Shown here: one piece after another, positions 1-64,000 of the stretch
Layout: the number at the start of each line of letters is the position of its first letter
Numbering within the stretch: position 1 is the stretch's first letter
IMG/VR virus record: IMGVR_UViG_3300028298_000007
Span: 1 to 64,000 of that record
DNA: 64,000 nt
From: a virus
Strand: one strand, 5' to 3'
Notes under the pieces: generated by a model
Database searches by the model: none
Seen by the model: only the letters and a program-made list of their open reading frames with translations
What the model was told of the DNA's origin: nothing
Program-made: the position numbers and the translations under genes

Positions 1-146
1 ATTATGAAACCTGGGAAGGCTTAGCCGATTCATCTTCAGACTTGAGCAGCCTATCATAAATAAAAGAATGACGATAATAAAAAAGCCCTGACAATAATTC
101 AGGGCTAAATTGGTGATAGATAGGCTTTTCTTTATATTGAGCATCT
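1..146 (-). CDS. possible partial lipoprotein-like ORF, runs off the left edge
   Basis: On the minus strand an ORF opens at an ATG at 146, with GGAG eight bases upstream, and stays open to the window edge (48 codons). The N-terminus is basic, followed by a hydrophobic stretch (FFIIVILLFMIG) and Cys-Ser-Ser, which resembles a lipoprotein signal with a relaxed lipobox. Against it: a strong terminator-like hairpin (84-106) lies inside the frame and would stop transcription. It could be a small lipoprotein such as a spanin subunit, or a chance ORF over a short terminated RNA. Confidence 0.3.
75..106 (-). terminator. rho-independent terminator, leftward
   Basis: Arms 84-91 and 99-106 (AGCCCTGA/TCAGGGCT) form a perfect 8-bp stem with a 7-base loop. 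Read on the minus strand the stem is followed by a run of T (TTTTTTATTAT). It lies about 75 bases downstream of a minus-strand promoter, so the two could define a short RNA of about 100 nt. Confidence 0.65.
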
Positions 147-190
147 TAAGGCTCCGGGTTCAGTTTAAATTTTAACTATGCTCAATATAA
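132..190. repeat. 13-bp inverted repeat, 33-bp spacing
   Basis: TTATATTGAGCAT (132-144) and its exact reverse complement (178-190) flank 33 bases. The right arm contains the -10 box of the leftward promoter, so it is mostly outside the predicted transcript. That favours a protein-binding site over an RNA stem. Confidence 0.5.
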
Positions 191-211
191 CTCTAATCCT
201 ATTTTTGTCAA
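184..211 (-). promoter_or_regulatory. sigma70-type promoter, leftward
   Basis: Minus-strand TTGACA (211-206) and TATATT (189-184) are separated by 16 bases, a near-consensus housekeeping promoter. The predicted start is near 177. The -10 box lies inside one arm of the inverted repeat 132-144/178-190, which could be an operator. Confidence 0.6.
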
Positions 212-527
212 GCATTATTTTATTTAGAACTATTCTCTTCTGAACTCTTCCTTACCATATAGACGCTGGAAAATAAAAATATGGTATAAAAAAATTTGAG
301 GAATTTAGAAAACCGGGAAAAAGAAGGCCGGTATTTTATAGATGTATTATGATTGAAGGATCATGAATCATAGTTCGAAGCTATATTGCGGAGTAATGGT
401 GCGGATTTGCGGAAAAAAAATTCCTAACTTTTCATTCCTGCCACGCAGAAGCATTTTTTTTCTTCCTTGCCGTATTGCTAAATCCAAATACGCATAAAAA
501 TCAATGCTAAAATAATCAAATAAATCC
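212..527. other. intergenic region between divergent promoters
   Basis: No convincing gene is seen. A 76-codon minus-strand frame (368-598) has no Shine-Dalgarno sequence and overlaps the rightward promoter. A small inverted repeat TACCATAT/ATATGGTA lies near 253-288. The stretch is AT-rich and may hold control sites. Confidence 0.4.
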
Positions 528-554
528 TTGACATATACATATATATGGTATAAT
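528..554 (+). promoter_or_regulatory. strong extended -10 promoter, rightward
   Basis: A perfect TTGACA (528-533) and a perfect TATAAT (549-554) are present with a short 15-bp spacer. A TGg extension precedes the -10. The consensus quality suggests strong host sigma70 transcription of the gene starting at 621, perhaps as an immediate-early unit. Confidence 0.7.
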
Positions 555-620
555 GGTATTACAATAATGTTCTTTGACAATTCGGGGATTCTCAGCAATA
601 CAACGGAAAGGAAAAATCAA

Positions 621-1136
621 ATGCAAAAAAAATCCATCGTTGAATTGCTGGCAGAAGCAAAAGAAATAAGGAAGCAGGAAGCAGAATTAAAAGCAAGAAT
701 GAAAGAAAGTAAAAAAACTCTTGCTGTTGAATACCAGGATAATCTTTCTGCTGAGGAAAAGCAGAAGCAAATTGCTGAAGCAGAAAAAATCCTGAATACT
801 GCGAAAGCAAAAGCAGTTTCTTTACGCGAAGATTTCAAAAGAGCAATGAAGCAAATCAGAAATGATGTTGCTTTCGCAAAAGAAATCCTTGCTTTCGTTA
901 ATTACAAACAAAACAATTCCTTGCCGAAGGAAAAAAATTCTTTTCGCATTGAAAAGAATATCCTGAAATTCAATAGAGAAGGAATTAAAGAAATCTCTAT
1001 TGATGTTTCCAAATCAAATTGGAAGCAATCATTCAAGGAAGAATTAAAGAAGCAAGGAATTAACGGCGAAAATCGTGTTGCCGATAATATCGTATATAAA
1101 GCAACGCAATTGCTCGCCACGCATAACGCAGAATAA
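621..1136 (+). CDS. hypothetical coiled-coil protein
   Basis: This is a 171-residue, Lys/Glu/Gln-rich protein. Residues 1-85 are heptad-like helix (LLAEAKEIRKQEAEL...), so coiled coil is likely. The C-terminal half is basic and mixed, with no recognised catalytic motif. The start at 621 is preferred over the longer frame because GGAAAGGAA lies just upstream and the longer frame would begin inside the promoter. It is a monocistronic unit with a consensus promoter at 528-554 and a terminator at 1176-1208. Function unknown; DNA or RNA binding is possible given its charge. Confidence 0.75.
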   Translation: MQKKSIVELLAEAKEIRKQEAELKARMKESKKTLAVEYQDNLSAEEKQKQIAEAEKILNTAKAKAVSLREDFKRAMKQIRNDVAFAKEILAFVNYKQNNSLPKEKNSFRIEKNILKFNREGIKEISIDVSKSNWKQSFKEELKKQGINGENRVADNIVYKATQLLATHNAE

Positions 1137-1175
1137 AAAATGAATTGCTGGGAATTCCGCAGAATTGTAGCAAGG

Positions 1176-1208
1176 AGCAGAAAAGATTTAATACTTTTCT
1201 GCTTTTTG
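1176..1208 (+). terminator. rho-independent terminator
   Basis: Arms AGCAGAAAAG (1176-1185) and CTTTTCTGCT (1194-1203) give a 10-bp stem with an 8-base loop, followed by TTTTT. It closes the single-gene unit 621-1136. Confidence 0.8.
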
Positions 1209-1320
1209 CTTTCGTCTTTATAAAATCTTTTTTTAAGCAGTAACATTTATTGAAAGCAGAACGCTGCACATTATCTTGACGCCTGGAACTTTTGATGCCG
1301 CGCTTCAAAGCTGCGGAGAT

Positions 1321-1500
1321 CTTAAATCGTCAATATAGTATATTATATATAATAAATAAATATATATATTATATATAATAAGAGTTATTTGAGATTAAAG
1401 GAGTAATGGAATTGCGGAGCTGGCGGCACGCCTTCATCTCCGCTTTCCAGTATCATAAAGCATTAGCATAGAATAACTTATACACTTATGCACAGAGTTA
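1321..1500. other. AT-rich zone with DnaA-box-like sites (candidate origin or control region)
   Basis: Bases 1335-1381 are almost pure A/T and contain a 14-base direct repeat (TATTATATATAATA at 1341-1354 and 1367-1380), like a DNA-unwinding element. About 100 bases on, two adjoining sites match the DnaA consensus TTATNCACA: TTATGCACA (1486-1494, exact) and TTATACACT (1478-1486, one mismatch). No gene is seen in 1209-1511. Origin function is an inference. Confidence 0.4.
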
Positions 1501-1511
1501 TGTTAATAACA

Positions 1512-1868
1512 TTATGTTTTACACATCTTATTAACACTTCGTTCTTTAAGTAACTGTTCGATAGTTTTGATGCCGCGCGTGATTAAAGCGTGATGATTAG
1601 GACAGAGACGATAAACTTTAGCTCTTTCGTGATGAATATCGGTAACATCTTTATATCCGCAGATCTCGCAGGGTTTATATTTGACTTTACCGTATCTTTT
1701 CCGGCGCATTGTAACTCTTGCTCTTTCTTTTACCGCTATTTGACGACATTGCCAAGAGCAGATATTTTGATATTTTCTATGTGTTTCAAAATTATTATTA
1801 CAAATAGAGCATTTTTTCTTAAATGTTTTTTTAGGCATTATTGGTAAAGCAAATTCTTTTTTATTCAT
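1512..1868 (-). CDS. HNH endonuclease, probably homing
   Basis: This 118-residue basic protein has two Cys pairs at the N-terminus (CSICNNNF, then CSWQC) and an HNH-type core, CEICGYKDVTDIHH followed by YRLCPNHHALI. HNH proteins use a beta-beta-alpha metal finger to nick or cut DNA. It is on the opposite strand to all its neighbours and is AT-rich, which suits a mobile free-standing homing gene. AAGGAGAAAAT precedes the start. The sequence GTTAATAAC occurs close to both ends of the gene (about 1503 and 1890). Confidence 0.8.
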   Translation of the reverse strand: MNKKEFALPIMPKKTFKKKCSICNNNFETHRKYQNICSWQCRQIAVKERARVTMRRKRYGKVKYKPCEICGYKDVTDIHHERAKVYRLCPNHHALITRGIKTIEQLLKERSVNKMCKT

Positions 1869-1903
1869 ATTTTCTCCTTGTTAATAAGTTGTTAATAACT
1901 CTA

Positions 1904-1932
1904 TGTTAAGTATAACAGATTGTTTATATAAT
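1904..1932 (+). promoter_or_regulatory. possible promoter of the peptidase gene
   Basis: A perfect TATAAT (1927-1932) lies 17 bases from a weak -35-like TGTTAA (1904-1909), just upstream of the gene at 1949. The -35 is poor, so an activator may be needed or the call may be wrong. Confidence 0.4.
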
Positions 1933-1948
1933 ATCAAGAGGTAAAGTA

Positions 1949-2431
1949 ATGAATAAAGTAAAAAGATGTTATCTGGCTTTGGTTTTCCTTTTAATCTTCC
2001 ACTCTACTGCGTATGCTAACAGCAGCACAGCGCAGAAGATTTTAAGTGTCGCCCAAAGTCAAATAGGTCAAGGAGAACTATTCGGAAATAATAGAGGCCC
2101 AGCAGTGCAAAGATACTTAAAACGCAATAGCGCTTTGCCCTGGTGCGCCGGCTTCGTCTCTTACTGCTTAGAGATTTCAGGAACGCATAAAAGATATACA
2201 TTACTGGCAAAAGATTTCTTATCTTTCGGCTATAAAGTTGCTAAACCTTTGCCCGGAGATATAGTCGTATTTACGAGAACAGGCGGTGGGCACACAGGAA
2301 TAGTTGAGCAGGTCTTTCCTGCTTATTATATCTCTATTGAAGGCAATGTGGGAAAGTATCCGGCAAAAGTAAAAAGAATTAAGCATTCCTATAAAGACAA
2401 AAGCAGATTAGCTTTTATTAGATTAAAATAA
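1949..2431 (+). CDS. secreted CHAP/NlpC-P60-like peptidase, TIGR02594 type (putative endolysin)
   Basis: This 160-residue protein has a clear Sec signal peptide: basic MNKVKR, a hydrophobic core, then AYA at 22-24. The mature part carries the papain-like triad of TIGR02594/CHAP proteins: Cys66 in PWCAGF, His115 in GGGHTGIV and Asn133 in EGN. Such enzymes cut peptidoglycan peptides. Export by Sec would let it reach the wall without a classical holin. It could also be a virion-independent wall-remodelling enzyme. AGAGGTAAAG lies before the start. It sits far from the structural genes. Confidence 0.8.
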   Translation: MNKVKRCYLALVFLLIFHSTAYANSSTAQKILSVAQSQIGQGELFGNNRGPAVQRYLKRNSALPWCAGFVSYCLEISGTHKRYTLLAKDFLSFGYKVAKPLPGDIVVFTRTGGGHTGIVEQVFPAYYISIEGNVGKYPAKVKRIKHSYKDKSRLAFIRLK

Positions 2432-2450
2432 CACGAAAGGGGGTGAACAG

Positions 2451-2825
2451 ATGGTAAATAATATCAATGTGCCAGGCGGAGTTAATATGAAAGAACTTTC
2501 TTTGGTTGCTCAGAAAAGAAAGACAGAAACAGCGCCAGAGGCGATATTATCTTTATCGGAAGATGAATTGCACCCGAGAAAAGAATATACCTCCAAAGCT
2601 ACGGAAGCTTTTAAGTGGTGTTACAGACGCAATATCGGGACATATCCAAAGTTTTGGTTATCTCCGATTAAGAAAGTTTCGCGCTTCATCGTTACCACAT
2701 TATTTAGGCACAAGATTGAGATCGTGGCTCGCAGTAGAGGTCCAAGACCTCACGGCTGCCGGCAGGATTTACCGATAAAATACGCTAAGCGCGTAGCGAT
2801 TTATGTTTCAATATACAGGAGATAA
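2451..2825 (+). CDS. hypothetical protein
   Basis: This 124-residue ORF is preceded by an excellent Shine-Dalgarno sequence (AAAGGGGGTGA). The product is basic, especially in the last 60 residues, with no recognised motif. A second start with weaker spacing exists at 2487. The next cistron begins one base after the stop. A GAGGTC-CAA-GACCTC hairpin lies in the message near 2739. Likely real because of its start signal and packing, but the C-terminal half has unusual composition. Confidence 0.5.
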   Translation: MVNNINVPGGVNMKELSLVAQKRKTETAPEAILSLSEDELHPRKEYTSKATEAFKWCYRRNIGTYPKFWLSPIKKVSRFIVTTLFRHKIEIVARSRGPRPHGCRQDLPIKYAKRVAIYVSIYRR

Positions 2826-2826
2826 T

Positions 2827-2982
2827 ATGAAAGCAAAAGATTGTATCAAAGCAAAGTGCGAGTATTTAGCCAAGAGAGTAATAAACGGAGAATTTATCTG
2901 CACAGATACAGGCGTTGTTACTGACCAGGTCTGTAACTGCGGAATAATCGATGAGATGTATGCGAAGAAAGGAGGCAAATAA
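2827..2982 (+). CDS. small Cys-rich protein
   Basis: This 51-residue ORF starts one base after the previous stop and is preceded by CAGGAGATA. Cysteines at DC, KC, IC and VCNC suggest a small zinc-binding fold. There is no known function. The stop overlaps a following ATG (TAATG at 2980-2984), but that next frame closes after five codons. Confidence 0.55.
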   Translation: MKAKDCIKAKCEYLAKRVINGEFICTDTGVVTDQVCNCGIIDEMYAKKGGK

Positions 2983-3001
2983 TGCATCGCAGAGATTAGG
3001 A

Positions 3002-3121
3002 GTGTTTTTCCAGTTCATAGAAACTTACGCCTGCCCGATATTGGATATTTCTATTATCATTACGATAATTTGGGCGGTAAATAAATTAACAAAAAGAAGT
3101 GAACGGAAGGCGGTGATTTAA
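3002..3121 (+). CDS. possible small membrane protein
   Basis: A GTG-started frame of 39 codons encodes one hydrophobic segment (ILDISIIITIIWAV) followed by a basic tail. AGGAG abuts the GTG directly, which is too close for good initiation. A start upstream in another frame plus a frameshift is also possible. Kept as a weak call because phage arms of this kind often carry single-pass miniproteins. Confidence 0.3.
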   Translation: MFFQFIETYACPILDISIIITIIWAVNKLTKRSERKAVI

Positions 3122-3122
3122 T

Positions 3123-3212
3123 ATGCGTTACCTATTATCTTTAATCGGATTTCCGGTTTGCTCGAGCTGTTCGCGCCGTAATTGTAAAGATTGCCCATTA
3201 GCAATAAGATAA
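3123..3212 (+). CDS. 29-residue zinc-knuckle-like miniprotein
   Basis: GGCGGTGA ends 5 bases before this ATG. The product contains CSSC and CKDC pairs separated by a few residues, a likely structural zinc site. No function is known. It overlaps the end of the preceding frame almost exactly, as if translationally coupled. Confidence 0.45.
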   Translation: MRYLLSLIGFPVCSSCSRRNCKDCPLAIR

Positions 3213-3245
3213 GCCTTTATTGGCTACATCTTTAGAAAGGTTAAT

Positions 3246-3296
3246 ATGACTCAAGACATGTTAGAGTTCTTATTTCCAGAGAGTTACCGGGATTAA
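3246..3296 (+). CDS. possible 16-residue leader-like ORF
   Basis: The micro-ORF MTQDMLEFLFPESYRD is preceded by AAAGG at good spacing. Its TAA stop (3294-3296) forms part of stem II of the hammerhead ribozyme that follows, so ribosomes ending here would melt that stem. It may act as a leader peptide rather than encode a functional protein. Confidence 0.3.
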   Translation: MTQDMLEFLFPESYRD

Positions 3297-3399
3297 ACGA
3301 AACATCGGAGATAATACTTGCACTTTGACCTTACCGAAGGTTATAAAAGGCAAGACACCTTTATCTCCGATGTCCGCTATTAAAGCGCTGATGAGTTTA
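3294..3399 (+). ncRNA. type II hammerhead ribozyme 1
   Basis: All hammerhead core elements are present in type II order. Stem II 5' strand is TAAAC (3294-3298). GAAA is at 3299-3302. Stem III is 12 perfect bp (3303-3314 with 3361-3372). The cleavage triplet is GUC (3372-3374), cut after C3374. Stem I is CGC/GCG (3375-3377, 3385-3387) with a 7-base loop. CTGATGA is at 3388-3394. Stem II 3' strand is GTTTA (3395-3399), pairing perfectly with TAAAC. The 46-base cap of stem III contains a further hairpin, ACCTT-ACCG-AAGGT. It would split the polycistronic message between 3296 and 3438. Confidence 0.85.
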
Positions 3400-3437
3400 T
3401 CTCTGGTCAGAAAACTTTTAAGAGAGGGGGTGAAAAG

Positions 3438-3629
3438 ATGAAAATCGTAATCGGAGAAGGCAGATTAAAACTTTCTGCAAAGCAGGCCACAGACGGAGTA
3501 ATCTTTTACAGGGTCTTAGCGCCTAACCTTAGAAGGATTATGCAGCATAAGAAAAGAGATTTATCTGTCGTAGGCACTTGGGTAGCTTACGAAGATATAA
3601 TCGTCTGGTTTAAGAAAGGAGATTTATAA
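3438..3629 (+). CDS. hypothetical protein
   Basis: This 63-residue basic protein is preceded by GAGAGGGGGTGAAAAG, a very strong ribosome site. It is the first cistron downstream of hammerhead 1, so its message would start with the cleaved 5'-OH end. No motif is recognised. Confidence 0.6.
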   Translation: MKIVIGEGRLKLSAKQATDGVIFYRVLAPNLRRIMQHKKRDLSVVGTWVAYEDIIVWFKKGDL

Positions 3630-3967
3630 TGGAAAGAGAATATTTCCACGCGACAGTGCAAAGAGTTTCTATTGAAGCAAAAGAAGTCCGCGAAGAAAAA
3701 ATCGCAAGAAGCGGTTTTCTTAATTTAAGAAAGACGATATTCGAGCAGATTCATTTTGAAGATGAGTATTTTATCTTCTGCAAACTCGACAGCACTAATG
3801 TCGTATTGAAGATCAAGACAACAAAAGAAATACTGGAACAGGCGAGAACAGGAGATTCAGTATCTGTTCATCTCAGATTTGATTTTGAATTTGCCTGTTA
3901 TCACTTTATCAAAATTAAAGAAGAAGAAAAGGTTATTCAGGTAGAAAGGAAAATTGTATGCGAATAA
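3629..3967 (+). CDS. hypothetical protein
   Basis: A 112-residue protein of alternating strands and charged segments, with no recognised domain. Its ATG overlaps the previous TAA (TAATG), indicating translational coupling. AAAGGAG lies inside the preceding gene. Confidence 0.65.
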   Translation: MEREYFHATVQRVSIEAKEVREEKIARSGFLNLRKTIFEQIHFEDEYFIFCKLDSTNVVLKIKTTKEILEQARTGDSVSVHLRFDFEFACYHFIKIKEEEKVIQVERKIVCE

Positions 3968-4194
3968 AACTTTTCGTAAAAGACAATAAGATTTGCTACT
4001 CCACAGGGAAGGGGAAGTGGACTGCGCTGCCAAGAGGTAGTGGCGATTTGACTTACCAGTTATCTCCAGCTGAAACAATCTTAGTGGTAAAACATGGCTG
4101 GATTTACGCAGGACAGATCGAAGGCCGGGATATGTCCGGTATAGGCGGACTTAAAACAATCACAGAGGTGATGAAACATGGAAAAGCTAAATAG
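3958..4194 (+). CDS. hypothetical protein
   Basis: A 78-residue protein with a Gly-rich middle (KGKWTALPRGSGDL). Its start overlaps the upstream gene by 10 bases, with GAAAGG upstream. Function unknown; tight packing supports it as a real cistron. Confidence 0.6.
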   Translation: MRIKLFVKDNKICYSTGKGKWTALPRGSGDLTYQLSPAETILVVKHGWIYAGQIEGRDMSGIGGLKTITEVMKHGKAK

Positions 4195-4333
4195 AGTTCA
4201 GATATACTTAAATTCTTTTGGCTACCCGAGATCTATTGTAAATCAATACAAAACAGGTTCAGATAATTACCGAGAGGAGGTGAAGATAAATGGCGAAGAA
4301 AAAAGGTTACAAAATAACAGCAAAAAATGTTGA
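4178..4333 (+). CDS. small hypothetical protein
   Basis: A 51-residue frame begins inside the end of the previous gene (GAGGTGATG upstream) and runs 44 bases into the next. The extensive overlap at both ends makes it uncertain. If real, it would be coupled to both neighbours. Confidence 0.35.
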   Translation: MEKLNRVQIYLNSFGYPRSIVNQYKTGSDNYREEVKINGEEKRLQNNSKKC

Positions 4334-4472
4334 GTATCTTATTTCGCAGTATATAAATGCTGACAGCGCCGAAGAAGCAAAGAGTATTTTCAAACAGGAT
4401 TTTGAAAATGGTCAAATAGGTGTAGGTGGTTCAGAAGTCCAGTTTCAGGAAGTAACAATAGTTAGGAGGTAA
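4290..4472 (+). CDS. hypothetical protein
   Basis: A 60-residue Lys-rich protein preceded by GAGAGGAGGTGA, among the best ribosome sites in the window. No domain is recognised. Confidence 0.6.
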   Translation: MAKKKGYKITAKNVEYLISQYINADSAEEAKSIFKQDFENGQIGVGGSEVQFQEVTIVRR

Positions 4473-4475
4473 AGA

Positions 4476-4745
4476 ATGTCTAAAATAACAGAAAAGCAAA
4501 TCGGAGTTGTCGGTGTTGACAGCGGAACCTTGCTTCTTGGAGATCCTTGTTACTGGTTATCTGATAAGGATTACGAAAAGGAAGTTTTGAACCCTCACTT
4601 CGATAGGTCAAGACAAATCTGCTACGACTTAGGGCACAAAGGTAAAGGCGTCCTGGTGTCAAGCGGATATGGAGACGGCTGTTATCCTGTTATCGCAAAG
4701 TTTCAAGATGGCAGAGTAAAAGAAGTTACAGTCAAATTCTTTTAA
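4476..4745 (+). CDS. DUF4241-like protein
   Basis: This 89-residue protein has the pattern VGVDSGTLLLGDPCYWL near the N-terminus and SGYGDGCYPV later. This GDP-CY and DGDG-CYPV pair recurs in DUF4241-like proteins of phages and bacteria. Biochemical role unknown. Preceded by TAGGAGGTAAAG. Confidence 0.6.
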   Translation: MSKITEKQIGVVGVDSGTLLLGDPCYWLSDKDYEKEVLNPHFDRSRQICYDLGHKGKGVLVSSGYGDGCYPVIAKFQDGRVKEVTVKFF

Positions 4746-4755
4746 GGAGGTTTAG

Positions 4756-5337
4756 ATGCCTAATTGGTGTGAAAATGATTTAAGAATTACAGGCTCAAAG
4801 AAAGAACTCAAGCGCTTTAAGGCCTTTGCCAAAGGAACAGAAGAAGATGAATTATTGTCTTGTGAAAAATTTATTCCTTATCCGGATAAGTTTAAGAAAC
4901 AAGACGAATTGGCAAATAAGAACGGAAAGTTAAGACAGGATTTAATTGATAAGTTGATTAAAAAAGGAACCCCTGAAGACAAAGCAAGAGAAAAAGCGTT
5001 TAAGGATTTTCCGGCTATCCCAGACGGATTTAATCAAGGCGGTTACGACTGGTGCGTAAAAAACTGGGGAACGAAGTGGGGCTTCTGCGATATTCATCTT
5101 GAAGAAGAAAACCTTAGCGATAAAGAAGATAAGTATAATGAATTTCTTTATTCCTTTAACACTGCCTGGAGCCCGGCAACACCTGTTATACAGAAAATGG
5201 GGGAGATGTTTCCGCTGCTTGAATTTGATCTGCGCTATTTTGAACAAGGCGCTGGATTTAACGGAATTTTCTGGATGAAAGATGGTAAAGTAGAACAGGA
5301 TAAGACAGGAGAGTATTTTGGTAATAGGGGAGGGTAA
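4756..5337 (+). CDS. Api92/YubB ferredoxin-like family protein (DUF1281)
   Basis: This 193-residue protein begins MPNWCENDLRITG, the signature N-terminus of the Api92-like/DUF1281 family found in phages and plasmids. Further family features are YDWCVKNWGTKW and FNTAWSPATPVI in the middle and an aromatic C-terminal domain. The fold is ferredoxin-like; function unknown. The start is fixed by AAGGAGG at 4744-4750. Confidence 0.75.
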   Translation: MPNWCENDLRITGSKKELKRFKAFAKGTEEDELLSCEKFIPYPDKFKKQDELANKNGKLRQDLIDKLIKKGTPEDKAREKAFKDFPAIPDGFNQGGYDWCVKNWGTKWGFCDIHLEEENLSDKEDKYNEFLYSFNTAWSPATPVIQKMGEMFPLLEFDLRYFEQGAGFNGIFWMKDGKVEQDKTGEYFGNRGG

Positions 5338-5338
5338 A

Positions 5339-5437
5339 ATGTCGAGCGGAGATTTAGGTTTGACTATTATATTATGTACACTTTTTATATGCATTGCGGT
5401 TATACGATATGCACATTGGAAATATGGAGGTCATTAA
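5339..5437 (+). CDS. small single-pass membrane protein
   Basis: A 32-residue ORF with one transmembrane segment (LTIILCTLFICIAVI). It overlaps the last bases of the previous gene. Probably inserted in the inner membrane; function unknown. Confidence 0.45.
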   Translation: MSSGDLGLTIILCTLFICIAVIRYAHWKYGGH

Positions 5438-5438
5438 A

Positions 5439-5657
5439 ATGCCGAAATTCAAAGTTGTTATATCTTTGGGCGTCAATTCTTATATTATTGACGCTGAGAA
5501 TAAAGATCAAGCAGTAGATAAGGCCGGTGAAGAAATGGTCAAGGAATTAGAGAACATCAAGTTAGAGAACTTTGTAGAAGTGTATGAGGCTACTGCTGAA
5601 GACATAGCAGAAATCGAAAAAGAGAAATCTGCTTTGGCTTCAGGAGAGCCTTCATAA
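5439..5657 (+). CDS. hypothetical protein
   Basis: A 72-residue acidic protein with a beta-rich start (KFKVVISLGVNSYIIDAENKDQA) and a helical, Glu-rich end. The N-terminal pattern resembles short DUF-type phage proteins with a strand-helix-strand unit. The start at 5439 is chosen for the TGGAGG upstream. The stop is immediately followed by hammerhead 2. Confidence 0.6.
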   Translation: MPKFKVVISLGVNSYIIDAENKDQAVDKAGEEMVKELENIKLENFVEVYEATAEDIAEIEKEKSALASGEPS

Positions 5658-5717
5658 GCCGAAACGCCTGCGGGAAACCGCAGCGTCAGCCGTAAGATAA
5701 AGCGGCTCTGATGAGGC
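5658..5717 (+). ncRNA. type II hammerhead ribozyme 2
   Basis: Stem II is GCC (5658-5660) with GGC (5715-5717). GAAA is at 5661-5664. Stem III (5665-5685) is CGC/GCG plus TGCGG/CCGCA capped by a GAAA tetraloop, with one bulged C. The GUC triplet is 5685-5687, cleavage after C5687. Stem I is AGCCG/CGGCT (5688-5692, 5703-5707) with a 10-base loop. CTGATGA is at 5708-5714. Every core base matches the hammerhead consensus. It starts directly after the TAA at 5655-5657. Stem II is short and open, normal for type II. Confidence 0.88.
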
Positions 5718-5769
5718 AAAAGTATATCAGAATTATCTTGAGGCCAATAACTTTTGAGAGGAGATTTAA

Positions 5770-5910
5770 ATGAGATGGTATGAAATAGCAAAAAATCTTT
5801 CGCATAAAGAAAATTGGACAGAACAACTAATATATGTCCATAAGACAAGATTAATTTTAGGATTTATCTTAGGAATTATATTAGGATATTGTTTAGGATT
5901 ATTATTTTAA
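5770..5910 (+). CDS. small membrane protein with glycine-zipper helix
   Basis: This 46-residue ORF follows hammerhead 2 and has GAGAGGAG upstream. The C-terminal half is a hydrophobic helix with spaced glycines (LGFILGIILGYCLGLLF), a pattern that favours helix packing in membranes. Function unknown; a pore-forming or signalling role is only speculation. Confidence 0.5.
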   Translation: MRWYEIAKNLSHKENWTEQLIYVHKTRLILGFILGIILGYCLGLLF

Positions 5911-5928
5911 TTTGAGAGGGGGTGAAGC

Positions 5929-6096
5929 ATGAATAATGAGTTATTAAATCTCTTACGCAAACGCAGGTTAGCCGGCCAATGCATTATCTGCGGCCGCGAG
6001 ATTTCGGATAAGAGTATCGTAATCAGTCATTCCGAACTCGGCGAGGTCAGGATCTGCGAAGAAGATATCAAAACCGGAAGCAAGAGTTCAGGATAA
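5929..6096 (+). CDS. small zinc-ribbon-like protein
   Basis: A 55-residue basic protein with a CIIC pair and a later Cys (RICEED). Preceded by GAGAGGGGGTGAAGC. The layout resembles half of a zinc ribbon. Function unknown. Confidence 0.5.
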   Translation: MNNELLNLLRKRRLAGQCIICGREISDKSIVISHSELGEVRICEEDIKTGSKSSG

Positions 6097-6166
6097 GTAA
6101 AGGTGATTTAAGATTAAAATTATCTTTCGTTACAGCTCTATGCTAAACGGAGATAGAAAGGAGAAA

Positions 6167-6361
6167 ATGTATAAAACATTTATAAGAACCTGGTGGAAAT
6201 TAAATCCAAAATGGCCTAACGGTTTAGAGCCGCATGCAGGGAGAAAGGTTTATTGCAATACTTGCTCCACAGAAGAAGAGGCGCGGGCATGTTGTAAAGC
6301 ATATAACTCTACTCACGAACCCGGGAGATTAAGCAAAAAAATGGAATACGAAAGAGTATAG
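6167..6361 (+). CDS. hypothetical protein
   Basis: This 64-residue protein begins MYKTFIRTWWKLNP and has a HAGRKVY segment followed by CNTC and ACC, a compact possibly metal-binding unit. The start at 6167 (GAAAGGAG upstream) is preferred to the longer frame at 6140, which lacks a ribosome site. Confidence 0.6.
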   Translation: MYKTFIRTWWKLNPKWPNGLEPHAGRKVYCNTCSTEEEARACCKAYNSTHEPGRLSKKMEYERV

Positions 6362-6369
6362 GAGGTAAT

Positions 6370-7005
6370 ATGGGTTACACTCATTATTGGCGCAGAGAAA
6401 AAGAAATAGAGCAAAGTAAGTTCAATGATATACTCATTGACTTTAAGAAAGTCTTGCCGGAGATAGAGAAGGCCGGAGTTCAATTAGCTGATGGGCGTGG
6501 AGAGGAAACACCTATTTTTAACTCTGAAGAAATTATATTTAACGGCAAAGCAAAATGCGGACACAAAGTCGATGAAAGAATAATAATACCTTGGCCTACG
6601 AAGAACGCCGGCGGCGTAGCTAATAACTGGAAAGAAGACGCTAAAAAGGGAAATTGGTTTGCTGGAGCGGAGATAGAAAAAAGGGTCTGTAACGGCGATT
6701 GCAGTTATGAAACTTTTAGCTTCCCGCGAGTATTTAAGCCCGAAAGCTGGTCAAGGCCGGAAGAAGGATTATATTTTGAGTTTTGCAAGACCGCCTTTAG
6801 GCCCTATGATTTTGCTGTAATTGCTTTTTTAATTATAGCGAAACATCACCTACAAGAAAAAATCAAGGTATCAAGCGACGGAGAAGATCAACATTGGTTT
6901 GATGGAAAGATGCTCTGTCAAATGATATTAGGCTATGGTTTTGAGTACAGGATTGATAAAGACGGAGAACTGATATTAATAAAGGAGGCCACATGCAAGA
7001 AATAA
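6370..7005 (+). CDS. MGYTHYW-type conserved phage protein
   Basis: This 211-residue protein begins MGYTHYW, the start of a recurrent phage/bacterial hypothetical family, and has conserved aromatic and Cys residues (CGHK, CNGDCSYETF). No catalytic motif is certain. TAGGAGG precedes the start. The last 13 bases overlap the next ORF. Confidence 0.65.
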   Translation: MGYTHYWRREKEIEQSKFNDILIDFKKVLPEIEKAGVQLADGRGEETPIFNSEEIIFNGKAKCGHKVDERIIIPWPTKNAGGVANNWKEDAKKGNWFAGAEIEKRVCNGDCSYETFSFPRVFKPESWSRPEEGLYFEFCKTAFRPYDFAVIAFLIIAKHHLQEKIKVSSDGEDQHWFDGKMLCQMILGYGFEYRIDKDGELILIKEATCKK

Positions 7006-7148
7006 AAGTAGGGGATAAATTAACAATCAAGGTTGAGGTAAGAAAAATTATCGAAGATAAAACCGGTAAGCACTACGATGTTTTTCCAGAAGGTTGTGAA
7101 TCTTTTAGCAATACTATGATTGTTGAACCACAACATATTATTGAATAA
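6993..7148 (+). CDS. small hypothetical protein
   Basis: A 51-residue protein starting inside the previous gene with AAAGGAGG upstream. It opens with a strand-turn-strand pattern (IKVGDKLTIKVEVRKI). The TAA (7146-7148) is followed directly by hammerhead 3. Confidence 0.5.
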   Translation: MQEIKVGDKLTIKVEVRKIIEDKTGKHYDVFPEGCESFSNTMIVEPQHIIE

Positions 7149-7215
7149 TCTCGAAACTGGGGCTAACCTGATAGAAACGCCCCAGTCTTATTGTTAATCA
7201 ATAACTGATGAGAGA
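7149..7215 (+). ncRNA. type II hammerhead ribozyme 3
   Basis: Stem II is TCTC (7149-7152) with GAGA (7212-7215). GAAA is at 7153-7156. Stem III is CTGGGGC/GCCCCAG (7157-7163, 7179-7185). The GUC triplet is 7185-7187, cleavage after C7187. Stem I is TTATTG/CAATAA (7188-7193, 7199-7204) with a 5-base loop. CTGATGA is at 7205-7211. The stem II 3' strand is also the Shine-Dalgarno stretch (GAGAGGA) of the gene at 7225, so folding and initiation would compete. Confidence 0.88.
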
Positions 7216-7224
7216 GGATATAAT

Positions 7225-7401
7225 ATGCAAGAAATACTGAAACTAAGTTTAAAGAAGGTCATTCTTAATTATCTTGGATTAAGATTTTCTAGACAAAGAG
7301 AACCGTTATCTTCATTCAAAGTTTTCGTAATCGTAAAAAAAGAGGTAGTAAGTAGAGCAAATGAAAGTTTCGTAATTCATGAATGGAAGGAGGTGATATA
7401 G
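7225..7401 (+). CDS. small hypothetical protein
   Basis: A 58-residue basic protein whose ribosome site (GAGAGGA) lies in stem II of hammerhead 3. Its start MQEI matches the start of the ORF just before the ribozyme. The stop abuts the next ATG at 7402. Confidence 0.45.
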   Translation: MQEILKLSLKKVILNYLGLRFSRQREPLSSFKVFVIVKKEVVSRANESFVIHEWKEVI

Positions 7402-7680
7402 ATGCTGACAGTAGAAAGATTAAAGCGAATTGAACCCAGAACTATCTTTGCCACCGGGACATTTATTGACAATGACTTAGGGTTATTTATGACAGGTAGC
7501 GGTAAAGAACTGCGCTGGGTTGCGGTAAAAGGAAGCAACAATGATTGGTGTATTTACTGCCATTTTGCTACTATGAGTAAAGAATTTATCAGAACTGAGG
7601 GGGATAAGGTTTGCATGGAGCGTAACATTAGAATGTGCATGCCTTGCGATGATGAAGTATTTAAGAGATACCGATATTAA
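7402..7680 (+). CDS. hypothetical protein
   Basis: A 92-residue protein with a beta-rich first half (TIFATGTFIDNDLGLFMTGSGKELRWVAVKG) and several Cys later (CIYC, CMERN, CMPC). It is probably a small globular metal-binding protein of unknown role. GGAAGGAGGTGATATAG precedes the ATG. Confidence 0.6.
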   Translation: MLTVERLKRIEPRTIFATGTFIDNDLGLFMTGSGKELRWVAVKGSNNDWCIYCHFATMSKEFIRTEGDKVCMERNIRMCMPCDDEVFKRYRY

Positions 7681-7689
7681 GGAGAACAT

Positions 7690-7855
7690 ATGATTGATAT
7701 CGCTACATTAAAAGAAGAAGATATTGGCCGGTGGGTGTTATACGATATTGGATATAAAAGAGAGAAAGGCAGGATAAAATATTGGAACTCTATTTATATC
7801 TTCGTTGTTTTTAAATGCGATAGGTGAAGATTTTGAAATAGAATTCGAAGCGTAA
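7690..7855 (+). pseudogene. small hypothetical gene with apparent +1 frameshift
   Basis: A 45-residue frame (7690-7827) ends VFKCDR at a TGA. In the +1 frame the sequence continues IGEDFEIEFEA to a stop at 7853-7855, an acidic end typical of short phage proteins. The break may be an inactivating deletion, a sequencing error or programmed shifting. No slippery heptamer is evident. Confidence 0.4.
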
Positions 7856-7867
7856 AAGGGGGTGAAC

Positions 7868-7996
7868 ATGTTTATAGACGGTATTGCGTTAGGTATAGGT
7901 TTTGGCATAGGCCTGTTTATTATTGCCTGTGTCTTGGCAGCGTTAGTTTGGGCATTGGTAGTATATTTTATTTCAGGGAATGAAGTGCATCCATAA
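7868..7996 (+). CDS. small membrane protein
   Basis: A 42-residue ORF with a long hydrophobic segment (about residues 5-36) including GIGFGIGLFIIACVLAALVWALVVYFI. GGGGGTGA precedes the ATG. Single-pass or hairpin inner-membrane protein; function unknown. Confidence 0.5.
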   Translation: MFIDGIALGIGFGIGLFIIACVLAALVWALVVYFISGNEVHP

Positions 7997-8010
7997 AAAT
8001 AGGAGTTTTC

Positions 8011-8163
8011 ATGGATAAATTTGACGAACAGGGGATGCTGTTTACCGTAGGCGTTGTTATTATTACTTCTATTATCTTATTTTATTTTTACATCAAATCT
8101 AAAAAGAAGGGAGGTTTACATGGCCGCGGAAAAGAAAGAAGAGATAGTAAAGAAATTGACTAA
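8011..8163 (+). CDS. small membrane protein with basic tail
   Basis: A 50-residue ORF with an acidic N-terminus, a transmembrane helix (LFTVGVVIITSIILFYFYI) and a Lys/Arg-rich tail. AGGAG lies upstream. Its end overlaps the next gene by 44 bases. Predicted N-out/C-in by the positive-inside rule. Confidence 0.45.
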   Translation: MDKFDEQGMLFTVGVVIITSIILFYFYIKSKKKGGLHGRGKERRDSKEID

Positions 8164-8281
8164 GAAATTCTATATGAGTATAACTAAGGACTGTATGGAA
8201 TATGCGCCTAAGATCGAAGACGCATTTGAAATAAGAAAAGATATTATCAACAATCTTAAAAAAGTAATTGATAATTCTTAA
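8120..8281 (+). CDS. small hypothetical protein
   Basis: A 53-residue, highly charged, helical protein. The start at 8120 is chosen because AAGGGAGG precedes it; a longer frame from 8054 lacks a site. No motif recognised. Confidence 0.5.
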   Translation: MAAEKKEEIVKKLTKKFYMSITKDCMEYAPKIEDAFEIRKDIINNLKKVIDNS

Positions 8282-8297
8282 AAGGAGGTGAAGCACA

Positions 8298-8480
8298 ATG
8301 AAGAAAGTAATTGAACTCGAGCTCGAATACAGCGGAGAAACAAAGCAGTATCTTATCTTCAAGATAAAAAAAGCGCTAGCTCCGCCACCGTTATTTCCGG
8401 CAAAAATTTATTTGCTGAAAGATTTATTCAAAAAAGAAACTAAGAACATCATGTTAACCATTGAGGAAAAGGAGAATTAA
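8298..8480 (+). CDS. hypothetical protein
   Basis: A 60-residue protein with an N-terminal strand pair (KKVIELELEYSGETKQYLIFKIKKA), a proline-rich turn (APPPLFP) and a basic helix. AAAAGGAGGTGA precedes it. Function unknown. Confidence 0.55.
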   Translation: MKKVIELELEYSGETKQYLIFKIKKALAPPPLFPAKIYLLKDLFKKETKNIMLTIEEKEN

Positions 8481-8481
8481 A

Positions 8482-10059
8482 ATGCAATTACAAACATTAA
8501 AAATAGACCAGATCGCCATAGGCGATAATATAAGGAAAGACATTACCAAAGACTCCGTAGCCAGTCTAATCGAATCGATTAAGGACAAAGGAATATTGCA
8601 GCCGTTATTAGTCAGGGTTAACGGTGGTAAGTTCGACCTGCTGGATGGCTATCGCAGGATCAACGCGGCCAAGTTTGCTGAATTAAAAGAAGTCCCGGCA
8701 ATTATTATCGAAGCCGATAAAGCTGAGCGCGTTGAGTATCAGTTAGTGGCAAATTTGCAACGCAAGGACCTAAACGCAATTGACGAAGCCTTAGCTTATA
8801 AGGCATTAGGCGATGATTTTAAAGTAAAAGACATTATGGTAATCACCGGCCGGCCGGAATACAGGATCCGCAGGATATTAGCGCTGCTTACATTGTGCGA
8901 AGAAGTACGGAACATGATTAAGAATAATGAGGTTTCCGAAGATCATGGTTTCGTATTGACAAGGATATCCAGTCCGAAATTCCAAAAAGCCTTAGCCAAT
9001 GACATCAAGAAATACCGGTATTCTCCAAGCCGCGCTGAAAACGAGTTAAGCCATTATTCCCAGCGACTTGAGACCGCTTGCTTTGATAAAACGCAATGCA
9101 AGGCCTGCACGTTTAACGGCAACCTGATGAAGGATCTTTTTGATAAAGAAAATTCGATGTCCGGACAATGCCTGAACGCCGATTGTTATTTCAAGAAAAT
9201 CGCCGAGTTCCAAAAAGTAAAAGAAGCCGAAATAAAGAAGCAGGGGAAGAAAGTAATAGTGGTCAAGGAAGAGCCTTCTTATGGGACTAAGGAATATGAG
9301 GCAATGAAAGAACTGGTTGATTTTACCGGTTACGAAGCGCAGGGTTTTGACAAAGAACAATTCAATACCGAATGTACCAAGACCTGCCCGACCTTCGCGT
9401 TTATCATAGGTCCTGCCGGCCAGGTTAAACCGGTTTGCTTAAATGCTGATTGTTTCAAACGCGCCTTACGCAAAGCCAAAGCAACGGAAAGAAAAGGAAC
9501 GGCTATGCCTAAGACAGGCGATCCTGAGAAAGACGCCTCTATTCAATACGAGGCCAGGCAGAAAGAAAACCGCGTTGATTTCTTTAAGCGTGATTTCTTC
9601 ATTAAGGGCCTGAAAGAAAACGCTAAAGATATCCAACTTAACAGGATATTGCTGCATCAGTTATTCAGCTTGGAAAGCAGTAACGGCGAAACAATTTCAG
9701 AATTGCTCAAAGCAACTAAGAAGCAGCCGAATTACATGATGAGGAATTTTGAGCGCCTTAATGAATTAAACAACGCTAAACTGATTGAATTGATTAAAAT
9801 CCTTATTCTTAGCCACCTAAACGGTTATTCTACAATTGAATTGCAAAAATTAGGCGAAGAAGCTGGTCTGGATTTAGCTAAGTTTATAATTACCAAAGAA
9901 TACCTGGAGAAATTCTCTAAAGCAGGTTTGCATAAGTTAGCCAACGAATTGAAATTAAAAGTAGGCAGCCTAGTCTGGAAGGATAAGAAAGATGATATAA
10001 TCAAAATCATGCTGGCTTCCGGTTGTAAAGGTAAAGTGCCTAAGGAGATGTTGAAATGA
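8482..10059 (+). CDS. ParB-like nuclease-domain protein with two Cys motifs
   Basis: This is a 525-residue protein. Residues 6-110 match the ParB/Srx fold: IAIGDNIRKD, GILQPLLVR, FDLLDGYRRINAAK, then VANLQRKDLNAIDEALAY. A helix-turn-helix-like segment follows (112-160). Two similar Cys units come next: C206-C209 with C230-C235, and C298-C302 with C319-C324, both ending CLNADC, probably zinc sites. Roles may be DNA partition, CTP-dependent DNA clamping or nicking. The start at 8482 has AAAAGGAG. It opens the replication part of the arm. Confidence 0.8.
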   Translation: MQLQTLKIDQIAIGDNIRKDITKDSVASLIESIKDKGILQPLLVRVNGGKFDLLDGYRRINAAKFAELKEVPAIIIEADKAERVEYQLVANLQRKDLNAIDEALAYKALGDDFKVKDIMVITGRPEYRIRRILALLTLCEEVRNMIKNNEVSEDHGFVLTRISSPKFQKALANDIKKYRYSPSRAENELSHYSQRLETACFDKTQCKACTFNGNLMKDLFDKENSMSGQCLNADCYFKKIAEFQKVKEAEIKKQGKKVIVVKEEPSYGTKEYEAMKELVDFTGYEAQGFDKEQFNTECTKTCPTFAFIIGPAGQVKPVCLNADCFKRALRKAKATERKGTAMPKTGDPEKDASIQYEARQKENRVDFFKRDFFIKGLKENAKDIQLNRILLHQLFSLESSNGETISELLKATKKQPNYMMRNFERLNELNNAKLIELIKILILSHLNGYSTIELQKLGEEAGLDLAKFIITKEYLEKFSKAGLHKLANELKLKVGSLVWKDKKDDIIKIMLASGCKGKVPKEMLK

Positions 10060-10217
10060 GTAAAAGTATTCTCAATAAAGTAATTCAAGCAAGATTTGAA
10101 GGTGAATTTTCGACTTTAAAAGTTGAAATTCATGGAACAGGAAAAGCAGTATCAAGAATCCATGATGCTATGCAAAAAGAAATTGATAGTATCGAAGAAG
10201 AAGATAGTAAAAAGTAA
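10056..10217 (+). CDS. small hypothetical protein
   Basis: A 53-residue ORF whose ATG overlaps the ParB stop (ATGA). It has a strand-helix pattern and a Glu/Asp-rich end. The overlap implies coupling to ParB. Function unknown. Confidence 0.5.
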   Translation: MSKSILNKVIQARFEGEFSTLKVEIHGTGKAVSRIHDAMQKEIDSIEEEDSKK

Positions 10218-10227
10218 AGGAGGTTTA

Positions 10228-10347
10228 ATGAAAATTTTCAGCGTTCTAAGTAAAGACTTATTCGATAAGAAGAAAAATCCTAAACTAAGTTTATCAGTAA
10301 AGGACATCTTAAAGAATAAAAAGATTAAGAAAAAGGAGATTAAATAA
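10228..10347 (+). CDS. small Lys-rich protein
   Basis: A 39-residue, very basic ORF (over a third Lys) with AAAGGAGG upstream. Its stop overlaps the ATG of the RNase H gene. It may bind nucleic acid or serve mainly for coupling. Confidence 0.45.
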   Translation: MKIFSVLSKDLFDKKKNPKLSLSVKDILKNKKIKKKEIK

Positions 10348-10781
10348 TGTTAGTCATTCTTTGTGATGGATCAAGCAAAGGCAATCCAGGTCCTGCTTCC
10401 ATCGGAGTTGTGGCTTGGGATAGATCCAGCAATCCGCGCTTGATTTATCCTAACTACCGTAACTCTGTAAATATTGGAGTGCGAACAAATATGGAAGCCG
10501 AATGGGAAGCAGTCTTAGCTTCTATGCGATATGCTATAACAGAGGATAACAACCAAGAAGTTTTTATCTTTTGCGATAGCCAAACTGTTGTAAAGCAGGC
10601 TAATGGTATTTGGAGAGTAAAACACGAAAATATAATACCGCTGTTTAAAACTTATTTAGCATTAAAAGAACTATTACCTAGGTTGTATATCAATTGGGTA
10701 CCTAGGCAGTTAGTTTACCTAGCTGACAAAGCTGCGCAGAAAGAACAAATAAGAAATAAACTGAAAGGAGTAACAAAATGA
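10347..10781 (+). CDS. ribonuclease H-like protein
   Basis: This 144-residue protein has the RNase HI/RVT_3 pattern. It begins with CDGSSKGNPGPASIGVVA holding Asp7, then Glu52 in the NMEAEWEAV helix, Asp77 in FCDSQTVVKQ and Asp127 in YLADKAAQ. These four acidic residues bind two metals and cut RNA in RNA-DNA hybrids. In a phage it would remove replication primers or R-loops. The start ATG overlaps the upstream TAA. Confidence 0.85.
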   Translation: MLVILCDGSSKGNPGPASIGVVAWDRSSNPRLIYPNYRNSVNIGVRTNMEAEWEAVLASMRYAITEDNNQEVFIFCDSQTVVKQANGIWRVKHENIIPLFKTYLALKELLPRLYINWVPRQLVYLADKAAQKEQIRNKLKGVTK

Positions 10782-11002
10782 AGTGTCCATTTTATAAGTG
10801 CGGATGTAAAAATGATATCCCAGAGTTCGATAACGCGGTAGAACATTTGGTTATAGTATTTAATCCTAACGGCCATACGCATATACACGGCCCTTTTGAT
10901 AATAAATACGCTATAGCAAAGATGGCCGACGCGATGATTACGGAAATGCAGAAGAATGGTATTGACTATACTCCGCCAGTAAAACCTGACCATCAAGATT
11001 AA
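10778..11002 (+). CDS. hypothetical protein
   Basis: A 74-residue protein with Cys at positions 3, 8 and 10 (CPFYKCGC) and two His (HTHIHG), so metal binding is plausible. It overlaps the RNase H stop by four bases (ATGA type), with GAAAGGAG upstream. Confidence 0.55.
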   Translation: MKCPFYKCGCKNDIPEFDNAVEHLVIVFNPNGHTHIHGPFDNKYAIAKMADAMITEMQKNGIDYTPPVKPDHQD

Positions 11003-11018
11003 GAAAGGAGCAATAATA

Positions 11019-11216
11019 ATGGTTAATAAAGTAAAGGAAAGGGATCGCAAGGTCGGCGTTATGGTAATGCTTAGCGCCAAAGAAATAGAATTCGTTGACA
11101 GGAAAGTTAAGAAGAATGATCCGGAGAAAAAATCCCGGTCGGCATTGATACAATTACTAATACGCAAATCAATGATTAGGCCGGAATTGTTTGATACCGG
11201 CTGGGAGGGGGCGTAA
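11019..11216 (+). CDS. ribbon-helix-helix-like DNA-binding protein
   Basis: This 65-residue basic protein has a strand (VGVMVMLSAKEIEFVDRKV) and then a helix pair with SRSALIQLLIRKS, the layout of CopG/Arc-type repressors. Such dimers bind short inverted or direct repeats. Its own TAA lies in the first copy of the repeat AACCGTTAC (11215-11223), and a promoter follows at 11257. It is therefore a good candidate to bind these operators and those at 20.07-20.34 kb. The assignment rests on pattern only. Confidence 0.55.
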   Translation: MVNKVKERDRKVGVMVMLSAKEIEFVDRKVKKNDPEKKSRSALIQLLIRKSMIRPELFDTGWEGA

Positions 11217-11240
11217 CCGTTACGGGTGTTATACCGTTAC
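11215..11240. promoter_or_regulatory. operator-like repeats (AACCGTTAC type)
   Basis: Two copies, AACCGTTAC (11215-11223) and TACCGTTAC (11232-11240), are spaced 17 bp start to start. Their reverse complement GTAACGGTW recurs at least six times at 20.07-20.34 kb. They lie just upstream of the extended -10 promoter at 11257-11284. Confidence 0.55.
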
Positions 11241-11256
11241 ACATAAAATAAAACTA

Positions 11257-11284
11257 TTGACAAAAACAAGTTCGGTGATATAGT
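11257..11284 (+). promoter_or_regulatory. extended -10 promoter
   Basis: TTGACA (11257-11262), 16-bp spacer, TATAGT (11279-11284) with TGa directly before. Expected transcription start is near 11291, so the pseudoknot-like RNA is at the 5' end of the transcript. Confidence 0.65.
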
Positions 11285-11290
11285 ATTTAT

Positions 11291-11425
11291 CGTCGAGCAT
11301 GAGAGAATTAACCGGAGCATAATATTATGAAAATTATGGCCCTAAACAGAAACGGATCAATCATTCCGATTTATCCGGCTAATTCTCTCAATATTACTTG
11401 TTCTGTTTAGGGCCTGCTTTATTTT
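11291..11425 (+). ncRNA. pseudoknot-like structured RNA with terminator/attenuator
   Basis: Two long interleaved pairings are visible. Arm A (11301-11315) pairs with A' (11375-11389): 14 of 15 bp with one A-C mismatch. Arm B (11338-11351) pairs perfectly over 14 bp with B' (11401-11414). The order A-B-A'-B' is that of a pseudoknot or of competing folds. B/B' is followed by TGCTTTATTTT, so it can act as a terminator. A smaller hairpin CGGA/TCCG lies between B and A'. It has its own promoter and precedes the helicase operon, which suggests an attenuator or a free small RNA. Confidence 0.6.
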
Positions 11426-11438
11426 AAAAGGAATTATA

Positions 11439-11627
11439 ATGTCTAAAGATAATGAAGATAAGAATAAAATTATTTCTACTACTGCTACAAACAAGACATT
11501 CGAATATCTAAAGGGTAATGTTAATTTAAAATTTATATTAAGAGTAGATATAAAAGATGATTTGAAGGATTTCTTAGATATATTAAAGAAATCATGCGAA
11601 GACTTAGAAAAAGAAATATTAAAATAA
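11439..11627 (+). CDS. small hypothetical protein
   Basis: A 62-residue acidic/basic helical protein, first cistron after the structured RNA, with AAAAGGAA upstream. The last part (DDLKDFLDILKKSCEDLEKEIL) is an amphipathic helix. Function unknown. Confidence 0.55.
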   Translation: MSKDNEDKNKIISTTATNKTFEYLKGNVNLKFILRVDIKDDLKDFLDILKKSCEDLEKEILK

Positions 11628-11639
11628 ATAAGGAGTATT

Positions 11640-13256
11640 ATGTTTGTTTATACTGACACCGATTTTGCAATCGTAAAATGCGAATTTAAGGAAAAAGAAT
11701 TAGTAAAGGCAATAGGCGATTTTAAATTTGACAAAGTACACTCCACCTGGTTATTTCCGCTGCGTAAACTTGTTGACATCATTGATAACCTGAATATCGG
11801 TTATACTCCCGAAACAAAAATTATCTACGACCATCTAGTTCAAGAAAAACAGAAATATCATTCTCTAATTAATAAGGCAGATCGCATTAAGCAAGGCGAA
11901 GGCGAATGGGATATTTTAGATCAAAATAAAATATCCCTTTTGACTCAATGTTATCATCACCAAAAACAGGCGATCCTTTTAGGCACATTATTCGATTCCT
12001 ATGCTTTCTTCATGGAAACCGGAACAGGTAAAACATTAGTCGCGATAAAATTAATTGATTTCTGGAAAGTGCCGGCAATGGTAATATGCCCGCTATCCAC
12101 AATAGAAACGGTATGGAAGAAAGAAATCGAAAAATGGTCTAACTTAAATTCAGTTATACTATGGCAGAATTTAAAGGCCTTCGATTACGATTATAATGTT
12201 TACCTTATTAATTACGAACAATTTAAAATCCTATCCAGTAAAACCGATATAACAAAAAGAATACAATGCTTGATTATTGATGAAAGTTCTAAATTAAAAA
12301 ATCCTAAATCCCAGATTACCAAGACCATACTTAAATATAAAAATTCAATTCCACATAGGCTATGCTTAACCGGAACTCCTGCTCCGAACAATTTGCTTGA
12401 ATACCATAGCCAGATGTCTTTTATAAATTCCGATTTGCTTGGCGATAATTACTATCGCTTCCGCAACACCTTCTTTTATTCCTGCGGTTACGGCGGTTAT
12501 TTATACCGGCCGATGAAAGGCGCCCAAGAAGCAATCATTGATAGGGTTAGCCGGCAGGCATTCAGTATCCGTAAAGATGACTGTTTGGACCTACCGGATC
12601 GCGTATATGAAACGCGCCTAGTTTATATGGATGATGTCCAGCAGAAGGCCTACGATATGATGAGGAAAGAAAACATATTGGAATTCGGCGATAGCGTAAC
12701 CTTGGCCGCGAATGAACTGGCTAAAATTATGAAACTGCGCCAGGTTACTAGCGGTTTTACAATTAATAATAAAGGAATCCCGGTACTTATTTCAGATACT
12801 AAGATCAATGCGCTCAAGGACCTATTGGAAGAAATACCCGAAGACAAGCAAGTTATAATCTGGCTGAATTTTCATTTTGAAATCAACCGATTAAAGGAAG
12901 AATTTAAGGATACTGCTTGCACATTATACGGCGATATGCCCCAGAAAGAAAAAACAAAAAGCATAGAGGATTTCCAAATAGGAAAATACCGCATATTGCT
13001 AGCGCATCCTTTATCCGGCGGCCTAGGGCTTACTTTTGTCAACTGCTCATACATGATTTGGTTTTCACTTTCTTATTCTTCAGAACAACATTCACAGGCA
13101 AACGACAGAAATTATCGCATAGGACAAAAAAATAAATGCACTTATTTTTATCTTTTAACAAAGAATTCTATCGATGAAATAATATATAAAGTCTTAACAC
13201 ATAAGATCAATATTATGGAAGAATGTTTAAATTTACTAAAAGGCATAAATGTTTAA
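11640..13256 (+). CDS. SNF2-family DNA helicase/translocase
   Basis: This is a 538-residue superfamily 2 ATPase. The Walker A motif is ETGTGKT (126-132), motif II is IIDESS (212-217, a DEAH variant) and motif III is LTGTPAPN (243-250). In the C-terminal RecA-like domain motif VI reads NDRNYRIGQ. Phage SNF2 proteins remodel or branch-migrate DNA in replication and recombination. The last ~70 codons are more AT-rich than the rest and end just at the HNH gene. A second copy of the C-terminal coding sequence lies after that gene, so the present 3' end was probably imported. Confidence 0.9.
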   Translation: MFVYTDTDFAIVKCEFKEKELVKAIGDFKFDKVHSTWLFPLRKLVDIIDNLNIGYTPETKIIYDHLVQEKQKYHSLINKADRIKQGEGEWDILDQNKISLLTQCYHHQKQAILLGTLFDSYAFFMETGTGKTLVAIKLIDFWKVPAMVICPLSTIETVWKKEIEKWSNLNSVILWQNLKAFDYDYNVYLINYEQFKILSSKTDITKRIQCLIIDESSKLKNPKSQITKTILKYKNSIPHRLCLTGTPAPNNLLEYHSQMSFINSDLLGDNYYRFRNTFFYSCGYGGYLYRPMKGAQEAIIDRVSRQAFSIRKDDCLDLPDRVYETRLVYMDDVQQKAYDMMRKENILEFGDSVTLAANELAKIMKLRQVTSGFTINNKGIPVLISDTKINALKDLLEEIPEDKQVIIWLNFHFEINRLKEEFKDTACTLYGDMPQKEKTKSIEDFQIGKYRILLAHPLSGGLGLTFVNCSYMIWFSLSYSSEQHSQANDRNYRIGQKNKCTYFYLLTKNSIDEIIYKVLTHKINIMEECLNLLKGINV

Positions 13257-13743
13257 TCAAAAAAAATATCTTAAAAAATATAGTAAGACATATCGTATAA
13301 AATTTAAAGATAAAATTCGTAAGAAACAACAAAAATATTATCTTAATAAGAAAAAAAGTATAAATAAAAGGAATAAAAAATACTGGAAGAAAAATAGGGA
13401 CAAATTAATTTTAAATAAGAAAAAAGATCGTAATAGAGTTTTAAAAACTTGGGAAGGTTATCTCCCTAAAAAAACTAATTGTCCAATTTGTAAAAAAGAG
13501 ATATTTTTTAATAAAAGAAATAAAAAAAATGCTATTCATTTTGACCATAAAGATAATAAAAAGATTTTAATTAAAGAAGGGCCTACTACTTGGTTAATGT
13601 CTCATGTAAGAAATTCTACTAATCAAAAAATCTGGAAATTATGTAAATTCGGGATGCTTTGTGGAAGATGCAATGGATATCTTCCTACCAAAAGCAGAAA
13701 ACAATTTGTAATGAGAATAATTAAATATGTTTTCAATCTATAA
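13249..13743 (+). CDS. HNH/endonuclease VII-like homing endonuclease
   Basis: A 164-residue, extremely Lys-rich protein. Residues 1-65 are repeated basic-aromatic helices like those before endonuclease VII domains in phages. The C-terminal part has CPIC, then HFDHKDNK and GMLCGRCNGYLP, a zinc-stabilised beta-beta-alpha metal nuclease. It overlaps the helicase end by 8 bases and is far more AT-rich than the surroundings. It sits between the helicase and a displaced helicase C-terminus, the classic arrangement of an intronless homing gene that restores its target. Confidence 0.8.
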   Translation: MFNQKKYLKKYSKTYRIKFKDKIRKKQQKYYLNKKKSINKRNKKYWKKNRDKLILNKKKDRNRVLKTWEGYLPKKTNCPICKKEIFFNKRNKKNAIHFDHKDNKKILIKEGPTTWLMSHVRNSTNQKIWKLCKFGMLCGRCNGYLPTKSRKQFVMRIIKYVFNL

Positions 13744-13813
13744 GGTGCTGGATAAAAAAGCAGATTTAATGAACGCATGCCTAGACATGCTGAAAGGAAA
13801 AAATGCTGCCTGA
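13739..13813 (+). pseudogene. displaced C-terminus of the SNF2 helicase
   Basis: The frame 13739-13813 reads YKVLDKKADLMNACLDMLKG plus KNAA and a stop. It aligns without gaps to the helicase end (YKVLTHKINIMEECLNLLKG plus INV). Its stop overlaps the start of the next gene (13803), as expected of the original operon. It has no start codon and is a remnant left when the HNH unit inserted. Confidence 0.85.
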
Positions 13814-14234
13814 TTACAGAGATATAAGATCAAGAATTAAAGAAGAACCTATTTGGTATGATGATAACGGTGTACCTCGCTATGATAAATTCAGCCCTGA
13901 TTTAGTCTCTAGTATTTATGCACAAGAAGCGCTTTTGGTGAAAATTAAGTGCCAAGATTGTCATAGTGTATTTTTTGTAGGCGTATGCTATTCGGATATG
14001 GAAAAAATATTCAATCGCCACGCGGCATCTTACGAAGAACATATTAAAGATTATTTAAATGCAAAAGATAAAAATAAGCGTTATTTTCCTTTCCATTATG
14101 GTGATCCACCGGCTCATGGATGTGTAGGGGACACAATGAACTGCGAGGATATTCAGATTATAGAATTTTGGAAAAAAGAAAAGTTTGTATGGAAACGAAA
14201 ACCTGAATACGAAATAAAAGCAGAGGAAGAATAA
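13803..14234 (+). CDS. conserved phage hypothetical protein
   Basis: A 143-residue protein starting LPDYRDIRSRIKEEPIWYDDNG, with a Cys pair (CQDC) and a late HGCVGDTMNCEDI, suggesting a zinc site. The pattern recalls hypothetical proteins found beside phage helicases. GAAAGGAAAAA precedes it, inside the helicase remnant. Confidence 0.6.
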   Translation: MLPDYRDIRSRIKEEPIWYDDNGVPRYDKFSPDLVSSIYAQEALLVKIKCQDCHSVFFVGVCYSDMEKIFNRHAASYEEHIKDYLNAKDKNKRYFPFHYGDPPAHGCVGDTMNCEDIQIIEFWKKEKFVWKRKPEYEIKAEEE

Positions 14235-14545
14235 TGCCTGAGCGTAAATTATACCAGCAGTTCAAGGAAAAAATAAAGAAAGCAGATCCGAATTGCTTTT
14301 GGCATAAACTGCCTGATTTTGTTTTAGGCGGTATGCGCCCTTTCGATGGATTTTTAGTTATCCAAGGCATACCATTTGCGATTGAATTTAAATCTAAGGC
14401 CGGCAGTCTAAGTAAATATCAATCATTCCAACTTACTGATTTTAACAATGCCGGCGGCGAAGCGCTAGTCTATTGGGAAGAACAAGAATCTTTGGATAAA
14501 TTTATTGAAAGGATATTTGAAAAAATAAAGGAGAGGAAAAAATGA
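14234..14545 (+). CDS. VRR-NUC-like PD-(D/E)XK nuclease
   Basis: This 103-residue protein has the compact VRR-NUC core: an N-terminal helix with a basic patch, PFDGFLVIQGIPFAIEFKSK holding Asp38, then Glu and Lys of the ExK motif, and KYQSFQL followed by GGEALVYWE. These residues coordinate Mg2+ in Holliday-junction or flap cutting. Phage VRR-NUC proteins are often found next to SNF2 helicases, as here. The start overlaps the previous TAA. Confidence 0.8.
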   Translation: MPERKLYQQFKEKIKKADPNCFWHKLPDFVLGGMRPFDGFLVIQGIPFAIEFKSKAGSLSKYQSFQLTDFNNAGGEALVYWEEQESLDKFIERIFEKIKERKK

Positions 14546-14991
14546 TAAGAACTGTAAAATCATATAAACAAACATCTGTTAATTGGGGGAAATCACAGGC
14601 ACAGATTACAAAACTACTTGAACAACAGGGCATTCAAGATATTAGATTTACTTTCTTACAGAGCCAAAAAACACTTATATGCGAATTTAATTATCCTACG
14701 AAAGTAGAAAATAATAATGTAAATGTAGCAGTAAGAATTATACTGCCTATACCTAAAGATGATGAACAAGCAAGAAATCAGATTCATAGAGCTTTATTTT
14801 ATTATCTTAAAACTAAATTTGAGGCACTTAACTTTGGATTAGTTGAATTTATGCAAGAATTTATGCCTCATATTTTAATTAACCAACCCTCAGGAAGAAA
14901 ACAAACACTGTATCAAATTATCAGTCCACAGTATAAGGAAGGGTTAGTTTCCAGATCACAAGGCGAAATAAAAATGTTAGAAGATAAATAA
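14542..14991 (+). CDS. hypothetical protein
   Basis: A 149-residue protein with SVNWGKSQAQITKLLEQQGIQDIRFTF at the start and a beta-rich centre. No catalytic motif is seen. It overlaps the nuclease by 4 bases and is likely co-translated with it; a role in DNA processing is inferred from context only. Confidence 0.6.
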   Translation: MIRTVKSYKQTSVNWGKSQAQITKLLEQQGIQDIRFTFLQSQKTLICEFNYPTKVENNNVNVAVRIILPIPKDDEQARNQIHRALFYYLKTKFEALNFGLVEFMQEFMPHILINQPSGRKQTLYQIISPQYKEGLVSRSQGEIKMLEDK

Positions 14992-15005
14992 GAAAGGATA
15001 GTTTA

Positions 15006-15245
15006 ATGAAATTTAATTCAGTAAAAGAATTAAGTGATTTTATTGATAATCACTATAAAGAAAACGATATTAATTTAGTTATCTCAATGACTCCAAGAGA
15101 AATTTGGGAATTACTTATGGATAAAAATCTTAATGTTGCGTCAAAACTTTTTTTAGAGTTATCTAATTTACACGATAATTTAACTACATCAATATGGTAT
15201 AGAGGAACTCAAATAGTCAGAATAGATAAAATTAAATTGAGTTAA
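15006..15245 (+). CDS. hypothetical protein
   Basis: A 79-residue protein, AT-rich coding, with GAAAGGATAG upstream. It is helical in the first half. No relatives recognised by eye. Confidence 0.5.
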   Translation: MKFNSVKELSDFIDNHYKENDINLVISMTPREIWELLMDKNLNVASKLFLELSNLHDNLTTSIWYRGTQIVRIDKIKLS

Positions 15246-15262
15246 AGAAAGGAGGTGTTTAA

Positions 15263-15487
15263 ATGAAAATGTATGTTTTGCAGGCGAAGTTAGGAGATCA
15301 GATCACGACTCAGGCAATTCAAGCCAGGGATACTTTTAGCGCCAAGGTTTTAGCGGCACACAAGATTAACGCTAACCATGTTTCCGATAAGCGCTACGCT
15401 AAAGGTGAACTTACATTAAAGGATCCAGATGGTAAAGCCGTTTGGCATATACCAGAAGTTATCGAAGAAAAGAAAGGAGGCAAATAG
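15263..15487 (+). CDS. hypothetical protein
   Basis: A 74-residue protein with an N-terminal strand-helix (MYVLQAKLGDQITTQAIQARDTFSAKVLAAHK) and a basic end. AAAGGAGGTG precedes the ATG. Function unknown. Confidence 0.55.
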   Translation: MKMYVLQAKLGDQITTQAIQARDTFSAKVLAAHKINANHVSDKRYAKGELTLKDPDGKAVWHIPEVIEEKKGGK

Positions 15488-15489
15488 AA

Positions 15490-15642
15490 ATGGCTGAGAA
15501 AGGTTATTGCGTTAAATGCAAGGCGTCGAAAGAAATAAAGGACGCGCAGGAAGTAACGATGAAGAATGGCCGCAGGGCCATAAAAGGGAAGTGCCCGGAC
15601 TGTAATACCGGGATGTTTAGAATTCTAGGGAAAGGAAAATAA
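15490..15642 (+). CDS. DUF5679-like zinc ribbon
   Basis: A 50-residue protein, MAEKGYCVKCKASKE then an 18-residue basic hairpin and KGKCPDCNTGMFRI. The CxxC...CxxC arrangement and surrounding residues match the DUF5679 family of small zinc ribbons. Role unknown. GGAGGC precedes the start at 15490. Confidence 0.8.
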   Translation: MAEKGYCVKCKASKEIKDAQEVTMKNGRRAIKGKCPDCNTGMFRILGKGK

Positions 15643-15643
15643 A

Positions 15644-16063
15644 ATGTCCGAAAAAACTGAACATGATTTGCTTCAGGCAGTCCTTGACGCTAGGCAGAAA
15701 GTAGCGGAATACGAAGGCTTTCTCGCTGACGCTAAAGAGGTGAAAACAAGTGCGGAAGCAGCTCTCATAGAGCATATGGATAACAAAGAATTAAAGTCAT
15801 TTAAAAGTTCGACTTTAAATTGCACCGTTGTCCGAAAAGAATCGCTTTATGTCAGTATTGAAAAAGATAAAAAAGAAGAAGCATTTCGCTGGATCGAAGA
15901 AGATTGTGGAAGAGGCGATATGATTAAGCCTTCGATACACAACAAGACCCTTACTTCTTTTATCTCTGATTTACTGAAAAAAGGAGAAAAAATTCCGCAA
16001 GGAGTGTTTAACTATTTCTTTAAACCAGAATTAGCGATAATTCAAGCAAAGAAGGAGGGTTAA
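15644..16063 (+). CDS. hypothetical protein with N-terminal coiled coil
   Basis: A 139-residue protein. Residues 5-45 form an amphipathic helix, followed by a beta region (KSSTLNCTVVRKESLYVSIEKDK). Its shape recalls small phage proteins that partner with recombination or ssDNA-binding proteins, but no signature is definite. The start follows the previous stop by one base. Confidence 0.55.
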   Translation: MSEKTEHDLLQAVLDARQKVAEYEGFLADAKEVKTSAEAALIEHMDNKELKSFKSSTLNCTVVRKESLYVSIEKDKKEEAFRWIEEDCGRGDMIKPSIHNKTLTSFISDLLKKGEKIPQGVFNYFFKPELAIIQAKKEG

Positions 16064-16064
16064 C

Positions 16065-16793
16065 ATGGAAGCGAAAGATAAAAAAGATTTAGCAAAAACA
16101 GGTGGGCCTTTACGCGTTTCCGGAAATAAAAATCTACCGGCCGGTTTTGACGCTGTTGAGGAAGGCGATATTAAGATGTCGCGGTTAGCAATAGGACAAG
16201 GATTATCGCCTGTTGTAATCGAAGGCAAAGCAAAGATGGGGGATATCTACCAAACTATTACCAATGAAGTCTTCGGAGAATCGGTTGAGTTCATTCCGTT
16301 ATTCATGTTCAAGACCCGAGCTCAATTTGAAACCGAAAAAGGTTTAGTAATGATGTCCAGGGATAACGAAACCGTAACAATGGCCACCGCAGAATATGAG
16401 CAATATCTCGGTAAGCCGGTCGAGGAAGTTCCGGGATCTGCTTGGGTAGGCAAAGAGCCGCCGAAGTTCAGCGAAGTTTTCAATTTCCCTGTTCTTCTGG
16501 TTTCTCGTTTACTGCAATTCCCGATAGCATTGTCTTTAATGAAAACCGCTATAAAACCGGCCAAAGAATTCCTTTCGATGGCGCGGTATTCCGGTGAAGA
16601 TATGTTCGCCCGCGTTTACACTATTAAATCGGAAATCGTTAAAGGCACAAAAGGAACTTACGCACTCCCTGTAATTGAATTTTCGCGTAGATGCAGCGAT
16701 GAAGAATACGCAAGAGCCAAAGCGGTATTCGATAAACTTTACCGCCGTCAGAAAGATATAGAAGTAGAGTTAGAAGAAGATAAAACCGATTAA
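16065..16793 (+). CDS. hypothetical protein, candidate ssDNA-binding or recombination partner
   Basis: A 242-residue protein with a beta-rich core (SRLAIGQGLSPVVIEGKAKMGDIYQTITNEVFG) and an acidic tail (VELEEDKTD). An acidic C-terminus after an OB-like beta core is typical of phage ssDNA-binding proteins, and its place among replication genes agrees. The family was not identified with certainty. GAAGGAGG precedes it. Confidence 0.5.
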   Translation: MEAKDKKDLAKTGGPLRVSGNKNLPAGFDAVEEGDIKMSRLAIGQGLSPVVIEGKAKMGDIYQTITNEVFGESVEFIPLFMFKTRAQFETEKGLVMMSRDNETVTMATAEYEQYLGKPVEEVPGSAWVGKEPPKFSEVFNFPVLLVSRLLQFPIALSLMKTAIKPAKEFLSMARYSGEDMFARVYTIKSEIVKGTKGTYALPVIEFSRRCSDEEYARAKAVFDKLYRRQKDIEVELEEDKTD

Positions 16794-16799
16794 CAATCC

Positions 16800-16877
16800 G
16801 CGAGGGTAGTGAAGCGGCCCATCACGCCAGTTACCGCATATAACTGGAGATCGCTGGTTCGAATCCAGCCCCTCGCT
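16800..16877 (+). tRNA. tRNA with enlarged anticodon arm (possibly Cys-GCA)
   Basis: The acceptor stem is GCGAGGG/CCCTCGC (7 bp). The D stem is GTGA/TCAC with GG in the loop. The T arm is GCTGG-TTCGAAT-CCAGC and the variable loop is 5 nt. The anticodon arm (16826-16846) is odd: CCAGT/ACTGG encloses 11 bases, or two extra pairs give a 7-bp stem and the loop CCGCATA. In the latter the anticodon would be GCA, but position 33 is C instead of the near-universal U. CCA is not encoded. It may be a non-standard, decoy or degenerate tRNA. Confidence 0.7.
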
Positions 16878-16887
16878 ATAAATTATG

Positions 16888-17035
16888 TTCCCTAAGACAG
16901 GAATTTACCCTTCAGGTGGAAACGGAGCGTTCATACCGCTAGCGGCGCCTACCGAGCTGCCAATAAGCTCCTGTCGCGCCTCCTTTTGGCCTCGGAAGTT
17001 GTTTTCCAGTTTCTAGCTTCCGCTGTCTTGGGGAA
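16888..17035 (+). ncRNA. structured leader RNA upstream of the ACP-like gene
   Basis: TTCCCTAAGACAG (16888-16900) pairs over 13 positions with CTGTCTTGGGGAA (17023-17035), one pair being G-U. The same GACAG bases can instead pair with TCCTGTC (16969-16975), extended by three more pairs past an internal loop. Inner hairpins include GAGCT/AGCTC (near 16953-16969) and CGGAAG/CTTCCG (near 16993-17022). Mutually exclusive pairings ending 7 bases before the ribosome site suggest a switch. It follows the tRNA directly, so co-transcription is likely. Confidence 0.5.
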
Positions 17036-17057
17036 TATAATAAAGGAGTTTTTTAAA

Positions 17058-17300
17058 ATGATTGATACTAAAGTAGCATTGTTAGAATTCATTGCTGATA
17101 ATGCAGGGATCAATATAGACATAAAAGAAGATGATACTCTAAAAGAAGATTTGAGTTTCGATGAATTAGACATAGTAGAAATGGTAATGGCCTTAGAGGA
17201 AGAATTTAATATAGAAATAACGGATGAAGAATCGGAAAAATTTATTTCAATAAAGGATATAATAGATTATCTCGAAGACAAAAATATAATCTTAAATTAA
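17058..17300 (+). CDS. acyl-carrier-protein-like protein lacking the attachment serine
   Basis: This 80-residue acidic four-helix protein closely follows the ACP pattern at helix [28 protein letters not shown], then a C-terminal helix DIIDYLE. In ACPs helix II is led by Asp-Ser-Leu, whose Ser carries 4'-phosphopantetheine. Here the tripeptide is Asp35-Glu36-Leu37. Without the Ser it cannot be a normal carrier, so it may be a structural mimic or regulator of host lipid enzymes or of ACP partners. The start at 17058 has AAAGGAG. The upstream leader is strongly structured. Confidence 0.75.
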
Positions 17301-17311
17301 GGAGATCAGCT

Positions 17312-19897
17312 ATGACTGGTATCAGCACCTTCGTTAAGCTGTTCTCCGGCAGAAAAGATGTAGTTGGAATAAACCAGTTCTGCTTAAAAGAACCGCTTAC
17401 TAAAGAAAAATATCAAAAGCATATAGATGGCGTTCAGCGCATAGGAGTTTATCCTATATACGATAGCAGCCTGACAAACTGGCTGGCCGTAGATTTAGAT
17501 GAGGATAATTTTGAAAAGGCATTATCAATAAAACAAAAGGCGGAAAGCCTTAATTTAAAAGTATGGATGGAGCGTTCTAAAAGCAAAGGATACCATTTAT
17601 GGACATTCTTTGATAAACCTATTTCCGCAGTAGAACCGCGGCTTGTGTTTGAAAGCATACTGGAAGAACTCGGGATCAAATGCGAAATCTTTCCAAAGCA
17701 AGATGAAGTAGCTGAAAACCAGTTCGGTAACTTTATCTTCCTGCCTCTGTTCGGAGGCGATACCAAGAACGGCCGTACTGTTTTTGTCGATGATAAGAAT
17801 AATCCAATTATCGATAACATCAAGGACATCGATAAAATTAAAGTTACCAAATCCTACATCATTACTTCCCTGATATTCTTGAGAAAACTTGAACGCAAGA
17901 AAATAATCATTACTGAAACCACCGAAGAAAGAAAAACGCATGCCAAGGACCTACCCTGTATAGATAGAATAAAACAAGGCGTGGCTAAAGGCCACCGCGA
18001 TAATTGCTGCTTCCGGTTAGTAATTAATTACAAAGAAAAAGGAATGGGGCAAACCGATATTGAAACCCTAATCAGTTCTTGGAATTTAAAGAATAAAGAA
18101 CCGTTGCCGGTAAAGGACTTACTTAAAATAATAAATTCCGTATTTAAAGGCGGATATAAAAGTTTTGGTTGCGATGATCCGATAATCCAGAATTACTGCA
18201 ATAAAGAAACCTGCCCACTCACTGATTCCCAAAGGCGCAAGGAACAAATCGAACAAGGTATTATCACTATGGTTTTTCGCGACAACGAAACTATGGTCTT
18301 CAGGAAAAAGAATTATGAGTATCGCTTGGCCGGGTTTGAATTTACCAAGAATAGTAAATTTAAAGTATCGCTAACATTATCTAAAGACGGAAAAATTCTC
18401 TATAAGGATCTGATAAAACTCGATATGGCCTCTAATCGGCAGCGTTTTGTCAAGGCGGCCGAAGATAATGAAATAGACGCCGACTTGATTAAACTCGATG
18501 ATCTAATCAAAAAACAATTAGAAAAAGAAGAACATGATAAATTGACTGCGCCGAAGCAGCTTTATATCATGACTGAAGCTGAAAAGAACGAAACAATTAA
18601 ATATTTAGAGAATACTCCTAATTTATTATATCGTGTTATTGATGTTACTAACCGCATGGGAGTAGTCGGCGAAGAAGTGGTAAGGTTAATGGTTTATTTA
18701 TGTTACACTTCCCGGATCATGAAAGACCCATTATCTATTACGGTGAAAGGAGAATCTTCTAGTGGAAAATCATTCGCCTGTCAAAACGTGCAAAAACTTA
18801 TTCCGGAAGAAGGATATCACTTTATTACTCGCGCTACTCAGAACGCTTTCTTTCATCTGCAGGAAGATGGGATGCAGCATAGGATTATCTACATCAATGA
18901 ATTACCGGGCTCTGAAGGTGCAGATTATTCTATCCGTACCGCACAATCTGAAGGCGACCTGATTTTAATGATGCCGGTAAAAGATCCGGCCACAGGTGAT
19001 ATGGAAACTGTAACTAAGCGCGTCAAAGGCCCGGTAGGATTTTTAATCACTACCACTAAGGCTTCAATGTTTGATGAGAATGAAACCCGTAACTTCTCAA
19101 TTTTTAGCGATGACTCTCCGCAATTAACCAGCGCTATCGGAAATATTACAATCCGCAAAGCCCAGGGCGAAGAATTTATCATTGAGGCTAAAGAACTGAA
19201 TTTATGGAAAAATATACAACGCCTATTAAATCCTGATTTCAAAGTGATTATTCCTTACGCTAAGGAAGTATTTTCTGCCTTCCCTGATAAGCCGGTAAGG
19301 ATCAGGCGCGACCGGGAACGCTTCCGAGTATTGATTGAGATTATCACGATACTGCATCAATTCCATAGAAAACAGGAAAAAACAAAAACCGAGAAAATAC
19401 ATCTAATGTCAACCTTAGCCGATTATTATGTCGCTAAAGTCGTGGCTGAGGCGATATTGACTTATACGATTTATGAGATAGGTCCTAGTGCCGAAGAATT
19501 ATGGAAAGCAATCAAGGCCATGTCTGAAAACTGGAAACCGGATAATCCTACTGATGAAGAATCGGAATTTGAATTCAAGCACCGGGACCTGGCCGAATAT
19601 ATGGACTGGAAAGTCGAGAAAGTGAAGAAATGGATGTATGTCTTAGTGCATGCCGGCATGGTTGATTATGCGGAAAAAGGTTTCGGCGGTAAAGGCAAAG
19701 CCTCGGTATTCAAAATTTCTAAGCGCGGCCTAGAATGGTCTAGCGATAACTTGGGATTTCTGCCTGCAATAGAAACATTGATTGACAAATACCCATGTGA
19801 TAAATCACAATTTTATAATCCGATTTCAGGGCATGCTGTTAACCCTAAACATGCGGAAGCGCCGGAAGGATTGCTTGAAGGAGCGAATAATGAGTAA
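17312..19897 (+). CDS. TOTE-type archaeo-eukaryotic primase fused to helicase
   Basis: This is an 861-residue protein. The N-terminal domain has the AEP catalytic residues in WLAVDLDED (Asp61, Asp63) and SKGYHLW (His95), as in TOTE-conflict primases. A Cys cluster follows near 290 (CDDPIIQNYCNKETCPL). The second half is a P-loop ATPase with GESSSGKS (480-487) and a Walker B-like IIYINE, then a winged-helix-like region. It should synthesise primers and unwind DNA at the fork, making it the main replication initiator candidate. AAGGAG precedes the start. An iteron-like region lies directly downstream. Confidence 0.85.
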   Translation: MTGISTFVKLFSGRKDVVGINQFCLKEPLTKEKYQKHIDGVQRIGVYPIYDSSLTNWLAVDLDEDNFEKALSIKQKAESLNLKVWMERSKSKGYHLWTFFDKPISAVEPRLVFESILEELGIKCEIFPKQDEVAENQFGNFIFLPLFGGDTKNGRTVFVDDKNNPIIDNIKDIDKIKVTKSYIITSLIFLRKLERKKIIITETTEERKTHAKDLPCIDRIKQGVAKGHRDNCCFRLVINYKEKGMGQTDIETLISSWNLKNKEPLPVKDLLKIINSVFKGGYKSFGCDDPIIQNYCNKETCPLTDSQRRKEQIEQGIITMVFRDNETMVFRKKNYEYRLAGFEFTKNSKFKVSLTLSKDGKILYKDLIKLDMASNRQRFVKAAEDNEIDADLIKLDDLIKKQLEKEEHDKLTAPKQLYIMTEAEKNETIKYLENTPNLLYRVIDVTNRMGVVGEEVVRLMVYLCYTSRIMKDPLSITVKGESSSGKSFACQNVQKLIPEEGYHFITRATQNAFFHLQEDGMQHRIIYINELPGSEGADYSIRTAQSEGDLILMMPVKDPATGDMETVTKRVKGPVGFLITTTKASMFDENETRNFSIFSDDSPQLTSAIGNITIRKAQGEEFIIEAKELNLWKNIQRLLNPDFKVIIPYAKEVFSAFPDKPVRIRRDRERFRVLIEIITILHQFHRKQEKTKTEKIHLMSTLADYYVAKVVAEAILTYTIYEIGPSAEELWKAIKAMSENWKPDNPTDEESEFEFKHRDLAEYMDWKVEKVKKWMYVLVHAGMVDYAEKGFGGKGKASVFKISKRGLEWSSDNLGFLPAIETLIDKYPCDKSQFYNPISGHAVNPKHAEAPEGLLEGANNE

Positions 19898-20072
19898 TGC
19901 AGAATTAAGAAAACAATTTATTAAAAATCAAAATAAAACAACTATTAAAATCCCCACCGAGGGGGAAAAAACGAAATCGGCCATAACGGATCGTGAATCG
20001 TATGTTTACCGCAGAAGATCAATGAAATTTGAGCAAAAACGGTATGGCCGGGTAAAATATCGAATTTCGTAA
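19890..20072 (+). CDS. small basic protein
   Basis: A 60-residue, Lys/Arg-rich protein whose ATG lies in the last codons of the primase gene. The end (RRRSMKFEQKRYGRVKYRIS) is strongly basic, suggesting DNA binding. Its stop lies in the first repeat of the GTAACGGTT array, so it might be the array's ligand or its expression may be affected by it. Confidence 0.5.
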   Translation: MSNAELRKQFIKNQNKTTIKIPTEGEKTKSAITDRESYVYRRRSMKFEQKRYGRVKYRIS

Positions 20073-20336
20073 CGGTTTGCGTAACGGTTATGTTTTTCGT
20101 TATATTGCAATGAGTTAAGTAAGTTATCCACAGGATATTAACAACCGTTATACTATGTGTCCAAAATATATAATAATTATTTTTTTGGGTTTTCATCAGT
20201 TTTAAGGGGATAAAATGATAAATTCATTAAAAAATATATTCTTTGCGCCTTTTCGAATATGGTATAACGGTTTCGTAACTCATTGAAATTACTATACATT
20301 CTTTGTGTTACGATATAATGTAACGGTATAACGGTA
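20069..20336. repeat. iteron/operator array with a perfect DnaA box (candidate replication origin)
   Basis: Copies of (G/A)TAACGGT(T/A) occur at 20069-20077, 20081-20089, 20143-20151 (inverted), 20264-20272, 20320-20328 and 20328-20336. A perfect DnaA box TTATCCACA is at 20124-20132, and an AT-rich tract with ATATATAATAATTATTTTTTT lies near 20166-20186. No gene is seen in 20073-20393. The location just after the primase-helicase supports an origin; the alternative is an operator set, since a TATAAT (20314-20319) is embedded among the last copies. Confidence 0.55.
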
Positions 20337-20393
20337 TAAAATACAAACTTTGTTTATTTGCAATACTTTACAATAATTACTCCCGGAGGATCG

Positions 20394-20693
20394 ATGTCTA
20401 ACATTTCAGAATTTAAGGATATATACAAAAGGTTTGCTGATGCCTTGCGCTATATTACCACAAAGGAAGCAGAATTAAAAAAGGATCCGGAACGCTGGGC
20501 TAAAGTACAGAAGAATTTTATCGATAAATTCGAAAAACCAATGGATCAAGCATGGGAGGCGTTGCCAGTTGAGGACAAGGAACGTTTTGCTTCCCTATAT
20601 TTATTCAGGAAAGCGCAGCAGGATGAAGAAGTAAAAAAAGTAATTAAAAAATTTAACGCAAAAATTGTTAAGGTAACTTCAAATGAAAAATAA
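20394..20693 (+). CDS. hypothetical helical protein
   Basis: A 99-residue, mostly helical charged protein, with GGAGG before the ATG at 20394. Its promoter region is filled with the iteron-like repeats, so it is probably regulated by them. It overlaps the methyltransferase gene by 11 bases. Function unknown. Confidence 0.6.
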   Translation: MSNISEFKDIYKRFADALRYITTKEAELKKDPERWAKVQKNFIDKFEKPMDQAWEALPVEDKERFASLYLFRKAQQDEEVKKVIKKFNAKIVKVTSNEK

Positions 20694-22260
20694 AAAAAGA
20701 ATAATATACGCAGCAGATTTGTTTTGTGGCGCCGGTGGCACATCGACCGGACTTTATAAGGCCTGCTTAGAACTCGGGTACGGTTTGGATTTATTAGCGA
20801 TTAACCATTGGGATATCGCTATTGATACGCATTCTAAAAACCATCCTTATGCCAGGCATATATGCGAAAATCTGGACAATGTAAATCCGCGGAAAGTAGT
20901 ATTGAATGGCAAATTAGATTTATTGATTGCTAGCCCGGAATGTACTCATCATTCAAACGCAAGAGGCGGAAAACCATGCTCGGATCAATCCCGGGCCTCC
21001 GCCTGGCATATCCTGCGATGGGCTGAAGCATTACAAATCCAGAACATATTGATTGAGAATGTCAGGGAATTCAAGAACTGGGGGCCTTTAGGAAGTAATT
21101 TTCTGCCGTTAAAAAAACGTAAAGGAGAAACATTCCAAGCATTCTTAGCCGCATTGACTTCTTTAGGATATAAATTAGATTATCGTGTATTAAATGCCGC
21201 TTACTATGGCGATCCCACTACGCGAGAAAGGTTATTCATCATTGCTAGGCGCGGCCGCAAACCTATCCATTGGCCGCAACCTACTCATACTCCTGAAGGC
21301 AGCAAAGAATTATTCGGTAAAACTAAAAAATGGCATACCGCAAGAGAAATAATCGATTGGAGTATCCCCGGAAATAGCATTTTTAAACGCAAGCATCCGT
21401 TGTCTCCGAATACAATGCGAAGGATAATGGCCGGGCTGCAGAAATTTTCCGGGAAAGAACTCGAGCCATTCTTAGTTATGTTATACAAGTCAAATGATGC
21501 GCGTTCAGTAAACAGGCCTATGCCTACCGTAACAGCTAAAGGAAATCATATCGGTGTTTGCGAGCCGTTTATCGTTCAATTTAACCGCAATTCAAAACCG
21601 GTATCGGTAAAAGAACCATTGCCGGCGCAGACTACAAAAGAACATTTCGGTGTTTGTCAGCCATACTTGATAGAATATTATGGTAATGGTAAAGCTCATT
21701 CAATAAATAAACCATTGCATACAGTTACCACTAAAGAAAGATTCGCCATACTCGAACCATTCATCGTACCTAATTTTGGCGAGAAGAAAGGACAGAAACC
21801 AAGATGCCATAGTATCAATAAACCCTTGCCGGCAGTAACAAGCCATGGCGCAGGCGCTTTGATACAGCCGTTTATTTTAGGTTTATCTCAAACAGGATCA
21901 AATTCAGCGCGCGTTAGGTCGGTTGACGAACCAATGCCAACGGTTATGACGGCCGAAGATTACGCGTTATGCGAACCTTTCGTATTAGGACAGCAAAGTT
22001 GCTCAGCTCCCCGGTCAGTAGATAAACCTATTCCTACTATTGCCGGCGCCGGCGCAATATCATTAATACAACCAAGAATCAAAGATAAGATGCTTGATAT
22101 AAATTTTAGGATGCTGCAACCGCATGAATTAGCCAGGGCGATGTCATTCTCGGATAAGTATGAATTTGCAGGCAACCGGGAAGCAAAAGTAAAACAGATC
22201 GGAAACGCCGTTCCGGTATTATTGGCTAAAGCATTATGCAAATGCCTGCTGGAAGATTAA
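20683..22260 (+). CDS. DNA (cytosine-5) methyltransferase with repeated central region
   Basis: This 525-residue protein shows C5-MTase motifs: ADLFCGAGGTSTG (motif I), ASPECTHH with catalytic Cys87 (motif IV, PEC instead of PC), IENVREF (motif VI), DPTTRERLFIIARR (motif VIII) and IGNAVPVLLAKAL (motif X). Between VIII and X lie about six copies of a 30-45 residue unit of the type SVxxPxPTVTxxxxxGVCEPFIV, replacing a usual target-recognition domain. It should methylate phage DNA to evade host restriction. It is coupled to the upstream gene. Confidence 0.88.
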   Translation: MKNKKRIIYAADLFCGAGGTSTGLYKACLELGYGLDLLAINHWDIAIDTHSKNHPYARHICENLDNVNPRKVVLNGKLDLLIASPECTHHSNARGGKPCSDQSRASAWHILRWAEALQIQNILIENVREFKNWGPLGSNFLPLKKRKGETFQAFLAALTSLGYKLDYRVLNAAYYGDPTTRERLFIIARRGRKPIHWPQPTHTPEGSKELFGKTKKWHTAREIIDWSIPGNSIFKRKHPLSPNTMRRIMAGLQKFSGKELEPFLVMLYKSNDARSVNRPMPTVTAKGNHIGVCEPFIVQFNRNSKPVSVKEPLPAQTTKEHFGVCQPYLIEYYGNGKAHSINKPLHTVTTKERFAILEPFIVPNFGEKKGQKPRCHSINKPLPAVTSHGAGALIQPFILGLSQTGSNSARVRSVDEPMPTVMTAEDYALCEPFVLGQQSCSAPRSVDKPIPTIAGAGAISLIQPRIKDKMLDINFRMLQPHELARAMSFSDKYEFAGNREAKVKQIGNAVPVLLAKALCKCLLED

Positions 22261-22261
22261 A

Positions 22262-22474
22262 ATGCAAATCTTGATTTGGCTACTTACCGTAATCTCTTTA
22301 ATCGGCGTAGTTCTTAACATTCATCATAGGAAAGAATGTTTCTATTTATGGATACTGACTAACGGCGCCTGGGCCTGGCATAATTTAATAATCAAAGAAT
22401 ATCAACAGAGTTTCCTATTCTTAATTTATTTTATGTTAGCTATATACGGAGTTATAAAATGGAAAAAAGATTAA
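22262..22474 (+). CDS. PnuC-like small membrane protein
   Basis: A 70-residue protein with three hydrophobic segments and the phrases SLIGVVLNIHHRKECFYLWILTN and LAIYGVIKWKK, which match the core of PnuC nicotinamide-riboside transporters. At 70 residues it is far shorter than PnuC (about 230), so it could be an oligomeric half-channel or a degraded derivative. It overlaps the next methylase gene. Confidence 0.6.
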   Translation: MQILIWLLTVISLIGVVLNIHHRKECFYLWILTNGAWAWHNLIIKEYQQSFLFLIYFMLAIYGVIKWKKD

Positions 22475-23397
22475 TCAATAAAATATACCATACCGATTGC
22501 CGTAATTTCATGTCCGCTATGCCGGCGGCCAGCATTGACTGCTGTTTTACTTCGCCTCCGTATTATGCCTTACGCGATTATAAATTAAAACCGCAATTAT
22601 GGGATAGTGGCCTTTGGTGCGGGTCGCTTGGGATGGAGAAAGATTTCAATTTATACATAAAGCATCTATGCGACGTTTTCGATTGCTTAAAAAAACCGTT
22701 AAAAGAATCCGGGACCTTATGGGTGAATATAGGCGATACCTATAATAATTATACTCCCGGAACTCGGGATTCTAAACGCTGGCCAAAGCAATCTAGGAAT
22801 GACCATAGATGCGATAAACCTATAATCAGATACCCAAGAAAATCAATGTTCCTTATCCCTGAAAGATTTGTTATCGAAATGGTAAGTCGGGGCTGGATAT
22901 CCAGGAATAAAATTATTTGGCATAAACCGAATGTAATGCCAAGCTCGCAAAAAGACAGGTTTACCGTCGATTATGAAGAATTATTTCTGTTCGTAAAATC
23001 CAGGCATTATTATTTCAAGCAGCAATACGAACCACAGAAAGAATCATCTATCATTAGGTCTAATTATTATTTCGGCGGAGTTCCGGGATCTGCTTATCCT
23101 GACGAAAAAAGAATAAAACCTTACCCCGATAAATGGAAACCTAATTTAAAAGGAAGGATTAAACGGTGCGTATGGACAATTTCGGCTAGGCCTTTTAAGG
23201 GAAATCATTTCGCTAAATTCCCGGAAGAACTGGTAAGGATTCCTATTCTTTCCGGTTGTCCCCCGCGTGGCCTTGTTTATGATCCGTTTTGTGGTACTGG
23301 AACTACCTGCGCCGTAGCTAAAGAATTAGGCCGAAATTATATCGGCAATGACTTGAAAAAAGAATATGTTGATATGGCTAAAGAAAGAATGAAATGA
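22459..23397 (+). CDS. site-specific DNA methyltransferase (N4-cytosine or N6-adenine, beta class)
   Basis: This 312-residue protein carries motif IV early as TSPPYYALRDY (Ser32-Pro-Pro-Tyr35) and the AdoMet-binding motif I late as VYDPFCGTGTTCAVAKELGRNYIGNDL, the circular order of beta-class amino methyltransferases. SPPY is commonest in N4-cytosine enzymes but also occurs in N6-adenine ones. With the adjacent C5-MTase it probably protects phage DNA. No cognate restriction gene is seen. Confidence 0.88.
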   Translation: MEKRLINKIYHTDCRNFMSAMPAASIDCCFTSPPYYALRDYKLKPQLWDSGLWCGSLGMEKDFNLYIKHLCDVFDCLKKPLKESGTLWVNIGDTYNNYTPGTRDSKRWPKQSRNDHRCDKPIIRYPRKSMFLIPERFVIEMVSRGWISRNKIIWHKPNVMPSSQKDRFTVDYEELFLFVKSRHYYFKQQYEPQKESSIIRSNYYFGGVPGSAYPDEKRIKPYPDKWKPNLKGRIKRCVWTISARPFKGNHFAKFPEELVRIPILSGCPPRGLVYDPFCGTGTTCAVAKELGRNYIGNDLKKEYVDMAKERMK

Positions 23398-24329
23398 AAA
23401 TTCTCCTAATCGATATTGACAGCAAGATTCCTAATTTAGCATTAGCTAAAATAAAGAAATACCACCAAGACCGCGGAGATACTGTTTATCAAAAAGAACC
23501 CGGCGCACTTTGGTTTGCCAATAAAATTTATGTATCCTGCATATTCGAACAGAATAAAGCAAAAGCAGAATATTATAAATCTTTCGGGGCGGAAATCGGT
23601 GGTAGTGGTTATGATATTTATAAAAAGCTGCCTTCCGAAATTGAAAATATAAAACCGCGTATTAATTTAGGTTTTACTACTCGAGGCTGTATTCGTAAAT
23701 GTGAGTTCTGCATTGTGCCGAAAAAAGAAGGCCTGATACATCAGGTAGGCGATATATATGATATTTGGGATGGTAAAAGTAAAGACATAATTTTATTGGA
23801 CAATAATATATTGGCCGCGCCGAAGCATTTCAAACTGATCTGTTCTCAATTAAGGAAAGAAAAATTAAGAGTAGATTTTAACCAAGGCCTTGACTGCAGA
23901 TTATTGACGCAGGATGTTGTCAATGAATTAAAATCTATTTCGCATATTGAATATCGTTTTGCTTTTGATCATCCGTCTTATTTCCCGGTAGTAAAAAAAG
24001 CAATTGATTTATTAAAGAAGAATAGAATAAATAGATGCAACTGGTATGTTCTGGTAGGTTTTAATACTACGTTTAAAGAAGACCTGGATCGCCTTATTTA
24101 TTTACGCTCACGTAAACAAAACGCTTATGTGCAAAGATATAAGACATGTTATACTGAACAAAAATATATTTTATTGGCCAGATGGGTAAATCAGCATGCT
24201 ATTTTCTATACACATACTTGGAATGAATTTTTAGATAAAGACAGGAATTATCATACAAACAGTAAAAAGAAAGGCTACAATGATTACTATTATCCTCTTA
24301 GGCGGCGCGGAAGTTTGGATCGATCTTGA
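23394..24329 (+). CDS. radical SAM protein
   Basis: This 311-residue protein has the [4Fe-4S] motif CIRKCEFC (Cys99, Cys103, Cys106) after NLGFTTRG, and an N-terminal part like a degenerate B12-binding fold. Radical SAM enzymes create a 5'-deoxyadenosyl radical for difficult chemistry. Next to two DNA methyltransferases, a nucleic-acid modification role is attractive, but the substrate cannot be read from sequence. It overlaps the methylase by 4 bases. Confidence 0.85.
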   Translation: MKILLIDIDSKIPNLALAKIKKYHQDRGDTVYQKEPGALWFANKIYVSCIFEQNKAKAEYYKSFGAEIGGSGYDIYKKLPSEIENIKPRINLGFTTRGCIRKCEFCIVPKKEGLIHQVGDIYDIWDGKSKDIILLDNNILAAPKHFKLICSQLRKEKLRVDFNQGLDCRLLTQDVVNELKSISHIEYRFAFDHPSYFPVVKKAIDLLKKNRINRCNWYVLVGFNTTFKEDLDRLIYLRSRKQNAYVQRYKTCYTEQKYILLARWVNQHAIFYTHTWNEFLDKDRNYHTNSKKKGYNDYYYPLRRRGSLDRS

Positions 24330-24555
24330 ACTAGACAAGGGTAGATGTAAGGCCTGCCACAAAACGATTTATTGGGCTTCTACTTCTAACGGCAAGAAAA
24401 TGCCGATATGCCAGGACTTGAATGGTAAATGGATCTCGCATTTCGCTGATTGTCCTAAGTCCGAGAAATTCAGAAGAAAGACTGATTATATTCCTAATAC
24501 TAATGGCATAGAATCATTAGGTAAATTTGATGAAAGGAGATTGCCGAAATTATGA
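24280..24555 (+). CDS. hypothetical zinc-binding protein
   Basis: A 91-residue frame with CKACHKTIYW, a later Cys (MPICQD) and HFADCPKS, consistent with one zinc site. The ATG at 24280 lies 50 bases inside the radical SAM gene, with AAGAAAGG before it. No later ATG in frame precedes the Cys motif, so this start is needed. Confidence 0.55.
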   Translation: MITIILLGGAEVWIDLELDKGRCKACHKTIYWASTSNGKKMPICQDLNGKWISHFADCPKSEKFRRKTDYIPNTNGIESLGKFDERRLPKL

Positions 24556-24737
24556 AATTAAAACTAAGGTGTGTGCTTTGTAAGGATCAACATGCTGCCG
24601 ATAGCAAGCATTTTCCATTAGAATTGCGCGATAAGAAAGATCATTCTATCAAAGGACACATATGCCGGAAATGCGTGAAAAAACAGGTAAAACTGGAAAA
24701 CAGAGAAAAACAGATTGACACCACTAAGAAAATATAG
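24552..24737 (+). CDS. small zinc-finger protein
   Basis: A 61-residue basic protein with CVLCKDQH and HICRKC, likely a CxxC...CxxC zinc finger. The ATG overlaps the previous stop. Its last codons contain the -35 box of the next gene's promoter. Confidence 0.6.
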   Translation: MKLKLRCVLCKDQHAADSKHFPLELRDKKDHSIKGHICRKCVKKQVKLENREKQIDTTKKI

Positions 24738-24743
24738 TAACAT
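24715..24743 (+). promoter_or_regulatory. promoter of the HTH gene
   Basis: A perfect TTGACA (24715-24720), a 17-bp spacer and TAACAT (24738-24743). The -10 coincides with the left arm of the operator palindrome, so bound repressor would block RNA polymerase. Confidence 0.6.
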
Positions 24744-24760
24744 TGTTACTAACAATGTTA
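24738..24760. promoter_or_regulatory. perfect palindromic operator
   Basis: TAACATTGTTA (24738-24748) and TAACAATGTTA (24750-24760) are exact 11-bp inverted repeats around C24749. Overlap with the -10 and position 27 bases before the HTH gene point to autorepression. Confidence 0.7.
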
Positions 24761-24786
24761 GTAGCAAGTTTGCCATAGGAGGCCAT

Positions 24787-24954
24787 ATGGAAGTAAAGAA
24801 CAACGCTCAAAAACTTTATCGACGAGGAATTTCTAAGTATGAAATCGCTAAGAAAACAGGCGTTTCTTGGAATACTGTTCATTTTTGGGTGCTTGGAATT
24901 TATGATCCCAAACCAGAACATAATAAGAAATTAAAAGGATTATTGGATGCCTAG
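24787..24954 (+). CDS. helix-turn-helix regulator
   Basis: A 55-residue protein that is essentially one HTH: KLYRRGISKYEIAKKTGVSWNTVHFWVLG, typical of HTH_23/resolvase-like or small Cro-like regulators. ATAGGAGG fixes the start at 24787. It lies directly downstream of a promoter overlapped by a perfect palindrome and is likely autoregulated. It could be a lysis-lysogeny or timing regulator, or belong to the HNH gene that follows. Confidence 0.75.
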   Translation: MEVKNNAQKLYRRGISKYEIAKKTGVSWNTVHFWVLGIYDPKPEHNKKLKGLLDA

Positions 24955-25402
24955 ATATATTTGTAATGGATGTAAAAGTTATTTTTTTGCTGATGAAGAA
25001 AAAGAAGATTTTACAATCGGAGAACAGTTTTTCTGTTCTTATTGTTATCCAAAAGTAAGAATATGTGGGGTATGCGGGAAATTAAAAGTATTTAAAAGAG
25101 AAATTAAAACTGCGATAGGAATTTGTGATAAATGTAAAAAAACTACTCAATCATTTCCTAACGCTTGGTTAACATTAAGATTTATTACGTTTAAAAGAGA
25201 TGAGTTTAAATGTAGATATTGTGGAAGAAGTCCATTACAAGATAAAGAAGTAAAATTACATTGCGAACATATAACTCCTAAAGTTAAAGGAGGACAAAAC
25301 ATATTAGATAATTTAGTTACTTCTTGCGGTGAATGCAATATAGGCAAGTTGGATGTCTTATTAGAACAATACCAAATTGATTTAATTAAAAATAGAAAAT
25401 AA
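24947..25402 (+). CDS. HNH endonuclease with N-terminal zinc fingers
   Basis: This 151-residue protein starts with three CxxC pairs (CNGC, CSYC, CGVC/CDKC) and ends in a McrA-type HNH: CRYCGRSPL, LHCEHITPKVKGGQNILDNLVTSCGECN. It cuts DNA with a single metal and may be a homing nuclease or packaging-linked HNH. The ATG overlaps the HTH gene. It is the last rightward gene and ends at the shared terminator. Confidence 0.85.
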   Translation: MPRYICNGCKSYFFADEEKEDFTIGEQFFCSYCYPKVRICGVCGKLKVFKREIKTAIGICDKCKKTTQSFPNAWLTLRFITFKRDEFKCRYCGRSPLQDKEVKLHCEHITPKVKGGQNILDNLVTSCGECNIGKLDVLLEQYQIDLIKNRK

Positions 25403-25446
25403 AAAAATGCCCTAGACCGCCTAAAAACGCAATCTAGGGCATTTTT
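25403..25446. terminator. bidirectional terminator between the two arms
   Basis: A perfect 14-bp stem (25403-25416 with 25433-25446) has a GC core GCCCTAGA and A-runs/T-runs at both ends, with a 16-base loop. It ends both the rightward arm (HNH gene) and the leftward virion arm. Confidence 0.9.
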
Positions 25447-25464
25447 CGTGATCCCGGGTGCTGC

Positions 25465-25755
25465 TTAAAATTCGAATCGTAATCCTGCCCTCAAATATGG
25501 GCTCATGTCTTCTGATTTCTTCTGTTCTACCCCGCCTTCAATAAACGGAATGAAGAAGCGTTGCCTGGCCTGATTGATAATTGCCGTTCCGCCTTTACCT
25601 ATGGTTACATGCGTTTTATTTGGGGAAAAAGCGCGATAAAGAATAAAGGCAAAAGCTAATATAAGCAACCCACGCCAGGAATGACCTAGCGTATGCAGCC
25701 AGGATTCTTTATCTCCGATTATCCCTTTTTTTAATTTAGCAATTATCTCAGCCAC
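25465..25755 (-). CDS. small membrane protein (possible lysis protein)
   Basis: A 96-residue protein starting with GTG. It has an N-terminal amphipathic helix, one transmembrane segment (LLILAFAFILYRAF, about residues 30-43) and a soluble part ending in RAGLRFEF, a beta-strand with terminal Phe. It is the last gene of the virion arm. A spanin or holin-related role is possible from position, but not shown. Confidence 0.55.
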   Translation of the reverse strand: MAEIIAKLKKGIIGDKESWLHTLGHSWRGLLILAFAFILYRAFSPNKTHVTIGKGGTAIINQARQRFFIPFIEGGVEQKKSEDMSPYLRAGLRFEF

Positions 25756-25756
25756 G

Positions 25757-25933
25757 TTATTTTCCTTTTCTTTTTTTATACGCGCCGATGAAATAAATCA
25801 ACGCGCCGGCGCCTAAAACAATTAACGCAGGCTTATTATCCAGAAGCAGGTCCATGGCCTGAAATAATATATAGATAGCCGCTAGGCCGCCTACGGTTAT
25901 TCCTATGTACATTAATTTTGAACTTAGTTTCAT
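25757..25933 (-). CDS. small two-helix membrane protein, holin candidate
   Basis: A 58-residue ORF with two hydrophobic helices (residues 8-26 and 36-51), a short loop (DNK) and a strongly basic end (KKRKGK). This matches the size and shape of class II holins. AAAGGAG precedes the ATG, which overlaps the previous TGA. Its location at the end of the virion operon fits lysis timing. Confidence 0.55.
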   Translation of the reverse strand: MKLSSKLMYIGITVGGLAAIYILFQAMDLLLDNKPALIVLGAGALIYFIGAYKKRKGK

Positions 25934-26148
25934 GTCTGTTCTCCTTTCTCTTGAATTATCTCGAGCTCAAGTTTCCTAAGCATAAGATCGAGTTCTGCTT
26001 GATCCACTCTATCCCGGGAATCAATCATTTTTTGTAGCTTCCAGCGAAGCGAAGGTTTTTCAAGTAACTGTAAAAACACTTCTTCGAATATTTCCAGCTG
26101 AACATCGGTATTGATGTTGATTATATTTTTCATTTTAATTTTTAACAT
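25930..26148 (-). CDS. hypothetical helical protein
   Basis: A 72-residue charged helical protein. An internal ATG at 26133 is an alternative start; neither has a strong ribosome site. The stop overlaps the downstream ATG (ATGA), so it is part of the operon. Confidence 0.45.
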   Translation of the reverse strand: MLKIKMKNIININTDVQLEIFEEVFLQLLEKPSLRWKLQKMIDSRDRVDQAELDLMLRKLELEIIQEKGEQT

Positions 26149-26162
26149 AGTATTTTTTATTT

Positions 26163-26987
26163 TTAATTTGCTTTAATATAGCCAAGAACAGTGATTGCCG
26201 TAGTACTACCAGCACTCCAGTTTTCTCTGGATAACCATTCAATAATACCGGCAGCGTCAGTTTCAATACAGATATATCCGGTTTCGCCGTTATTTACCCT
26301 CAATGTAGTAGTTCCCCAATAGGTTTGTGAACTTAATGCGCCAGAACCATTGGGTCTAAATGCATAAGTTTGAGGATCAGTATGGTTATTAGCAACCTTT
26401 AAAAATACTAAAGCATATTTGCTTCCCACTATAGAAGATAAATCAAGATCAGAAAAACTATTTGATGTTCCACCGCTATAAGCCTGAGTTCCTGAATGCG
26501 TCCAAACTCCTGGAAGGTTTGTTAACTGGCTTCCATCAACCGGAGGAAGTTTTGACGAAGCATCCAAGAATACAGGCCCGCTGGCCGCGTTATTAGCAAC
26601 AGTTGTGGCCAGGCCACCTTGCGCTCTTGGAAGTGTGCCTGTAAGATATGATACATTTAATTTTCCGTCAGCCCCTAATATAACAACACCGTTAGCAGCA
26701 TTAGCTGCCGATGTAGCGCCGGTACCTCCGTTACCAGTAGGTAAAGTCCCGCTGACCGCTGTTGTTAACACTATTTGTTTACCGCCAACACCGCCGGTAT
26801 GACCATGGCCGGAGCCAGCGAACAGTATTTTACTTTCTTCGATAGCTGCTGATGCCGATACTTTAGCGTTAGTAATCAAAAGCGCTACGTCAGTGCCTAA
26901 AGCCAAAGCATCCCAATTAGCCCGGCATTCTCCGGGGAAGTTTACAAGTAATCCGTCATCGGTCGGTTTTGCTGCATTCCAGGCCAT
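26163..26987 (-). CDS. tail fibre protein
   Basis: A 274-residue protein with low-complexity fibre repeats (TLPTGNGGTGATSAANAANG, TLPRAQGG) of the kind found in trimeric phage fibres, and a beta-rich C-terminal domain of about 100 residues that probably binds the host surface. Placed after the tip protein, as expected of a side or central fibre. Confidence 0.75.
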   Translation of the reverse strand: MAWNAAKPTDDGLLVNFPGECRANWDALALGTDVALLITNAKVSASAAIEESKILFAGSGHGHTGGVGGKQIVLTTAVSGTLPTGNGGTGATSAANAANGVVILGADGKLNVSYLTGTLPRAQGGLATTVANNAASGPVFLDASSKLPPVDGSQLTNLPGVWTHSGTQAYSGGTSNSFSDLDLSSIVGSKYALVFLKVANNHTDPQTYAFRPNGSGALSSQTYWGTTTLRVNNGETGYICIETDAAGIIEWLSRENWSAGSTTAITVLGYIKAN

Positions 26988-26989
26988 TA

Positions 26990-27310
26990 TTAACCCTCCT
27001 TACCGGACATTATATTCTTCAAAGCACTCTTAGCGTATTGCTGTATAATTTTGGTCATGTTATGGATAGGCACGTTATGATCCCTTAATTCATCCATCCA
27101 GCAATCGCTATGAAAAACCATATTTTTGGTAAAATTTTCCGCGTGTTCCGGGCATTTAAACAATGGCGGAGTTTGCGCGAAGTATTTTTGCAATATAATA
27201 GCAGGCTGCACTACCACGAAAGCCGCATCCTGGATATCCTTTTGGCATCTATTGCAAAGCGGAAACTTAACTGCATTAGGTTTATTTTCTTTAGCTTTTT
27301 TCTTAGCCAT
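26990..27310 (-). CDS. hypothetical zinc-binding protein
   Basis: A 106-residue protein with CNRCQKD, CPEH and HSDCW, a likely two-half zinc ribbon. It is basic at the N-terminus. It lies between fibre and tip genes; a chaperone role for fibre assembly is possible but not shown. Confidence 0.55.
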   Translation of the reverse strand: MAKKKAKENKPNAVKFPLCNRCQKDIQDAAFVVVQPAIILQKYFAQTPPLFKCPEHAENFTKNMVFHSDCWMDELRDHNVPIHNMTKIIQQYAKSALKNIMSGKEG

Positions 27311-27311
27311 T

Positions 27312-27527
27312 TTACTTCTCCTTTTCTTTTACAGAATCTACTGCATTTTTTAAGATTGTGGATATTATAGGAACGCTGATTTTAGATTTTACAGAAATCG
27401 TATTGAATTTATTATCGACCTCTCCGGTTTCGTTATCCTTTATTTTATAAACCAATATAGCCTCAGTATAATTCCCTTTTGAATCAATTTCAATGATTAA
27501 TTTTTGCGGCTTAATCGTTTTAGCCAT
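27312..27527 (-). CDS. hypothetical protein
   Basis: A 71-residue protein with two strands (KLIIEIDSKGNYTEAILVYKIKD) and an amphipathic C-terminal helix. Found directly after the tip gene, with AAGGAGG upstream. Function unknown. Confidence 0.55.
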   Translation of the reverse strand: MAKTIKPQKLIIEIDSKGNYTEAILVYKIKDNETGEVDNKFNTISVKSKISVPIISTILKNAVDSVKEKEK

Positions 27528-27536
27528 ATATCCTCC

Positions 27537-30311
27537 TTATATTCCATGCGCGTGATAGGAAAAATTACCTACCACCGCAGTCCCGTCTAACTTATATAAT
27601 TTTACCGTAAACCCGGTTGTTGTCGGCGCTACGCTGAATTTATGAACATAACCATCGCCGTCTAAAATATCTATGTTTACCGAAGGCGCTTCGTGGAATG
27701 TTTTAGTGAAAGTAATGGCGCAACCGTCAGCGGCGTTAGTAACTTCTCCGGTATCTTTTTCATCGATATCCGGAAGATCTACATCTATAGTTAAATTTGT
27801 AACAGCTAAACTAGTATCGACGGAATCTCTCGTTACCGTCATTTTGATCTGAAACCACCGGCAGTTATAATCCGCGGTGATCCAATCTTCCCAATCAGTC
27901 CAGGTATCAACTAAAGGATCTGCGCCTTCGGTAGAAGTTCTAATTTTAAATGATAACGCTCCGGGTACTTCATCCCCGGAAAATCTCAATGTAGTGCTAT
28001 CGTCAAAAGCCCGTCCTGCTTCTGAATTCCAGGCCAATGCGGAGGCGATTGTGGCCAGTGATTCTATCATTATCCTGGCGTCGCAAATATAACCGATCCC
28101 TTTTACCGCAGTAATGTAGGTTCCGGTTAATTTGCCTGCGGATAATATTAAATTATTTCCGCTTATTTCGGTATCTGTTTTAGTGCCGTTCCAGGCCGGG
28201 TCTTCTTCAAATGTTTTAATTATATTTTGGAACGGTATATTTGCTACTGTAATCAATGCTTCTAAAGCATTTACGGAATAATTATCAGAATTATCTATGG
28301 CCTTAATCCAGTATGCCTGATCTGTGCCTAATTTTATATCTCTTAATGTTGCTTCAACGCCGGGTAAATTAGTGCCGACAACATCTGCGGATATCCAGTC
28401 AGCGCCTTTTCTGATTTCATATCTTTTTACATCAACATCGGTTACTTTACCCCATCTGCAGACAATTGAATCCCTGTATTTTCTTACGATAAAACTTGTT
28501 ACATTTGAAGGCGGATCATCCTTTCCTATCAATTTTATTACTGAAGATACAGTTCCGTCAGAAATTATAGAATTGATTGATTGCGTTTTTATCTTAACAT
28601 AATATTCTTTGTCTATTTCAAGGTTAAGATTTATCCTGTATTCAGTATCGCCGACATTAGCTGTGCCTACAGAAATATAATCTCCTGCGCCTTTCTTTAA
28701 TTCTATGATATATCCATTTAGTAATTCTTTTTTGGTGGCCGGGGCTACCCAAGTTACATCGATATGCGCGATATGCGTTCCGTCTGCGTTTCTCCAGCCT
28801 ATTTCTTCCAAGACTATATTCGTAACATCAGTAACCGGCGCAAAAGGGTTAGGAGGCGATCCATAATTCCAGTCATCGAAAGTAGAACCATGCCTATCGG
28901 CTAGTATAGAAGAATTATAAGCCTGTAATGTAAATTTAGCCTTACCGAAATCTAATTCCGTTGTTTCGATGATCCGGAAAGCTGCTGCAGTCCAATTCGG
29001 CCTTGAATGCGTTACCGAAACTACATCAAACGGCTCGCAATGCATGGCCGACATATTGCATTCAAATTCACACCATATATCGGCTAACTTTCCTTCATAC
29101 AGGAATTTATTGGCTAACCTGGAGGCCTGCGATTGTCTGATTATTCCGTAACATTCTATTTTATCCTCTATCGCGCCGCGGATATCTTGATCTAGCTCGT
29201 CTTCCGCCCAAGCTACGCGCTTAGAATTACTTGATTCTAGTGCGGAAATCCATTCAACACCTACTTTATTCGGCATAGCATCTGTCTTTCCATAACCGTA
29301 AATAAATGTACCCTTGGTTATATTATCTTCGGTAAAGGCCATGACAGCGGTTTCGCCTGATTTTTCAAACGCTATTTTATAAAGGCATCCGCTCCTTATA
29401 ATCTTGGCGTTGCAGGTAACGAGTAATTTATCCAGATTATCCAGCGCGGAATGCTTGGTGTCAATAGCAATATCTAATTCATACCTTGCTTCTGTTCCAC
29501 CGGCGCCGTTATCAACCAGTTCAGCGCAATGAGTAAAAAAATCACCGAAAGTTATAGGATCGATAAATTCTTCCGGAACACCGCAACCCCCTAAAACCCG
29601 GCTTAATAACATATAATCCCTGATTATTGCAGCCGGATTTTTAGAAGTTATTAAAGCATTAGTAGCCCAACTGCTTGTGCCTACATTCCACGTTTGTATT
29701 TTTCTTCCTATTGCTTCTGAAGTTATTACAGGATTGCTGCCTACTTTTTCTCCCCTCGTCATCGTAACCGCAATATAGGCTACATCACGCAACCCTTTGA
29801 CAATACCTGAGCCCCTGGAATCTACTGCTTGGGAAGATGTCCCTAAATAAGCTGTATAACTGCATCCATCCAATCCAGCGATATCCTGGTCATCTAGTTT
29901 TACATTGCTAATGCTGGTTATTTCTCCTATACAAATGCCAAGGAATCTATGTACTGTTTCACCAGGGTCTGACTGCCATAATAAATTACCTCCCATGATA
30001 ATAGGCCCGCCGTACAATATCGGCACAATACCTTCGTTAGAAAACGTATTATCTATTACCGGTGTGGTATATTTAGAACCTTCTATGTTTAATTTATCTG
30101 CCTGCTGAGCGGCTCTAACAGAAGAATAAATAGCGAAACCGATAGTAGCCACTATCGCTACTTTTATTACCAGTACTGTTGCGGCAAAAGCAAATATACT
30201 ACCGCCGAAAAATGTCGTAGATATAGCTATTCCTATTGAAATAGGCTCTGCGTAAACCTGATTATTTACGCCTAGGATAAAAAAGAATATAAATAATAAA
30301 AGTTTAAACAT
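27537..30311 (-). CDS. tail tip attachment protein (J-like)
   Basis: This is a 924-residue protein. Residues 1-75 are very hydrophobic, first like a signal peptide (FKLLLFIFFFILG...VYA) and then a second hydrophobic run, as in J-type proteins whose membrane-active segments sit at the tail tip. A phage tail tip domain follows (PILYGGPIIMGGNLLWQ...). Central fibronectin-III-like units (DVTWVAPATKKELLNGYIIELKKG) and a beta-rich end follow. It determines host contact. It overlaps the NlpC gene by 8 bases. Confidence 0.8.
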   Translation of the reverse strand: MFKLLLFIFFFILGVNNQVYAEPISIGIAISTTFFGGSIFAFAATVLVIKVAIVATIGFAIYSSVRAAQQADKLNIEGSKYTTPVIDNTFSNEGIVPILYGGPIIMGGNLLWQSDPGETVHRFLGICIGEITSISNVKLDDQDIAGLDGCSYTAYLGTSSQAVDSRGSGIVKGLRDVAYIAVTMTRGEKVGSNPVITSEAIGRKIQTWNVGTSSWATNALITSKNPAAIIRDYMLLSRVLGGCGVPEEFIDPITFGDFFTHCAELVDNGAGGTEARYELDIAIDTKHSALDNLDKLLVTCNAKIIRSGCLYKIAFEKSGETAVMAFTEDNITKGTFIYGYGKTDAMPNKVGVEWISALESSNSKRVAWAEDELDQDIRGAIEDKIECYGIIRQSQASRLANKFLYEGKLADIWCEFECNMSAMHCEPFDVVSVTHSRPNWTAAAFRIIETTELDFGKAKFTLQAYNSSILADRHGSTFDDWNYGSPPNPFAPVTDVTNIVLEEIGWRNADGTHIAHIDVTWVAPATKKELLNGYIIELKKGAGDYISVGTANVGDTEYRINLNLEIDKEYYVKIKTQSINSIISDGTVSSVIKLIGKDDPPSNVTSFIVRKYRDSIVCRWGKVTDVDVKRYEIRKGADWISADVVGTNLPGVEATLRDIKLGTDQAYWIKAIDNSDNYSVNALEALITVANIPFQNIIKTFEEDPAWNGTKTDTEISGNNLILSAGKLTGTYITAVKGIGYICDARIMIESLATIASALAWNSEAGRAFDDSTTLRFSGDEVPGALSFKIRTSTEGADPLVDTWTDWEDWITADYNCRWFQIKMTVTRDSVDTSLAVTNLTIDVDLPDIDEKDTGEVTNAADGCAITFTKTFHEAPSVNIDILDGDGYVHKFSVAPTTTGFTVKLYKLDGTAVVGNFSYHAHGI

Positions 30312-30735
30312 TCGGCCTGTATCCTATTAAAAATAAATCTTCTAAATACCTGATTTTGGTTAGGCACGATCCTACAACAATGTCCATATGCAAGGCCTGC
30401 TTATCATTTATGCAGACTGCCAGCGCGCCTATGCCATTTATTGTTTTTAATAATAATAAATCCCCTTCTTTTAAATCTTTAAATTCAACCGGGATTGAAA
30501 ATTCAGATATAACTTTCATCATGCGTTGAATATCGCGTTTCTTATTCCTGAATAATACCCGGCCGTTATCCGTAAAAGGTCCTTCTATTTTTTTAACATA
30601 ATAATAATATAACCATACAATGCCCCGGCAGTCGCAGCCGTCAAAAGACCGGCCATTCAGTTTAAAGGGAATTCCGATAAGCTTATTTTTATCGAATTCT
30701 ACGCCGTCGTCAGGAAGCCTTATTATGTTTTCCAT
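30304..30735 (-). CDS. NlpC/P60-like tail peptidase (lambda K-like)
   Basis: A 143-residue protein with FDGCDCRGIVWLYYYYV, where the second Cys matches the NlpC/P60 nucleophile, and GDLLLLKTINGIGALAVCINDKQALHMD, where an expected His position is partly retained. These peptidases sit in the tail tip and open peptidoglycan. The His is shifted relative to the canonical HVG motif, so activity is uncertain. Confidence 0.7.
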   Translation of the reverse strand: MENIIRLPDDGVEFDKNKLIGIPFKLNGRSFDGCDCRGIVWLYYYYVKKIEGPFTDNGRVLFRNKKRDIQRMMKVISEFSIPVEFKDLKEGDLLLLKTINGIGALAVCINDKQALHMDIVVGSCLTKIRYLEDLFLIGYRPNV

Positions 30736-31595
30736 TATTTTGTCAAAGGTATAGTGTGGAATCCATGATAATTGATATTATTATTATAGGTATCTTCGCA
30801 CATGGCTAAAGTCTTATCGCACCCTCTGAAGATATTAAATGTATCTCCGACCACAACAGCGTTATCTAAAGGATAATCAAAAGTGGATTTATTGGTAGCT
30901 AAATCAAAATCTACTATCTTCCTTGAAACTCCATTATTTAACCCCGATGTAAAAATAGCATATCCCCAGTTCCAGTAATCATTGGCTTGCGTAAGATTAA
31001 CAGTATCGATTAAAGTAGATGCAGTTCCGCCTGTAGCAGTACCGGAAACTTTATTGGCTGGAAGCGATTTATTTATCTGACAGTAAGCATCGCCAAACCT
31101 GGCGTGGCATTCTATCTGGTAAGGCCAGCCAGTTTCAAAACTCAGCGATCCTATCTTTGGCGTAGCTGTAGCATCCATTGTTTTCTGAGGAAAACTTATG
31201 TTCTGGATAAATCCGTCAAAAACTATTTTAGTGTCTAAGTAAGAGGATATATGATCCCTGAAGATTAGCCTGCAGACAACCCTTCTATTGCGGAAGTTTT
31301 TAGATGCAGCGTAGGCTGACATAGCCTTATTAATATTACAAACCCGGAAAGTTACCTGTTCTATTTCTCCGCTGGCCGTTTTCTTGATTGCCGTTCTTTG
31401 GACTCCAAGGGGGATATAATTTGTTGCAGTATGGCCAAAATAAGAGAAAAAAGCTGTAGTCCGGTAGAAGTTTATGAAATGCAAGGTATCCGAATCTTCT
31501 GTGTCCTGGGAACCTAAATAAATATCATAAATTTCTACCGGCTTATGCTGTATCTGATTCTTTATAGCTATTAATGTAGCTGATAAATCATACAT
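30735..31595 (-). CDS. DUF2163/BR0599-like minor tail protein (lambda L-like)
   Basis: A 286-residue beta-rich protein with the family ending WPYQIECHARFGDAYCQI and FRGCDKTLAMCEDTYNN. These Cys bind an iron-sulfur or zinc site in L-type tail tip proteins. It joins the distal tail ring to the tip. Order DUF2460, DUF2163, NlpC, J is that of siphoviruses. Confidence 0.8.
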   Translation of the reverse strand: MYDLSATLIAIKNQIQHKPVEIYDIYLGSQDTEDSDTLHFINFYRTTAFFSYFGHTATNYIPLGVQRTAIKKTASGEIEQVTFRVCNINKAMSAYAASKNFRNRRVVCRLIFRDHISSYLDTKIVFDGFIQNISFPQKTMDATATPKIGSLSFETGWPYQIECHARFGDAYCQINKSLPANKVSGTATGGTASTLIDTVNLTQANDYWNWGYAIFTSGLNNGVSRKIVDFDLATNKSTFDYPLDNAVVVGDTFNIFRGCDKTLAMCEDTYNNNINYHGFHTIPLTK

Positions 31596-31597
31596 TT

Positions 31598-32593
31598 TTA
31601 TGCGCTAAAGCTGCTTGAGCTGCTGGAATTAGAAGAACTACTCATACTGCTCGAACTACTTGAACTACTTGAACTCGAAGATCTGCTCGAAGAACTGGAA
31701 CTGCTCGATCTGCTCGAAGAACTGGAACTGCTTGAACTAGATGAACTGCTGGAACTGCTTGAACTAGATGAACTGCTGGAACTGCTTGATTGGCTAGAAC
31801 TGCTTGAACTTATTGAACTGCTTGAGAAACTTGAACTCGACGAACTGCTGGAACTACTCGATAATGAAGAACTACTTGAAGAACTCGAACTGCTTGAACT
31901 AGATGAACTGCTGGAACTGCTTGATTGGCTCGAACTGCTTGAACTAGACGAACTACTCGATTGGCTCGAACTGCTTGAAGAACTTGAACTGCTTGAAGAA
32001 CTTGAATGTCCGTCTATAGGAACATAAGTTGTCCACCTATCTTCTATCAAAGATATTCCTGTATGCAATAATTGATAGGAAGCTAATTGCCGGCTTAATT
32101 GATCTTCTGCAAAACACATACGCATATAATATTCATAACTAACTAGTATTGCGCCGGCTACAGGCGCGGTATTAAAATCTATATAAGATATTTCATTAAC
32201 GAAATCATTAGTTAATACGTAATTGGTAGTGGCAACTCCGCCTACAGTACAAGAATGATTAGCGGCCGTATCTACAGGAAAATTAAATAAGATAAACCTA
32301 GTGGTAGAATTATTCGCGTCTCCGATAGGCTCATCAGTAGTAGCATATTCAGTAAGGACCTTAATTAAAAAATAATCATACATTCCTTTGCGGGAAATAT
32401 AAAAATTCCAGATTAAATCCATGGCCGCCTTGGTCAGGAAACGACAGGTAAGTTTATAACCCCTTAGGCCATCCTCCCAGAGCGCATCCCTATACTTCTT
32501 GCCATTTTCTGATTCAGTAACATTCGTATTGAAAGCAATACTTTCTTCTAATCCGAATTCAGGAGTTAATGTAAGTATATGTTCATAACTCAA
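31598..32593 (-). CDS. DUF2460-like tail protein with polyserine tail
   Basis: A 331-residue protein. Residues 1-195 match the distal-tail DUF2460 layout (FGLEESIAFNTNVTESENGKKYRDALW, RFLTKAAMDLIWNFYISRKG). Residues 197-329 are nearly all Ser with rare Q, L, F, I, R, M and N. The tract is disordered and probably exposed on the virion. It is one of five such proteins in the window. Confidence 0.75.
   Translation of the reverse strand: MSYEHILTLTPEFGLEESIAFNTNVTESENGKKYRDALWEDGLRGYKLTCRFLTKAAMDLIWNFYISRKGMYDYFLIKVLTEYATTDEPIGDANNSTTRFILFNFPVDTAANHSCTVGGVATTNYVLTNDFVNEISYIDFNTAPVAGAILVSYEYYMRMCFAEDQLSRQLASYQLLHTGISLIEDRWTTYVPIDGHSSSSSSSSSSSSSSQSSSSSSSSSSSQSSSSSSSSSSSSSSSSSSSSLSSSSSSSSSSSFSSSSISSSSSSQSSSSSSSSSSSSSSSSSSSSSSSSSSRSSSSSSSSRSSSSSSSSSSSSMSSSSNSSSSSSFSA
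31601..32005 (-). repeat. polyserine-encoding low-complexity tract
   Basis: Mixed AGC/AGT/TCN codons repeat with near-27-bp periodicity, encoding residues 197-331 of the DUF2460-like protein. Confidence 0.8.
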
Positions 32594-32605
32594 TTTAATT
32601 CTCCT

Positions 32606-34531
32606 TTAAATAGTATATTTTTGGTTTGCTTTCCTTAATATTCCATTCCCTCTAACGCTAGCAGCCGAAGCGCTGCTGTAAATATCGCCATGCTGCTCTA
32701 ATCTATCCCTAAATGATTTTACATCAATGGCCTGGATATAATAATTATTGACTACACCGCCACCCGCAACATCTTCTCCCCGGTTTAATTTATTTAGATT
32801 ATCTACGCCTAAGGATCGCATGCCTTTTTGGTTTACTACTCCTTCGCCTTTTAATAATGTAGCGTTTACTTCTCCGCCGTCATGAAATTTTCTTCGGCCA
32901 TAACCGAAATTATCCAATGGCGACATTAGCAGGCCGCCTGTATGGGCGAAGCCTCCGCCGAAACCTAGGAATGAACCAAGTCCGATCTTGATTAAGGCAG
33001 CGTTTACCGCAATTTGTAATATAGTTTTAAGCATTAAATCGCCGAAGGCGTTAACTACATCCATCAACCCTTCGAATTCACCCTTGATTATTTTAAAAAA
33101 TCCGTCAACCATGGAATCACGCATTCCGGTTACTGCAGATTCCATAAATGTACGCATGGCGTTAAATTGATTTCCGGCTGCATTTTGGAATTTATCCAAA
33201 TCCGCTACCAGCCCTTTGACATCTGTTTTCATCGCTTCGATAGCTGCGCTGGCACCTTCTTGGATCTTATTGTATAACTCGATGGCGCTAGTACCCATAT
33301 TAAGCAGGAATTTATTTTCTTCATTAATATCGGCTATTATCTGTTTCTTCGCGCCGCTAAAGCCCTGCTGGAATGATTCAATTTCATCACCCATTCTTAT
33401 CAGGTTTTCGCGTATGCCTTTTGTGGCTGGAATTACTGATAATAACGCTATAATTAAAGCATCCACGGCCAATAATACTTTGGCTATAAATTCCGCTATA
33501 CCCATAATGATTACATCAATGACCCTAGCGAGTTGTAGAACAGCCGCAATTGTTCCTTTAAGAATAGTCCATACACCTATCAGGGTAGCCAAAATTACTT
33601 TCCATGTTTGAGCAAAATTATCGGTATTCTTTTGGCTTTCCTGCAATGACTTATTTTGCCTATTTATTTCTTCCGTCATTAATTTGATAACCGCGACAAA
33701 ATAAGGGGATTTAATAATTATATTTCCTATACTTTCTTTAAAATCACTCATTGTAGCGCTTAATATTTTCATCTGTCCGCTAAACGTGGTGGACATTGCT
33801 ACCGCCGCGCCGCTTACTGATTTATCTATAGCTTTTAATATGCTATCAAAATCTTTAGTTTTTTTGGTTGTTTCGTCCATTGTGATACCTAAATATTGCA
33901 GACGCGAAGCATTCGAGGAAAATGCTGAGCCTACTGCTTTGGCTACAGAAGCTAAGTTCATTTCTTCACCGCTTCTGGACCTGACCAAGGCGGTCATATC
34001 AACTAATAATGGAAGTAACCTTCTGATTTGATTTTCATTTAATTTAAACGTAGCTAATATAGATGACGCAGAAATTAATTCATTATCGCTAGCCCCGGTT
34101 AACGCCTGTAAAGCATTAGCCTGTTCAATTATTGCTTTGGCGCCTTCTTTCGATCCTGCTCCGGTAGCCGCAAAAGCAGCGGCTAATCTGCGTTCAGAAT
34201 CTTCTTGTTCTATGGCAGCTGAAACCGAAGATTTAATAGTGCTGATTAGCGGCCGCAGCGCAAACATCCACACAAGAATCATATTACGGATAGAACCGAT
34301 TTTACCGGCCAAGGCGCCTATTTCCTGGCCAAGATAGCGGCTATGCCGGCCAGTTTCATCCATCTTCTGACCCATTTTGTCTATGTCAACAGCAGCCCCG
34401 CCGCCTTCTTTCTTTACGGTAAGGCCGAGTTTCTTCATAGAAGCAATTTGATCCTCGGTAGCTTTTACGAATTTACCGGTGGCGTCATCCTTAAATGTAA
34501 GAAAAACCTTAAAATTTTGTTCGCCTGGCAT
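32606..34531 (-). CDS. tail tape measure protein
   Basis: A 641-residue helical protein with the TMP pattern: ALAGKIGSIRNMILVWMFALRPLISTIKSSVSAAIEQE, long Ala/Ser helices, hydrophobic stretches (about 310-365 and 485-520) and a C-terminal Gly-rich region. It sets tail length and helps DNA entry. It lies directly after the frameshifted chaperone, starting 2 bases after the GT stop. Confidence 0.85.
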   Translation of the reverse strand: MPGEQNFKVFLTFKDDATGKFVKATEDQIASMKKLGLTVKKEGGGAAVDIDKMGQKMDETGRHSRYLGQEIGALAGKIGSIRNMILVWMFALRPLISTIKSSVSAAIEQEDSERRLAAAFAATGAGSKEGAKAIIEQANALQALTGASDNELISASSILATFKLNENQIRRLLPLLVDMTALVRSRSGEEMNLASVAKAVGSAFSSNASRLQYLGITMDETTKKTKDFDSILKAIDKSVSGAAVAMSTTFSGQMKILSATMSDFKESIGNIIIKSPYFVAVIKLMTEEINRQNKSLQESQKNTDNFAQTWKVILATLIGVWTILKGTIAAVLQLARVIDVIIMGIAEFIAKVLLAVDALIIALLSVIPATKGIRENLIRMGDEIESFQQGFSGAKKQIIADINEENKFLLNMGTSAIELYNKIQEGASAAIEAMKTDVKGLVADLDKFQNAAGNQFNAMRTFMESAVTGMRDSMVDGFFKIIKGEFEGLMDVVNAFGDLMLKTILQIAVNAALIKIGLGSFLGFGGGFAHTGGLLMSPLDNFGYGRRKFHDGGEVNATLLKGEGVVNQKGMRSLGVDNLNKLNRGEDVAGGGVVNNYYIQAIDVKSFRDRLEQHGDIYSSASAASVRGNGILRKANQKYTI

Positions 34532-34533
34532 GT

Positions 34534-35255
34534 TTATACCCTATATTTTTGTTTCATTAAATTGTCTATTTCCGCCGATTCTAATATATCGAATATATCC
34601 AGCAACTTTGCCGGCTGTTCTGAGATACCGCCGCGAAACGGAAGATGTCCTTTTTTATAAAACTCATAGTACCGGATATATTCTTTTATCTCTGGCGGTA
34701 GAATTTTTGCAACGCATCTATCCGCCGGCTTCCCATCTATTAAATATGGCTGTACTGGTTTGCCGAAACATCCGCGGAACTTCTTCTGATGTTCGTTGCA
34801 ATTATGGCAATCAAGGCCTAATGTAGCAACCTCGACTGCCAGTTTTAGTTTTTTGATAATTCTCCGCTAACCTGATTTTCTCCCCAGATTACATTAGCTA
34901 ATTCCGAGATTGCGTATAACGGAATCATCTTTAAGAGTTCATCTGGGATCACATCGATTTCGGCATTAAATACTTTTTCCTTAATGGTTTTAAATTCAAC
35001 CGGTTTACCGTCGAGAGAAAAATTCTTAAAACCTTTCAGTCCGTATTTAACTATAGAAAAATTATTCAAAGCCAAATCAATTTCTCCCTGGACATAAATA
35101 GGCTGGTTATCTTTTATTTCTATCTTTCCATAACTGGAAACAATCTTTGCCTTAGTGATAGAATCTATGGCGCCTATCAACCATATCGTCGGATTTTTTT
35201 TATCATTCTGCAATACGTACTCTTTTATCTGCCCTACGGCAATCGGATCTACCAT
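34534..35255 (-). CDS. tail assembly chaperone GT fusion by -1 frameshift
   Basis: The G frame (136 codons) ends GAA TTA TCA AAA AAC TAA. The heptamer A AAA AAC is a canonical slippery site. After a -1 slip, reading continues for 104 more codons (starting LKLAVEVATLGLDCHNCNEH) to TAA at 34536-34534, giving a product of about 240 residues. The extension has no start codon and a Cys/His cluster (CHNCNEH...C). This is the GT protein that coats the tape measure during tail assembly. Confidence 0.85.
34845..35255 (-). CDS. tail assembly chaperone G
   Basis: A 136-residue unshifted product with a beta-rich N-terminus and helical end (LLKMIPLYAISELANVIWGE). In siphoviruses the short form is made in excess and the shifted form joins it on the tape measure. 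Location and slippery site make the assignment strong despite low primary similarity. Confidence 0.8.
   Translation of the reverse strand: MVDPIAVGQIKEYVLQNDKKNPTIWLIGAIDSITKAKIVSSYGKIEIKDNQPIYVQGEIDLALNNFSIVKYGLKGFKNFSLDGKPVEFKTIKEKVFNAEIDVIPDELLKMIPLYAISELANVIWGENQVSGELSKN
34848..34854 (-). promoter_or_regulatory. programmed -1 frameshift site A AAA AAC
   Basis: The heptamer is in the correct phase (TCA AAA AAC) three bases before the zero-frame stop. The -1 frame stays open for 104 codons beyond it. Confidence 0.85.
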
Positions 35256-35269
35256 AACACACCTCCATT

Positions 35270-35746
35270 TTAATACTTCAGGTTAATAAATTTTTTAGCA
35301 GCTTTCTGCGTTTTTTCAGATAGCCATCTTTCCATCCTTGCGCTAGCCCAATTGTAGGTTTGCTCCGAGAAACCTAAAAAGCTTCTTATTACCGGGGCTA
35401 ATTGCTGATGAATCAATCCTACCAGGTCCCGGCGCGGGTTTCCACGAGGAATAATCCCTACTGAAAAAAGATTTTTACCTTCCTGATAAACATGTATGGC
35501 CCTGTACATAATTCCTTTACGATATAGAGCCATACGAGGATTCTCACTTCCTTCCCTTATTTTATCTTGAATAGTTTTTTTAGAGAGCCTTTTATATGCC
35601 GATCCGTCTAAATTAGTCTGATTGCGGATGTTCTTTTGAGATTCATTGACTATTTTATTAGCGATCTGTTCTAATGGAATACTAGCATCCGTAAAATCAG
35701 GAATTTCTAGATCCATTTGAATTTCACAGGAAAATTCGCTAGGCAT
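35270..35746 (-). CDS. virion morphogenesis/tail completion protein (PF05069-like)
   Basis: A 158-residue protein with YKRLSKKTIQDKIREGSENPRMALYRKGIMYRAI, reminiscent of phage virion morphogenesis (G-like/gpS) proteins. Its position among tail genes fits a tail completion or connector role. The position after the tail tube gene, rather than before it, is unusual. Confidence 0.55.
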   Translation of the reverse strand: MPSEFSCEIQMDLEIPDFTDASIPLEQIANKIVNESQKNIRNQTNLDGSAYKRLSKKTIQDKIREGSENPRMALYRKGIMYRAIHVYQEGKNLFSVGIIPRGNPRRDLVGLIHQQLAPVIRSFLGFSEQTYNWASARMERWLSEKTQKAAKKFINLKY

Positions 35747-35765
35747 ATAATGCTCCTATCTATTT

Positions 35766-36779
35766 TTAGGCGCTTTGAGAACTAGAACTCGATGAAGAAC
35801 TCATACTGGAACTAGAACTCGAGCTCGAAGAACTTGAGGAAGCCCCTAATGTTATAGTCATTTCATCGTTACCTGCGTCAGAATTCTTGCAAATCTCACA
35901 GGTGGCGTTCATTATTCTTATTCCGCCTCGATCTCCTTCCTTAAGTCCGGTATATCTGACTGCCGGCAGAGAAAATTCTATGGAGTTGCCATTTGAATCA
36001 TTGACTATGATTGATACGGCCATAGTTGCCCGGGACATAATCTTAGAATAAAAATCATGGTCGGTAGTCGCGACTAATTCAGGATCAAAGGTTAATACCG
36101 GATTCCTACCGGTAATTTTGGCATAATCAATGCCTGAGGCGTCTTGTGGTTTAGGCGAAATTACTATTTCATTCTGCATATCTATTTCGCAAGCATCCAG
36201 CACTAACGCGTCGCCGTCAATCATGACTGTAGCTCCCATAAATACAAAAGGTACCTGAGTCGGATATGTCGGACTCAACATTGATTGGTCGCTATGTTCT
36301 GAATATTTTCCCTGCATGGCAAATTCGCAGAATATAGGTTCGCCTACTTTAAACTGGAATTTTACGTTGCCGGCGCAACCCAGCATTGTTTTTCTAAAAC
36401 CATCTTCATATTTAGCGATAGTGCATGTCGGAAAGCTACTGGATATCGGAGCAAAAATATTTGAAACTCCTGCTGAAAGCGACTCACTCCATCCACAGGC
36501 CCTTAAGAATGGCGTTATCGGCAAGGTAGTACCCTTAGATCCGGAAGCAGGCCCCATCAATTCAGCCTTAAAAGTTAAGGCCATTTTCCTTGCGCCGGGC
36601 TCAGAAACGAACCTAGACATATGCTTTACTACCGGATTTCTTTTAAACTGCTCAAATTCAGCATCCATTACAGGATCATAAGCTAATATTGTTGCCTGCG
36701 CTGCTGCTAATGTTTCAGCCACACCACTAGTGGTTTCCACTTTCCCGGCCAATTGCGCTATGCGTGATATTTTTGCCAC
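35766..36779 (-). CDS. major tail tube protein with short polyserine tail
   Basis: A 337-residue beta-rich protein starting MAKISRIAQLAGKVETTSG, with a tube-like core and Cys near the end. Residues 314-337 are Ser-rich (12 Ser, Met, 8 Ser, Gln-Ser-Ala). Copies in hundreds per virion would stud the tail with serine tails. Size, order and neighbours support the tube assignment. Confidence 0.75.
   Translation of the reverse strand: MAKISRIAQLAGKVETTSGVAETLAAAQATILAYDPVMDAEFEQFKRNPVVKHMSRFVSEPGARKMALTFKAELMGPASGSKGTTLPITPFLRACGWSESLSAGVSNIFAPISSSFPTCTIAKYEDGFRKTMLGCAGNVKFQFKVGEPIFCEFAMQGKYSEHSDQSMLSPTYPTQVPFVFMGATVMIDGDALVLDACEIDMQNEIVISPKPQDASGIDYAKITGRNPVLTFDPELVATTDHDFYSKIMSRATMAVSIIVNDSNGNSIEFSLPAVRYTGLKEGDRGGIRIMNATCEICKNSDAGNDEMTITLGASSSSSSSSSSSSMSSSSSSSSQSA
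35769..35840 (-). repeat. polyserine-encoding tract
   Basis: Encodes the last 24 residues of the tail tube protein, mixed Ser codons with one Met and one Gln. Confidence 0.8.
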
Positions 36780-36791
36780 ATCCCCTCCTTT

Positions 36792-37238
36792 TTAAATAGT
36801 ACGGTCTTCAATTATTATATTAATCTGAACTAAATGACAAAGCACATTCCCAAACATAACAGTGGAAAATTCACCTGTTATCGGAATATGCACTATTTTT
36901 GCTGTACCGCTAAGCGTAGGATCATTGACAAAGTTAGAACATATGGTTTCAACTAAATCTTGGAATGTTTTTTCAGAAGTCAATGCTTCATAAACAGAAT
37001 AAAATCCGCGGATTATAAATTCATGCGTATTATCTTCTACACTACCAGAACCTCCCCTGGCCACAAGAGCAAACTTTTTTCTTTCAATATCCCAGGTATT
37101 TACCTTAGAGTCCTTAATAAACAGATCTTTATAGGTAGATAGATCGCTGGAATACCGCTTATAATCATAAACGTTTTCCACGCCTGATATTGCTTCAAGT
37201 TTTGTTTTAATTTTTGTACGGATACTGCTTAATGACAT
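36792..37238 (-). CDS. tail terminator protein
   Basis: A 148-residue protein: MSLSSIRTKIKTKLEAISGVENVYDYKR at the start and beta strands to the end (LVQINIIIED), as in phage tail terminators (gpU-like). It caps the tail tube and binds the head completion protein. Order next to the tube gene supports this. Confidence 0.7.
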   Translation of the reverse strand: MSLSSIRTKIKTKLEAISGVENVYDYKRYSSDLSTYKDLFIKDSKVNTWDIERKKFALVARGGSGSVEDNTHEFIIRGFYSVYEALTSEKTFQDLVETICSNFVNDPTLSGTAKIVHIPITGEFSTVMFGNVLCHLVQINIIIEDRTI

Positions 37239-37332
37239 TAATTTTAAGGCAGGATTAGATAGAGGGGTATTGTAAAGAAAATACCTATCTTTTCTATCTC
37301 CGCCTTCTCCGAACTCTTTGTTCTGGGGTTAA
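37239..37332 (-). other. short gap without a start-coded gene
   Basis: A minus-strand frame of about 30 codons (VINPRTKSSEKAEIEKIG) crosses this gap but has no start codon or ribosome site. It may be a decayed head-closure gene fragment. Nothing else is seen. Confidence 0.25.
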
Positions 37333-38061
37333 TTACCGATTTCTGAGTGGGTGCGTTAGCATATCTTCAGACCATTGATATATTATATCAAGATCCTTAA
37401 TTGCTACACCAGCTGAAGCAGCTGCAGCACCTTTAGATCCTTCCCCTAGGCCCATCAACGAATTATACATGGCCAGTTGTTCTTTGGCCAAATTCGTATA
37501 AAGGTCAGATTTGCGCTGATAATCAATTACATCAGCCTCTAGGGTAGAATCTGTACTCTGTGAAAATTTAGCCGCGAGAGCCCAGAAACAAAGAGAAGCA
37601 GCTAGTGTTACCACCGCTTCCATATCATTATCGTCTATAGTACAAGTTGTATCATCAAATGTATGCGGTAATGTATATTCAAACCTTGCTTTTTTACCGC
37701 TTACAGGAATAAACGTCAAAAAACGTAAGTAAGTAGTCGTAACCGCTGGAGTGCCTACTAACTTTTTATAGAATTTCCAGTCGATCGATTCTAAATACTG
37801 CGGATCCTGATAATCATCGGCCGGGTATTCTATATCTCCTTCGATATAAGAAAAATTATCTACCCAGCCAGTCGGCATGGCAAAATCATAAGCTATACCA
37901 TCCCCGGTTAATTCATGGATTAATTTTCTCGGCCTATCTTTAGAAAAAATCAATACGGCGCGGGAAAGAAGACGATCTTTATCGTCTGGCTGAAGTTTTT
38001 CCGCGTCGTCTTGCAGTAATGTTTCTAACCTGCTTAGATAATCTTCTTTAGTATTAGCCAT
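37333..38061 (-). CDS. head-tail connector/adaptor protein
   Basis: A 242-residue, mostly helical protein with FSKDRPRKLIHELTGDGIAYDFAMPTGWVDNFSYI, a pattern seen in phage head-tail adaptor proteins. It would bridge portal and tail. The C-terminal helix and Ala/Gly stretch (GSKGAAAASAGV) may be flexible. Confidence 0.65.
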   Translation of the reverse strand: MANTKEDYLSRLETLLQDDAEKLQPDDKDRLLSRAVLIFSKDRPRKLIHELTGDGIAYDFAMPTGWVDNFSYIEGDIEYPADDYQDPQYLESIDWKFYKKLVGTPAVTTTYLRFLTFIPVSGKKARFEYTLPHTFDDTTCTIDDNDMEAVVTLAASLCFWALAAKFSQSTDSTLEADVIDYQRKSDLYTNLAKEQLAMYNSLMGLGEGSKGAAAASAGVAIKDLDIIYQWSEDMLTHPLRNR

Positions 38062-38062
38062 T

Positions 38063-38359
38063 TTAGTGGTGGAATTCTTTTATGAATATAGTTACTAAAG
38101 TACCGACTACAGAAATTAATACAACCCCGCCAAAAAAGTAGATTCCACTTACCTTTTGGCTTAAATTAGATTGTTTGGTTACTAGACCATCTCCATTTTC
38201 GCTGCCAAACATGATATTGTGCATATCATTTACCATTTTTTCCATGTTCTTGGCAGAAGTCTTAACTTCAATGGAAGAATTATTTATCTCATCAATACGA
38301 GCATGAACTCTTTGCATTGAATTAGTGCATTCTTGTCTAGTTATAGTTTCGCTTTCCAT
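38063..38359 (-). CDS. XhlA-like membrane-anchored coiled-coil protein
   Basis: A 98-residue protein. Residues 1-60 are coiled coil (MQRVHARIDEINNSSIEVK...), then there is one transmembrane helix (IYFFGGVVLISVVGTLVTIFI) and a short basic end. This is the shape of XhlA/haemolysin-type holin partners. Presence among head genes is unusual for a lysis gene; a DNA-entry or membrane-tether role is possible. Confidence 0.6.
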   Translation of the reverse strand: MESETITRQECTNSMQRVHARIDEINNSSIEVKTSAKNMEKMVNDMHNIMFGSENGDGLVTKQSNLSQKVSGIYFFGGVVLISVVGTLVTIFIKEFHH

Positions 38360-38376
38360 TTAAAAATCCTAGGTGT

Positions 38377-38628
38377 TTAAGAAGAAGTAGAACTAGATGA
38401 AGAACTAGAACTTGAACTTGAACTTGAACTAGAACTAGAACTAGACGAACTGGAGTAAGTATTTTTTGTAGGAACTCCCTGGCCTAACAATTGAAATTTC
38501 CTGCGATTAACCATGATAATATTGCAATCATTTTCTACAACATTAAACATACCGCAGGCGACATTTTCGCAAGTTATTCCAGCAGCGCCATTATTTTTAA
38601 ATGGACATTTATAAGCCGGATATGCCAT
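38377..38628 (-). CDS. small Cys protein with polyserine tail
   Basis: An 83-residue protein. Residues 1-58 hold four Cys (CPF, CENVAC, DCN), likely one zinc site. Residues 59-83 are Ser apart from one Thr. The Ser tail suggests it is a virion-surface component like the neighbouring decoration-type genes. Confidence 0.65.
   Translation of the reverse strand: MAYPAYKCPFKNNGAAGITCENVACGMFNVVENDCNIIMVNRRKFQLLGQGVPTKNTYSSSSSSSSSSSSSSSSSSSSSSTSS
38380..38454 (-). repeat. polyserine-encoding tract
   Basis: Encodes residues 59-83 of the small Cys protein; mixed Ser codons in a short repeat. Confidence 0.8.
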
Positions 38629-38643
38629 TCTTATCTCCTATAT

Positions 38644-38675
38644 TACCGGCAGAAGCATTACTGCTTCTGCCGGTA
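38644..38675 (-). other. strong RNA hairpin between genes
   Basis: A perfect 14-bp GC-rich stem (38644-38657/38662-38675) with a 4-base loop lies in the leader of the small Cys gene. No U-tract follows on the minus strand, so it is probably an mRNA-stability or processing element rather than a terminator. Confidence 0.6.
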
Positions 38676-38684
38676 TAGTTTTAA

Positions 38685-39932
38685 CTAAACTGCGCTTTCT
38701 ACATAGACATCAAATATCTTGAAGAACGCGCCTGAAACACCTCCGAACTCAAGCGACTTAATACCGCTTTCAGTAGCAGTTATTTCTACCTTGACATATC
38801 TACCATTCTTAGGCGTACAAGCTACTTCTTTCCAAACAGTAGTATCTTGCCATTCCGAAATAGCAAGGGCGACTGCAGTACCCCAATTGCCATTAGTTTC
38901 GCTGACATAGATATTAATATTGGTAGGATCGCAGCTTAAATTACCGCCTGAGCGTCCTCTGACTTGCTGTACATTATAGATATTGCCTAAGTCGATAACA
39001 AACTCATGAGTTTCATTAACCGTATGTTTCCATACATTCGTACCGGCCAAAGCATTTTCAGGAGTTGTATCTCCGCCGTCATCGCCGCAGTGAGATTCGA
39101 GATATGTATTATCTATCCCGAGCCATCCGGTTGTAGTAGAACTGCTCGAAGAAGAACTAGACGAACTGCTTGACGATGAACTGCTCGAACTAGACGAACT
39201 GCTTGAACTTAATGAACTGCTCGAACTAGACGAACTGCTTGAACTTAATGAGCTTGAGCTAGATGAACTGCTAGAGCTGCTCGAAGAACTTGAACTGCTT
39301 GAGCTGCTCGAACTAGACGAACTGCTTGAACTTAATGAGCTTGAGCTAGATGAACTGCTAGAGCTACTCGAAGAACTTGAACTCGAAGAACTTGAACTCG
39401 AAGAACTTGAACTAGATGAACTTCTAGAACTGCTCGAAGAACTTGAACTGCTTGATTTACTTGAACTAGATGAACTGCTAGAACTTCTGGAACTGCTGGA
39501 ACTACTGGAACTGAATGAACTGCTGGAGCTACTTGAAGAACTAGAACTGCTAGAACTGCTCGAAGAACTAGACGAACTTGATCCAGTTCCAGTTACAGTT
39601 ACATTAAGTGCATGCCAATAAGTTCCATCACACCAGAACTCAGCATTTTCATATTTTCCTATCTGCGCCGTATCATAACTTCCGCCGCCGCCGTTAAAAC
39701 CAGCCGTAACAAAAACATAGCCCTGGCTAGTAGTGGTTACCTGTATATTGACACCTTTAAGTTTAGCGCTCGCGGCGGGTAAAGTTAACTTGATATTTCC
39801 GGTAGTTAACTTTATAAAAAGATAACCACTCTCCAGAATATCATCTTCTGTAAGAGTATAGTCTGCGGTCTTTGTGAGAGTTGTTCCTCTCTTGTTTGCA
39901 ACAGAATATTTATATCTAGTAGGTTTTGGCAT
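38685..39932 (-). CDS. virion decoration/fibre protein: N-domain, polyserine linker, F5/8C-like domain
   Basis: This is a 415-residue, three-part protein. Residues 1-116 are a beta domain homologous to the next upstream gene (39956-40300). Residues 118-265 are nearly pure Ser. Residues 266-415 look like a discoidin (F5/8 type C) sugar-binding fold: GIDNTYLESHCGDDGG, FVIDLGNIYNVQQVRGRSGG, YVKVEITATESG. The layout suggests a capsid- or tail-anchored protein presenting a carbohydrate-binding head on a long serine stalk. Confidence 0.75.
   Translation of the reverse strand: MPKPTRYKYSVANKRGTTLTKTADYTLTEDDILESGYLFIKLTTGNIKLTLPAASAKLKGVNIQVTTTSQGYVFVTAGFNGGGGSYDTAQIGKYENAEFWCDGTYWHALNVTVTGTGSSSSSSSSSSSSSSSSSSSSSSFSSSSSSSSRSSSSSSSSSKSSSSSSSSSSRSSSSSSSSSSSSSSSSSSSSSSSSSSSSSLSSSSSSSSSSSSSSSSSSSSSSSSSSSSLSSSSSSSSSSSLSSSSSSSSSSSSSSSSSSSSSSSSTTTGWLGIDNTYLESHCGDDGGDTTPENALAGTNVWKHTVNETHEFVIDLGNIYNVQQVRGRSGGNLSCDPTNINIYVSETNGNWGTAVALAISEWQDTTVWKEVACTPKNGRYVKVEITATESGIKSLEFGGVSGAFFKIFDVYVESAV
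39138..39581 (-). repeat. polyserine-encoding tract
   Basis: Encodes residues 118-265 of the decoration/fibre protein; short repeats of mixed Ser codons with scattered L, R, K and F codons. Confidence 0.85.
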
Positions 39933-39955
39933 ATAGGTATCCTCCTTTTATCTGG

Positions 39956-40300
39956 TTAGCTTGCGCCTACAGATTGAGATAAGGCATACCAATATGTTCC
40001 GTCGCACCAAAATTCTACGGTGTTATAGGCTCCGATTGTTACCGTATCGTAGCTATCACCACCACCACCAAAACCGGCGGATACATCGACTTTACCTGAA
40101 GCATTATTCGATGTAACATATACGCTAACTCCTTTTAAGGCAGAACTTGCTACCGGCAAAGTTAATGTATATGCGCCATTAATTTTAAAGAATTGTCCGA
40201 CTCTTAAAATATCTGACTCTGTAATACTATATGTTTCTGCCTTAGTAGTGGCAGTACCTCTTGCATTTGCAACACCATATTTATATCTAGAAAGTTTCAT
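39956..40300 (-). CDS. decoration-like beta protein (paralogue of the N-domain of 38685-39932)
   Basis: A 114-residue protein matching the N-domain of its downstream neighbour throughout: RYKYGVANARGT, FFKINGAYTLTLP, GFGGGGDSYDT and VEFWCDGTYWYAL. The pair arose by duplication; only the neighbour gained the Ser linker and sugar-binding domain. Its place directly after the capsid gene fits a head decoration protein. The start at 40300 is set by AAGGAGG. Confidence 0.7.
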   Translation of the reverse strand: MKLSRYKYGVANARGTATTKAETYSITESDILRVGQFFKINGAYTLTLPVASSALKGVSVYVTSNNASGKVDVSAGFGGGGDSYDTVTIGAYNTVEFWCDGTYWYALSQSVGAS

Positions 40301-40344
40301 TAAATACCTCCTTAACATTAAGCATTTTTCAGCTTAACAGCTGT

Positions 40345-40366
40345 GCCGGGAGATTTCTCTCCCGGC
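40345..40366 (-). other. GC-rich hairpin after the capsid gene
   Basis: GCCGGGAGA/TCTCCCGGC (9 bp, 4-base loop) lies just downstream of the capsid stop. There is no strong U-run on the minus strand. It may stabilise the capsid message or cause partial termination. Confidence 0.55.
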
Positions 40367-40388
40367 CATCGCCATTAATTCGGGTTAA

Positions 40389-42980
40389 TTACGATACTAT
40401 TGCTCCTGCAAAAGCCCTGAAATCAGTAACAGCTCCGCCGTATTCATGGCGCACCTTGTAACGGATCTGGTCGTAAGTAAACACATTACCGACTGTAGGC
40501 TGATCCTGGACTAAAATCTCAGGTTCTTCTTTTCCGTTCAAAAATCCTATTTCAATACCTTCTACATCGCCGGGTTTGGCAGATAAATAATAATTATTCT
40601 CATCACCGCGAAGGAACGGACTTTGCTGAACTTCAAATTGGCCTTTCAACGTATTGTTTCCGCCTTCTGCGTTTTCAGGATGCTTCTCCGAATTAGCTAA
40701 GGCTAACGCGGTGCCATTTAAAGAACGAGGTACCCAAAGAATAGGTTTCTCTATGGCTAAGAACTGAGTTACTTTCTTTACGCTCACGCCCTGGGCGTGT
40801 TGTGCATCTGTAGTCCCGAACATGCCTCTTGCTATGGTCAAGGCGTCTGTAGCCACAACATCAATGCGGACTATTTCTCCGTCTAACCACGCATAATCCC
40901 CTGCCTTAAAATACTGGCCTGTGCTACCGGTAACATTCAAAGTTGTTCCGCCAGCAGATAAAGGATTATTTACAACAAGAGATTTGTAACCGAGCTCGCA
41001 CTGATACCACATATCGTTTAGAAGATCCTGCAGGTTATCGTAACCCAAAGTACCTGTGCGTAAATTTTTATGGGCTGCTACATAAAGCACTGCACTGTCA
41101 TAGATCGTGGCCGTATTAATACCAGTAGCGCCGTAGCCTAACATTAAATCAAAGACGAACTGATTCAATGTATAACCAGCGGCCTTACCTACTCTTTTCG
41201 GTATTCCGGTCAGAACCTTCAGATCATCATCAATAATCATCCTTCTAGTTATGGTGATTAATCCACCCTTGGTGGCAACTGCATATGTAGCTTCAGTATC
41301 AGCCGGGAAGCCCAATTCTGGATAAGTCGGAGTTGCAGTATCAATAGGAGTGCCAGCAACTGTACGCGCTGCCTGAACCGTAGGAAGAACGCCGAAACCT
41401 CCCCATTGGATCCTTTCCTGCAGTTTAAAATCTTTTATCGGGGTAGTTACCGCAATTTTTCTCCATAACTCCGGTATTGCCCGGTATTCAGGAAGCATGC
41501 GCCTTTGCATAGAAAAACCTAAGGCATAAGTAAAACTGCCATCACCTTCATAGGCTTCTTTCAATCTTGCGACTGCTTTCGGGCCTAATATTCCGGTAAT
41601 CCCGGGATCGTCAGTGTAGGCAACATACGCTTCTCTTAATGACGTAAATCTGTCAATATCCTTATATTTTTCTTTTTCTGTCTCGCTAGGCGTGTAACCT
41701 AACATTAAGTCAAGAGAAGCCTGTAACCTTGTAACCGGTTCTCTCTCAACAAAAATACCTTCTACCTCGCCGAAACCTACTATGGCTTTACTTTCTATTA
41801 ATTGGGCTAATGTGTCGCGTTCAGCCTTAATAGCTTCTTTTAATTCAGATTCTTTAAATATCTTGCTCTTGAAAGAATTTCTGATCTTACCTTTTATCGG
41901 CTCAGGAAGATTGCTTTCGCTTAAGGCTAATTCGAGCAATTCTTTACATTCCCTGACTTTTAATTGGTTATCTATATTTTCTAATTTGGCTTCCAGATCT
42001 TTATTTTTCTTTTCCATTTCGGCCTGTTTTTTCTGCGCTTCGGTTTGTCCAGCAGCAGCATCGGCCTGAGCCTTAAGCAGTTCTTTCTTTTTCTTTAACT
42101 GCTCAGAAGATAATATTTCATCGGGTGCTTTAACTAACTCCTCGTCAGTCATTTCTTTTACCTTAGCTATATTCGCTAAAGCTTTTTCTGCCTCTTCATA
42201 TTTCTTTTCTTTTATATTTTTAACAATGGCCTCTAATTCGGCGCATTTATCTGATTTCTTATTTTTTGCTTCCGTAACCAATGATTCAAAAATACTGATT
42301 ACTTCTTCTTCGGTAATATTAGCGATATCCACGCTCTCTAACAATTTCGGATTCCATGCCTTCAAAGATGCGAGCAATTTCTTAAACATTTTTTCACTAC
42401 CTCCTGTTTGGTTGAGGCTTTCAATTATTTTCAGTAACCCACCGCCAGCCGCAGGTTGAGTTACGAAGTCCGTACTGAAGACTTTACTTATTCCGCTTAC
42501 TACCGTTACCGGTTGGCCATTCAACATTCTGACGCTAGAAGGACCTTCCGCATTAATTGACAATCCCAGAAAGTTTTTTAAACCTTTCTGCCAGGCATTT
42601 ATGAGCATCTGCTTTAACTCTTTTACTTTGCTATTTTCTTCGAGTAAATGCAGAGACCCGGTTAAACCAGTAACTTCCCTCCCCTCGATTTTAACTGTTT
42701 CGTATTTTACGTTATCGAGGTACCCTGCGGTCTGGAGAGGAAATCCCTCTGGACGAATTTTCTCTATTGATAAAGGAACATGATCAAAATGGCTGTCTTT
42801 CCATTCGTAAAAACAAACTTTGGATTTCTCAAAAAGTGGGATTGATTTTTGGAGGGCTTCTTGGGTATAATACTTTCCGTTTTTAGATAGTCCTTCTTCA
42901 ATAATCATAACCTTCCAAGCAGAACCGGAAGAAGAACTTTCTAAGAAGCAAACTATATTGGTCTGATTTAATTTAATCAA
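40389..42980 (-). CDS. prohead protease-scaffold-major capsid fusion protein
   Basis: This is an 863-residue protein. Residues 20-180 look like a serine prohead protease (WKVMIIEEGLSKNG, His64/His67 in SHFDHVPL, and Ser141 in FLGLSINAEG). Residues 210-395 are charged coiled coil, as in internal scaffolds. From about 420 it matches HK97/Mu-type capsid proteins (ELWRKIAVTTPIKDFKLQERIQWGGFG, ITITRRMIIDDD, RVGKAAGYTLNQFVFDLMLGY). Self-cleavage would release a capsid subunit of about 440 residues. A consensus promoter lies at 43341-43369. Confidence 0.85.
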   Translation of the reverse strand: MIKLNQTNIVCFLESSSSGSAWKVMIIEEGLSKNGKYYTQEALQKSIPLFEKSKVCFYEWKDSHFDHVPLSIEKIRPEGFPLQTAGYLDNVKYETVKIEGREVTGLTGSLHLLEENSKVKELKQMLINAWQKGLKNFLGLSINAEGPSSVRMLNGQPVTVVSGISKVFSTDFVTQPAAGGGLLKIIESLNQTGGSEKMFKKLLASLKAWNPKLLESVDIANITEEEVISIFESLVTEAKNKKSDKCAELEAIVKNIKEKKYEEAEKALANIAKVKEMTDEELVKAPDEILSSEQLKKKKELLKAQADAAAGQTEAQKKQAEMEKKNKDLEAKLENIDNQLKVRECKELLELALSESNLPEPIKGKIRNSFKSKIFKESELKEAIKAERDTLAQLIESKAIVGFGEVEGIFVEREPVTRLQASLDLMLGYTPSETEKEKYKDIDRFTSLREAYVAYTDDPGITGILGPKAVARLKEAYEGDGSFTYALGFSMQRRMLPEYRAIPELWRKIAVTTPIKDFKLQERIQWGGFGVLPTVQAARTVAGTPIDTATPTYPELGFPADTEATYAVATKGGLITITRRMIIDDDLKVLTGIPKRVGKAAGYTLNQFVFDLMLGYGATGINTATIYDSAVLYVAAHKNLRTGTLGYDNLQDLLNDMWYQCELGYKSLVVNNPLSAGGTTLNVTGSTGQYFKAGDYAWLDGEIVRIDVVATDALTIARGMFGTTDAQHAQGVSVKKVTQFLAIEKPILWVPRSLNGTALALANSEKHPENAEGGNNTLKGQFEVQQSPFLRGDENNYYLSAKPGDVEGIEIGFLNGKEEPEILVQDQPTVGNVFTYDQIRYKVRHEYGGAVTDFRAFAGAIVS

Positions 42981-43293
42981 TTATTGCTCCGGCTAATTCT
43001 TTCGTTATCCTATTAACGATCTCCTTACGTGTTTCTTTATTTCCGGAGTATGTTGCCGGCTCAAATAATATATAAGATATTTTATGCTGCTTTAACCAAG
43101 ATTTTGCTTCTTCTGGAGTATATTGATGTTTTCCAAATCGGTAGGTCTGTGCTTTCATCGGCGCATTAGCATCACCTTTAGACTTTTGCATTATTAAAGA
43201 AATACCCGGAGCTATTTGCTTCCGGGCATACTCAGCAGAATTTTGCGGAAGTGGTTCTGCGACTCTAACTGCGTGTTCATTAGGATATGGCAT
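42973..43293 (-). CDS. Mu-like prohead protease-region protein
   Basis: A 106-residue protein with NEHAVRVAEPLP, MKAQTYRFGKHQYTPEEAKSWLKQHKI. This EHAxRI...RFxK...WTxxEAxxWLKxH pattern is seen in proteins encoded beside Mu-type prohead proteases. It may assist assembly. AGGAG fixes the start at 43293. It overlaps the capsid fusion by 8 bases. Confidence 0.65.
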   Translation of the reverse strand: MPYPNEHAVRVAEPLPQNSAEYARKQIAPGISLIMQKSKGDANAPMKAQTYRFGKHQYTPEEAKSWLKQHKISYILFEPATYSGNKETRKEIVNRITKELAGAIID

Positions 43294-43301
43294 TAGCACT
43301 C

Positions 43302-43322
43302 CTGTGGATATCCTGTGGATAA
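43302..43322 (-). promoter_or_regulatory. paired DnaA-box-like sites in the capsid leader
   Basis: On the minus strand TTATCCACA (43322-43314, perfect) is followed by ATATCCACA (43311-43303). The first 15 bases (TTATCCACAGGATAT) match the site at 20124 exactly. They lie just downstream of the capsid promoter. They may bind DnaA or a phage regulator. Confidence 0.5.
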
Positions 43323-43340
43323 CTCTATAACTACTTAAAA

Positions 43341-43369
43341 TATATACACATAAAATCTATCTTTGTCAA
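43341..43369 (-). promoter_or_regulatory. strong promoter for the capsid/tail operon
   Basis: Minus-strand TTGACA (43369-43364), 17-bp spacer, TATATA (43346-43341). Consensus-like; it would drive the capsid-tail genes leftward to 25.4 kb. Confidence 0.7.
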
Positions 43370-43372
43370 GTA

Positions 43373-45022
43373 TTATTTTTTTAATGTCCAAAAGTCAGAG
43401 TTAATACTCTCTCTTTTTGCGATAAATATTCCTTTAAGTTTATCGCCTGAAAACTCTATTGTTTTCTCTAACTCTGTTGACTCTAAAATAGATACTTTAC
43501 CTTTATCTAAATTTCTTTCCCAAAGTGGCATAGATGTTGGGTTAAGTTGACTTAAAGGTGGCAAAAATGCTATTACTTTAGATTCACTATATTTATCAAA
43601 TTTCGATAGTTTTATATAAAAAACTGATTCTTTAAAGTTTTCATTTAACAAATCTTTATCTAAAATCATATCAATACCTAAATCGGTAGCAATAATAAAA
43701 TCTTCTATCTTAGGAACTGACTTATTCCACCTAGTATAGTAAGCAAATTCGCCAAATTTCCTTTCGGCTTCTTTCATCTTAATATCAAACTTATATCCGC
43801 GGTAATCAATACCGCTGTCTTTTAATGCTTTTAACGTATCAAAAGCTTGCTGGCCTCCATCAGGTTGAACTATAATATATTTATATTCAGTAAATTTATC
43901 AAAAAGTTCTAACGCAAAAGGAGATAACTTTTCCGGTTGGAAGTTGGTAGTCCCAGCCTCAATCATTTTCTTTACGCAATTATAAAATGATTGTTTTAAC
44001 TGCTCAAAATCCTGTTTTACTTCTTCCCCGCGCCTTTTAGCGGCATATAGTTTAAGGATTTGCTTTAATTCTTCCTGATGATCTTTACTTTCCTCAAGTC
44101 TTATATCGGACTGATTGATAAAATCCAAGACCTCTATCATTTCTGCATTATCAAAACAAGATGTCGATAGATACGAACTATTCTGCTGTATAGGATAATT
44201 CGTAACTACCAATTCATTCTTTCTGGTCATATGGCCTGAACTAGGTGCCGCTAGATTATATTGAGAAAGTATCTTGCGGTTGTATTTTGCCTCTTTCCAA
44301 CCATCACAAACTTCGTAAGTAACCATCCACTTACCGGGAATAGTCTTAGTGAAGGATTCAAATTCTTCCTGCGTAGGACACCATTTCCAATTCATCTTTG
44401 CGCTAGGATATGGCGGATCAAGGAAAGTAAAAGATTCTGCGGTAGAATATTTTTTAACAAAATCCTTATAGTCCATATTTTCTATAGTTACGCCGGCCAA
44501 TCTTTCTTTTATCTTGGCCAGTCGCGTAGTTAATTTCATTACCTCGCCTTCGGCCCTATCATCGTAGGAGCGCATTTCGCCGGCATCGCTTGCTGCCTTG
44601 ATATAGACATAGCGGTAGAACTGGTAAACTGGGTCTTTATTTGTCGGACTTTCTTTATATTCACCGAGTAATTTATTAAATGTTTCCTTAGACGTCTTCC
44701 AGTCCATTTTATTCAATTCTTCTATCTGCTGGTCAGTGATATTCTGCATGAACTTAAAACACGAAACAATCTCAGAATCCTTGTCATTAATAAACTCTTC
44801 CGATCCTTTATTCTTCCTGAATAATACGCTTCCGCCACCTATAAATGGTTCGACATACCTTTTGTGTTCAGGAAACATTGATATTAACTTTCCAGCCACG
44901 AAGAACTTTCCACCGGGGGAGCCAAAAGCAGGTTTTACGCCTTCATTAATTTTCTCATTAGAGATTAAGTCTATTTTATCCAAAGAAAAATCTTCTAATA
45001 ACGGTAGTAAAAAATTATTCAT
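43373..45022 (-). CDS. Dam-like N6-adenine methyltransferase with extra C-terminal domain
   Basis: This is a 549-residue protein. Residues 35-290 match D12-class Dam enzymes: FVAGKLISMFPEH, YVEPFIGGGSVLF (motif I), and FLDPPYPSAK (motif IV DPPY). The C-terminal 250 residues have no recognised fold: helical to about 370, then alpha/beta with YKYIIVQPDGGQQAF and YYTRWNKSVPKIEDFIIATDLG. A methylase between portal and capsid genes, where head morphogenesis genes usually sit, is odd. The start at 45022 is fixed by AGGAGG and overlaps the portal stop. Confidence 0.8.
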   Translation of the reverse strand: MNNFLLPLLEDFSLDKIDLISNEKINEGVKPAFGSPGGKFFVAGKLISMFPEHKRYVEPFIGGGSVLFRKNKGSEEFINDKDSEIVSCFKFMQNITDQQIEELNKMDWKTSKETFNKLLGEYKESPTNKDPVYQFYRYVYIKAASDAGEMRSYDDRAEGEVMKLTTRLAKIKERLAGVTIENMDYKDFVKKYSTAESFTFLDPPYPSAKMNWKWCPTQEEFESFTKTIPGKWMVTYEVCDGWKEAKYNRKILSQYNLAAPSSGHMTRKNELVVTNYPIQQNSSYLSTSCFDNAEMIEVLDFINQSDIRLEESKDHQEELKQILKLYAAKRRGEEVKQDFEQLKQSFYNCVKKMIEAGTTNFQPEKLSPFALELFDKFTEYKYIIVQPDGGQQAFDTLKALKDSGIDYRGYKFDIKMKEAERKFGEFAYYTRWNKSVPKIEDFIIATDLGIDMILDKDLLNENFKESVFYIKLSKFDKYSESKVIAFLPPLSQLNPTSMPLWERNLDKGKVSILESTELEKTIEFSGDKLKGIFIAKRESINSDFWTLKK

Positions 45023-47435
45023 TAATAGCCTCCTCTGTTTCTTCCTGTTCATTTTCCATATCAACACCTAACTGATTTATTACCGCATTGATTACAGTCT
45101 TTGCCTGTTTGTCTGTAATCCATTTTTTATCGGAAGCCTGGACAAGTCCTCCGACTAATCCATTCATAGCCTCAGCAACGCCTTTATTATCCCGAGATAC
45201 TATAGGAGAAGGTATTACGGTAAAACTTCTATCAACATCTTTCTTCAATGTACCGGCAATTATAGCCTGATCTATAGCAAAATTAAACATATGCTTAATC
45301 ATAAATTTTACTTTTTTCTGTTTTGATTTTAAATTTTTTAAAGTCGGAAGTCCCATTTCCATCGCAGTTTGAAGTTGTATTGCGATTTTACCATTTCTAC
45401 GAGTAATCATAAATTGATAAGGCATACTAAAACAATAAACCTTACCATTGTATTGTTCTTTTTGAATATTAGATTCGTATCGTTTTCCTCTGTTATTAAC
45501 TTGTATTCTATTTCTTAAATCTCTTTCAATGATATTGCTACCACTAATAATGTTCCATTTAAACTTTCCTTTTATGGAAATGGAAGTCCTTGAAGAATAT
45601 CCAAGAAGTAAACAAATAATTTGAAAATCATCCTTTAATTGATTTGAATTTGTAGAATAATTGAAACAATTTCTGCCTTTTCTTTTATCAAATGAACCAT
45701 CTCCTGCCATCATAGATTTAAAAAGAATTTCTAAGTATGGTTTATCTAACTGCAATATATCTTTCGGTATTCTTTTTTCTTTACTTACACAACCAATATT
45801 TTCTTTAAGATAGTGCCAAAGAGATTTATTACTAATATTAAAAACTGTAACACCTTTACCATTATCAGATTCATTGGCCTGAAATCCAATTTTTTTCAGT
45901 AAGTTTCGTATAATTTTAACATTATATTCTTTTTTTTGAGCTATTCTGACACAAAATCTATTTTTAGCATTATTAAGATATCCTTCTGAAAGATACCAAC
46001 CAAGAAAATCTACCCAATCTTTCATCACGAATTTTCTTGGACTATCTTTTATTCTTGATTGAATATCATAAGAAATATAAGGTAATTCAAAATATTCTTG
46101 TTTTTTACCAATCCAATTTTTTGCGCCTTCTTTGATATAAAATGTTTTATATGTTATATCTTTTGCCTGAATAATCTCAAATTTTCTTCCTTTATGCGCT
46201 TCTTTAATCCACATTCTATGTTCAGGCGTTACTAAAATATCTGTTCTTGTATTAGTAAAATGATACATTTCTCCTTTATAATCATAAAGATATATATTGC
46301 CTTTAGGTTTACAGAATTCAATTCTATCTTTATCAGGATTAAAAGTAGCTAATTTTTCTCCTTTTTTAATTTCCCAATATTTTTTCCATCCATTTTCAGT
46401 TAAAGTTTCTGTATCTTCACTATAACAGGCGCGAGTAGTGCGGCTTCCTTCGGCAAACCAATGTTCGGGATATCCTGCTCCACCTAATATCTGATTTTTG
46501 AATAGCCTTGCTTCTTCTGAAGCGTCAGCCCCTTCTAACTTCGGAGTTTCAGATTTCCATTTAATCTTATCATTATGCGCTCTTATTGAACCTGGCCTAG
46601 GAGTAGCCAAAGTCTTGACAAATTCCTGTAATTCTTCTTTGGACATCCCTTCGCACTCAATATCCCATATAAAAGTATTTATCAAAAATGCTCTCTCAAG
46701 CCTAGCAAAAAGAAATTGGTCATAGCCATCCAGCCAATCAGCTAAGCGCAATAACGTACTTCTACCGCGTGTAGCAGAACTTACTTTATTAATGGTAAAA
46801 TAGAAACAATCTCCGACTAATTTTCCGTAAGATTTTGATTTTAGATTTTTATCGATATTAATAATGCTTAATTCTCTTTCAACTTGACCAGTTGGTTTTC
46901 TCCATATAAGTGTTTTATTGAGTTTAGCGTTATAAGGATCTTTCTTTATTTTTAATATTGTCTTAGGATCCATATAACTTAATTTAACAGCGCCATCAGC
47001 TGAATTAACCCAGACCGGTAAACAAAGTTCTCCGAAAAGATAAAGTTCAACAACATTAATATTCATTTCTTCATCAAGATTATTATCCGGATCATTCCAA
47101 AAATTATCTAATACTTCCTTTACGTCCTTATCTTTAGCTGTAAAAGTAAAACCATCTCCGATTACAAAATCTTCGATGATTTCAATTATACGGCCGGCCA
47201 TAGGGTTGCTATCATATAGGTAAAACGCTATATCCTGCATTCTGCGCTGCGTAAGCAGATTAAGGTCCCTATGCTGGTTAGTAGTCAATGAACGCCATAA
47301 TGCGTCATCACTTGATCCGCCTACCATTGGATATGATTCGTCTATCTTGCGTAAAATCTCAACATGCCTTTTTTCGCGTTCCTTGAAATCTACTACAACA
47401 TTTTTTGATTCATCTGCTTTTACTTTTTTTTTCAT
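45015..47435 (-). CDS. portal protein interrupted by an intein
   Basis: An 806-codon gene. Extein parts are residues 1-336 and 690-806 (453 residues joined), typical of portals: SYPMVGGSSDDALWRSLTT, MAGRIIEIIEDFVIGDGF, TRGRSTLLRLADWLDGYDQFLF, and QILGGAGYPEHWFAEGSRTTRA joined to TAMEMGLPTLKN. The junction site is a conserved portal motif, a common place for inteins. Twelve portals form the DNA gate of the head. Order TerS-TerL-portal confirms it. Confidence 0.85.
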   Translation of the reverse strand: MKKKVKADESKNVVVDFKEREKRHVEILRKIDESYPMVGGSSDDALWRSLTTNQHRDLNLLTQRRMQDIAFYLYDSNPMAGRIIEIIEDFVIGDGFTFTAKDKDVKEVLDNFWNDPDNNLDEEMNINVVELYLFGELCLPVWVNSADGAVKLSYMDPKTILKIKKDPYNAKLNKTLIWRKPTGQVERELSIINIDKNLKSKSYGKLVGDCFYFTINKVSSATRGRSTLLRLADWLDGYDQFLFARLERAFLINTFIWDIECEGMSKEELQEFVKTLATPRPGSIRAHNDKIKWKSETPKLEGADASEEARLFKNQILGGAGYPEHWFAEGSRTTRACYSEDTETLTENGWKKYWEIKKGEKLATFNPDKDRIEFCKPKGNIYLYDYKGEMYHFTNTRTDILVTPEHRMWIKEAHKGRKFEIIQAKDITYKTFYIKEGAKNWIGKKQEYFELPYISYDIQSRIKDSPRKFVMKDWVDFLGWYLSEGYLNNAKNRFCVRIAQKKEYNVKIIRNLLKKIGFQANESDNGKGVTVFNISNKSLWHYLKENIGCVSKEKRIPKDILQLDKPYLEILFKSMMAGDGSFDKRKGRNCFNYSTNSNQLKDDFQIICLLLGYSSRTSISIKGKFKWNIISGSNIIERDLRNRIQVNNRGKRYESNIQKEQYNGKVYCFSMPYQFMITRRNGKIAIQLQTAMEMGLPTLKNLKSKQKKVKFMIKHMFNFAIDQAIIAGTLKKDVDRSFTVIPSPIVSRDNKGVAEAMNGLVGGLVQASDKKWITDKQAKTVINAVINQLGVDMENEQEETEEAINE
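45369..46427 (-). mobile_element. intein with LAGLIDADG homing endonuclease
   Basis: Residues 337-689 of the portal frame. It begins Cys337 (CYSEDTETLTENGW, block A), with DILVTPEHRMW (block B), LAGLIDADG motifs FLGWYLSEGYL (477-487) and LFKSMMAGDGSF (571-582), and block F GKVYCFSMPYQFMITRRNGKIAI. The last two residues are Leu688-Gln689 before Thr690, where His-Asn or Gly-Asn is normal. Gln-ended inteins are known but rare. DNA here is more AT-rich than the exteins. Confidence 0.88.
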
Positions 47436-49012
47436 ATTAAATTTCTCCTCTCAATTCTATTTTCGCCTATTACAGAGGCAACCGAAGCACCTCTATGAAT
47501 AACAGGCTCAATAATCCTTACGTTTCCGTTACCTTCATCTATTTCCTGGCCAGGATCTACACCTACGATAATACCAGCAGCCTTAGTTTTAGGAAATAAA
47601 TAATTTATTCCGTACTCAAGAGCATTAACCGCATGCGTATATTTATTATCAACATGGTCTGTGCCGATTTTATTTAATGTAACATTTTTTATGCACTTAG
47701 CTAAATCCAAACATGTAGGTTCATTGGAGATATTAAATTGCGGCCGGCCATGGATATATTTTTTAAGACAGGACTTTACGCACTTCATTTTTTCGTCATT
47801 GGATAGTTCACGGCTCTTTATATCTATTTGGCCATTAGATACACTCTTCCAATCATCTATAACGCTTGTTTTAGTAATCCTGCTTCTTTTACCGCCTGAT
47901 TTATCACCGATAAATGTTATTTCCTTAATTTCCCCGGTATAACCTACAGCATCAAGACTTTTAATAAATTCCCGGTATAATTCAGGCGTAAGCATATTAA
48001 AGAATAATTTATAATAAATACAGAACAATCTTTCCTCAAAATCTTTCTGAGCGAATATCCAACCTTCTCCCTCTAGGCCAAAATCCATAAATGCGTATAA
48101 TTTTGATTTAGGATTAAGATATACCTTATGGCCTAACAAATGTATTCCGTCATCGTATTCAGGATAGGATCTGTTAGTCTTAGCCTTATCATAACCTACT
48201 AAAACTTCCTGCGCTATTTCAGATTCAGTCATAGCAGCAGTTTTTTTATCAAACCAGGCTTTATCGTGTTGCGGGTTATCTGTCCAGGTAAAATGCATTT
48301 TCTTAAAACCTGAATTTGGCAGATCCTTTATTTCAGCAAATTTATTATTAAAACTTTCAGTAGGCGGAGTAGAATTTATAAAAACAGTATTGGTAGCATT
48401 TCGTATTCCTTTCCACATTTCATCAAGACATTCTATAAAAGCAGCCTCATCAACAAAAATAAACTTATACTGTGTATCGCGGCCGGCTCTAGGGTTAGCT
48501 GATTCTCCTTTAATCACCGAATTCATAGATGGAACAGAGAATATAAGAAACGGATTATGGATCGCCGGTTTTAAGAATGGCGGAAGCCTTTGGTACATAA
48601 ATAATAACCGGCCATGCAAAGCATGAAAAGTATTACCAGAGTCCTGGACTTCCGATTCTTTTCTTGAAATATTAAGCGCTGTAAAACCTTTAGTATATAA
48701 AACCTGATGTAATTCCCATCCCATAGTTGTCCAAGAAATTCCGAGATCGTGAGGTTTATCTACAAATAAATCTTCATATTTATCTAACTGTTTAACTAAT
48801 TCTATCTGCTTAGGAAAAAGAACAAATGGAATAATAGAAGGAGTTTTACGGGTATCCATTGTCCAAGCATAGTTATTAAACCAATAAATAATATCTTCAG
48901 CACAACGCCGGTATTCTTTTACTTGCCATTGCCTAGCTTCTGCCGGGTTGCGTTTGGCTATTTCTTTTTGCCAATCTATTCTTTCTAAATTATTATTAAC
49001 TAGGATCTCCAC
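47432..49012 (-). CDS. terminase large subunit
   Basis: A 526-residue packaging motor. The ATPase domain has a deviant Walker A KPHDLGISWT (86-95) and Walker B FIFVDEA (184-190) with catalytic Glu189. Coupling motif STPP follows. The C-terminal nuclease domain has LYAFMDFGLEGE and later Asp residues typical of RNase-H-like terminase nucleases (DHVDNKYTHAVNALEYG). It drives DNA into the prohead and cuts concatemers. Confidence 0.9.
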   Translation of the reverse strand: MEILVNNNLERIDWQKEIAKRNPAEARQWQVKEYRRCAEDIIYWFNNYAWTMDTRKTPSIIPFVLFPKQIELVKQLDKYEDLFVDKPHDLGISWTTMGWELHQVLYTKGFTALNISRKESEVQDSGNTFHALHGRLLFMYQRLPPFLKPAIHNPFLIFSVPSMNSVIKGESANPRAGRDTQYKFIFVDEAAFIECLDEMWKGIRNATNTVFINSTPPTESFNNKFAEIKDLPNSGFKKMHFTWTDNPQHDKAWFDKKTAAMTESEIAQEVLVGYDKAKTNRSYPEYDDGIHLLGHKVYLNPKSKLYAFMDFGLEGEGWIFAQKDFEERLFCIYYKLFFNMLTPELYREFIKSLDAVGYTGEIKEITFIGDKSGGKRSRITKTSVIDDWKSVSNGQIDIKSRELSNDEKMKCVKSCLKKYIHGRPQFNISNEPTCLDLAKCIKNVTLNKIGTDHVDNKYTHAVNALEYGINYLFPKTKAAGIIVGVDPGQEIDEGNGNVRIIEPVIHRGASVASVIGENRIERRNLI

Positions 49013-49583
49013 TTGCTATCTCCTCTGCAGTCATAAATTTTGTTTCTTTCTCTTTGTGCATTACTCCACCTAAAAGAAATACTTCGAGCCGCATCAACCT
49101 TTCCAGGTCCTTGATATTTGAACCATTTATTAAAGCGCCGATTATCTTTCCTTCGCCTTTACAGGCCGGGCATAATTGTTTAATTCCGTCATCCCCGACT
49201 TGTGTACCTGTACAATTACAGCATTTACAAGGTTTATTTTTTACTCTTTCTTCGACATTATCTATAGCCTCCCGGACAGTTTCAAGCATTTTGATCCTGC
49301 GTTCTTCAAGAAGAACATTGAATTTCTCGGAAATCTTATCTTGAAAAACAGTCAATCTATATTTAAGAGGTTTTATTCCTCTTTTTTCATCACCGCGTTC
49401 AAAATACTTCTTTGCGGTTTCAAAACATATATTGGCTTTCTTGGCTGCTTTTTTTAATGAAATATCTTCAGCCAAATAACTGAATAATTCATCTATCTTT
49501 GGTTGAGGTAAAGAATACCTATATCCGTGTCCTTCCTTGGGGAGTTTTGGCAATCTTAAATTTGCTAAAGATCGTTCATTCAT
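48996..49583 (-). CDS. terminase small subunit-like protein with a zinc-finger insert
   Basis: A 195-residue protein. Residues 28-75 form an HTH-like DNA-binding part (ISLKKAAKKANICFETAKKYFERGD), followed by helices typical of TerS oligomerisation. Residues 117-142 carry CKCCNCTGT and CPACKGEGK, a DnaJ-type zinc-finger pattern not usual in TerS. It overlaps the large subunit by 17 bases. It should recognise the packaging site. Confidence 0.75.
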   Translation of the reverse strand: MNERSLANLRLPKLPKEGHGYRYSLPQPKIDELFSYLAEDISLKKAAKKANICFETAKKYFERGDEKRGIKPLKYRLTVFQDKISEKFNVLLEERRIKMLETVREAIDNVEERVKNKPCKCCNCTGTQVGDDGIKQLCPACKGEGKIIGALINGSNIKDLERLMRLEVFLLGGVMHKEKETKFMTAEEIASGDPS

Positions 49584-49888
49584 TAATGGGCCTCTTTCTT
49601 TCTGACCAGGAACTCAATAACGCCTGTCCTTTTATCTGCGCCATTATTAAATGTAGCGTAAAAGAATAACGTAAATGTTCCTACAACTAAAGGCGTATAT
49701 TTATAATATATCTGAGTGGTAGCTATTGTGGCCGCAGTTTCAGTTAAGACCGCTGTAGCCGTACCTACTTTCCAGATCTGTACCTTAGCAGATCCGCTAT
49801 CAGGCGATTGAGGTACGCCATCAATCTCGAATGATCCACGAAAAGTTACATTATCCGATACATAGTATTGGTGTTTAATATTCGGCAT
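49583..49888 (-). CDS. hypothetical beta-sandwich virion protein
   Basis: A 101-residue beta-rich protein (VSDNVTFRGSFEIDGVPQSPDSGSAKVQIW...) like an Ig-like or baseplate-fibre domain. It sits between a polyserine protein and terminase. The start overlaps the terminase small-subunit region closely. Confidence 0.6.
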   Translation of the reverse strand: MPNIKHQYYVSDNVTFRGSFEIDGVPQSPDSGSAKVQIWKVGTATAVLTETAATIATTQIYYKYTPLVVGTFTLFFYATFNNGADKRTGVIEFLVRKKEAH

Positions 49889-49899
49889 TAATGACCTCC

Positions 49900-51033
49900 T
49901 TAATGTTCTTTAAATTTATAATCATAAGTATTATCTTTAAATTTATAATCATAAGTATTATCTTTAAATTCAACTTTATTTGGTAATGAAGAAGCCGAAC
50001 TGGAACTTGAACTCGATGAACTAGAAAAACTTGAACTGCTAGAAGAACTCGAGCTACTTGAACTAGATGAACTGCTCGAAGAACTTGAACTGCTGGAGCT
50101 ACTCGAAGAACTTGAACTGCTAGAACTACTCGAAGAACTTGAACTGCTGGAACTCAATGAACTGCTCGAAGAACTTGAACTGCTGGAGCTGCTCGAAGAA
50201 CTTGAACTGCTGGAACTGCTTGAAGAACTTGAACTGCTGGAACTGCTTGAAGAACTTGAACTGCTGGAACTCAATGAACTGCTTGAAGAACTTGAACTGC
50301 TGGAGCTGCTTGAAGAACTTGAACTGCTGGAACTGCTTGAAGAACTTGAACTGCTGGAACTGCTTGAAGAACTTGAACTGCTGGAACTCAATGAACTGCT
50401 TGAAGAACTTGAACTGCTGGAGCTGCTCGAAGAACTTGAACTGCTGGAACTGCTTGAAGAACTTGAACTGCTGGAACTGCTTGAAGAACTTGAACTGCTG
50501 GAACTCAATGAACTGCTTGAAGAACTTGAACTGCTGGAGCTGCTCGAAGAACTTGAACTGCTGGAACTGCTTGAAGAACTTGAACTGCTGGAACTCAATG
50601 AACTGCTTGAAGAACTTGAACTGCTGGAGCTGCTTGATGAACTTGAACTTCTGGAGCTGCTTGAAGAACTTGAACTGCTGGAGCTACTTGATGAACTTGA
50701 ACTGCTGGAGCTGCTTGAAGAACTTGAACTGCTGGAGCTGCTTGATGAACTTGAACTGCTGGAACTCAATGAACTGCTAGAACTACTAGAAGACCTAGAG
50801 GAACTAGAACTACTAGAACTGAATGAACTGCTAGAACTACTAAAGGAACTAGAAGAACTAGAACTACTAGAACTGAATGAACTGCTAGAACTACTAGAGG
50901 AACTAGAAGAACTAGAACTACTAGAACTGAATGAACTACTAGAACTACTAGAGGATAACGAACTGCTAGAGGACGATGATGAACTAGCATCCGTCGTTGC
51001 ATACATATTATCTATATAAAAAGTATTTGCCAT
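49900..51033 (-). CDS. almost pure polyserine protein
   Basis: A 377-residue protein. Residues 1-16 are MANTFYIDNMYATTDA, 17 to about 349 are Ser with regular F, L or R, and the end contains two tandem copies of a nine-residue unit FKDNTYDYK. There is no catalytic domain. An ATG with ribosome site and its length show it is a real gene. It is the longest Ser tract in the window and likely a highly exposed or modified virion filament. Confidence 0.75.
   Translation of the reverse strand: MANTFYIDNMYATTDASSSSSSSSSLSSSSSSSSFSSSSSSSSSSSSSSSSSFSSSSSSSSSSFSSSSSSFSSSSSSSSRSSSSSSSSLSSSSSSSSSSSSSSSSSSSSSSSSSSSSSSSSSSSSSSRSSSSSSSSSSSSSSSSSLSSSSSSSSSSSSSSSSSSSSSSSSSSSSSLSSSSSSSSSSSSSSSSSSSSSSSSSSSSSSSSSSSSSSLSSSSSSSSSSSSSSSSSSSSSSSSSSSSSSSSSSSSSSLSSSSSSSSSSSSSSSSSSSSSSSSSSSSSSSSSSSSSSLSSSSSSSSSSSSSSSSSSSSSSSSSSSSSSSSSSSSSSSSSSFSSSSSSSSSSASSLPNKVEFKDNTYDYKFKDNTYDYKFKEH
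49911..49964 (-). repeat. 27-bp tandem duplication
   Basis: Two exact or near-exact copies of a 27-bp unit encode the repeated nine-residue FKDNTYDYK near the C-terminus of the polyserine protein. Confidence 0.8.
49987..50985 (-). repeat. nested tandem repeats encoding polyserine
   Basis: The basic unit is 27 bp (9 Ser codons). A higher-order 117-bp unit repeats at 50153, 50270, 50387 and 50504, each marked by one Leu codon (antisense CTCAATGAA). A separate 54-bp array (50819, 50873, 50927) is marked by Phe codons. The structure indicates growth by unequal recombination or slippage. Confidence 0.85.
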
Positions 51034-51959
51034 TATGCGTCCGCGTTAACGATGGTTATAGTTAATTTATCTATTGCATCTTTATCTGCATTAGCAACTC
51101 CTGATATATCAAATTGGACATGAAGAAAATCCCCATCTGTATGTAGTATATTAGGTGTAACTTCAATATTTACTCCGCCAGAATCATGCAGGCCTATTTT
51201 TATATTTTCACCTGTCCTAGACGCCCTAATATCAAATACCCATGTATTTTTATTAGATAGATCTATTGGTGGACTAATAGTATATATTAATGTTTTTCCA
51301 TTACTATCAGTTATCGCCGCAATCCCTTTTAATGAATGCGAACCTTGAGTTATATAAGGAGTAGAACCAGCGTAGGATTGCAAACTAGCACTAACATATA
51401 CCTTAAACCATAAATCCCAACCCCCAACGGCTGTCCACGAAGCTCCGCCATCCGAACTATAACTAAGGTCGCCATCAGGATAATAATCTGCACCAGTCTT
51501 ATCCCCTGTTAAATTCCAATAGTTATTTGTAGTTTGATTATCGCATAGCACCACCAAATGATAAGTAGTTGCCCCATTTAGAGTAAAAGGCGTGGCAAAA
51601 GTCCCTTTTACGCTACTTCCATCCCCGGGCGGAGTAACGACTATGCTCGCATTGGCATTAGCAAGTGTGCCAGAAGGCTTTCCAGCGTTGTTCGTTTCTA
51701 TCCTTAATGTCCAGTTTCCTGCGGGAGTTCCTGTATGAGAAAGTTGCTTGACCTCAATAGCGGTAATGGTAAGAGCAGAAGATAACTTAAAACCTTGCGA
51801 CCTTCTATATTCTGTGTCGCTAATATCCCCTAACTGATGTGCGTCAGTGCCGGATGTATTTTGCTGGTCAACGGCTTCAGCAGCATCCGTTACATACCTC
51901 GCCTGCGTGTTAGGGTCGTTATCGCAAGCCTCCATATAGTCAATTTCGATTACTGCCAT
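51033..51959 (-). CDS. beta-rich fibre/adhesin-like protein
   Basis: A 308-residue protein with a jelly-roll-like region (SSALTITAIEVKQLSHTGTPAGNWTLRIETNNAGKPSG, YHLVVLCDNQTTNNYWNLTGDKTGADYYPDG) and a lectin/LamG-like C-terminal half. It probably recognises sugars. Its stop overlaps the ATG of the polyserine gene, so the two are co-translated and perhaps assembled together. Confidence 0.65.
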   Translation of the reverse strand: MAVIEIDYMEACDNDPNTQARYVTDAAEAVDQQNTSGTDAHQLGDISDTEYRRSQGFKLSSALTITAIEVKQLSHTGTPAGNWTLRIETNNAGKPSGTLANANASIVVTPPGDGSSVKGTFATPFTLNGATTYHLVVLCDNQTTNNYWNLTGDKTGADYYPDGDLSYSSDGGASWTAVGGWDLWFKVYVSASLQSYAGSTPYITQGSHSLKGIAAITDSNGKTLIYTISPPIDLSNKNTWVFDIRASRTGENIKIGLHDSGGVNIEVTPNILHTDGDFLHVQFDISGVANADKDAIDKLTITIVNADA

Positions 51960-51989
51960 GATATCTCCTAATAAAATAGAAAACTTAAT

Positions 51990-52190
51990 TTATAATGTTA
52001 CTAACCACTTCTTTACTTCATTCTTGTATTCTCCGGGCATTATCGAGGCCCGCGATATTTTATTTCTTTTGGTAAATGATTCTTTCGCTAAATTATGACA
52101 ATCTTTGTATAAAGTTTTGCCATTGTTTATTTCCCAAAAAGGTTGAATGGAAATATTTTTGAGAACAATAAATTTGTCTTTTCTTACCAT
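51990..52190 (-). CDS. hypothetical protein
   Basis: A 66-residue basic protein. No strong ribosome site and no motif. It lies in the gap between the fibre gene and the glycan cluster, so this call is weak. Confidence 0.35.
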   Translation of the reverse strand: MVRKDKFIVLKNISIQPFWEINNGKTLYKDCHNLAKESFTKRNKISRASIMPGEYKNEVKKWLVTL

Positions 52191-52223
52191 TAAAATTTAT
52201 CTTACAAGTTAAACATAATTTTA

Positions 52224-53057
52224 TCATTTTTTAAGTAACCATTCTGTTATTGAACCATCTTGATATTCTTTTATATTAATTCTTTTAATAGGTAATTTTG
52301 TAAAACATTCTGCTTTAAAATCTCGTTCTAATAAACAAATTCTTTCTGGCGGTAGTATGCTTAATGCCGCATGAAAATTTCCAGAAACACAACATATGAA
52401 ATATGAACAATTTTGGATAATTCCTAAAAGTGTAGAAACTTTTGGAGGGATATCTCTAATATGCCTATCAATGAAATCATATCGTTCGTTAACAGGATTA
52501 TGAAACACATGTTTCATTAAAGTTTCTATAGGTATATATCCCGCTTCTTTTGTTTCCTGCCATACTTTTTTTGCTACATCATAAGGAACATTAGCACTAT
52601 CTGGTAAACAAGTAATCTGGAAATGAAATCCTACTAATCTATTTTTACCTTGCGTTAATTTCTTGTGGCCGTTTACTGGATCGATCCCGAGTTCATGTAC
52701 GCAACAATATTCACCTTTAGTCAATTCAATCTGGCCTTCGGACATTGGAAAATCTATATCCGCGATAATATCATACATGCTTTCCGGTAGGTCATTAAAA
52801 AAAGAACCGTCGATTAACCTTACGCATGTATCAGTTAAATCGGCGGTTACTTCTTGGAAACCCAAACCTTTTTGGACTGCCAGATCAAATATAACATCAG
52901 GAAACTGTTTTGTCAATGCCTCAAATGGATTTAAGAACATCACGAGATCTCCTAGGCCATGCCAAAATACAAGTAGCACGCGATTAGGTTTTAATTTTTC
53001 GATATATTGCGATAGTTTAGGTTTATCACATTCCCATAATCTTTGCAGTCTTAGCAT
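52224..53057 (-). CDS. GT9-like glycosyltransferase (heptosyltransferase-related)
   Basis: A 277-residue protein with RVLLVFWHGLGDLVMFLNPFEALTKQFPDV, the N-terminal Rossmann signature of GT9 heptosyltransferases (GxGDxxxxxP), and a C-terminal donor-site-like NCSYFICCVSGNFHAALSI. GT9 enzymes add heptose to LPS core. Here it is last in the phage glycan cluster. It could modify phage virion serines or host LPS. Confidence 0.7.
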   Translation of the reverse strand: MLRLQRLWECDKPKLSQYIEKLKPNRVLLVFWHGLGDLVMFLNPFEALTKQFPDVIFDLAVQKGLGFQEVTADLTDTCVRLIDGSFFNDLPESMYDIIADIDFPMSEGQIELTKGEYCCVHELGIDPVNGHKKLTQGKNRLVGFHFQITCLPDSANVPYDVAKKVWQETKEAGYIPIETLMKHVFHNPVNERYDFIDRHIRDIPPKVSTLLGIIQNCSYFICCVSGNFHAALSILPPERICLLERDFKAECFTKLPIKRINIKEYQDGSITEWLLKK

Positions 53058-53290
53058 TTTTTCTCCTTTAGTTTTTTAATCTGGTTTTTTCCAGACTTAA
53101 TTAAAAATTTAAAAGTCCTATCAACCTTTAAAGAATTGATGAAATCTACATCCACAAACCCCCCGTAAGTAACTCCTTTATATACTATGGCAAATGCAAT
53201 ACAATCAACATCTGGCAATAGCATATTATTTTTACCGCTAGCTGTTTCTGTATGGAAAGGATTAAGTAATGACGGTATTTTATTCTTCAT
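53051..53290 (-). CDS. hypothetical protein
   Basis: A 79-residue protein with a beta-rich middle (DCIAFAIVYKGVTYGGFVDVDFI) and a Lys-rich end. The start at 53290 has GGAG upstream; the longer frame to 53326 lacks one. It overlaps both neighbours, within the glycan operon. Confidence 0.5.
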   Translation of the reverse strand: MKNKIPSLLNPFHTETASGKNNMLLPDVDCIAFAIVYKGVTYGGFVDVDFINSLKVDRTFKFLIKSGKNQIKKLKEKKC

Positions 53291-54266
53291 ATGGTAACTC
53301 CGGGTGTCTATAATTTTTATGTTCAATCTGAATTTTATAATCCAACATCTTCATAAAGTTCTCATAGAGCAAATTCATTGCGCCTTTGGCTTGATTATCC
53401 ATGTGTGCCATGGTTAATTCGGATTTATCTGCCTTCAAATATGCAGCAGCGCAGTTGTGCCGATTATCTAATTGGCAGCCACGCCACTTTTTATGGTAGT
53501 ATTGGCCATGATAACTGAAGATAGGAATACCGCATTCAGTTTTTATCAGACCGCGATCCATAATGGCGCGGATATAAGGCTTTAATAACTGTTCATTAGT
53601 GGCAAGCCATTGAATACCCGGTAAAACCACTGTTTTATCAGCGCTGCCTGCCTCAAGCAAGCATATATTCATAGCATCCATATCCGGCGCTTTAAAGTTT
53701 GTACCTTTCATTTCATTAAATCCTTCAATGAATATATTAAATGACTTTGCTAATGCATCACCCCAAATATTAGCGTCAATAAAAAGAGGGCAATTACAGA
53801 GATCAACCGGGTTATAATATCCTTGAGGAATTATCCACTTGCCATTAAATTGATGATGAGGATCATCATAAACCTTATTCTGTTCTTTACCGGAACATAC
53901 TACTAATCCGGTCTTTGCCGCAATCTCAAAATAATGAATAGGATCTCGGGTAAAAATCATATCCGCGTCTAATACACAAATTGCGTCATAATAAATACCT
54001 ATAGCGCTAGCATACCAATATCTCTTACGGCAAACAACCTCACTCAAACCATGCGCTGATTGAATTTCTTCTTCCATAATTTCTTTATAAAGAACCTTAA
54101 AACTTAATTTATCAAACTGGTCTAATACTTCTTGAGATATTTTATAACCAAAAAAATAAACATCCTGCTTATTACCTACATAATCAAGAGAGTTGAGTTC
54201 GGCAACAACTTCTGGTAAATATCTAATATCAGCGCATACTACAAATGCGTATTTAGATTTTTCCAT
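53280..54266 (-). CDS. GT8-like glycosyltransferase
   Basis: A 328-residue GT-A-fold protein with YDAICVLDADMIF, whose Asp-Ala-Asp binds metal and nucleotide sugar, and a later SYHGQYYHKKW that may complete the metal site. GT8 enzymes transfer glucose or galactose with retention. Part of the overlapping glycan operon (1-14 base overlaps). Confidence 0.75.
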   Translation of the reverse strand: MEKSKYAFVVCADIRYLPEVVAELNSLDYVGNKQDVYFFGYKISQEVLDQFDKLSFKVLYKEIMEEEIQSAHGLSEVVCRKRYWYASAIGIYYDAICVLDADMIFTRDPIHYFEIAAKTGLVVCSGKEQNKVYDDPHHQFNGKWIIPQGYYNPVDLCNCPLFIDANIWGDALAKSFNIFIEGFNEMKGTNFKAPDMDAMNICLLEAGSADKTVVLPGIQWLATNEQLLKPYIRAIMDRGLIKTECGIPIFSYHGQYYHKKWRGCQLDNRHNCAAAYLKADKSELTMAHMDNQAKGAMNLLYENFMKMLDYKIQIEHKNYRHPELPYEE

Positions 54267-55426
54267 TATAAATCTCCTTTACATTTAAACATTAAATAAT
54301 GGCTATTAGTTTCCCGTTCAGGATCGCCGCTCTCGCCTAAACATTCTATCTGGCTAAAACCGGCCTTCTCTAATAATTCTCTATGCGGACCTTCTTTACC
54401 TCCTAGGTTAGTTTCAAAATATAATATCTTGCATTTAGTCCTTAACATTTTTAAATATTCAAACCTATCTCCTTTTAAATGTCCTAATACAGCGCAGAAA
54501 AATATGATGTCAAAAGTATTATTCTTTAAACATATACCATCTTCAATATCATTAGGTAAGCAATGAATATCTGATCCTTCAGCATAAGCTAAAGCAGCGA
54601 CTAAATCTATTAATCTATGAGTATTATGATTTTGTTTTTCTATCGCTAATACGTATTTGGCGCCGCGCCTAGCCGCTTCCCGAGCCAGCATACCGCAAGA
54701 ACAGCCTAAATCGGCGACAATTAGTCCAGTAAAGTCTTCAGGAAAGAATTGTAGCCGTTTATTGCTTCTTGGCCCTTTACGTATCAATTTACCTTTGCAA
54801 TAGATATCCTGGTAACTATCCCAGTTGAAATCTATCTCTCTTTGGATGATATACTCTAAAGTAATGCCGCGTTCATTTAGATATCCTTGCATAAACGCAT
54901 CTTTATATTTTTTATTCATTTTATAAGGAAGCAAAATATATCTTACGATTTCTTCTTCCGGAAAATCAGTATAATAAAGTTTAGAGAAATCACAAAGCAT
55001 TACTCGGCCGTTATCTGCTTTTATAACATTACCATATTGTAAATCATGACTGGCAATGCTTAAACCTTTTGCATTTCTGATATTATGCATTTTGGCCATA
55101 TAAATTCCCCATTTATAAAAATCATTGGCTATGGCCGCTTCTTCTTGAAGAATAAAATCCGCGATTTCTTTGGCCGATTTATTTTGTATTTCTAATTCTA
55201 CTTTTTTATTCAAGAAGTCCTGCTGAATATGCAAAAAATCCTTGCCTTCAACCCACTCGCTTTCAATGGTAATGATTTCAGGTCCGGTTATGATATTCAA
55301 TATCTTAGGAATTTCTAAGCCTTGATCCTGTAAAAACTGTCTTATGGATATGGTATAGTCATTAATAAGAAGTTCTTTTATCTTCTTATTACCATCCCTA
55401 TATGCTTTAAAACCGTAATGTTCCAT
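54266..55426 (-). CDS. kinase-like domain fused to SAM methyltransferase
   Basis: This is a 386-residue protein. Residues 1-200 match small-molecule/Kdo kinases: EGKDFLHIQQDF, then HDLQYGNVI (HxDxxxxN catalytic loop, around residue 147) and LCDFSK (DFG-like). Residues 220-386 are a class I methyltransferase with VADLGCSCGMLAREAARRGA (motif I). It may phosphorylate then methylate a sugar, as in capping of O-antigen chains by kinase-methyltransferase proteins such as WbdD. That parallel is inferred from domain order. Confidence 0.75.
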   Translation of the reverse strand: MEHYGFKAYRDGNKKIKELLINDYTISIRQFLQDQGLEIPKILNIITGPEIITIESEWVEGKDFLHIQQDFLNKKVELEIQNKSAKEIADFILQEEAAIANDFYKWGIYMAKMHNIRNAKGLSIASHDLQYGNVIKADNGRVMLCDFSKLYYTDFPEEEIVRYILLPYKMNKKYKDAFMQGYLNERGITLEYIIQREIDFNWDSYQDIYCKGKLIRKGPRSNKRLQFFPEDFTGLIVADLGCSCGMLAREAARRGAKYVLAIEKQNHNTHRLIDLVAALAYAEGSDIHCLPNDIEDGICLKNNTFDIIFFCAVLGHLKGDRFEYLKMLRTKCKILYFETNLGGKEGPHRELLEKAGFSQIECLGESGDPERETNSHYLMFKCKGDL

Positions 55427-55969
55427 TTATTTTATGATATACCAGGTAAAATCATCTCCGGTTATAATCCTATCGTCAAACCTTTCTTTAATAATTTCGG
55501 TAAGTGGGTGGCATTGTAAATAATCATGCCCACCAAATATCCCTCCCGGCTTGACTAACGGATAATATAATTCCAAATCTCTGGTGATCCCACTCTTGCT
55601 ATGATCTCCGTCTATCCAGACAAAATCAAATCCTTCTTTAGTAAACCTATCAGAAACATCAGAACTTTTATGCTGAATAATTATTACTCTATTTTTATAC
55701 TCAGGTACCATAAGTCGTTTTATAGCATGCGATTTATTATTATCATGATATGATTGCGGTTGGCCGGCCTCATACGGCTCATCACCGGGAGGAACTTGAT
55801 CTCCTTCGCGGTGTTCCCAAGGATCGATTGTATATAGGAAACAATTAGGGAGTGCCGATAATATCGCCACAGTTAAATCGGCGCATTTAGTGCCGATTTC
55901 AATCCCCGTAACCCTTACATCCTTAAAATGACGCTTGAATAAATCTTGGACTACTGCTGATTGCATCAT
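55427..55969 (-). CDS. class I SAM methyltransferase (Methyltransf_24-like)
   Basis: A 180-residue protein with VTGIEIGTKCADLTVAIL (motif I), YTIDPWEH (motif II) and FDFVWIDGDHSKSGITRDLELYYPLVKPGGIFGGHDY, the pattern of sugar O-methyltransferases such as those for macrolides and glycolipids. The HD pairs bind metal. Probably methylates a glycan made by the cluster. Confidence 0.8.
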   Translation of the reverse strand: MMQSAVVQDLFKRHFKDVRVTGIEIGTKCADLTVAILSALPNCFLYTIDPWEHREGDQVPPGDEPYEAGQPQSYHDNNKSHAIKRLMVPEYKNRVIIIQHKSSDVSDRFTKEGFDFVWIDGDHSKSGITRDLELYYPLVKPGGIFGGHDYLQCHPLTEIIKERFDDRIITGDDFTWYIIK

Positions 55970-56517
55970 AGTAAACCTCTGTTTTTATTTAGCCATTCAG
56001 CTAAATATACCTCATTTTCTATATGGACATGATTATCACTTAAACTCATATTCAAAAATCCTTCACTATCGGCGTATTTATCGTAAACATCTATGAAAAC
56101 AAACTCGGATTCACTTAATTTCTTATTCATATATTTGACATAATCCAACCGTTCGATATCCGATCCTAAGAATGGAAATCCAGCGTTTTCAGAAGCTAAT
56201 GAGCGTCGCGGAGGCGGTACTACATTATAAATCAGGATATTCTTATTTACCGCAGCATTTAACCTTATCGTATCTAAATAATTCTTTACCAATATATCTA
56301 TTGTGTTCTGCCAGGGCTGGTATTTATGAACATGGCACCTGCAATCAATCTCACCCCAACAAAAAACAATACCAGCATCGATTGGTATATCTTTAACCAA
56401 TATCGGTTTAGATAACCCTAAACTATGCATTGTCATAGGCCCGCAGGTCCTAGTGATAACTCCGGGTATTTTAAGCCATGCATGCCAGCAATGACTGTCG
56501 CCTATGGTATATATCAT
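55966..56517 (-). CDS. SGNH/GDSL-like hydrolase
   Basis: A 183-residue protein with YTIGDSHCW (Gly-Asp-Ser-His, block I), FCWGEIDCR (block III region) and SDNHVHIEN near the end holding Asp and His of the triad. SGNH enzymes add or remove acyl groups on sugars. Here it may edit the glycan. It overlaps its neighbours by four bases. Confidence 0.7.
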   Translation of the reverse strand: MIYTIGDSHCWHAWLKIPGVITRTCGPMTMHSLGLSKPILVKDIPIDAGIVFCWGEIDCRCHVHKYQPWQNTIDILVKNYLDTIRLNAAVNKNILIYNVVPPPRRSLASENAGFPFLGSDIERLDYVKYMNKKLSESEFVFIDVYDKYADSEGFLNMSLSDNHVHIENEVYLAEWLNKNRGLL

Positions 56518-57482
56518 TTTGGCCTTTTTATAAAACCTTTTTCATAAACATCTGAACTAATTTCTGGTATCATATTATTGAATTTTTCCATAAAAGATTT
56601 AACTAAATTATAATTATATTCTATCTTATCAATAACATCTTTACTGTTTTTATGTATATCAAGTTCTGAAGCGATCCGGCCTTCCTGCCACCAGCGACAA
56701 TGCCAACCGTAAAGTTGCTGACCTATACTATTAAATATTGTATCTCCAGTGGGACCTATCCGCAATAAAGTTTCAGCCCAAATAGAATCGCATACCCATA
56801 GATACCTATCTAGACCTAAAATTCTATCCTTAGGAACATGTTTACAGATAGACCTATTATGACAGATCATCGGATGCGTGGCTTCTCCTTTAAACGGGTC
56901 TTCTGTCTGGAAATTGACTAAATCAAAAAAAACTTCCGAATATTGATATCCAGAAAAGTTTATAGAATCAAAAGCGGCGCACATCGACCTATCCCAAATT
57001 CCTTTATCATTACCGAAAGGCATATCTTGAACCTTAGCAAAGCTGAATGGAAATTCACCGGAAATAAATATACCGGATTCGGATATCTTAAAATAAATAT
57101 CTAAATTCGCAAAAACAAACTGATCTGCCTGCAGCAAACAAACAGATTTATACTTACCTTCTTTTAATAATTTTCGCGCCAATAAAGAAACAGGAAACCA
57201 TGGATCAAGCATAGGATATGCTTGATTACTTCTTTTATCTACAAAACTATTTTTATATTCAGATATTAACGTATCTAATCTATACCAATTTACATTGAAT
57301 GGAAATGCTTCTGTGATTCTTTCTCTATGTCTAGGATCCCATAGATCATCATGGACTATCTCCCAATCGGCATTAGTTTTGAAATAATTCTGTGCGTTCA
57401 TAGTTGAAATTAATCCAAAACTATAAGCGTTAGAAGAACCAACTATAAATGCGTAATCGCTTTTAGGTTTCATTCTTTCCAA
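56514..57482 (-). CDS. glycosyltransferase-like protein
   Basis: A 322-residue protein with a GT-A-like start and YKSVCLLQADQFVFANLDIYF, where Gln-Ala-Asp replaces the DxD motif. The middle has many aromatic residues (YGWHCRWWQEG). It could be an active GT with a variant metal site or an accessory. No close family is recognised. Confidence 0.55.
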   Translation of the reverse strand: MERMKPKSDYAFIVGSSNAYSFGLISTMNAQNYFKTNADWEIVHDDLWDPRHRERITEAFPFNVNWYRLDTLISEYKNSFVDKRSNQAYPMLDPWFPVSLLARKLLKEGKYKSVCLLQADQFVFANLDIYFKISESGIFISGEFPFSFAKVQDMPFGNDKGIWDRSMCAAFDSINFSGYQYSEVFFDLVNFQTEDPFKGEATHPMICHNRSICKHVPKDRILGLDRYLWVCDSIWAETLLRIGPTGDTIFNSIGQQLYGWHCRWWQEGRIASELDIHKNSKDVIDKIEYNYNLVKSFMEKFNNMIPEISSDVYEKGFIKRPK

Positions 57483-58147
57483 TACCTCTTTTCCGAATCA
57501 TAACCGTCCATCTTACGCAAAATCGCTAATCCATAAGCGGAAGACCATATCCTGCACCACTCGAAATTATAATGATTATTCAAAAAAGGAATTATTTTAT
57601 GGAATGCTTCCTCTGAAGGCCCATAAACATCATGCATAATAAAATATCCCTGGCCGTTGCCTTTAATCCTAGGATATAAGACCTCGAGCTCATGCATAAC
57701 GTGTTTGGTATCGTGGGCGCCGTCTTGGAAGATCAAATCAAATTCGATATCCTTAAATGTTTCAGCCGTAAGATTAATCGAATCCATATTGATTATTGTC
57801 GCCGGCAGGCCATCTAATCTTTTTTTAGCTAAATCAGTCTGCACTATATCAATCCCATAATACTGGCCGTTATCTATCTGATATCTTACGCCGTTATCCT
57901 TGACCGCATTAGCTAGATACCATGCGGTATAGCACTCAGCATGGCCTATTTCCAAAATCTTATGCGCTTCTATTGCCCTAGCAAGAAAATAAAGCATAGG
58001 GCCGAAGAAAGTTATCGTAGAATTGATATTAATAAAATGCGCTGAATGGATCAACTCCATAATCGGTGCTGGATGTTGCGTAAAATATTCAACATCTTTT
58101 GGGTGTTCGATATAGCGGTTAAAATAGGTAACTAATTTCTTATCCAT
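57470..58147 (-). CDS. class I SAM methyltransferase (Methyltransf_24-like)
   Basis: A 225-residue protein with AHKILEIGHAECYTAWYLA (motif I) and IEFDLIFQDGAHDTKHVMHELEVLYPRIKGNG, then YFIMHDVYG, matching the sugar O-methyltransferase pattern of its neighbour. It likely acts on the same glycan. It overlaps the upstream small gene by 8 bases. Confidence 0.75.
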   Translation of the reverse strand: MDKKLVTYFNRYIEHPKDVEYFTQHPAPIMELIHSAHFININSTITFFGPMLYFLARAIEAHKILEIGHAECYTAWYLANAVKDNGVRYQIDNGQYYGIDIVQTDLAKKRLDGLPATIINMDSINLTAETFKDIEFDLIFQDGAHDTKHVMHELEVLYPRIKGNGQGYFIMHDVYGPSEEAFHKIIPFLNNHYNFEWCRIWSSAYGLAILRKMDGYDSEKRYWKE

Positions 58148-58298
58148 TGAATTCCATTCTTTCTTGTATTGTAGGCAGTCTTTCCCGGTCGCATTTCTTA
58201 TGGCACTCTTGGTTTATACATACCATAACGCTGTATCTAGACATATTATGTGTCCTTTGTTCAACTTTTATTTTCTGTTTAGGACAATCGTCTTCCAT
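58140..58298 (-). CDS. small Cys-containing protein
   Basis: A 52-residue basic protein with CPKQ, VCINQECHKKCDR, a possible zinc site. Its start overlaps the previous TAA (TAATG), and its stop overlaps the methyltransferase start, so it is embedded in the operon. Confidence 0.5.
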   Translation of the reverse strand: MEDDCPKQKIKVEQRTHNMSRYSVMVCINQECHKKCDRERLPTIQERMEFNG

Positions 58299-58626
58299 TA
58301 GAAATATCCGCTTCCATTAGTAGAATTATCTGTATAATTCTGACTTGTGTAAGTCCAGCCATTCCCATAAGTTCTTATTACTATATGAAATATAGAGGCC
58401 TCTAGCGGACTTAACAATGCTTTCAAATGATTATCGTATTCATCTTTATCATTTACCAATATATCGCAAGCGGCATTTATTAACTTCATCAATTCCTGAT
58501 TCCGCCTCTGTCAGGATGATGGATTAACGCTAATTCTCTGCGCTTCTTATTGACATCTTGTTTGCTGCAAAAATTAGGTAATCCAAGTTTTTCATATAAA
58601 TTTACGTTAGGAAATCTTTTTGGCAA
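58298..58626 (-). pseudogene. DnaJ J-domain protein split by a frameshift
   Basis: Two overlapping frames together make a J domain. The first (58489-58626, TTG start) reads LYEKLGLPNF...RRELALIHHPDRGG with the catalytic HPD. The second (58298-58492) continues ELMKLINAACDILVNDKDEYDNHL, the usual helix IV. One missing A after GGCGGA would restore the frame. It is either a decayed gene, a sequencing error or a site of -1 shifting. J proteins stimulate DnaK-type Hsp70s. Confidence 0.65.
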
Positions 58627-60352
58627 CGCCTATTCCCTTTCCGTCATGATTTTCCATAAATGTAAAATTAGCGGCATTGATCTTCTTGAATTCGTCCCAG
58701 ACATCCTGCAGGGAACAACCGTCAGGGGTCAAATCATCGAAAACAATAAAACCGCCGATATCTAATATATTTACCGCATTAGCAAGATCCTGCCTGGCAT
58801 AGTCTTTATCGTGGTTTCCGTCAACTAAAATGTAATCAAACTTATAATCCGGAAATTTCTGGGCGTAGGCCGGTATCTGCGCTAAGGAATCTCCTACCAA
58901 GAATTGAACTTTATCCACCGGAAGATTTAAATATTTAAGATTATTGAACACTACCTCAGGTGTGGCCGGAGCCTCGGTAAAGGTATCGCAAAGAACTATA
59001 CGCTCAATGATATTTGTATCTATAAAAGCGGATAGCAACTGGCAAATCGATATCCCTGTTCGGCAGCCGATTTCCAAAATTCTCTTTGGCTCAATAACTG
59101 AACCTAAGAACCAAGCAAAGTGATAAGTATCCATAAATTTATCTTTATTTTTATTGTAATGCCAAAGATAGGCCTCAAGATACTTATCTTCTGGATTTAT
59201 CTGTTTTAATATACGCATAGTATTAAATATCGCGGAGTCAGTCTGGGGTTGATGATAAAAATCACCCAATTCTTCAGGTATATTCGCAGTCCCTTTCAAT
59301 TCATCTTTCTTTGGTGTTACTTCCTTATTTAAATTTAGAATAAAAGGCCCGCCGGTTTTATTTTTATCTTCCATTTTATCTTCTCCTTTTAAGTTAAGTA
59401 TAACTGGTTTTTCATTTTCATATCTTAATACTCCGCCTAAATAATAAATTTCAACAGCCCTGGCAATATCTTCGGGCCGAATTAACTCCATACACATCGG
59501 AGTTTTATTCTCGGCCTTAAAAGTGCATTCCTCTATCCTCGACCTCCAGCACCCGTCATATACAGCGCATTTAAGCGCGCCATTAGTATAGAGGAAGCGG
59601 TGATCCGGATTTAACTGCCATCTTACGCCTTCCCGAGCTCCCGAAACAACGACGCAGGGCTTGGATAACGCGGCCATGATAACCATCTGCATGGATACCG
59701 GGCATATGGCGCCCTCGGCATATTTCGACAACAAGAAAAGCTGCCTGAGGTTAGTTTTACCTCTTAAATCGATTACGCCGTCCAATAGCGGGTGGGTATG
59801 AGCTGAATGGCCTACCTGAACGAATTTAATCTTGTCTTTAAGCAAATCCACAACCTGCTGATAATACGGATAGTATTTTAAAGTATAATCATTCTTTACG
59901 CCGGCATTTATTATCCAGTATTTGCCCTCTACCTGTCTAGGCAGCGACAGTTCTTCTTTAGAGAAGAAGATATCCGGTTTCATCCCGGTGCGAGGTATAT
60001 CGATACCTAACTTCTGCGCTAAGAACATCCTATGCCCATCAGCGAAAGGCAGGCCCGACATACCAGAGATATGGATCAAAGGATAGTGCGAAATTATATA
60101 TTTAGTGTCCCCGACTAAAACAGGAGGCAAGCTTTCGTTCTTCTTCAGGTCCTCAATCGCTTTATTCGCGGCCGCAGGATCAGGAACATCGATATGCGTG
60201 ATATAAGGGCTATTCTGGTAAATCTCATTGCAGGGAGTCCTGACATCGGTAATGTATTTACCCGGATGAGCCTTATGTAAAGAGCGCAGCGCAATTGACA
60301 TTATCAGTATATCCCCGGGACTTAAATCATTAACTAAGACGATTTTTTCCAT
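58607..60352 (-). CDS. GT9-like glycosyltransferase fused to SAM methyltransferase
   Basis: This is a 581-residue protein. Residues 1-300 are GT9-like (MEKIVLVNDLSPGDILIMSIALRSLHKAHPGK, then YAEGAICPVSMQMVIMAALSKPCVVVSG at the donor site). A charged linker (about 310-370) leads to a Methyltransf_24 domain: PKRILEIGCRTGISICQLLSAF and FDYILVDGNHDKDYARQDLANAVNILDIGGFIVFDD. One polypeptide could add and methylate a sugar. Confidence 0.75.
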   Translation of the reverse strand: MEKIVLVNDLSPGDILIMSIALRSLHKAHPGKYITDVRTPCNEIYQNSPYITHIDVPDPAAANKAIEDLKKNESLPPVLVGDTKYIISHYPLIHISGMSGLPFADGHRMFLAQKLGIDIPRTGMKPDIFFSKEELSLPRQVEGKYWIINAGVKNDYTLKYYPYYQQVVDLLKDKIKFVQVGHSAHTHPLLDGVIDLRGKTNLRQLFLLSKYAEGAICPVSMQMVIMAALSKPCVVVSGAREGVRWQLNPDHRFLYTNGALKCAVYDGCWRSRIEECTFKAENKTPMCMELIRPEDIARAVEIYYLGGVLRYENEKPVILNLKGEDKMEDKNKTGGPFILNLNKEVTPKKDELKGTANIPEELGDFYHQPQTDSAIFNTMRILKQINPEDKYLEAYLWHYNKNKDKFMDTYHFAWFLGSVIEPKRILEIGCRTGISICQLLSAFIDTNIIERIVLCDTFTEAPATPEVVFNNLKYLNLPVDKVQFLVGDSLAQIPAYAQKFPDYKFDYILVDGNHDKDYARQDLANAVNILDIGGFIVFDDLTPDGCSLQDVWDEFKKINAANFTFMENHDGKGIGVAKKIS

Positions 60353-60588
60353 TACTTGTCTCCTTTTCTGAATACGCAGTATTCAATTGTTTTTGGCAGT
60401 ATGATAAAATTCTTCTTTACGCCTTTAGCCTTTAATTGCCCGATGATATTATTGATTACCTGCAGATCATCATTAGAACTTACTTTAAAAATGATAAAAT
60501 CATTAGTGTTTATCTGTTCGATTTCTATCCCGGTTACGTAGGCAATTGTGCCTTCCAGTTTTTCTATTTTTAACTTTTCTTTTCCCAT
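60352..60588 (-). CDS. hypothetical protein
   Basis: A 78-residue alpha/beta protein (EIEQINTNDFIIFKVSSNDDLQVINNIIGQLKAKGV) of the size of small phage regulators. The start at 60588 (GGACGG upstream) shares its base with the previous stop. No function known. Confidence 0.5.
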   Translation of the reverse strand: MGKEKLKIEKLEGTIAYVTGIEIEQINTNDFIIFKVSSNDDLQVINNIIGQLKAKGVKKNFIILPKTIEYCVFRKGDK

Positions 60589-61130
60589 TATGCACCGTCC
60601 TTCTGGAATATTATTGAGTGTATGTCTTCTCTTGGCGGACATTCCGACATTGAATTTACCAATAGTGAGAAACCATAAAACTTAAATAGCGCTTCCAATA
60701 ACTCAACGCTGTAGTAATGCAGGTGCTCTCCGGGCTTAAAATGCTTCCACTTATCCCAAAATACGCCGATAGGTTTTATCGGCATGGCTATGGCCACAAA
60801 ATCGGTATTCTGCAATAAAGGCGCTAAGTCCGTAAAATCAGGAATATGCTCCAAGACATCCCAAAGAGTAATCAGGTCATACTGCTTATGGCGGATTCCT
60901 GTCTGCGGCACCGGCATAATATCGAAGGTGTCCATATTCTCGTCTTTAATATAGGAAGGCTTGAACGCGGAAAACCAACCCACTCCGCAGCCGTAGTCCA
61001 GGACTACCGGCCACTTATTATTAAAATGCAGAGCGGAAACAAAATCCCAGCGAATATCATTGATTTGTTTGGCGGTATGGGTGTGGATCCTTAAAAGATT
61101 GAAGTAATAATTGACATCATATTTTATCAT
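60588..61130 (-). CDS. class I SAM methyltransferase (Methyltransf_11/23-like)
   Basis: A 180-residue protein with PVVLDYGCGVGWFSAF (motif I) and YDLITLWDVLEHIPDF (motif post-II/III), as in UbiE/COQ5-like enzymes acting on small molecules or sugars. It is the first methyltransferase in the glycan operon. Confidence 0.75.
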   Translation of the reverse strand: MIKYDVNYYFNLLRIHTHTAKQINDIRWDFVSALHFNNKWPVVLDYGCGVGWFSAFKPSYIKDENMDTFDIMPVPQTGIRHKQYDLITLWDVLEHIPDFTDLAPLLQNTDFVAIAMPIKPIGVFWDKWKHFKPGEHLHYYSVELLEALFKFYGFSLLVNSMSECPPREDIHSIIFQKDGA

Positions 61131-61139
61131 TCTTACCCC

Positions 61140-61559
61140 TTAAAGCGATCTTATAGAACCGTCGCTTAATTTATAGGTCCCAGAAGCATGGGTCTTGGTG
61201 ATTGAATTATTTATTTTAACATCTTTTATCTCAGGAAGTTCTAATCCCGGGATACTAACAACATATTCCTCATACCAGGGTGAGGTATTAATGGCCTGGT
61301 TAATCGATTTAGCTATGGTAATGACACTTATCGACCTGGCATTGGCATCCAATGACTGGCGTTCCAATATCCTGTCCAGCCGGCCATCCTTTAAATCGAA
61401 TAAGTCGTGCTTATAAATCTTGATCCTGTTTTGGATAGTGTTCTTATCTTTCTCCAATTCCTCTATCTTCTCGAAGGTCAGGCGCACTGCTTCCTTGATA
61501 GCAGCCACCTGTTTAGCCTTGATCTCGAGTTTTAAAGCGTCCAACTTTTTATCTTCCAT
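61140..61559 (-). CDS. hypothetical coiled-coil protein
   Basis: A 139-residue protein. Residues 1-75 are amphipathic coiled coil, and the end (ITKTHASGTYKLSDGSIRSL) is a beta hairpin. It may be a structural or chaperone protein; no family recognised. Confidence 0.55.
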   Translation of the reverse strand: MEDKKLDALKLEIKAKQVAAIKEAVRLTFEKIEELEKDKNTIQNRIKIYKHDLFDLKDGRLDRILERQSLDANARSISVITIAKSINQAINTSPWYEEYVVSIPGLELPEIKDVKINNSITKTHASGTYKLSDGSIRSL

Positions 61560-61572
61560 TAATGCTCCTTTC

Positions 61573-61776
61573 TTAAACAGGGATAAAATAAATTTTATAC
61601 TTCTGCGATAGTTTTAAGAAATATTTATCGGCGTCCTGGGGGTCTTTAAAAGTAAGGATGAGTTGCAGGTTTAGCTTACTGTTATCTACGATAACGCCCT
61701 CAAAGGTAACTTCGCCGGTAGCGTAATCCTTCTTTGATAAAATAAATACAGGCTCTTTTAATTCGAGTTGTTCCAT
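61573..61776 (-). CDS. hypothetical protein
   Basis: A 67-residue beta-rich protein (EPVFILSKKDYATGEVTFEGVIVDNSKLNLQLILTF). Preceded by AAGGAGG. Function unknown. Confidence 0.55.
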   Translation of the reverse strand: MEQLELKEPVFILSKKDYATGEVTFEGVIVDNSKLNLQLILTFKDPQDADKYFLKLSQKYKIYFIPV

Positions 61777-61789
61777 TTAGGCCGCCTCC

Positions 61790-62137
61790 TTAAGCGCTTC
61801 TTATCACAGCCAAGATGTCCTCATCCTTAATCAAGAACAATTGCCTGTCCTTTTGGCCGGGTATTTTAGATACCTCTATTATTTCGGTGTAAGAATATTT
61901 GGAAAACAGCACAATATCGCCGCTGGTTATCTTAAATTTGATATCACTATCGCCAGCCACCGCGATGACCCGGCCCTTGGTCGGCGCCTTAGGCTTAGTC
62001 TGGCCGGGTAAACTTACCGCGCTGTCATCCCCCGGGATAATTATGCCTCCTGGAGTCTTTTGTTCCTTAGTCTTGGTGTCTTCAGGCTCAACCAGCACCC
62101 TCTTATTTAACGGATCCACTATATTCATCCTTTTCAA
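61790..62137 (-). CDS. groES: GroES-like co-chaperonin
   Basis: A 115-residue protein with NKRVLVEPEDTKTKEQKTPGGIIIPGD (mobile loop), KGRVIAVAGDSD, ITSGDIVLFSKYSYTEI and LIKDEDILAVI, matching Cpn10 throughout. It is about 18 residues longer than GroES, with extra residues in the roof-loop region (AVSLPGQTKPKAP). Phages use such proteins (as T4 gp31) to fit capsid or tail proteins into GroEL. TTG at 62137 or ATG at 62128 may be the start. Confidence 0.88.
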   Translation of the reverse strand: MKRMNIVDPLNKRVLVEPEDTKTKEQKTPGGIIIPGDDSAVSLPGQTKPKAPTKGRVIAVAGDSDIKFKITSGDIVLFSKYSYTEIIEVSKIPGQKDRQLFLIKDEDILAVIRSA

Positions 62138-62751
62138 ATTCCATTAGATTCGACAGGCGTATTTTCAGCCTGATTTTTCTTCTTTCTGCCACCTCTTGCA
62201 CCGTAATATCTCGCTGAATAGCAGGTAAGAATTTTCATAATATCCTCTGCTAATTCTTCTTCGTATTTCTTTTCTTTGGTTTCCATTATCTCAACTTCAA
62301 TTTCAAGATTTGTAAAAATTGCATCAAGATATTCATATCCAAATCGGGCAAGTCTATCTTTGTATTCAATCAGCACCCGTTCAACTTTACCCTCAAAGCA
62401 CATCTTGATTAACTTGTGTATGCCATTTCGTTTTTCGTTTATTCCGCTGGCAATCTCGTCAATCAAAACATACTTGTAGCCTTTGGCTTCTGCGTGTTTC
62501 CGTAACCTGTCTTTCTGCCGTTCAAGATTCTCTTTCTGTTTTGCCGTTGAACATCTTGCGTAAATCACAGTCAACTTTTCTTGCTTCTCTTTCTCGACTC
62601 CCATATAAGCGTCTAAGTCTTCCTGACGGAAACGCCGATGCTCACCAGTAGTCTTGAAAGACTTTATCTTTCCGTTGTTGGCAAGCGTCTTGAGAGTGTT
62701 TATTGACACCCCAAGATAACCGCTTGCTTCTGTAATTTTATAGATTTTCAT
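62134..62751 (-). CDS. IS607-family serine recombinase (TnpA-like)
   Basis: A 205-residue protein. It has an N-terminal MerR-like HTH (YKITEASGYLGVSINTLKTLANNGKI), then a serine-resolvase domain with VIYARCSTAKQKENLERQ (catalytic Ser), LIDEIASGINEKRNGIHKLIKMC and VLIEYKDRLARFGYEYL. This is the IS607 transposase layout. No TnpB is nearby, so it is an orphan or a domesticated recombinase. It overlaps both GroES and the PP-loop gene. Confidence 0.85.
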   Translation of the reverse strand: MKIYKITEASGYLGVSINTLKTLANNGKIKSFKTTGEHRRFRQEDLDAYMGVEKEKQEKLTVIYARCSTAKQKENLERQKDRLRKHAEAKGYKYVLIDEIASGINEKRNGIHKLIKMCFEGKVERVLIEYKDRLARFGYEYLDAIFTNLEIEVEIMETKEKKYEEELAEDIMKILTCYSARYYGARGGRKKKNQAENTPVESNGI

Positions 62752-63521
62752 GCGATACTCGAACAAATGCCGATACACTCTGTTTCTTTTTCATCATCCG
62801 TATCGTAATATGATGACAACTCCCCCCGTTCTATCCGCCCACGAAACGCCTCAAGAGTTTCATCTTTGAAGAATGAAATATCTTTACCAAGATATTCTCT
62901 CATTTCCCGTTCTACTCGTTCTCGTTCTGCATAGACTTCTGGTAATTTCTCATAAAGAAGTTTCCAATGTTTTTTCCCTGCACGAACGCACCCCCCAGAA
63001 CAATTGTTATGCAGGAATCCCAATCTGTAGAGGAGTGGTTCTTGAATGTTTGCAGCCTTCAGGAAGTCGTCAATCTGCTGTTTTGTTGTGTTCTCTCTGA
63101 TAAGTGGAAATGTCAACTTCGGCCATTTTCCAGTTCTTACAGCAACCGTTTGATAAACTCCGACAATTCTGTTTGCTCTATGTGGTTCATCAGCACCAAT
63201 ACCAAATACAAGCGTATCTCCATCTTTGTAGAACTTTTGCAGTCGTTCTGCTTTTAGGATTCGAGAGCAAAAAGGCATACGATTATTTGCCAAAGCATTG
63301 TTGTTATAAAACAATGCCTCTGGACTTCTTCCATCCGAATCGAAAGTGATGGGGTGATTAAAATGTTTTGAAAGGTCATCAAGGAAACGATATAGGTCTG
63401 CGTGTTCCCATTTTGTATCATTGAAATACAAGATGACCTCTTCTTTTGGATACTGCTTCAATGCCCAGTCTGCACACCAAGCCGAAGCCTTTCCGCCACT
63501 AATTGCTACTATCACACTCAT
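62748..63521 (-). CDS. PAPS reductase-like PP-loop protein
   Basis: A 257-residue protein with VAISGGKASAWCADWA (SGGxxS PP-loop), LYFNDTKWEHADLYRFL (typical of the PAPS reductase/DndC family), CSRILK and FLHNNCSGGCVRAGKKHW. It should bind ATP and activate or transfer sulfur. Phages carry such genes near DNA modification loci; the substrate is unknown. Confidence 0.75.
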   Translation of the reverse strand: MSVIVAISGGKASAWCADWALKQYPKEEVILYFNDTKWEHADLYRFLDDLSKHFNHPITFDSDGRSPEALFYNNNALANNRMPFCSRILKAERLQKFYKDGDTLVFGIGADEPHRANRIVGVYQTVAVRTGKWPKLTFPLIRENTTKQQIDDFLKAANIQEPLLYRLGFLHNNCSGGCVRAGKKHWKLLYEKLPEVYAERERVEREMREYLGKDISFFKDETLEAFRGRIERGELSSYYDTDDEKETECIGICSSIA

Positions 63522-63666
63522 GTTTCAACTCCCTAACTAATTTCTCGTTTGCATCCACAATCTTCTGCATATCCTCAACGGATATTTCTTTTTCCAAAGG
63601 CTCAAAGAAATAAACCTTCTCGTCCTCTGTCTGAAAATACTCTTTCGTTACTTTGATGACTTTCAT
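63499..63666 (-). CDS. small hypothetical protein
   Basis: A 55-residue acidic/basic protein (MKVIKVTKEYFQTEDEKVYFFEP...) starting with AGGAGTG upstream and overlapping the PP-loop gene start by 23 bases. Directly follows the promoter at 63680-63708. Confidence 0.5.
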   Translation of the reverse strand: MKVIKVTKEYFQTEDEKVYFFEPLEKEISVEDMQKIVDANEKLVRELKHECDSSN

Positions 63667-63679
63667 ATTTCACTCCTTA

Positions 63680-63720
63680 AATATACACTATTTCTGGTTA
63701 AAAAGCAAGTAATTTTAACC
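63680..63720 (-). promoter_or_regulatory. promoter with overlapping inverted repeat
   Basis: Minus-strand TTGCTT (63708-63703), 17-bp spacer and TATATT (63685-63680). GGTTAAAA (63696-63703) and TTTTAACC (63713-63720) form an inverted repeat around the -35, a likely operator. It drives the PP-loop, recombinase and glycan operon leftward. Confidence 0.55.
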
Positions 63721-63745
63721 GATTTCTTTTGATTTTGTTGGATTT

Positions 63746-63928
63746 TCATAAGCAGTTAGAACCTCCCTTGCCTCCTTCGTTTTCCTCGCGCTGCTTTTTA
63801 GCTGCGCTGTAAAAATCTAAGATACCGTTGATATAACCTGAGCGCTGATCCACCGGCTCTTTAGTGCAATCGGAAATCAGGCGGTTTCTAATTTCTTCCA
63901 AAGTTTCCTTTACTATTGCAGGTGGCAT
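63746..63928 (-). CDS. small hypothetical protein
   Basis: A 60-residue, helical, charged protein with a Gly/Asn/Cys end (GGKGGSNCL). GGAGGCC precedes the ATG. Function unknown. Confidence 0.5.
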   Translation of the reverse strand: MPPAIVKETLEEIRNRLISDCTKEPVDQRSGYINGILDFYSAAKKQREENEGGKGGSNCL

Positions 63929-63929
63929 T

Positions 63930-64000
63930 TTAGGCCTCCTTTTCCTTTAATTTGAAGAACTCTTTATTTTGGCAACTATCGCACCTAACTTCCAGGCTTT
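63930..64000 (-). CDS. partial C-terminus of a zinc-ribbon-like protein
   Basis: The minus-strand frame entering from the right edge ends LEVRCDSCQNKEFFKLKEKEA and stop at 63930-63932. The CDSC pair resembles Com-type or other small zinc ribbons. The start lies outside the window. Confidence 0.45.
   Translation of the reverse strand, partial: SLEVRCDSCQNKEFFKLKEKEA

Follow-up and report, generated by a model that had tools for sequence, protein, structure and literature searches.

What do three hammerhead ribozymes do when they stand one after the other among the small genes of a single phage gene run, each immediately behind a stop codon? The question is raised by a stretch of viral DNA of 64,000 nucleotides (hereafter the window), nearly all of a 64,751-base IMG/VR virus record. 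From its letters alone, an earlier sequence-only reading had picked out three type II elements and proposed that they divide one polycistronic message into units, perhaps under the control of terminating ribosomes. As argued below, the hammerheads probably cut a rightward polycistronic phage transcript just behind the stops of small genes, which would give each segment its own lifetime or translation level without producing non-stop messages.

Three type II hammerheads in one gene run

A script requiring GAAA, a UH dinucleotide, CTGANGA and all three stems, applied to both strands of the 64 kb, returned exactly three complete type II hammerheads, at the same coordinates as the sequence-only reading (Table 1), and no fourth one; in 300 order-2 Markov shuffles, again on both strands, it returned none. 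The core is GAAA, UC and CTGATGA at all three sites, in accordance with the conserved hammerhead core (GAAA, UH at the cleavage site, CUGANGA). Stems I and III are closed by loops and stem II is open, which is the type II layout. The elements are found within 3.9 kb, between plus-strand ORFs, as several members of one co-oriented gene run. Predicted cleavage falls after C3374, C5687 and C7187, in agreement with the 5' ends proposed earlier (3375, 5688 and 7188).

That each hammerhead follows the stop of an ORF holds at all sites, but the "ORF" of site 1 is a mini-ORF of only 16 codons, whose TAA (3294-3296) forms the three outermost pairs of stem II. The TAA of sites 2 and 3 adjoins the hammerhead, as had also been claimed.

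Table 1. Coordinates of the three hammerheads and of the neighbouring features in the window
Feature	Position	Strand	Details
16-codon mini-ORF, MTQDMLEFLFPESYRD	3246-3296	+	SD-like AGAAAGG; ahead of hammerhead 1
Hammerhead 1	3294-3399	+	stem II 3294-3298/3395-3399; GAAA 3299-3302; stem III 3302-3314/3361-3373; stem I 3375-3378/3384-3387; CTGATGA 3388-3394
63-aa ORF downstream of hammerhead 1	3438-3629	+	SD GAGAGGGGGTG
72-aa ORF	5439-5657	+	TAA 5655-5657 directly before hammerhead 2
Hammerhead 2	5658-5717	+	stem II 5658-5660/5715-5717; GAAA 5661-5664; stem III from 5664, one bulge; stem I 5688-5693/5702-5707; CTGATGA 5708-5714
Hammerhead 2 pseudoknot	5693-5740	+	loop I 5693-5700 to 3' tail 5733-5740; 7 Watson-Crick pairs and one wobble
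51-aa ORF	6993-7148	+	TAA 7146-7148 directly before hammerhead 3
Hammerhead 3	7149-7215	+	stem II 7149-7152/7212-7215; GAAA 7153-7156; stem III 7156-7163/7179-7186; stem I 7188-7193/7199-7204; CTGATGA 7205-7211
GAGAGG, SD-like site of next ORF	7212-7217	+	GAGA is the 3' strand of hammerhead 3 stem II
58-aa ORF downstream of hammerhead 3	7225-7401	+	ATG 7225

The Rfam type II model (RF02276), named in advance as a check, gave a divided answer. Only site 2 is reported, with 29.3 bits, under the gathering cut-off of 37 bits, which is a curated threshold and not a biochemical definition; at E<=5 the model finds neither site 1 nor site 3. The copy of hammerhead 2 in a relative, L116, does score above the cut-off (41.1 bits). 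Real phage hammerhead copies are missed by this cut-off.

With RF02276 the window copies share the order GAAA-stem III-UH-stem I-CTGATGA, the open stem II and, at site 2, a pseudoknot between loop I and the 3' tail; they differ from it in their scores, in the long and branched stem III of site 1 and in the lack of a clear pseudoknot at sites 1 and 3. This pseudoknot is a feature of a majority of type II hammerheads, not of all. At site 2 it stands out against shuffled tails (P=0.0085), and its AGATA/TATCT is present also in L016 and L017. At sites 1 and 3 the pairing is no better than with shuffled tails, so that these two hammerheads may be slow. The minimum free energy fold of site 2 is the hammerhead itself, while those of sites 1 and 3 are without stem II. 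The predicted fold of site 2 also pairs stem II with coding sequence that lies before it, but no counterpart was seen in L116 and this pairing was dropped.

As to other signals in the window, promoter-like matches show no excess over shuffles, and terminator-like matches number 18 against 9.8 in shuffles, all of them only candidates. A tRNA-Cys (GCA) gene (16800-16877, plus strand) is found within the rightward gene run. On the minus strand, an intein-like stretch that contains a LAGLIDADG domain (Pfam PF14528) breaks up a portal-like ORF (45015-47435), several ORFs of the structural region (49900-51033, 38685-39932, 31598-32593 and 35766-36779) contain polyserine tracts of great length in which L, F, R or Q occur here and there, and a resolvase with a MerR-like HTH (62134-62778), resembling IS607-type transposases, lies near the end of the record.

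Conservation and covariation in related phages

A ParB-like protein encoded downstream (8482-10059) led to the relatives L002, L003, L016 and L017, the last standing for a group of near-identical contigs; the mini-ORF pattern added contig 3300031707_000110, of which L037 and L116 are parts. Among named phages, blastn of a phage collection gave no match to the window region or to the array of contig L055 described below, and ParB alignment gave no match among bacterial genome contigs.

Hammerhead 1 is intact in six phages (the window, L002, L003, L016, L017 and L037). Across them all 16 counted stem pairs are formed everywhere and 12 have changed on both sides, while sliding the partners by 1-3 columns leaves only 25-45% paired. 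Stem II itself swaps between TAAAC/GTTTA and ATAGC/GCTAT. As a search pattern in viral contigs, TAAAC..GTTTA had 4 matches, of which only L002 folds, those in L012, L014 and L015 being due to chance.

Hammerhead 2 is intact in three relatives (L016, L017 and L116), behind an upstream gene which is not the same in every relative. It is absent from L002, and the L003 copy is damaged by an extra T after CTGATGA and by a C.U mismatch. Among the relatives hammerhead 3 is intact in L116 only: compensated changes relative to the window affect all of its stem III and some of its stem I, the TAA directly precedes stem II, and GAGA lies within the GAGAGG of the next gene, exactly as in the window. Small ORFs similar to the 51-aa ORF precede the corresponding position in L002, L003, L017 and L116, and what follows is variable. 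The junction contains the 5' half of the hammerhead alone in L017, the 3' half alone in L016, apparently after upstream genes were deleted, and a hairpin after TCTCAAA in L003; L002 carries a tRNA in its place (7355-7436; Rfam 40.8 bits, 8-base anticodon loop). Since tRNAs are themselves RNA-processing targets, this junction hosts one or the other of two types of RNA-processing signal. With site 3 broken in most relatives and site 2 missing from L002, not every copy can be needed.

Pooling sites 1-3 over the intact copies, 110 of 110 cells are paired. Stem-breaking changes in related phages had been named as a possible refutation: none was seen at the stem positions examined in intact copies, but the L003 copy of site 2 and several copies of site 3 are indeed broken. 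Judged from the sequences of the window and its relatives, the three elements are genuine ribozymes kept by selection.

Stop codons and viral type II hammerheads

Whether the shared placement behind stop codons, pointed out for the three sites, is a local feature was assessed on a scan of viral contigs with stem II fixed as GCC/GGC (at least 120 stretches) and a scan with the site 3 pattern, which together gave 161 correctly folding hammerheads, 158 of them distinct, among the matches listed. Taking ORFs of at least 40 aa, a stop is found within 60 nt before GAAA in 139 of these 158 listed hammerheads. In about two thirds of the listed hammerheads it lies 2-8 bases before GAAA, as against about 9% of control GAAA sites; ORFs were called mechanically for this comparison, and nearly all of its hammerheads share a single stem II sequence. 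The distance is just two bases in 19 listed cases, for example where a TAG overlaps GCC. The stop-codon placement is thus real and general among the sampled viral type II hammerheads. Type III hammerheads, sought as a comparison set, gave no match with the pattern chosen.

Arrays far denser than the three in the window exist: two other viral contigs hold 9-10 hammerheads each in about 5-6 kb. RF02276 matches number 10 in the one, L055 (contig 3300038412_000035), most of them following ORF stops, and 9 in the other, L118 (contig 3300036851_000550), all above the Rfam cut-off.

The placement could simply reflect genome economy: in a compact phage an intergenic element would be pushed against the preceding stop, with no link to the ribosome. 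This explanation, which bears on the placement and not on whether the ribozymes cut, is a serious contender, if a little short of probable. The distance from hammerhead to next start is short too: in the 58 listed cases with co-oriented genes on both flanks the median gap is 1 nt upstream and 26 nt downstream. Furthermore, the gap between stop and stem II at site 2 is not fixed, being 0 bases in the window, 10 in L016, 4 in L017 and 2 in L116. Yet ordinary gene pairs of the same loci are rarely so tight: where a SD follows the stop, the stop-to-SD gap is -1 to 5 in 10.6% and above 20 in 78%, as estimated with rough gene calls which miss small genes. Terminator-like hairpins of the same loci (25 usable) stay away from stops, with a median gap of 30 nt against 1 nt for hammerheads when ORFs of at least 100 aa are considered. 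Finally, there is room downstream of hammerhead 2, with 50-100 bases before the next start both in the window and in L003, L016 and L017.

Probable message cutting and its possible link to translation

The proposal that the three elements cut one polycistronic message is favoured by their co-oriented intercistronic position and by covariation across relatives, cleavage itself being predicted. Each cut would leave the upstream mRNA with a complete ORF and its stop codon. Given the type II topology, in which the cut falls between stems III and I, the upstream product would end, one base after the strong stem III hairpin, in a 2',3'-cyclic phosphate, and the downstream mRNA would start with a 5'-OH at the stem I hairpin, ends which may affect the stability of the segments. 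In fold predictions the upstream product ends in a strong stem III hairpin at all three sites; the downstream product of site 1 folds into the stem I hairpin at its 5' end, and the free downstream products of sites 2 and 3 refold away from that hairpin.

Cutting may, in addition, be coupled to translation. With the stop adjoining or overlapping stem II, the footprint of a terminating ribosome should extend over GAAA and the 5' strand of this stem, and folding should then be delayed until the ribosome has moved off. The folded ribozyme of site 3 would, moreover, mask part of the Shine-Dalgarno sequence of the next gene. Ribosome gating of cleavage is plausible; that phage type II hammerheads are in general translation-gated cutters, with the mini-ORF as the sensor of hammerhead 1 in this clade, is a more doubtful proposition. 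If it were true, intergenic cutting of a message would be confined to times at which the stem II stop is free of terminating ribosomes.

In all six phages a mini-ORF of 15-16 codons with a SD-like site precedes hammerhead 1, encoding MTQDMLEFLFPESYRD, MEPEILEWLFESYRD, MEEWLLDLLYPNSFPE, MDEEMLNWLFPESYKD, MDDEMLAWLFPESYRD and the GTG-started DTEMLEFLFPESYKD. Its stop forms the outermost portion of stem II (TAAAC or TAAAT), abuts stem II in L016 and, as TGA, falls inside an extended stem II in L017. The flanking genes vary among relatives, so that mini-ORF and hammerhead 1 stay together while their neighbours change. Mini-ORF and ribozyme might then form a switch resembling a leader peptide, in which translation of the 15-16 codons decides on the cutting of the message. 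The retention in six phages of the SD and of an end resembling LFPESYRD would fit such a device, as would a stop which always abuts or enters stem II, but the peptide contains no obvious regulatory codon run, and an ORF so short offers weak statistics on coding selection (dN/dS is mostly uninformative, synonymous sites being saturated). We regard this switch as unlikely.

It is highly improbable that pairs of hammerheads serve to release a defined or circular RNA (3375-5687, 5688-7187) as a functional product. The 5'-OH and 2',3'-cyclic phosphate which cleavage would yield are the ends used in ligation, and related ribozymes form circles in other systems (PMC6155905); some relatives (L002), however, keep one intact site only, and Perreault et al. 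sought spliced or circular products of hammerhead clusters and found none (PMC3088659). That the hammerheads are leftovers or accidental structures which no longer do anything is hardly credible, for the broken or replaced site 3 of four relatives and the damaged site 2 of L003 are outweighed by the strongly covarying, intact site 1 of six phages and by the empty shuffles.

Message cutting, the preferred reading, has precedents. In naming single hammerheads as those known from phages, the sequence-only reading fell short of the published record: in 2011 Perreault et al. described clustered hammerheads in prophages, including a tested triple, proposed that they process long phage transcripts, and showed that three clusters cleave in vitro and one in E. 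coli (PMC3088659). As clusters and the cutting of gene-length transcripts have thus been published, the arrangement in the window is not new in kind. As in the prophage clusters (the Agrobacterium tumefaciens triple, Clostridium scindens, Azorhizobium caulinodans), hammerheads flank single genes or short blocks; unlike them, those of the window are all type II, and neither the stop placement nor a mini-ORF module is mentioned in the available part of that report. The same source places the HHphage hammerhead of haloviruses HF1/HF2 in a polycistronic transcript of early genes, a 5' end of which has been mapped close to the site of cleavage. It differs in belonging to an archaeal virus and in being a single site, 13 nt before the helicase start, which is not described there as following a stop (PMC3088659). 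A search of open-licence papers gave nothing relevant on the stop-codon placement of hammerheads, and both this regularity and the mini-ORF/ribozyme module appear to be undescribed in that literature.

The cluster of the window is probably part of a practice that is common among phages and little understood, the intergenic cutting of long messages. Later works still call the role of hammerheads in bacteria and phages unknown (PMC6155905, PMC10085705); the regular placement behind stops, the dense arrays and the mini-ORF/ribozyme unit make the question of that role simply testable.

Follow-up and report, generated by a model that had tools for sequence, protein, structure and literature searches.

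Genes and promoter at the locus

The window, i.e., the whole stretch of DNA analysed here (64,000 nt), covers most of a 64,751-base viral record (IMG/VR IMGVR_UViG_3300028298_000007) from an uncultured tailed phage, whose genes include those for terminase, portal, and head. The element described below lies between a 65-aa ORF (11019–11216) and a 62-aa ORF (11439–11627), and the features of this region are as follows.

11019–11216, plus strand: small basic 65-aa protein, just upstream of the promoter, conserved in 7/7 phages
11216–11223 and 11233–11240, plus strand: two operator-like boxes, ACCGTTAC, upstream of the promoter
11257–11284, plus strand: extended −10 promoter (TTGACA at 11257–11262, 16-nt spacer, TG at 11276–11277, TATAGT at 11279–11284)
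11300–11316, plus strand: arm A (5′ strand of helix 1), which covaries with A′ in L063
11327–11410, plus strand: 27-codon frame within the element, MKIMALNRNGSIIPIYPANSLNITCSV, probably incidental
11338–11351, plus strand: arm B (5′ strand of helix 2), which pairs with B′
11353–11368, plus strand: small hairpin between B and A′ (CGGA/TCCG, 8-nt loop, −4.9 kcal/mol)
11374–11390, plus strand: arm A′ (3′ strand of helix 1), which pairs with A
11401–11414, plus strand: arm B′ (3′ strand of helix 2), which pairs with B
11415–11425, plus strand: U-rich tail, TGCTTTATTTT, T at 8/11 positions, followed by the Shine-Dalgarno sequence AAAAGGA of the next gene
11439–11627, plus strand: 62-aa ORF, the first downstream gene, without conservation in relatives
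11640–13256, plus strand: SNF2-like helicase (Pfam SNF2-rel_dom, 3.5e-30; PHROG 62), the operon's conserved gene

The extended −10 promoter proposed in an earlier sequence-only reading is located as that reading had it and is near-consensus, with its hexamers matching at 11/12 positions, and it tops the 19 promoter-like sites found in 8–14 kb. Its spacing would place the transcription start at ~11291, and arm A begins 9 nt downstream of this predicted start. The operator-like boxes belong to a motif, ACCGTTAY, that occurs 13 times in the window (2.3 expected) and adjoins the corresponding promoter in each of the six relatives introduced below except L003. At 20069–20335, beside the primase gene, six such boxes lie around a perfect DnaA box (TTATCCACA, 20125–20133), and this cluster is a candidate replication origin. 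Both box clusters are present in several relatives, and because the boxes are common to promoter and candidate origin, the promoter seems wired to replication control. The 65-aa protein encoded beside the promoter is a candidate repressor and may be the regulator that binds these boxes. It had no match in Pfam or PDB and no profile confirmed a family for it, while a structure model (pLDDT 67) weakly suggests a beta-alpha-alpha shape.

Downstream, an Endonuclease VII/HNH-like ORF (13249–13743) overlaps the 3′ end of the helicase gene, which is the gene interrupted in the relative L009, where an HNH-endonuclease-like ORF (8366–8938, within 7560–9734) splits it into two ORFs. An IS607-like serine recombinase/transposase (PHROG 6620) lies on the minus strand at 62134–62778.

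Two long interleaved pairings

The element (11300–11414) consists of two long arm pairs in the order A-B-A′-B′. Both of these pairings, first noticed from the sequence as interleaved arms of about 14 bp each, are real and covary in relatives; the estimated length holds for B/B′, where 14/14 positions are paired, while A/A′ is slightly longer, at 17 nt with 16 paired and a single A·C mismatch. The U-rich run reported after B/B′ is likewise present, and the tail together with the Shine-Dalgarno sequence is homologous to that of the relative L017.

In the 148-nt leader, the best interleaved stem pair has a stacking energy of −56.0 kcal/mol; shuffles averaged −22.7 (sd 2.9), and 0/300 reached it. 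A strict search over the whole window found this single place, and both arms reached at least 13 pairs in 0/20 Markov-shuffled windows. When 373 kb (the window plus six relatives, both strands) were scanned, the element and two syntenic counterparts ranked top at −52 or better, while an order-2 Markov sequence equal in length to eight windows gave a best interleaved pair of only −46.5. The idea that chance inverted repeats produce the pairing has nothing in its favour except the small number of relatives; against it stand the 0/300 shuffles in each of three phages, the same slot in all of them, and the compensatory changes described below, and we consider it refuted for practical purposes. A DNA cruciform was also considered and rejected, as interleaved repeats are unable both to extrude and the sequence divergence points to RNA. 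Evidence on the strand from G-U pairs is mixed, with the A stem slightly favouring the minus strand in two phages and the B stem the plus strand.

Relatives carrying or missing the element

Relatives were retrieved from IMG/VR with helicase, ParB-like, and RNase H queries and alignments, yielding, with the window, seven related phages. The six relatives are L002, L063, L017, L009, L010 (eleven contigs of one phage, identical at this site where compared), and L003, which is more distant. All but L003 share the gene order parB-like, RNase H, 72–77-aa ORF, 61–67-aa ORF, promoter, and helicase operon; in L003, recognition was limited to the small ORF and the helicase. The syntenic promoter is an exact match to TTGACA-16-TATANT...TATCGTCGAG in L002 and reads TTGACA-16-TAGAAT in L063 and TTGACA-16-TAAGAT in L017.

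Of the six relatives, two have the topology of the element at the corresponding place in the gene order, with largely different letters, and 0/300 shuffles reached either:

L063, following the syntenic promoter: A 3815–3831 with A′ 3905–3921; B 3862–3878 with B′ 3924–3940
L017, following the syntenic promoter: A 7542–7559 with A′ 7607–7624; B 7564–7575 with B′ 7625–7636

The order A-B-hairpin-A′-B′ is thus kept in three phages, with the conserved upstream gene and promoter before it and the helicase operon after it; these carriers are three distinct sequences only. In L009, L010, and L003, no element was found at the site or elsewhere in the sequence fetched, from records that are possibly incomplete. 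L002 has weak interleaved arms, but these were matched by 50/300 shuffles, and it was left out of the count. Since these four phages are without it, the element is not essential to helicase expression.

Searches for known families agreed with the sequence-only reading, which recognised none. Rfam 15 gave no match at the gathering score in the window, L002, or L003, and only chance-level matches at E≤10 for the elements of the window, L063, and L017. BLAST of the element against phage records returned only chance matches of 22–47 nt, and the neighbouring proteins had no close relatives in phage and plasmid collections. An IMG/VR scan for the operator-promoter pattern yielded 55 stretches, among which the neighbourhood or element occurred only in phages already known. 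Structured RNAs are mostly recognised through conserved letters. Sequence-based libraries miss this element because most of its letters have changed and it is the order of pairing that persists.

Other structures were seen in these genomes. L063 carries a tRNA-like element at 3950–4042, with a 7-bp acceptor (GGGGCAG/CTGCCCC), a canonical T arm with the loop TTCGAAT, and no D arm, which was not called by ARAGORN, and the same genome has repeated self-pairing GCUUUCUGCAGAAGGC units (L117, 7383–7524). In L002, a structured stretch between small ORFs (4640–4770) is closed by the helix GAGTAGT/ACTACTC (z −2.7) and has no Rfam match.

Covariation in both helices

In a structure-blind MAFFT alignment of the window with L063, read column for column, the 17 pairs of A/A′ comprise 8 unchanged, 6 double-changed, 2 lost, and 1 gained; the double changes, from window to L063, are T-A to C-G, G-C to C-G, A-T to G-C, C-G to T-A, and, twice, G-C to A-T. 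Because the whole-element MAFFT alignments (three and two rows) misalign B′, changes in B/B′ were counted on the arms only, in a manual alignment with the CCC of B aligned. This gave at least four double changes (G-C to A-T, G-C to T-A, A-T to G-C, and A-T to T-A) plus one pair deleted on both strands, and alternative placements raise the double changes to as many as seven. Compared with the window, L017 shows the concerted loss of two pairs, and an A-T of the window corresponds to a G-C there. The window and L017 align better than any of 500 shuffles, while 5/500 shuffles align as well as L063 does with the window.

Compensatory changes in both helices indicate that both are selected, and selection on the fold itself is almost certain. 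The sequence-only reading had named an arm failing to covary in relatives as the result that would speak against it; across the three sequences, with B aligned manually, neither arm fails. Interleaved helices that are both under selection, as the covariation and the shuffles (0/300) indicate, are what an H-type pseudoknot would show.

A probable pseudoknot rather than exclusive folds

In none of the three phages do A, B, A′, and B′ share bases, and the linkers leave space for both helices. Estimated pseudoknot energies, summed from duplexes, hairpin, and a generic pseudoknot penalty without a 3D model, are −46, −45, and −53 kcal/mol for the window, L063, and L017, against nested optima of −34.2, −38.7, and −45.9, so that by this rough sum both helices together are favoured by ~7–12 kcal/mol in all three. 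The hairpin between B and A′ recurs (L063 −8.1, L017 −12.0 kcal/mol). Folds of the growing chain form A/A′ first, complete by ~11392, with B/B′ competitive only past 11416. The linkers are tightest in L017 (4 nt from A to B, 0 nt at the A′-B′ junction), which implies helices side by side, a sharp bend, or some unpairing or fraying. We read the element as a pseudoknot because its arms do not overlap and the energies favour both helices; this is the simplest reading, and we infer simultaneous formation from these models. A stable pseudoknot was one of two readings originally offered and is the better one on these grounds, whereas the other, an attenuator, finds weak support.

In the attenuator, B/B′ would be an intrinsic terminator delayed by the earlier A/A′, with read-through into the operon tuned by folding kinetics. 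Among nested folds, A/A′ is indeed the best once the chain reaches 11392 and stays so until B′ has been completed; on their own, the folds with A/A′ and with B/B′ have near-equal energies (−34.0/−34.2 in the window, −45.4/−45.9 in L017); and in these two phages, B′ is followed by a U-rich tail. However, the T-tail scores after B′ are low (2.13 in the window, 2.21 in L063, and 1.67 in L017; 1.7–2.4 overall), the hairpin loop would be ~50 nt, L063 has AUAUUUAUGGGG instead of a U-run, and a terminator scan, limited to loops of 3–8 nt, was negative at B′ in all three phages. The GC-rich hairpin and strong U-tract of an intrinsic terminator are not seen, nor, in the three phages, are mutually exclusive helices with a common arm; with no shared bases, mutual exclusion would rest on topology alone. 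We consider the attenuator doubtful, with partial termination possible and efficient termination unlikely. To a similar degree, we doubt a trans-acting small RNA of ~125–150 nt, partly released from the leader by weak termination (window and L017) or by processing at the tRNA-like structure after B′ (L063) and targeting the host or another transcript. The self-contained fold, its own promoter, the varied downstream genes, and presence or absence as a unit speak for it, as do the 7-bp acceptor stem and canonical T arm that start 10 nt after B′ in L063, and IsrK of Gifsy-1 is a phage RNA serving as both sRNA and leader (PMC4825925). Yet the element lacks a good terminator and a conserved unpaired stretch usable as a seed, and in L017 only 20 nt separate B′ from the helicase start codon, an interval in which no promoter was found, so that the element there would be the helicase 5′UTR, barring upstream read-through; a small RNA is possible only as a partial product.

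By analogy with T4 gp32, the helicase or a single-strand binding protein could bind the pseudoknot and repress its own operon, as a leader pseudoknot before a replication gene, diverged in sequence and absent in some relatives, follows the pattern of T4-like gene 32 (PMC535899). The first gene nevertheless differs among the phages (62-aa ORF, helicase, 79-aa ORF) and the helices are far longer than those of the ~28-nt T4 pseudoknot, and we think such an autogenous operator distinctly unlikely. Less probable still is leader-peptide control, in which ribosomes on the internal frame (11327–11410) would open the arms: each of the three phages has a frame running across the element (27, 34, and 35 codons) and GGAG in arm A lies 9 nt before the window's ATG, but L063 and L017 have no Shine-Dalgarno sequence, and the starts are not aligned. 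The concerted one-pair loss also shifts the frame in B′, which argues that the RNA is kept rather than the peptide, and a conserved leader peptide was rejected because the frame is lost through B′ between relatives.

Proposed action of the leader

Our preferred reading, held tentatively at a probability of about 0.45, is that the element is the pseudoknotted 5′ leader of an early replication-helicase operon, acting in cis through its fold. Both the transcript and an effect on expression are assumed in what follows. RNA polymerase would start at ~11291, and A/A′ would close first on the emerging chain, holding B and the small hairpin in its loop. B′ would next pair with B, giving two interlocked helices, each of more than one turn, and the interlock would sit right behind the polymerase, ~20–25 nt before the next start codon. 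The action is most likely in cis and via shape rather than sequence: the folded block near the 5′ end may set the amount of usable operon mRNA, possibly with the polymerase slowed or partly released at the U-rich tail, or with the 5′ end protected or occluded. Against this leader stand a first downstream gene that is different in each phage, the four relatives that manage without it, the tight L017 linkers, and the mixed G-U evidence. A further reading, which we think rather unlikely, is a class of phage leader RNAs conserved in topology only, where helix 2, threaded through the helix 1 loop behind the polymerase, needs no sequence-specific partner and acts mechanically on elongation or on decay from the 5′ end.

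Altogether, the element is real, conserved in structure, and absent from Rfam, and a pseudoknotted leader RNA of a phage describes it best. It is placed where the phage would decide the expression level of its replication operon, and, if it acts mechanically, it could offer a clean, small system for the effects of interlocking folds on elongation, termination, and mRNA life.

Comparison with known systems

The control systems of the plasmids pMV158 (CopG/antisense RNA) and pIP501 (CopR/RNAIII) likewise place the gene of a small DNA-binding protein and a regulatory RNA before a replication gene (PMC4485353, PMC4981023). In contrast, no conserved antisense promoter was found in the three phages, and the protein family is unconfirmed here.

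HDV-like ribozymes have the order helix 1, helix 2, hairpin, helix 1′, helix 2′, with a first helix of ~7 bp. The element shares this order, but its helix 1 has 17–18 bp, and it has no P4 or catalytic junction and no Rfam match; its A′-B′ junctions of 10, 2, and 0 nt (window, L063, and L017) do not correspond to an HDV-like P1 with J4/2. Another comparison is with the c4 antisense RNA (Rfam RF01695). Like c4 of phages P1 and P7 (PMC12197685), the element is an RNA with pairing segments and, as between heteroimmune phages, fast divergence. It differs in having no Rfam match even at E≤10 and long arms that pair in cis, and, unlike c4, its A-B half alone has no stable fold.

In satellite phage P4, leader RNA pairing controls replication genes (summarised in PMC4825925). 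The element resembles the P4 leader/CI RNA as an untranslated replication-operon leader with long complementary segments and possible premature termination; in P4, one antisense RNA pairs with seqA and seqC, whereas here there are two independent pairs and no antisense RNA is evident. The likenesses to P4 and to T4 gene 32 are comparison rather than membership, as the length of the arms, the way they pair, and the gene downstream are all different. The T4 pseudoknot measures ~28 nt; the element spans 115 nt, its arms are 17 and 14 nt long, and its downstream gene varies. Even so, the T4 gene 32 leader is the closest in logic: it too precedes a phage replication gene and has a pseudoknot toward its 5′ side, the structure of which is kept between T4 and RB69 while the sequence has diverged, and which RB49 is without (PMC535899).

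Follow-up and report, generated by a model that had tools for sequence, protein, structure and literature searches.

A homing-type HNH gene has probably invaded the 3' end of an SNF2-type phage helicase gene, carrying with it the C-terminal tail of a donor helicase. The window analysed here (64,000 nucleotides) covers most of a 64,751-base IMG/VR virus record, and the setting is therefore viral and not mitochondrial DNA. Two helicase tails with different affinities and base composition were found on the two sides of the HNH-like gene, and the relatives of this helicase have single tails. The features of the locus are as follows.

11640-13256, plus strand: SNF2-type phage helicase (phrog_62), 538 aa, with a native core up to about 13060-13181
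13062-13181, plus strand: possible co-converted helicase stretch to the left of the tail in use, indicated by a GC3 change point, with an uncertain left edge
13182-13256, plus strand: C-terminal tail in use, apparently foreign, IYKVLTHKINIMEECLNLLKGINV and stop, with a GC content of 0.18 (first 60 bases) and a nucleotide identity of 55% with the stranded tail
13249-13743, plus strand: lysine-rich HNH/endonuclease-VII-like gene, 164 aa, with its stop codon inside native tail sequence
13727-13813, plus strand: mini-ORF of 28 codons, MFSIYKVLDKK...KNAA and stop, with an ATG from the 3' end of the HNH gene, in frame with the stranded tail
13736-13813, plus strand: stranded, apparently native helicase tail, IYKVLDKKADLMNACLDMLKGKNAA and stop, recognized by its alignment score, identity to relatives and GC content of 0.38
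13803-14234, plus strand: next gene of the operon, 143 aa (phrog_27600), whose start codon shares bases with the stop of the native helicase end

Two helicase C-termini at one locus

The helicase matches the Pfam domains SNF2-rel_dom (3.5e-30) and Helicase_C (3.4e-14), as well as phrog_62 (1.8e-116). Its tail in use comprises 24 residues, with codons from position 13182 and the stop at 13254-13256, and the start of the HNH gene at 13249 overlaps this stop (ATGTTTAA). The second copy lies downstream of the HNH gene, and its stop TGA is contained in the start of the gene that follows (ATGCTGCCTGA at 13803). Both ends are located where the original prediction had placed them. They align over 23 residues with a BLOSUM62 score of 67, including 11 identities among the first 20 residues, whereas 3,000 shuffles of the tail produced a mean score of 32 and a maximum of 54. 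The tail duplication is far beyond chance.

The original prediction had also called the downstream frame untranslated, but this description is not secure, since the frame contains an ATG at 13727 that opens a stretch of 28 codons. The chance expectation for an in-frame ATG upstream of the stranded tail is about 50%. The tail may be translated from this ATG, which would keep the next gene coupled.

A scan for repeated gene ends in the window and 67 fetched loci revealed the helicase tail as the sole nuclease-linked case among the top hits. The same scan returned one stronger match, which is unrelated and lies on the minus strand of the window at 39594-40318. There, the final 40 or so residues of one ORF (AGFGGGGDSYDTVTIGAYNTVEFWCDGTYWYALSQSV) recur downstream with high similarity, in what resembles a structural or tail module present more than once.

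Affinity of the two tails to related helicases

Scans of IMG/VR identified eight distinct relatives of the helicase with about 52-67% identity (L001, L002, L009, L041, L042, L043, L044 and L052). L052 was taken together with the contigs L053-L062, as no differences were seen between their helicase genes in the comparisons made. No HNH gene is present at the helicase end in any of the eight relatives, none of which is close to this phage. The original prediction was to be given up if relatives without the HNH gene had both tails; this arrangement was looked for and not seen, with a single tail at that place in 8 of the 8 genomes. The scans did not recover an uninterrupted allele from the same phage, and the exact native-tail DNA had no match elsewhere in IMG/VR. 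A scan with the C-terminal region of the helicase added no close relatives, and the bacterial genomes searched gave one distant match only.

The stranded tail shares 73% nucleotide identity over 20 codons with L042, 68% with L041, 67% with L001 and 65% with L009, compared to 55% with the tail in use. At the protein level, it is closer to six of seven relatives and shows an identity tie with the seventh. L052 is the exception in the protein comparison (11 versus 12 of 20 residues), and the tails of L044 and L052 show no greater closeness to the stranded copy (ties or exceptions). Bootstrapping of the 20 residues put the probability of the stranded tail being equally near to the tail in use and to its nearest relatives at about 1%, with the short length compared (20 codons) limiting tree-like evidence. 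These comparisons support the stranded copy as the native end and the tail in use as the foreign one.

The two tails differ at 10, 4 and 15 of 22 first, second and third codon positions, respectively (chi-square p about 0.04). This third-position bias resembles that between two coding lineages under selection and is unlike the pattern of a decaying duplicate. Since the differences are mostly at third codon positions, the tails resemble alleles of two viruses rather than the products of duplication and decay.

Base composition and edges of the putative transferred tract

The original prediction had placed an AT-rich transferred block at 13060-13743. Its composition was borne out, as no other 600 bases of the window have a GC content as low as those at 13126-13725 (0.218), which cover the tail in use and the HNH gene, but the block has no sharp start and begins between about 13060 and 13182. 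The last 117 bases of the helicase gene are at the 0.3 percentile of GC content for the window, whereas the stranded tail (54th percentile) corresponds to the genome average. The GC contents of the tails in use and stranded are 0.18 and 0.37, respectively. AT-rich tails are also present in some relatives (GC 0.20 in L001 and 0.22 in L044, 60 bases), and thus composition by itself would not decide the origin of the tail. The drop in GC content at the end of the gene is 0.127 in this phage, twice that of any relative (0.06 or less).

The left edge of the tract is uncertain: it appears to lie at 13182 at the latest, where the tails begin to correspond, and perhaps near 13060. The best GC3 change point is at 13062 (permutation p 0.0275), and co-conversion may therefore have reached back to about 13060 within the helicase. 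A switch of the nearest relative at residue 464 (p about 0.003 against the adjacent core) was rejected as proof of the left edge, with a stronger switch present at residues 174-232. The right edge is at about 13735-13741, where the last codons of the HNH gene (CTA TAA) merge with the ATC TAT AAG of the native sequence.

The HNH-like protein

The 164-aa gene product matches phrog_2914 endonuclease VII (1.3e-4) and the Pfam family Endonuclease_7 with an E-value of 0.0073 and 16.6 bits, which is under the cut-off of 23.6; the NCBIfam profiles gave no match. The protein contains 25% lysine and the motifs CPIC at position 78, FDHKD at 98 and LCGRCN at 137, forming a CxxC...DH...CxxCN pattern. A comparison by eye with the DHHRN set of F-CphI (CX2-4C, DHxH, R, CX2C-N) showed that CPIC, D-H and LCGRCN are present, with the second His replaced by Asp (FDHKD) and the Arg by Phe. 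Two of the five residues therefore appear to be missing, which leaves this protein outside the DHHRN group. In the AlphaFold model, only the long N-terminal helix of about 60 residues is confident, and the catalytic half has pLDDT values below 50. We assign the gene, with moderate confidence, as encoding a putative endonuclease. No relatives or donor of this protein were found in IMG/VR using back-translated peptides and a degenerate DNA pattern, and tblastn against 50,697 phages also returned no relatives.

Homing-type genes in the helicase operon and elsewhere

In L044 (IMGVR_UViG_3300005613_000113, positions 3001-5175), the same SNF2 helicase is interrupted midway through its gene by a different lysine-rich HNH gene (3807-4379), which divides it into two ORFs. 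The upstream part ends with ...FINDTLLG and a stop, and the second part restarts with M-SNFYKYRN..., with no residues lost and with the restart ATG overlapping the 3' end of the HNH gene. No Rfam intron was matched at this insertion, and no relatives of the L044 HNH protein were found in phages. A third lysine-rich HNH gene (311 aa) is located downstream in the same operon of L001 (L001:6868-7803). It encodes lysine-rich repeats of about 14 residues (YxxKNKxKI), and the gene that follows begins before its 3' end. Thus, as judged from the L044 and L001 genes, the helicase operon appears to have been invaded repeatedly. The HNH stops in the window (13737-13743) and in L044 (4372-4379) are both CTA TAA read out of frame from the helicase sequence TCTATAAR, although these two instances are too few to call TCTATAAR a target motif.

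The window also contains a further free-standing HNH gene at 24947-25402 on the plus strand (Pfam HNH 8.1e-10). On the minus strand, a portal-like phage protein at 45015-47435 is interrupted by an intein-like block (LAGLIDADG_3 1.3e-9), whose AT-rich part at 45596-46195 is the second-lowest GC stretch in the window.

Alternative explanations

Two copies of a gene end could also arise without any donor if the helicase 3' end was doubled on insertion of the HNH gene, by target-site duplication or slippage, and the copies then drifted. The copies are indeed in register and nearly equal in length, but at 55% nucleotide identity they are as distant as the tails of different viruses. Moreover, the stranded copy, which should have been free of selection, is the conserved one and is closer to the nearest relatives, whereas drift would not readily account for the dominance of third-position differences (10/4/15) or the sharp GC contrast. 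We consider such a local duplication improbable. An even smaller likelihood is given to a group I or group II intron, or another splicing element, housing the HNH gene, with the downstream tail as the true last exon. HNH genes often reside in phage introns, and the stranded tail has remained intact and kept its frame; however, an Rfam search of the region and the whole window gave no intron match, the insert consists almost wholly of the tail and the HNH ORF with no space for an intron core outside coding sequence, and the helicase tail is already complete.

Ordinary mosaic recombination, in which an illegitimate crossover brought in the helicase 3' end of another phage with the HNH gene as a mere passenger, is the least improbable of these alternatives, but is still unlikely. 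Phage genomes are mosaic, nuclease genes are common at the boundaries of genetic exchange (PMC10448857), and the catalytic assignment of the HNH protein is weak. Against this explanation, the edges of the insert are at matching codons of the same gene, its only contents are a replacement tail and one HNH gene, and another HNH gene has entered the same helicase in L044. Invasion by a homing-type gene that brought a foreign tail and displaced the native end, as originally predicted, is supported by the native-like stranded tail and by the AT-rich composition shared by the tail in use and the HNH gene.

Proposed mechanism of the invasion

In the donor virus, the HNH gene would have been free-standing behind the helicase gene, with its start overlapping the helicase stop. 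The recipient helicase gene would then have been broken near the IYK codons, putatively by the HNH protein, and repaired from the donor. On the left side, repair may have proceeded by homologous recombination inside the helicase, and on the right side by a join at or near ATCTATAA, possibly via microhomology. The predicted product is a hybrid helicase with a donor C-terminus of 24 (possibly about 65) residues, followed by the HNH gene and the recipient tail, which would remain in frame and overlap the start of the next gene. The replacement tail would keep the helicase whole, and the foreign tail together with the interrupted native copy would remove the target. With native helicase sequence now on either side, the cassette could home as a unit into empty helicase genes. 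The cutting, the repair route, the immunity and the present mobility are inferred.

Sequence matches to SNF2 proteins with solved structures extend into the replaced end, to profile position 523-529 of 534. Because this end includes the last SNF2-conserved part, its loss would probably harm the enzyme. In an AlphaFold model of the helicase (seven sequences), the C-terminal tail is poorly resolved.

Comparison with known homing systems

Mobile ORFs carrying a C-terminus (mORFs) have been described in fungal mitochondria, including atp6 of Allomyces macrogynus, atp6, atp9, cox2 and nad3 of Glomus, atp9 of Rhizopus, and cox2 of Mortierella (PMC3630166). In the Glomus mORFs, the native copy shows 91-98% and the inserted copy 64-81% nucleotide identity to close relatives (PMC3630166). 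The phage locus shares with them a (here putative) endonuclease ORF near the gene end, an apparently foreign C-terminus restoring the gene and a native C-terminus downstream. As in the fungal systems, the native downstream copy matches the relatives better (here the four nearest, L042, L041, L001 and L009, in both protein and DNA), and there are relatives without the ORF that have one C-terminus (eight here). It differs from the fungal mORFs in belonging to a bacterial virus, in having an HNH/endonuclease-VII-like gene instead of LAGLIDADG or GIY-YIG, in targeting a DNA helicase, in its overlapping start and stop codons, and in being known from sequence alone. The match in architecture and relatives suggests that the arrangement works like the fungal mORFs in a different setting. 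No phage or bacterial example of a carried C-terminus was found in the open-licence literature searched.

Free-standing phage homing genes are known to split their host genes, as shown for mobE in Aeh1 nrdA, mobA in T4 gene 39/60 and a seg-like gene in gene 43 (PMC2988022; PMC5009743). The present locus resembles these systems in that a free-standing, here putative, endonuclease gene has entered a conserved gene of replication in the absence of an intron, and the overlap of the HNH start with the upstream stop is as in nrdA/mobE. In contrast to their two-chain products, the helicase stays one chain and a replacement tail is carried, whereas L044 represents the splitting version. F-CphI is a free-standing cyanophage homing endonuclease with an endonuclease VII motif (PMC6083498). 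Both it and the HNH-like protein are products of free-standing phage genes and have a C-terminal zinc and DH...N motif of the endonuclease VII kind, but the second His and the Arg of DHHRN are unmatched here, and F-CphI works with an intron, of which there is no sign at this locus.

A broader reading, which we put forward tentatively and hold to be somewhat less likely to be right than wrong, is that one lysine-rich HNH type repeatedly targets the helicase, with the damage solved either by a split and a restart codon (L044) or by a carried C-terminus (the window). The chain of overlapping stops and starts from the helicase through the HNH gene and the mini-ORF to the next gene would keep translation coupled, and insertion would be tied to TCTATAAR, which supplies the HNH stop at both sites. 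If true, this would represent a gene-repairing homing cassette in bacterial viruses.

By carrying a coding end, a homing gene could invade essential genes with no need for an intron or intein, and hybrid proteins between viruses would result. The arrangement also provides a search signature for phage genomes, a gene end repeated just past a nuclease gene, in which the stranded tail would be missed by annotation pipelines. A clear phage case would show that this mechanism arises wherever homing genes attack conserved genes.

Follow-up and report, generated by a model that had tools for sequence, protein, structure and literature searches.

A phage acyl carrier protein homologue with glutamate in place of the phosphopantetheine serine: a candidate unmodifiable mimic

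Phage genes for acyl carrier proteins (ACPs) are as a rule taken for acyl carriers or for helpers in metabolism when they are annotated. The acpP genes of Rhodobacteraceae prophages (PMC8224337) are phage-borne ACP genes of this kind, reported to encode carriers for fatty-acid synthesis and accompanied by fabG and fabF in three prophages. A different role is known from the mitochondrial ACP (mACP) of Plasmodium falciparum, an essential ACP homologue that is purely a protein partner: its phosphopantetheine (PPant) serine is replaced by Phe, and it stabilises Isd11-Nfs1 without PPant (PMC8547962). The authors of that study, on Ser-less mitochondrial ACP, found no case outside Apicomplexa except in one chromerid (PMC8547962). 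Here we describe an ACP-like protein encoded in a 64,000-nucleotide stretch of viral DNA (positions 1 to 64,000 of IMG/VR record IMGVR_UViG_3300028298_000007; hereafter the window). It shares with bacterial AcpP (PF00550, TIGR00517) the four-helix fold, the docking residues of helix II, size and acidity; unlike AcpP, it has Glu for the PPant serine, scores under the AcpP equivalog cut-offs and is no carrier by the known mechanism. In contrast to the prophage acpP genes, the window gene has neither the serine nor fab neighbours. It resembles Plasmodium mACP in being an ACP homologue with the PPant serine replaced, yet the apicomplexan proteins have Phe, Cys or Gly at the site, belong to a eukaryotic organelle and have Isd11 as their partner, whereas the window protein has Glu. 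The 'acyl carrier protein' homologues of Ackermannviridae phages (for example CBA120 orf142; PHROG 5934/4154), annotated simply as ACP, likewise have an acidic residue, Glu or Asp, at the site, together with the same docking helix. These differ from the window protein in their longer N-terminal region (about 103-113 aa in total), fixed location in the family and known hosts, and the likeness is one of site and docking helix, with no specific kinship claimed. Our literature search for phage ACPs without the serine or for ACP decoys found no description, and bacterial and phage Ser-less ACPs appear to be unrecognised in the searchable literature.

The features on which the analysis rests are as follows.

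16882..17041, + strand: structured RNA, phage backbone element, left border of the inserted gene (fold z -5.3, homologue in the related virus L327)
17043..17048, + strand: Shine-Dalgarno AAGGAG of the ACP-like gene (read from the sequence)
17058..17300, + strand: ACP-like gene, 80 aa, Glu for the PPant serine (PF00550, PHROG 5934, predicted ACP fold, Foldseek)
17160..17168, + strand: Asp35-Glu36-Leu37 (GAT GAA TTA), the altered Asp-Ser-Leu motif (sequence, alignments)
17163..17207, + strand: helix II, residues 36-50, the docking helix with D38, E41, M44, E47 and E48 (predicted helix, conserved columns)
17312..19897, + strand: primase gene (AEP-TOTE, PriCT_1), right flank of the insertion (Pfam)

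The open reading frame runs from an ATG at 17058 to a TAA stop at 17300 (80 codons), has a GC content of 27% (window, 38%) and a GC3 of 24%, and its product is an ACP homologue. It matches Pfam PF00550 (PP-binding) with E 8e-8 and 32.8 bits, above the gathering cut-off of 20.8, which places it in the superfamily, and PHROG 5934, 'acyl carrier protein', with E 2e-15. AcpP-type models of NCBIfam match down to E 2e-17, all under the family cut-offs: the best reaches 62.9 bits against a cut-off of 71, and TIGR00517 61.2 against 70.45. A PDB search matched B. subtilis ACP with E 2e-13. The initial annotation had called the helix II region nearly canonical, which is borne out for helix II itself; over its full length the protein is about 38-41% identical to E. 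coli or B. subtilis ACP. A structure prediction had also been proposed. The AlphaFold2 model, which drew on related ACPs (48 aligned sequences), has a mean pLDDT of 83.7, with helices at residues 4-16, 36-50, 56-60 and 65-74 that make up the four-helix ACP fold, and Foldseek aligns it to solved ACPs with TM about 0.8-0.86. The replacement of Asp-Ser-Leu by Asp-Glu-Leu is seen both in the sequence, where the Glu36 codon is GAA (17163-17165), and in the alignment with B. subtilis ACP, where D-E-L takes the place of the canonical D-S-L. Helix II of the model begins with Glu36, and no serine is left at the start of that helix, so the known route to 4'-PPant is closed. With the PPant serine replaced, the protein is unable to carry an acyl chain, in agreement with the earlier statement that it cannot be a normal acyl carrier.

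A sequencing error had been named as one way in which this observation could fail. At least two base changes separate GAA from any Ser codon, and Glu also occurs in the closest phage relative of the window ACP (virus G005; L366/L369), which comes from a separate assembly, is 44% identical and has an Asn-Glu-Leu motif, Asp35 being replaced by Asn. A single base-calling error is therefore excluded. G005, whose primase is 58% identical to that of the window, is a diverged phage of the same lineage, and its ACP is the single relative found in that lineage. Whether relatives keep Glu thus has a divided answer: the closest one does, and wider relatives mostly have Ser. A scan blind to the site (patterns [VG]MALEEE and I[KY][DN]IIDY) gave 16 confirmed relatives, with Ser in 15 and Glu only in the G005 copy.

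A primase search returned 15 related viruses, with primases 58-74% identical, and an ACP frame lies beside the primase gene in none of them (0/15). When the whole records of seven of the 15 were searched for an ACP, the only match was in G005, away from the primase and in a run of genes, among them those for a sulfotransferase and a CmcI-type methyltransferase. An RNA homologue is found at the same position in L327 (3477-3640), a relative without the ACP gene; it shares 76% mean column identity and a similar branched fold with the window RNA (z -3.8 versus -5.3), and the RNA therefore belongs to the phage backbone. As related phages are without the ACP gene at this locus, we conclude that it is a cargo ('moron') gene inserted between the conserved structured RNA and the primase gene. 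The proteins flanking it are Pam3 gp33/gp34-like and the primase. No inverted repeats bracketing the insertion were found at the settings used, and a nucleotide search of the phage collection gave no match. The window ACP is the only PP-binding domain in the record, in which the holo-ACP synthase family (PF01648) has no match. An ordinary ACP or auxiliary metabolic gene was rejected as an identification because there is no Ser, no PPTase and no fab gene; phage acpP genes of the auxiliary metabolic kind are recognised by fatty-acid synthesis genes or a PPTase nearby, and neither is present.

Several further features of the window were recorded. The RNA at 16882-17041 (+), about 160 nt long, has a closing stem of about 19 pairs and several inner hairpins, lies between a tRNA-Cys and the ACP gene, and matches no Rfam family. 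The adjoining tRNA-Cys (16800-16877, +) has a tRNA-Met at its spot in the relative L316 (3904-3978) and only a terminator-like hairpin in other relatives. The portal protein gene (45018-47435, -) contains an apparent intein, with the portal profile at 41-169 and a match of another type at 332-443. Long poly-serine tracts occur in proteins of the virion region (31598-32593, 35766-36779, 38685-39932 and 49900-51033, -), and a run of methyltransferase genes together with unmatched ORFs resembling glycosyltransferases (52224-61130, -) possibly serves surface modification.

We then surveyed the residue at the PPant site in other ACPs using four codon-specific scans of IMG/VR, with a pattern that spans D-x-L and helix II. 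Ser was found at least 241 times, Ala 23, Glu 18 (the window included), Asp 6 and Gln 4 times, and other residues as single cases among the matches listed; as the scans select for a canonical helix II and the Ser count is a lower bound, these frequencies are no census. On inspection, a few of the rows with Glu, Ile or Arg turned out to be no ACPs (L014, L015, L084 and L295), and L017 is doubtful. Clustered at 80% and joined by named phages, the Ser-less set comprises Glu 16, Asp 5, Ala 5, Gln 3, Gly 1 and Leu 1. For codons starting with G, where the scan is complete, 13 of about 18 separate lineages are acidic, compared with an expected share of about 32% (binomial p about 5e-4), the lineage count being a judgement made by eye and the expectation BLOSUM-like. 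The acidic form also recurs in one family: the homologue of the Maynard ACP gene occurs in 270 phage records, essentially Ackermannviridae, and the syntenic family of these phages has Glu or Asp at the site in all 11 sequences read (D-D-L in CBA120), as does the ACP of Serratia 3M, another Ackermannviridae phage. The dN/dS of 0.09-0.27, measured within this family, indicates purifying selection there. A putative ACP is listed with one hit in a Vi01-like virion proteome (PMC10892097).

Glu-site ACP-like domains also occur within larger proteins. In two Aeromonas Ishigurovirus phages, Aswh_1 and ZPAH1 (L307:2962-4206 and L384:1462-2706), such a domain forms the N-terminus of RIIB, and others are found in Microcystis proteins. 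Streptomyces STAND-NTPase/TPR proteins (L356, L357) carry one at the C-terminus, and in a gammaproteobacterium (L355) one lies near a TIR/FGE-sulfatase gene; use of these bacterial domains in conflict systems is possible. In Planctomycetes (L333, L344, L362) they belong to proteins with lipoprotein-like N-termini, whose location is perhaps extracytoplasmic, which would make PPant transfer unlikely. One group of ACPs on viral contigs, with L-[GK]-G-D-x-L-D (for example L023, L030, L046, L293, L294, L297), has Ala, Asp, Gln or Leu at x, and never Ser in the rows seen.

A tree of 77 rows computed with the site masked requires 15 changes between Ser and non-Ser. Forcing all Glu/Asp versions into one clade fails the AU test (p-AU 0.002), while uniting all Ser-less rows is not rejected (AU p 0.24); the tree, over 78 columns, is poorly resolved and has long branches. 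Repeated origin of the acidic form is thus supported, the number of origins not being fixed by so weak a tree. We also compared the docking surface in Ser-less and Ser-bearing rows. As the search pattern itself required D35, L37, F50 and acids at 38, 41, 47 and 48, the comparison concerns the positions left free: Met44 is present in 23/31 Ser-less and 137/187 Ser-bearing rows, Asp31 in 23/31 and 150/187, Leu32 in 26/31 and 159/187, and a hydrophobic residue 54 in 30/31 and 182/187. Since these unenforced positions agree in the two groups, the docking surface is maintained where the prosthetic site has been lost. Beside the site there is a shift, Ala34 being rarer in Ser-less rows (8/31 versus 95/187, p 0.01). 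Met44 is of functional weight in E. coli ACP, whose M44I variant shows no binding to SpoT or fatty-acid enzymes (PMC3340395).

To explain these data, we propose that the cargo gene encodes an unmodifiable ACP mimic, which uses helix II to dock on a client of ACP, probably a host protein, and does no carrier chemistry; we put the probability of this reading at roughly 45%. With the ACP fold and the acidic docking surface kept and the PPant serine replaced, the protein would carry no acyl chain, and helix II would most likely be its means of docking on an ACP-recognising protein. As target, an ACP partner of the host is the simplest assumption: an enzyme of lipid or fatty-acid metabolism, AcpS, or a regulatory client of ACP. 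During infection the mimic would occupy this partner or keep it in a single state. Recognition of ACP by SpoT and fatty-acid enzymes relies on helix II and not only on the PPant arm (PMC3340395). Apo and holo AcpP stimulate MukB to the same degree (PMC8602292), and glycerol-3-phosphate acyltransferase is inhibited more strongly by apo-ACP than by holo-ACP (PMC3896788). On the other hand, SpoT does not bind apo-ACP (PMC3896788), S36T mutants of ACP lose IscS binding, and in E. coli ACP D35N abolishes it (PMC13343975). As some clients accept PPant-free ACP and IscS and SpoT do not, docking by helix II without carrier chemistry is the likeliest mode of action. The initial annotation had named SpoT, MukB and lipid enzymes together as targets of a decoy. 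Decoy action on the host is plausible; the targets are not equally likely, MukB fitting better than SpoT. Taken together, the data suggest that acid-for-serine versions in many unrelated phages bind ACP partners without ACP chemistry. Our inferences are three: binding of a partner by the window protein, a host origin of that partner, and a competitive effect.

Some observations speak against the mimic. The need of IscS and SpoT for PPant or Ser36 means that a retained surface is no guarantee of binding; the nearest relative, with N-E-L, is without the Asp35 on which IscS binding depends in E. coli; and the RIIB and STAND-TPR fusions indicate that a Ser-less domain can also act as an internal adaptor. 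The last point leads to the main rival, in which the Ser-less ACP fold serves another phage protein as subunit or docking domain, with no target in the host. Plasmodium mACP plays such a role for Isd11, the phage and Streptomyces fusions and other bacterial architectures would fit it, and the G005 copy sits among modification genes. Yet the gene stands by itself as an insertion whose neighbours are not conserved (the primase here, modification genes in G005, absence from other relatives). A subunit on which a core phage machine depends should tend to stay with its partner, and we regard this rival as possible, if on the unlikely side. A milder alternative concerns the residue only: once PPant is unneeded, Glu may simply stabilise the start of helix II, with no phosphate mimicry, in a mimic or an adaptor alike. 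Acidic side chains at helix starts are generally favourable in any protein, Glu36 occupies exactly such a position, and other replacements there include Ala, Gln, Gly and Leu. We found nothing specific against this explanation, which explains the acidic bias no worse than phosphate mimicry and is in our view somewhat more likely than not. The proposal that Glu36 imitates the phosphate of phosphopantetheine is for these reasons only a possibility.

Decay of a captured ACP that drifts without function would fit the low GC and the patchy presence in relatives, yet it is strongly disfavoured, as the frame is intact, a Shine-Dalgarno is present and the predicted fold is good; moreover, Glu is conserved in a diverged relative, the docking residues are kept, at least two base changes lead from Ser to Glu, and the analogous Ackermannviridae gene is under purifying selection. 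Hardest to credit is a carrier still at work, modified at another residue or through the Glu carboxylate. Carrier chemistry on Glu without PPant does exist in unrelated proteins, and Ser33 lies three residues upstream of Glu36 (D-L-S-F-D-E-L). Against this, Ser33 neither begins helix II nor stands in a D-S-L context, the nearest relative has Gln in its place (D-L-Q-A-N-E-L), and the record contains no PPTase or biosynthetic partner.

A wider form of the mimic proposal holds that acid-for-serine mimics, derived from ACPs time and again, form a recurring class of host-takeover proteins in phages, one that is under selection and locks host ACP clients in one state. We consider this wider claim improbable as it stands. 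The clients would belong to lipid synthesis, chromosome organisation, stress signalling or the ACP-like modules of bacterial conflict systems, and if it were true, the label 'acyl carrier protein' would misstate the function of hundreds of annotated Ackermannviridae genes. A sizeable group of phage ACPs is in any case unable to act as carriers by the known mechanism, including those of the well-studied Ackermannviridae, whose hosts are E. coli, Salmonella, Klebsiella, Dickeya and Serratia. As culturable phages of laboratory hosts carry the Ackermannviridae member, its partner should be directly findable.
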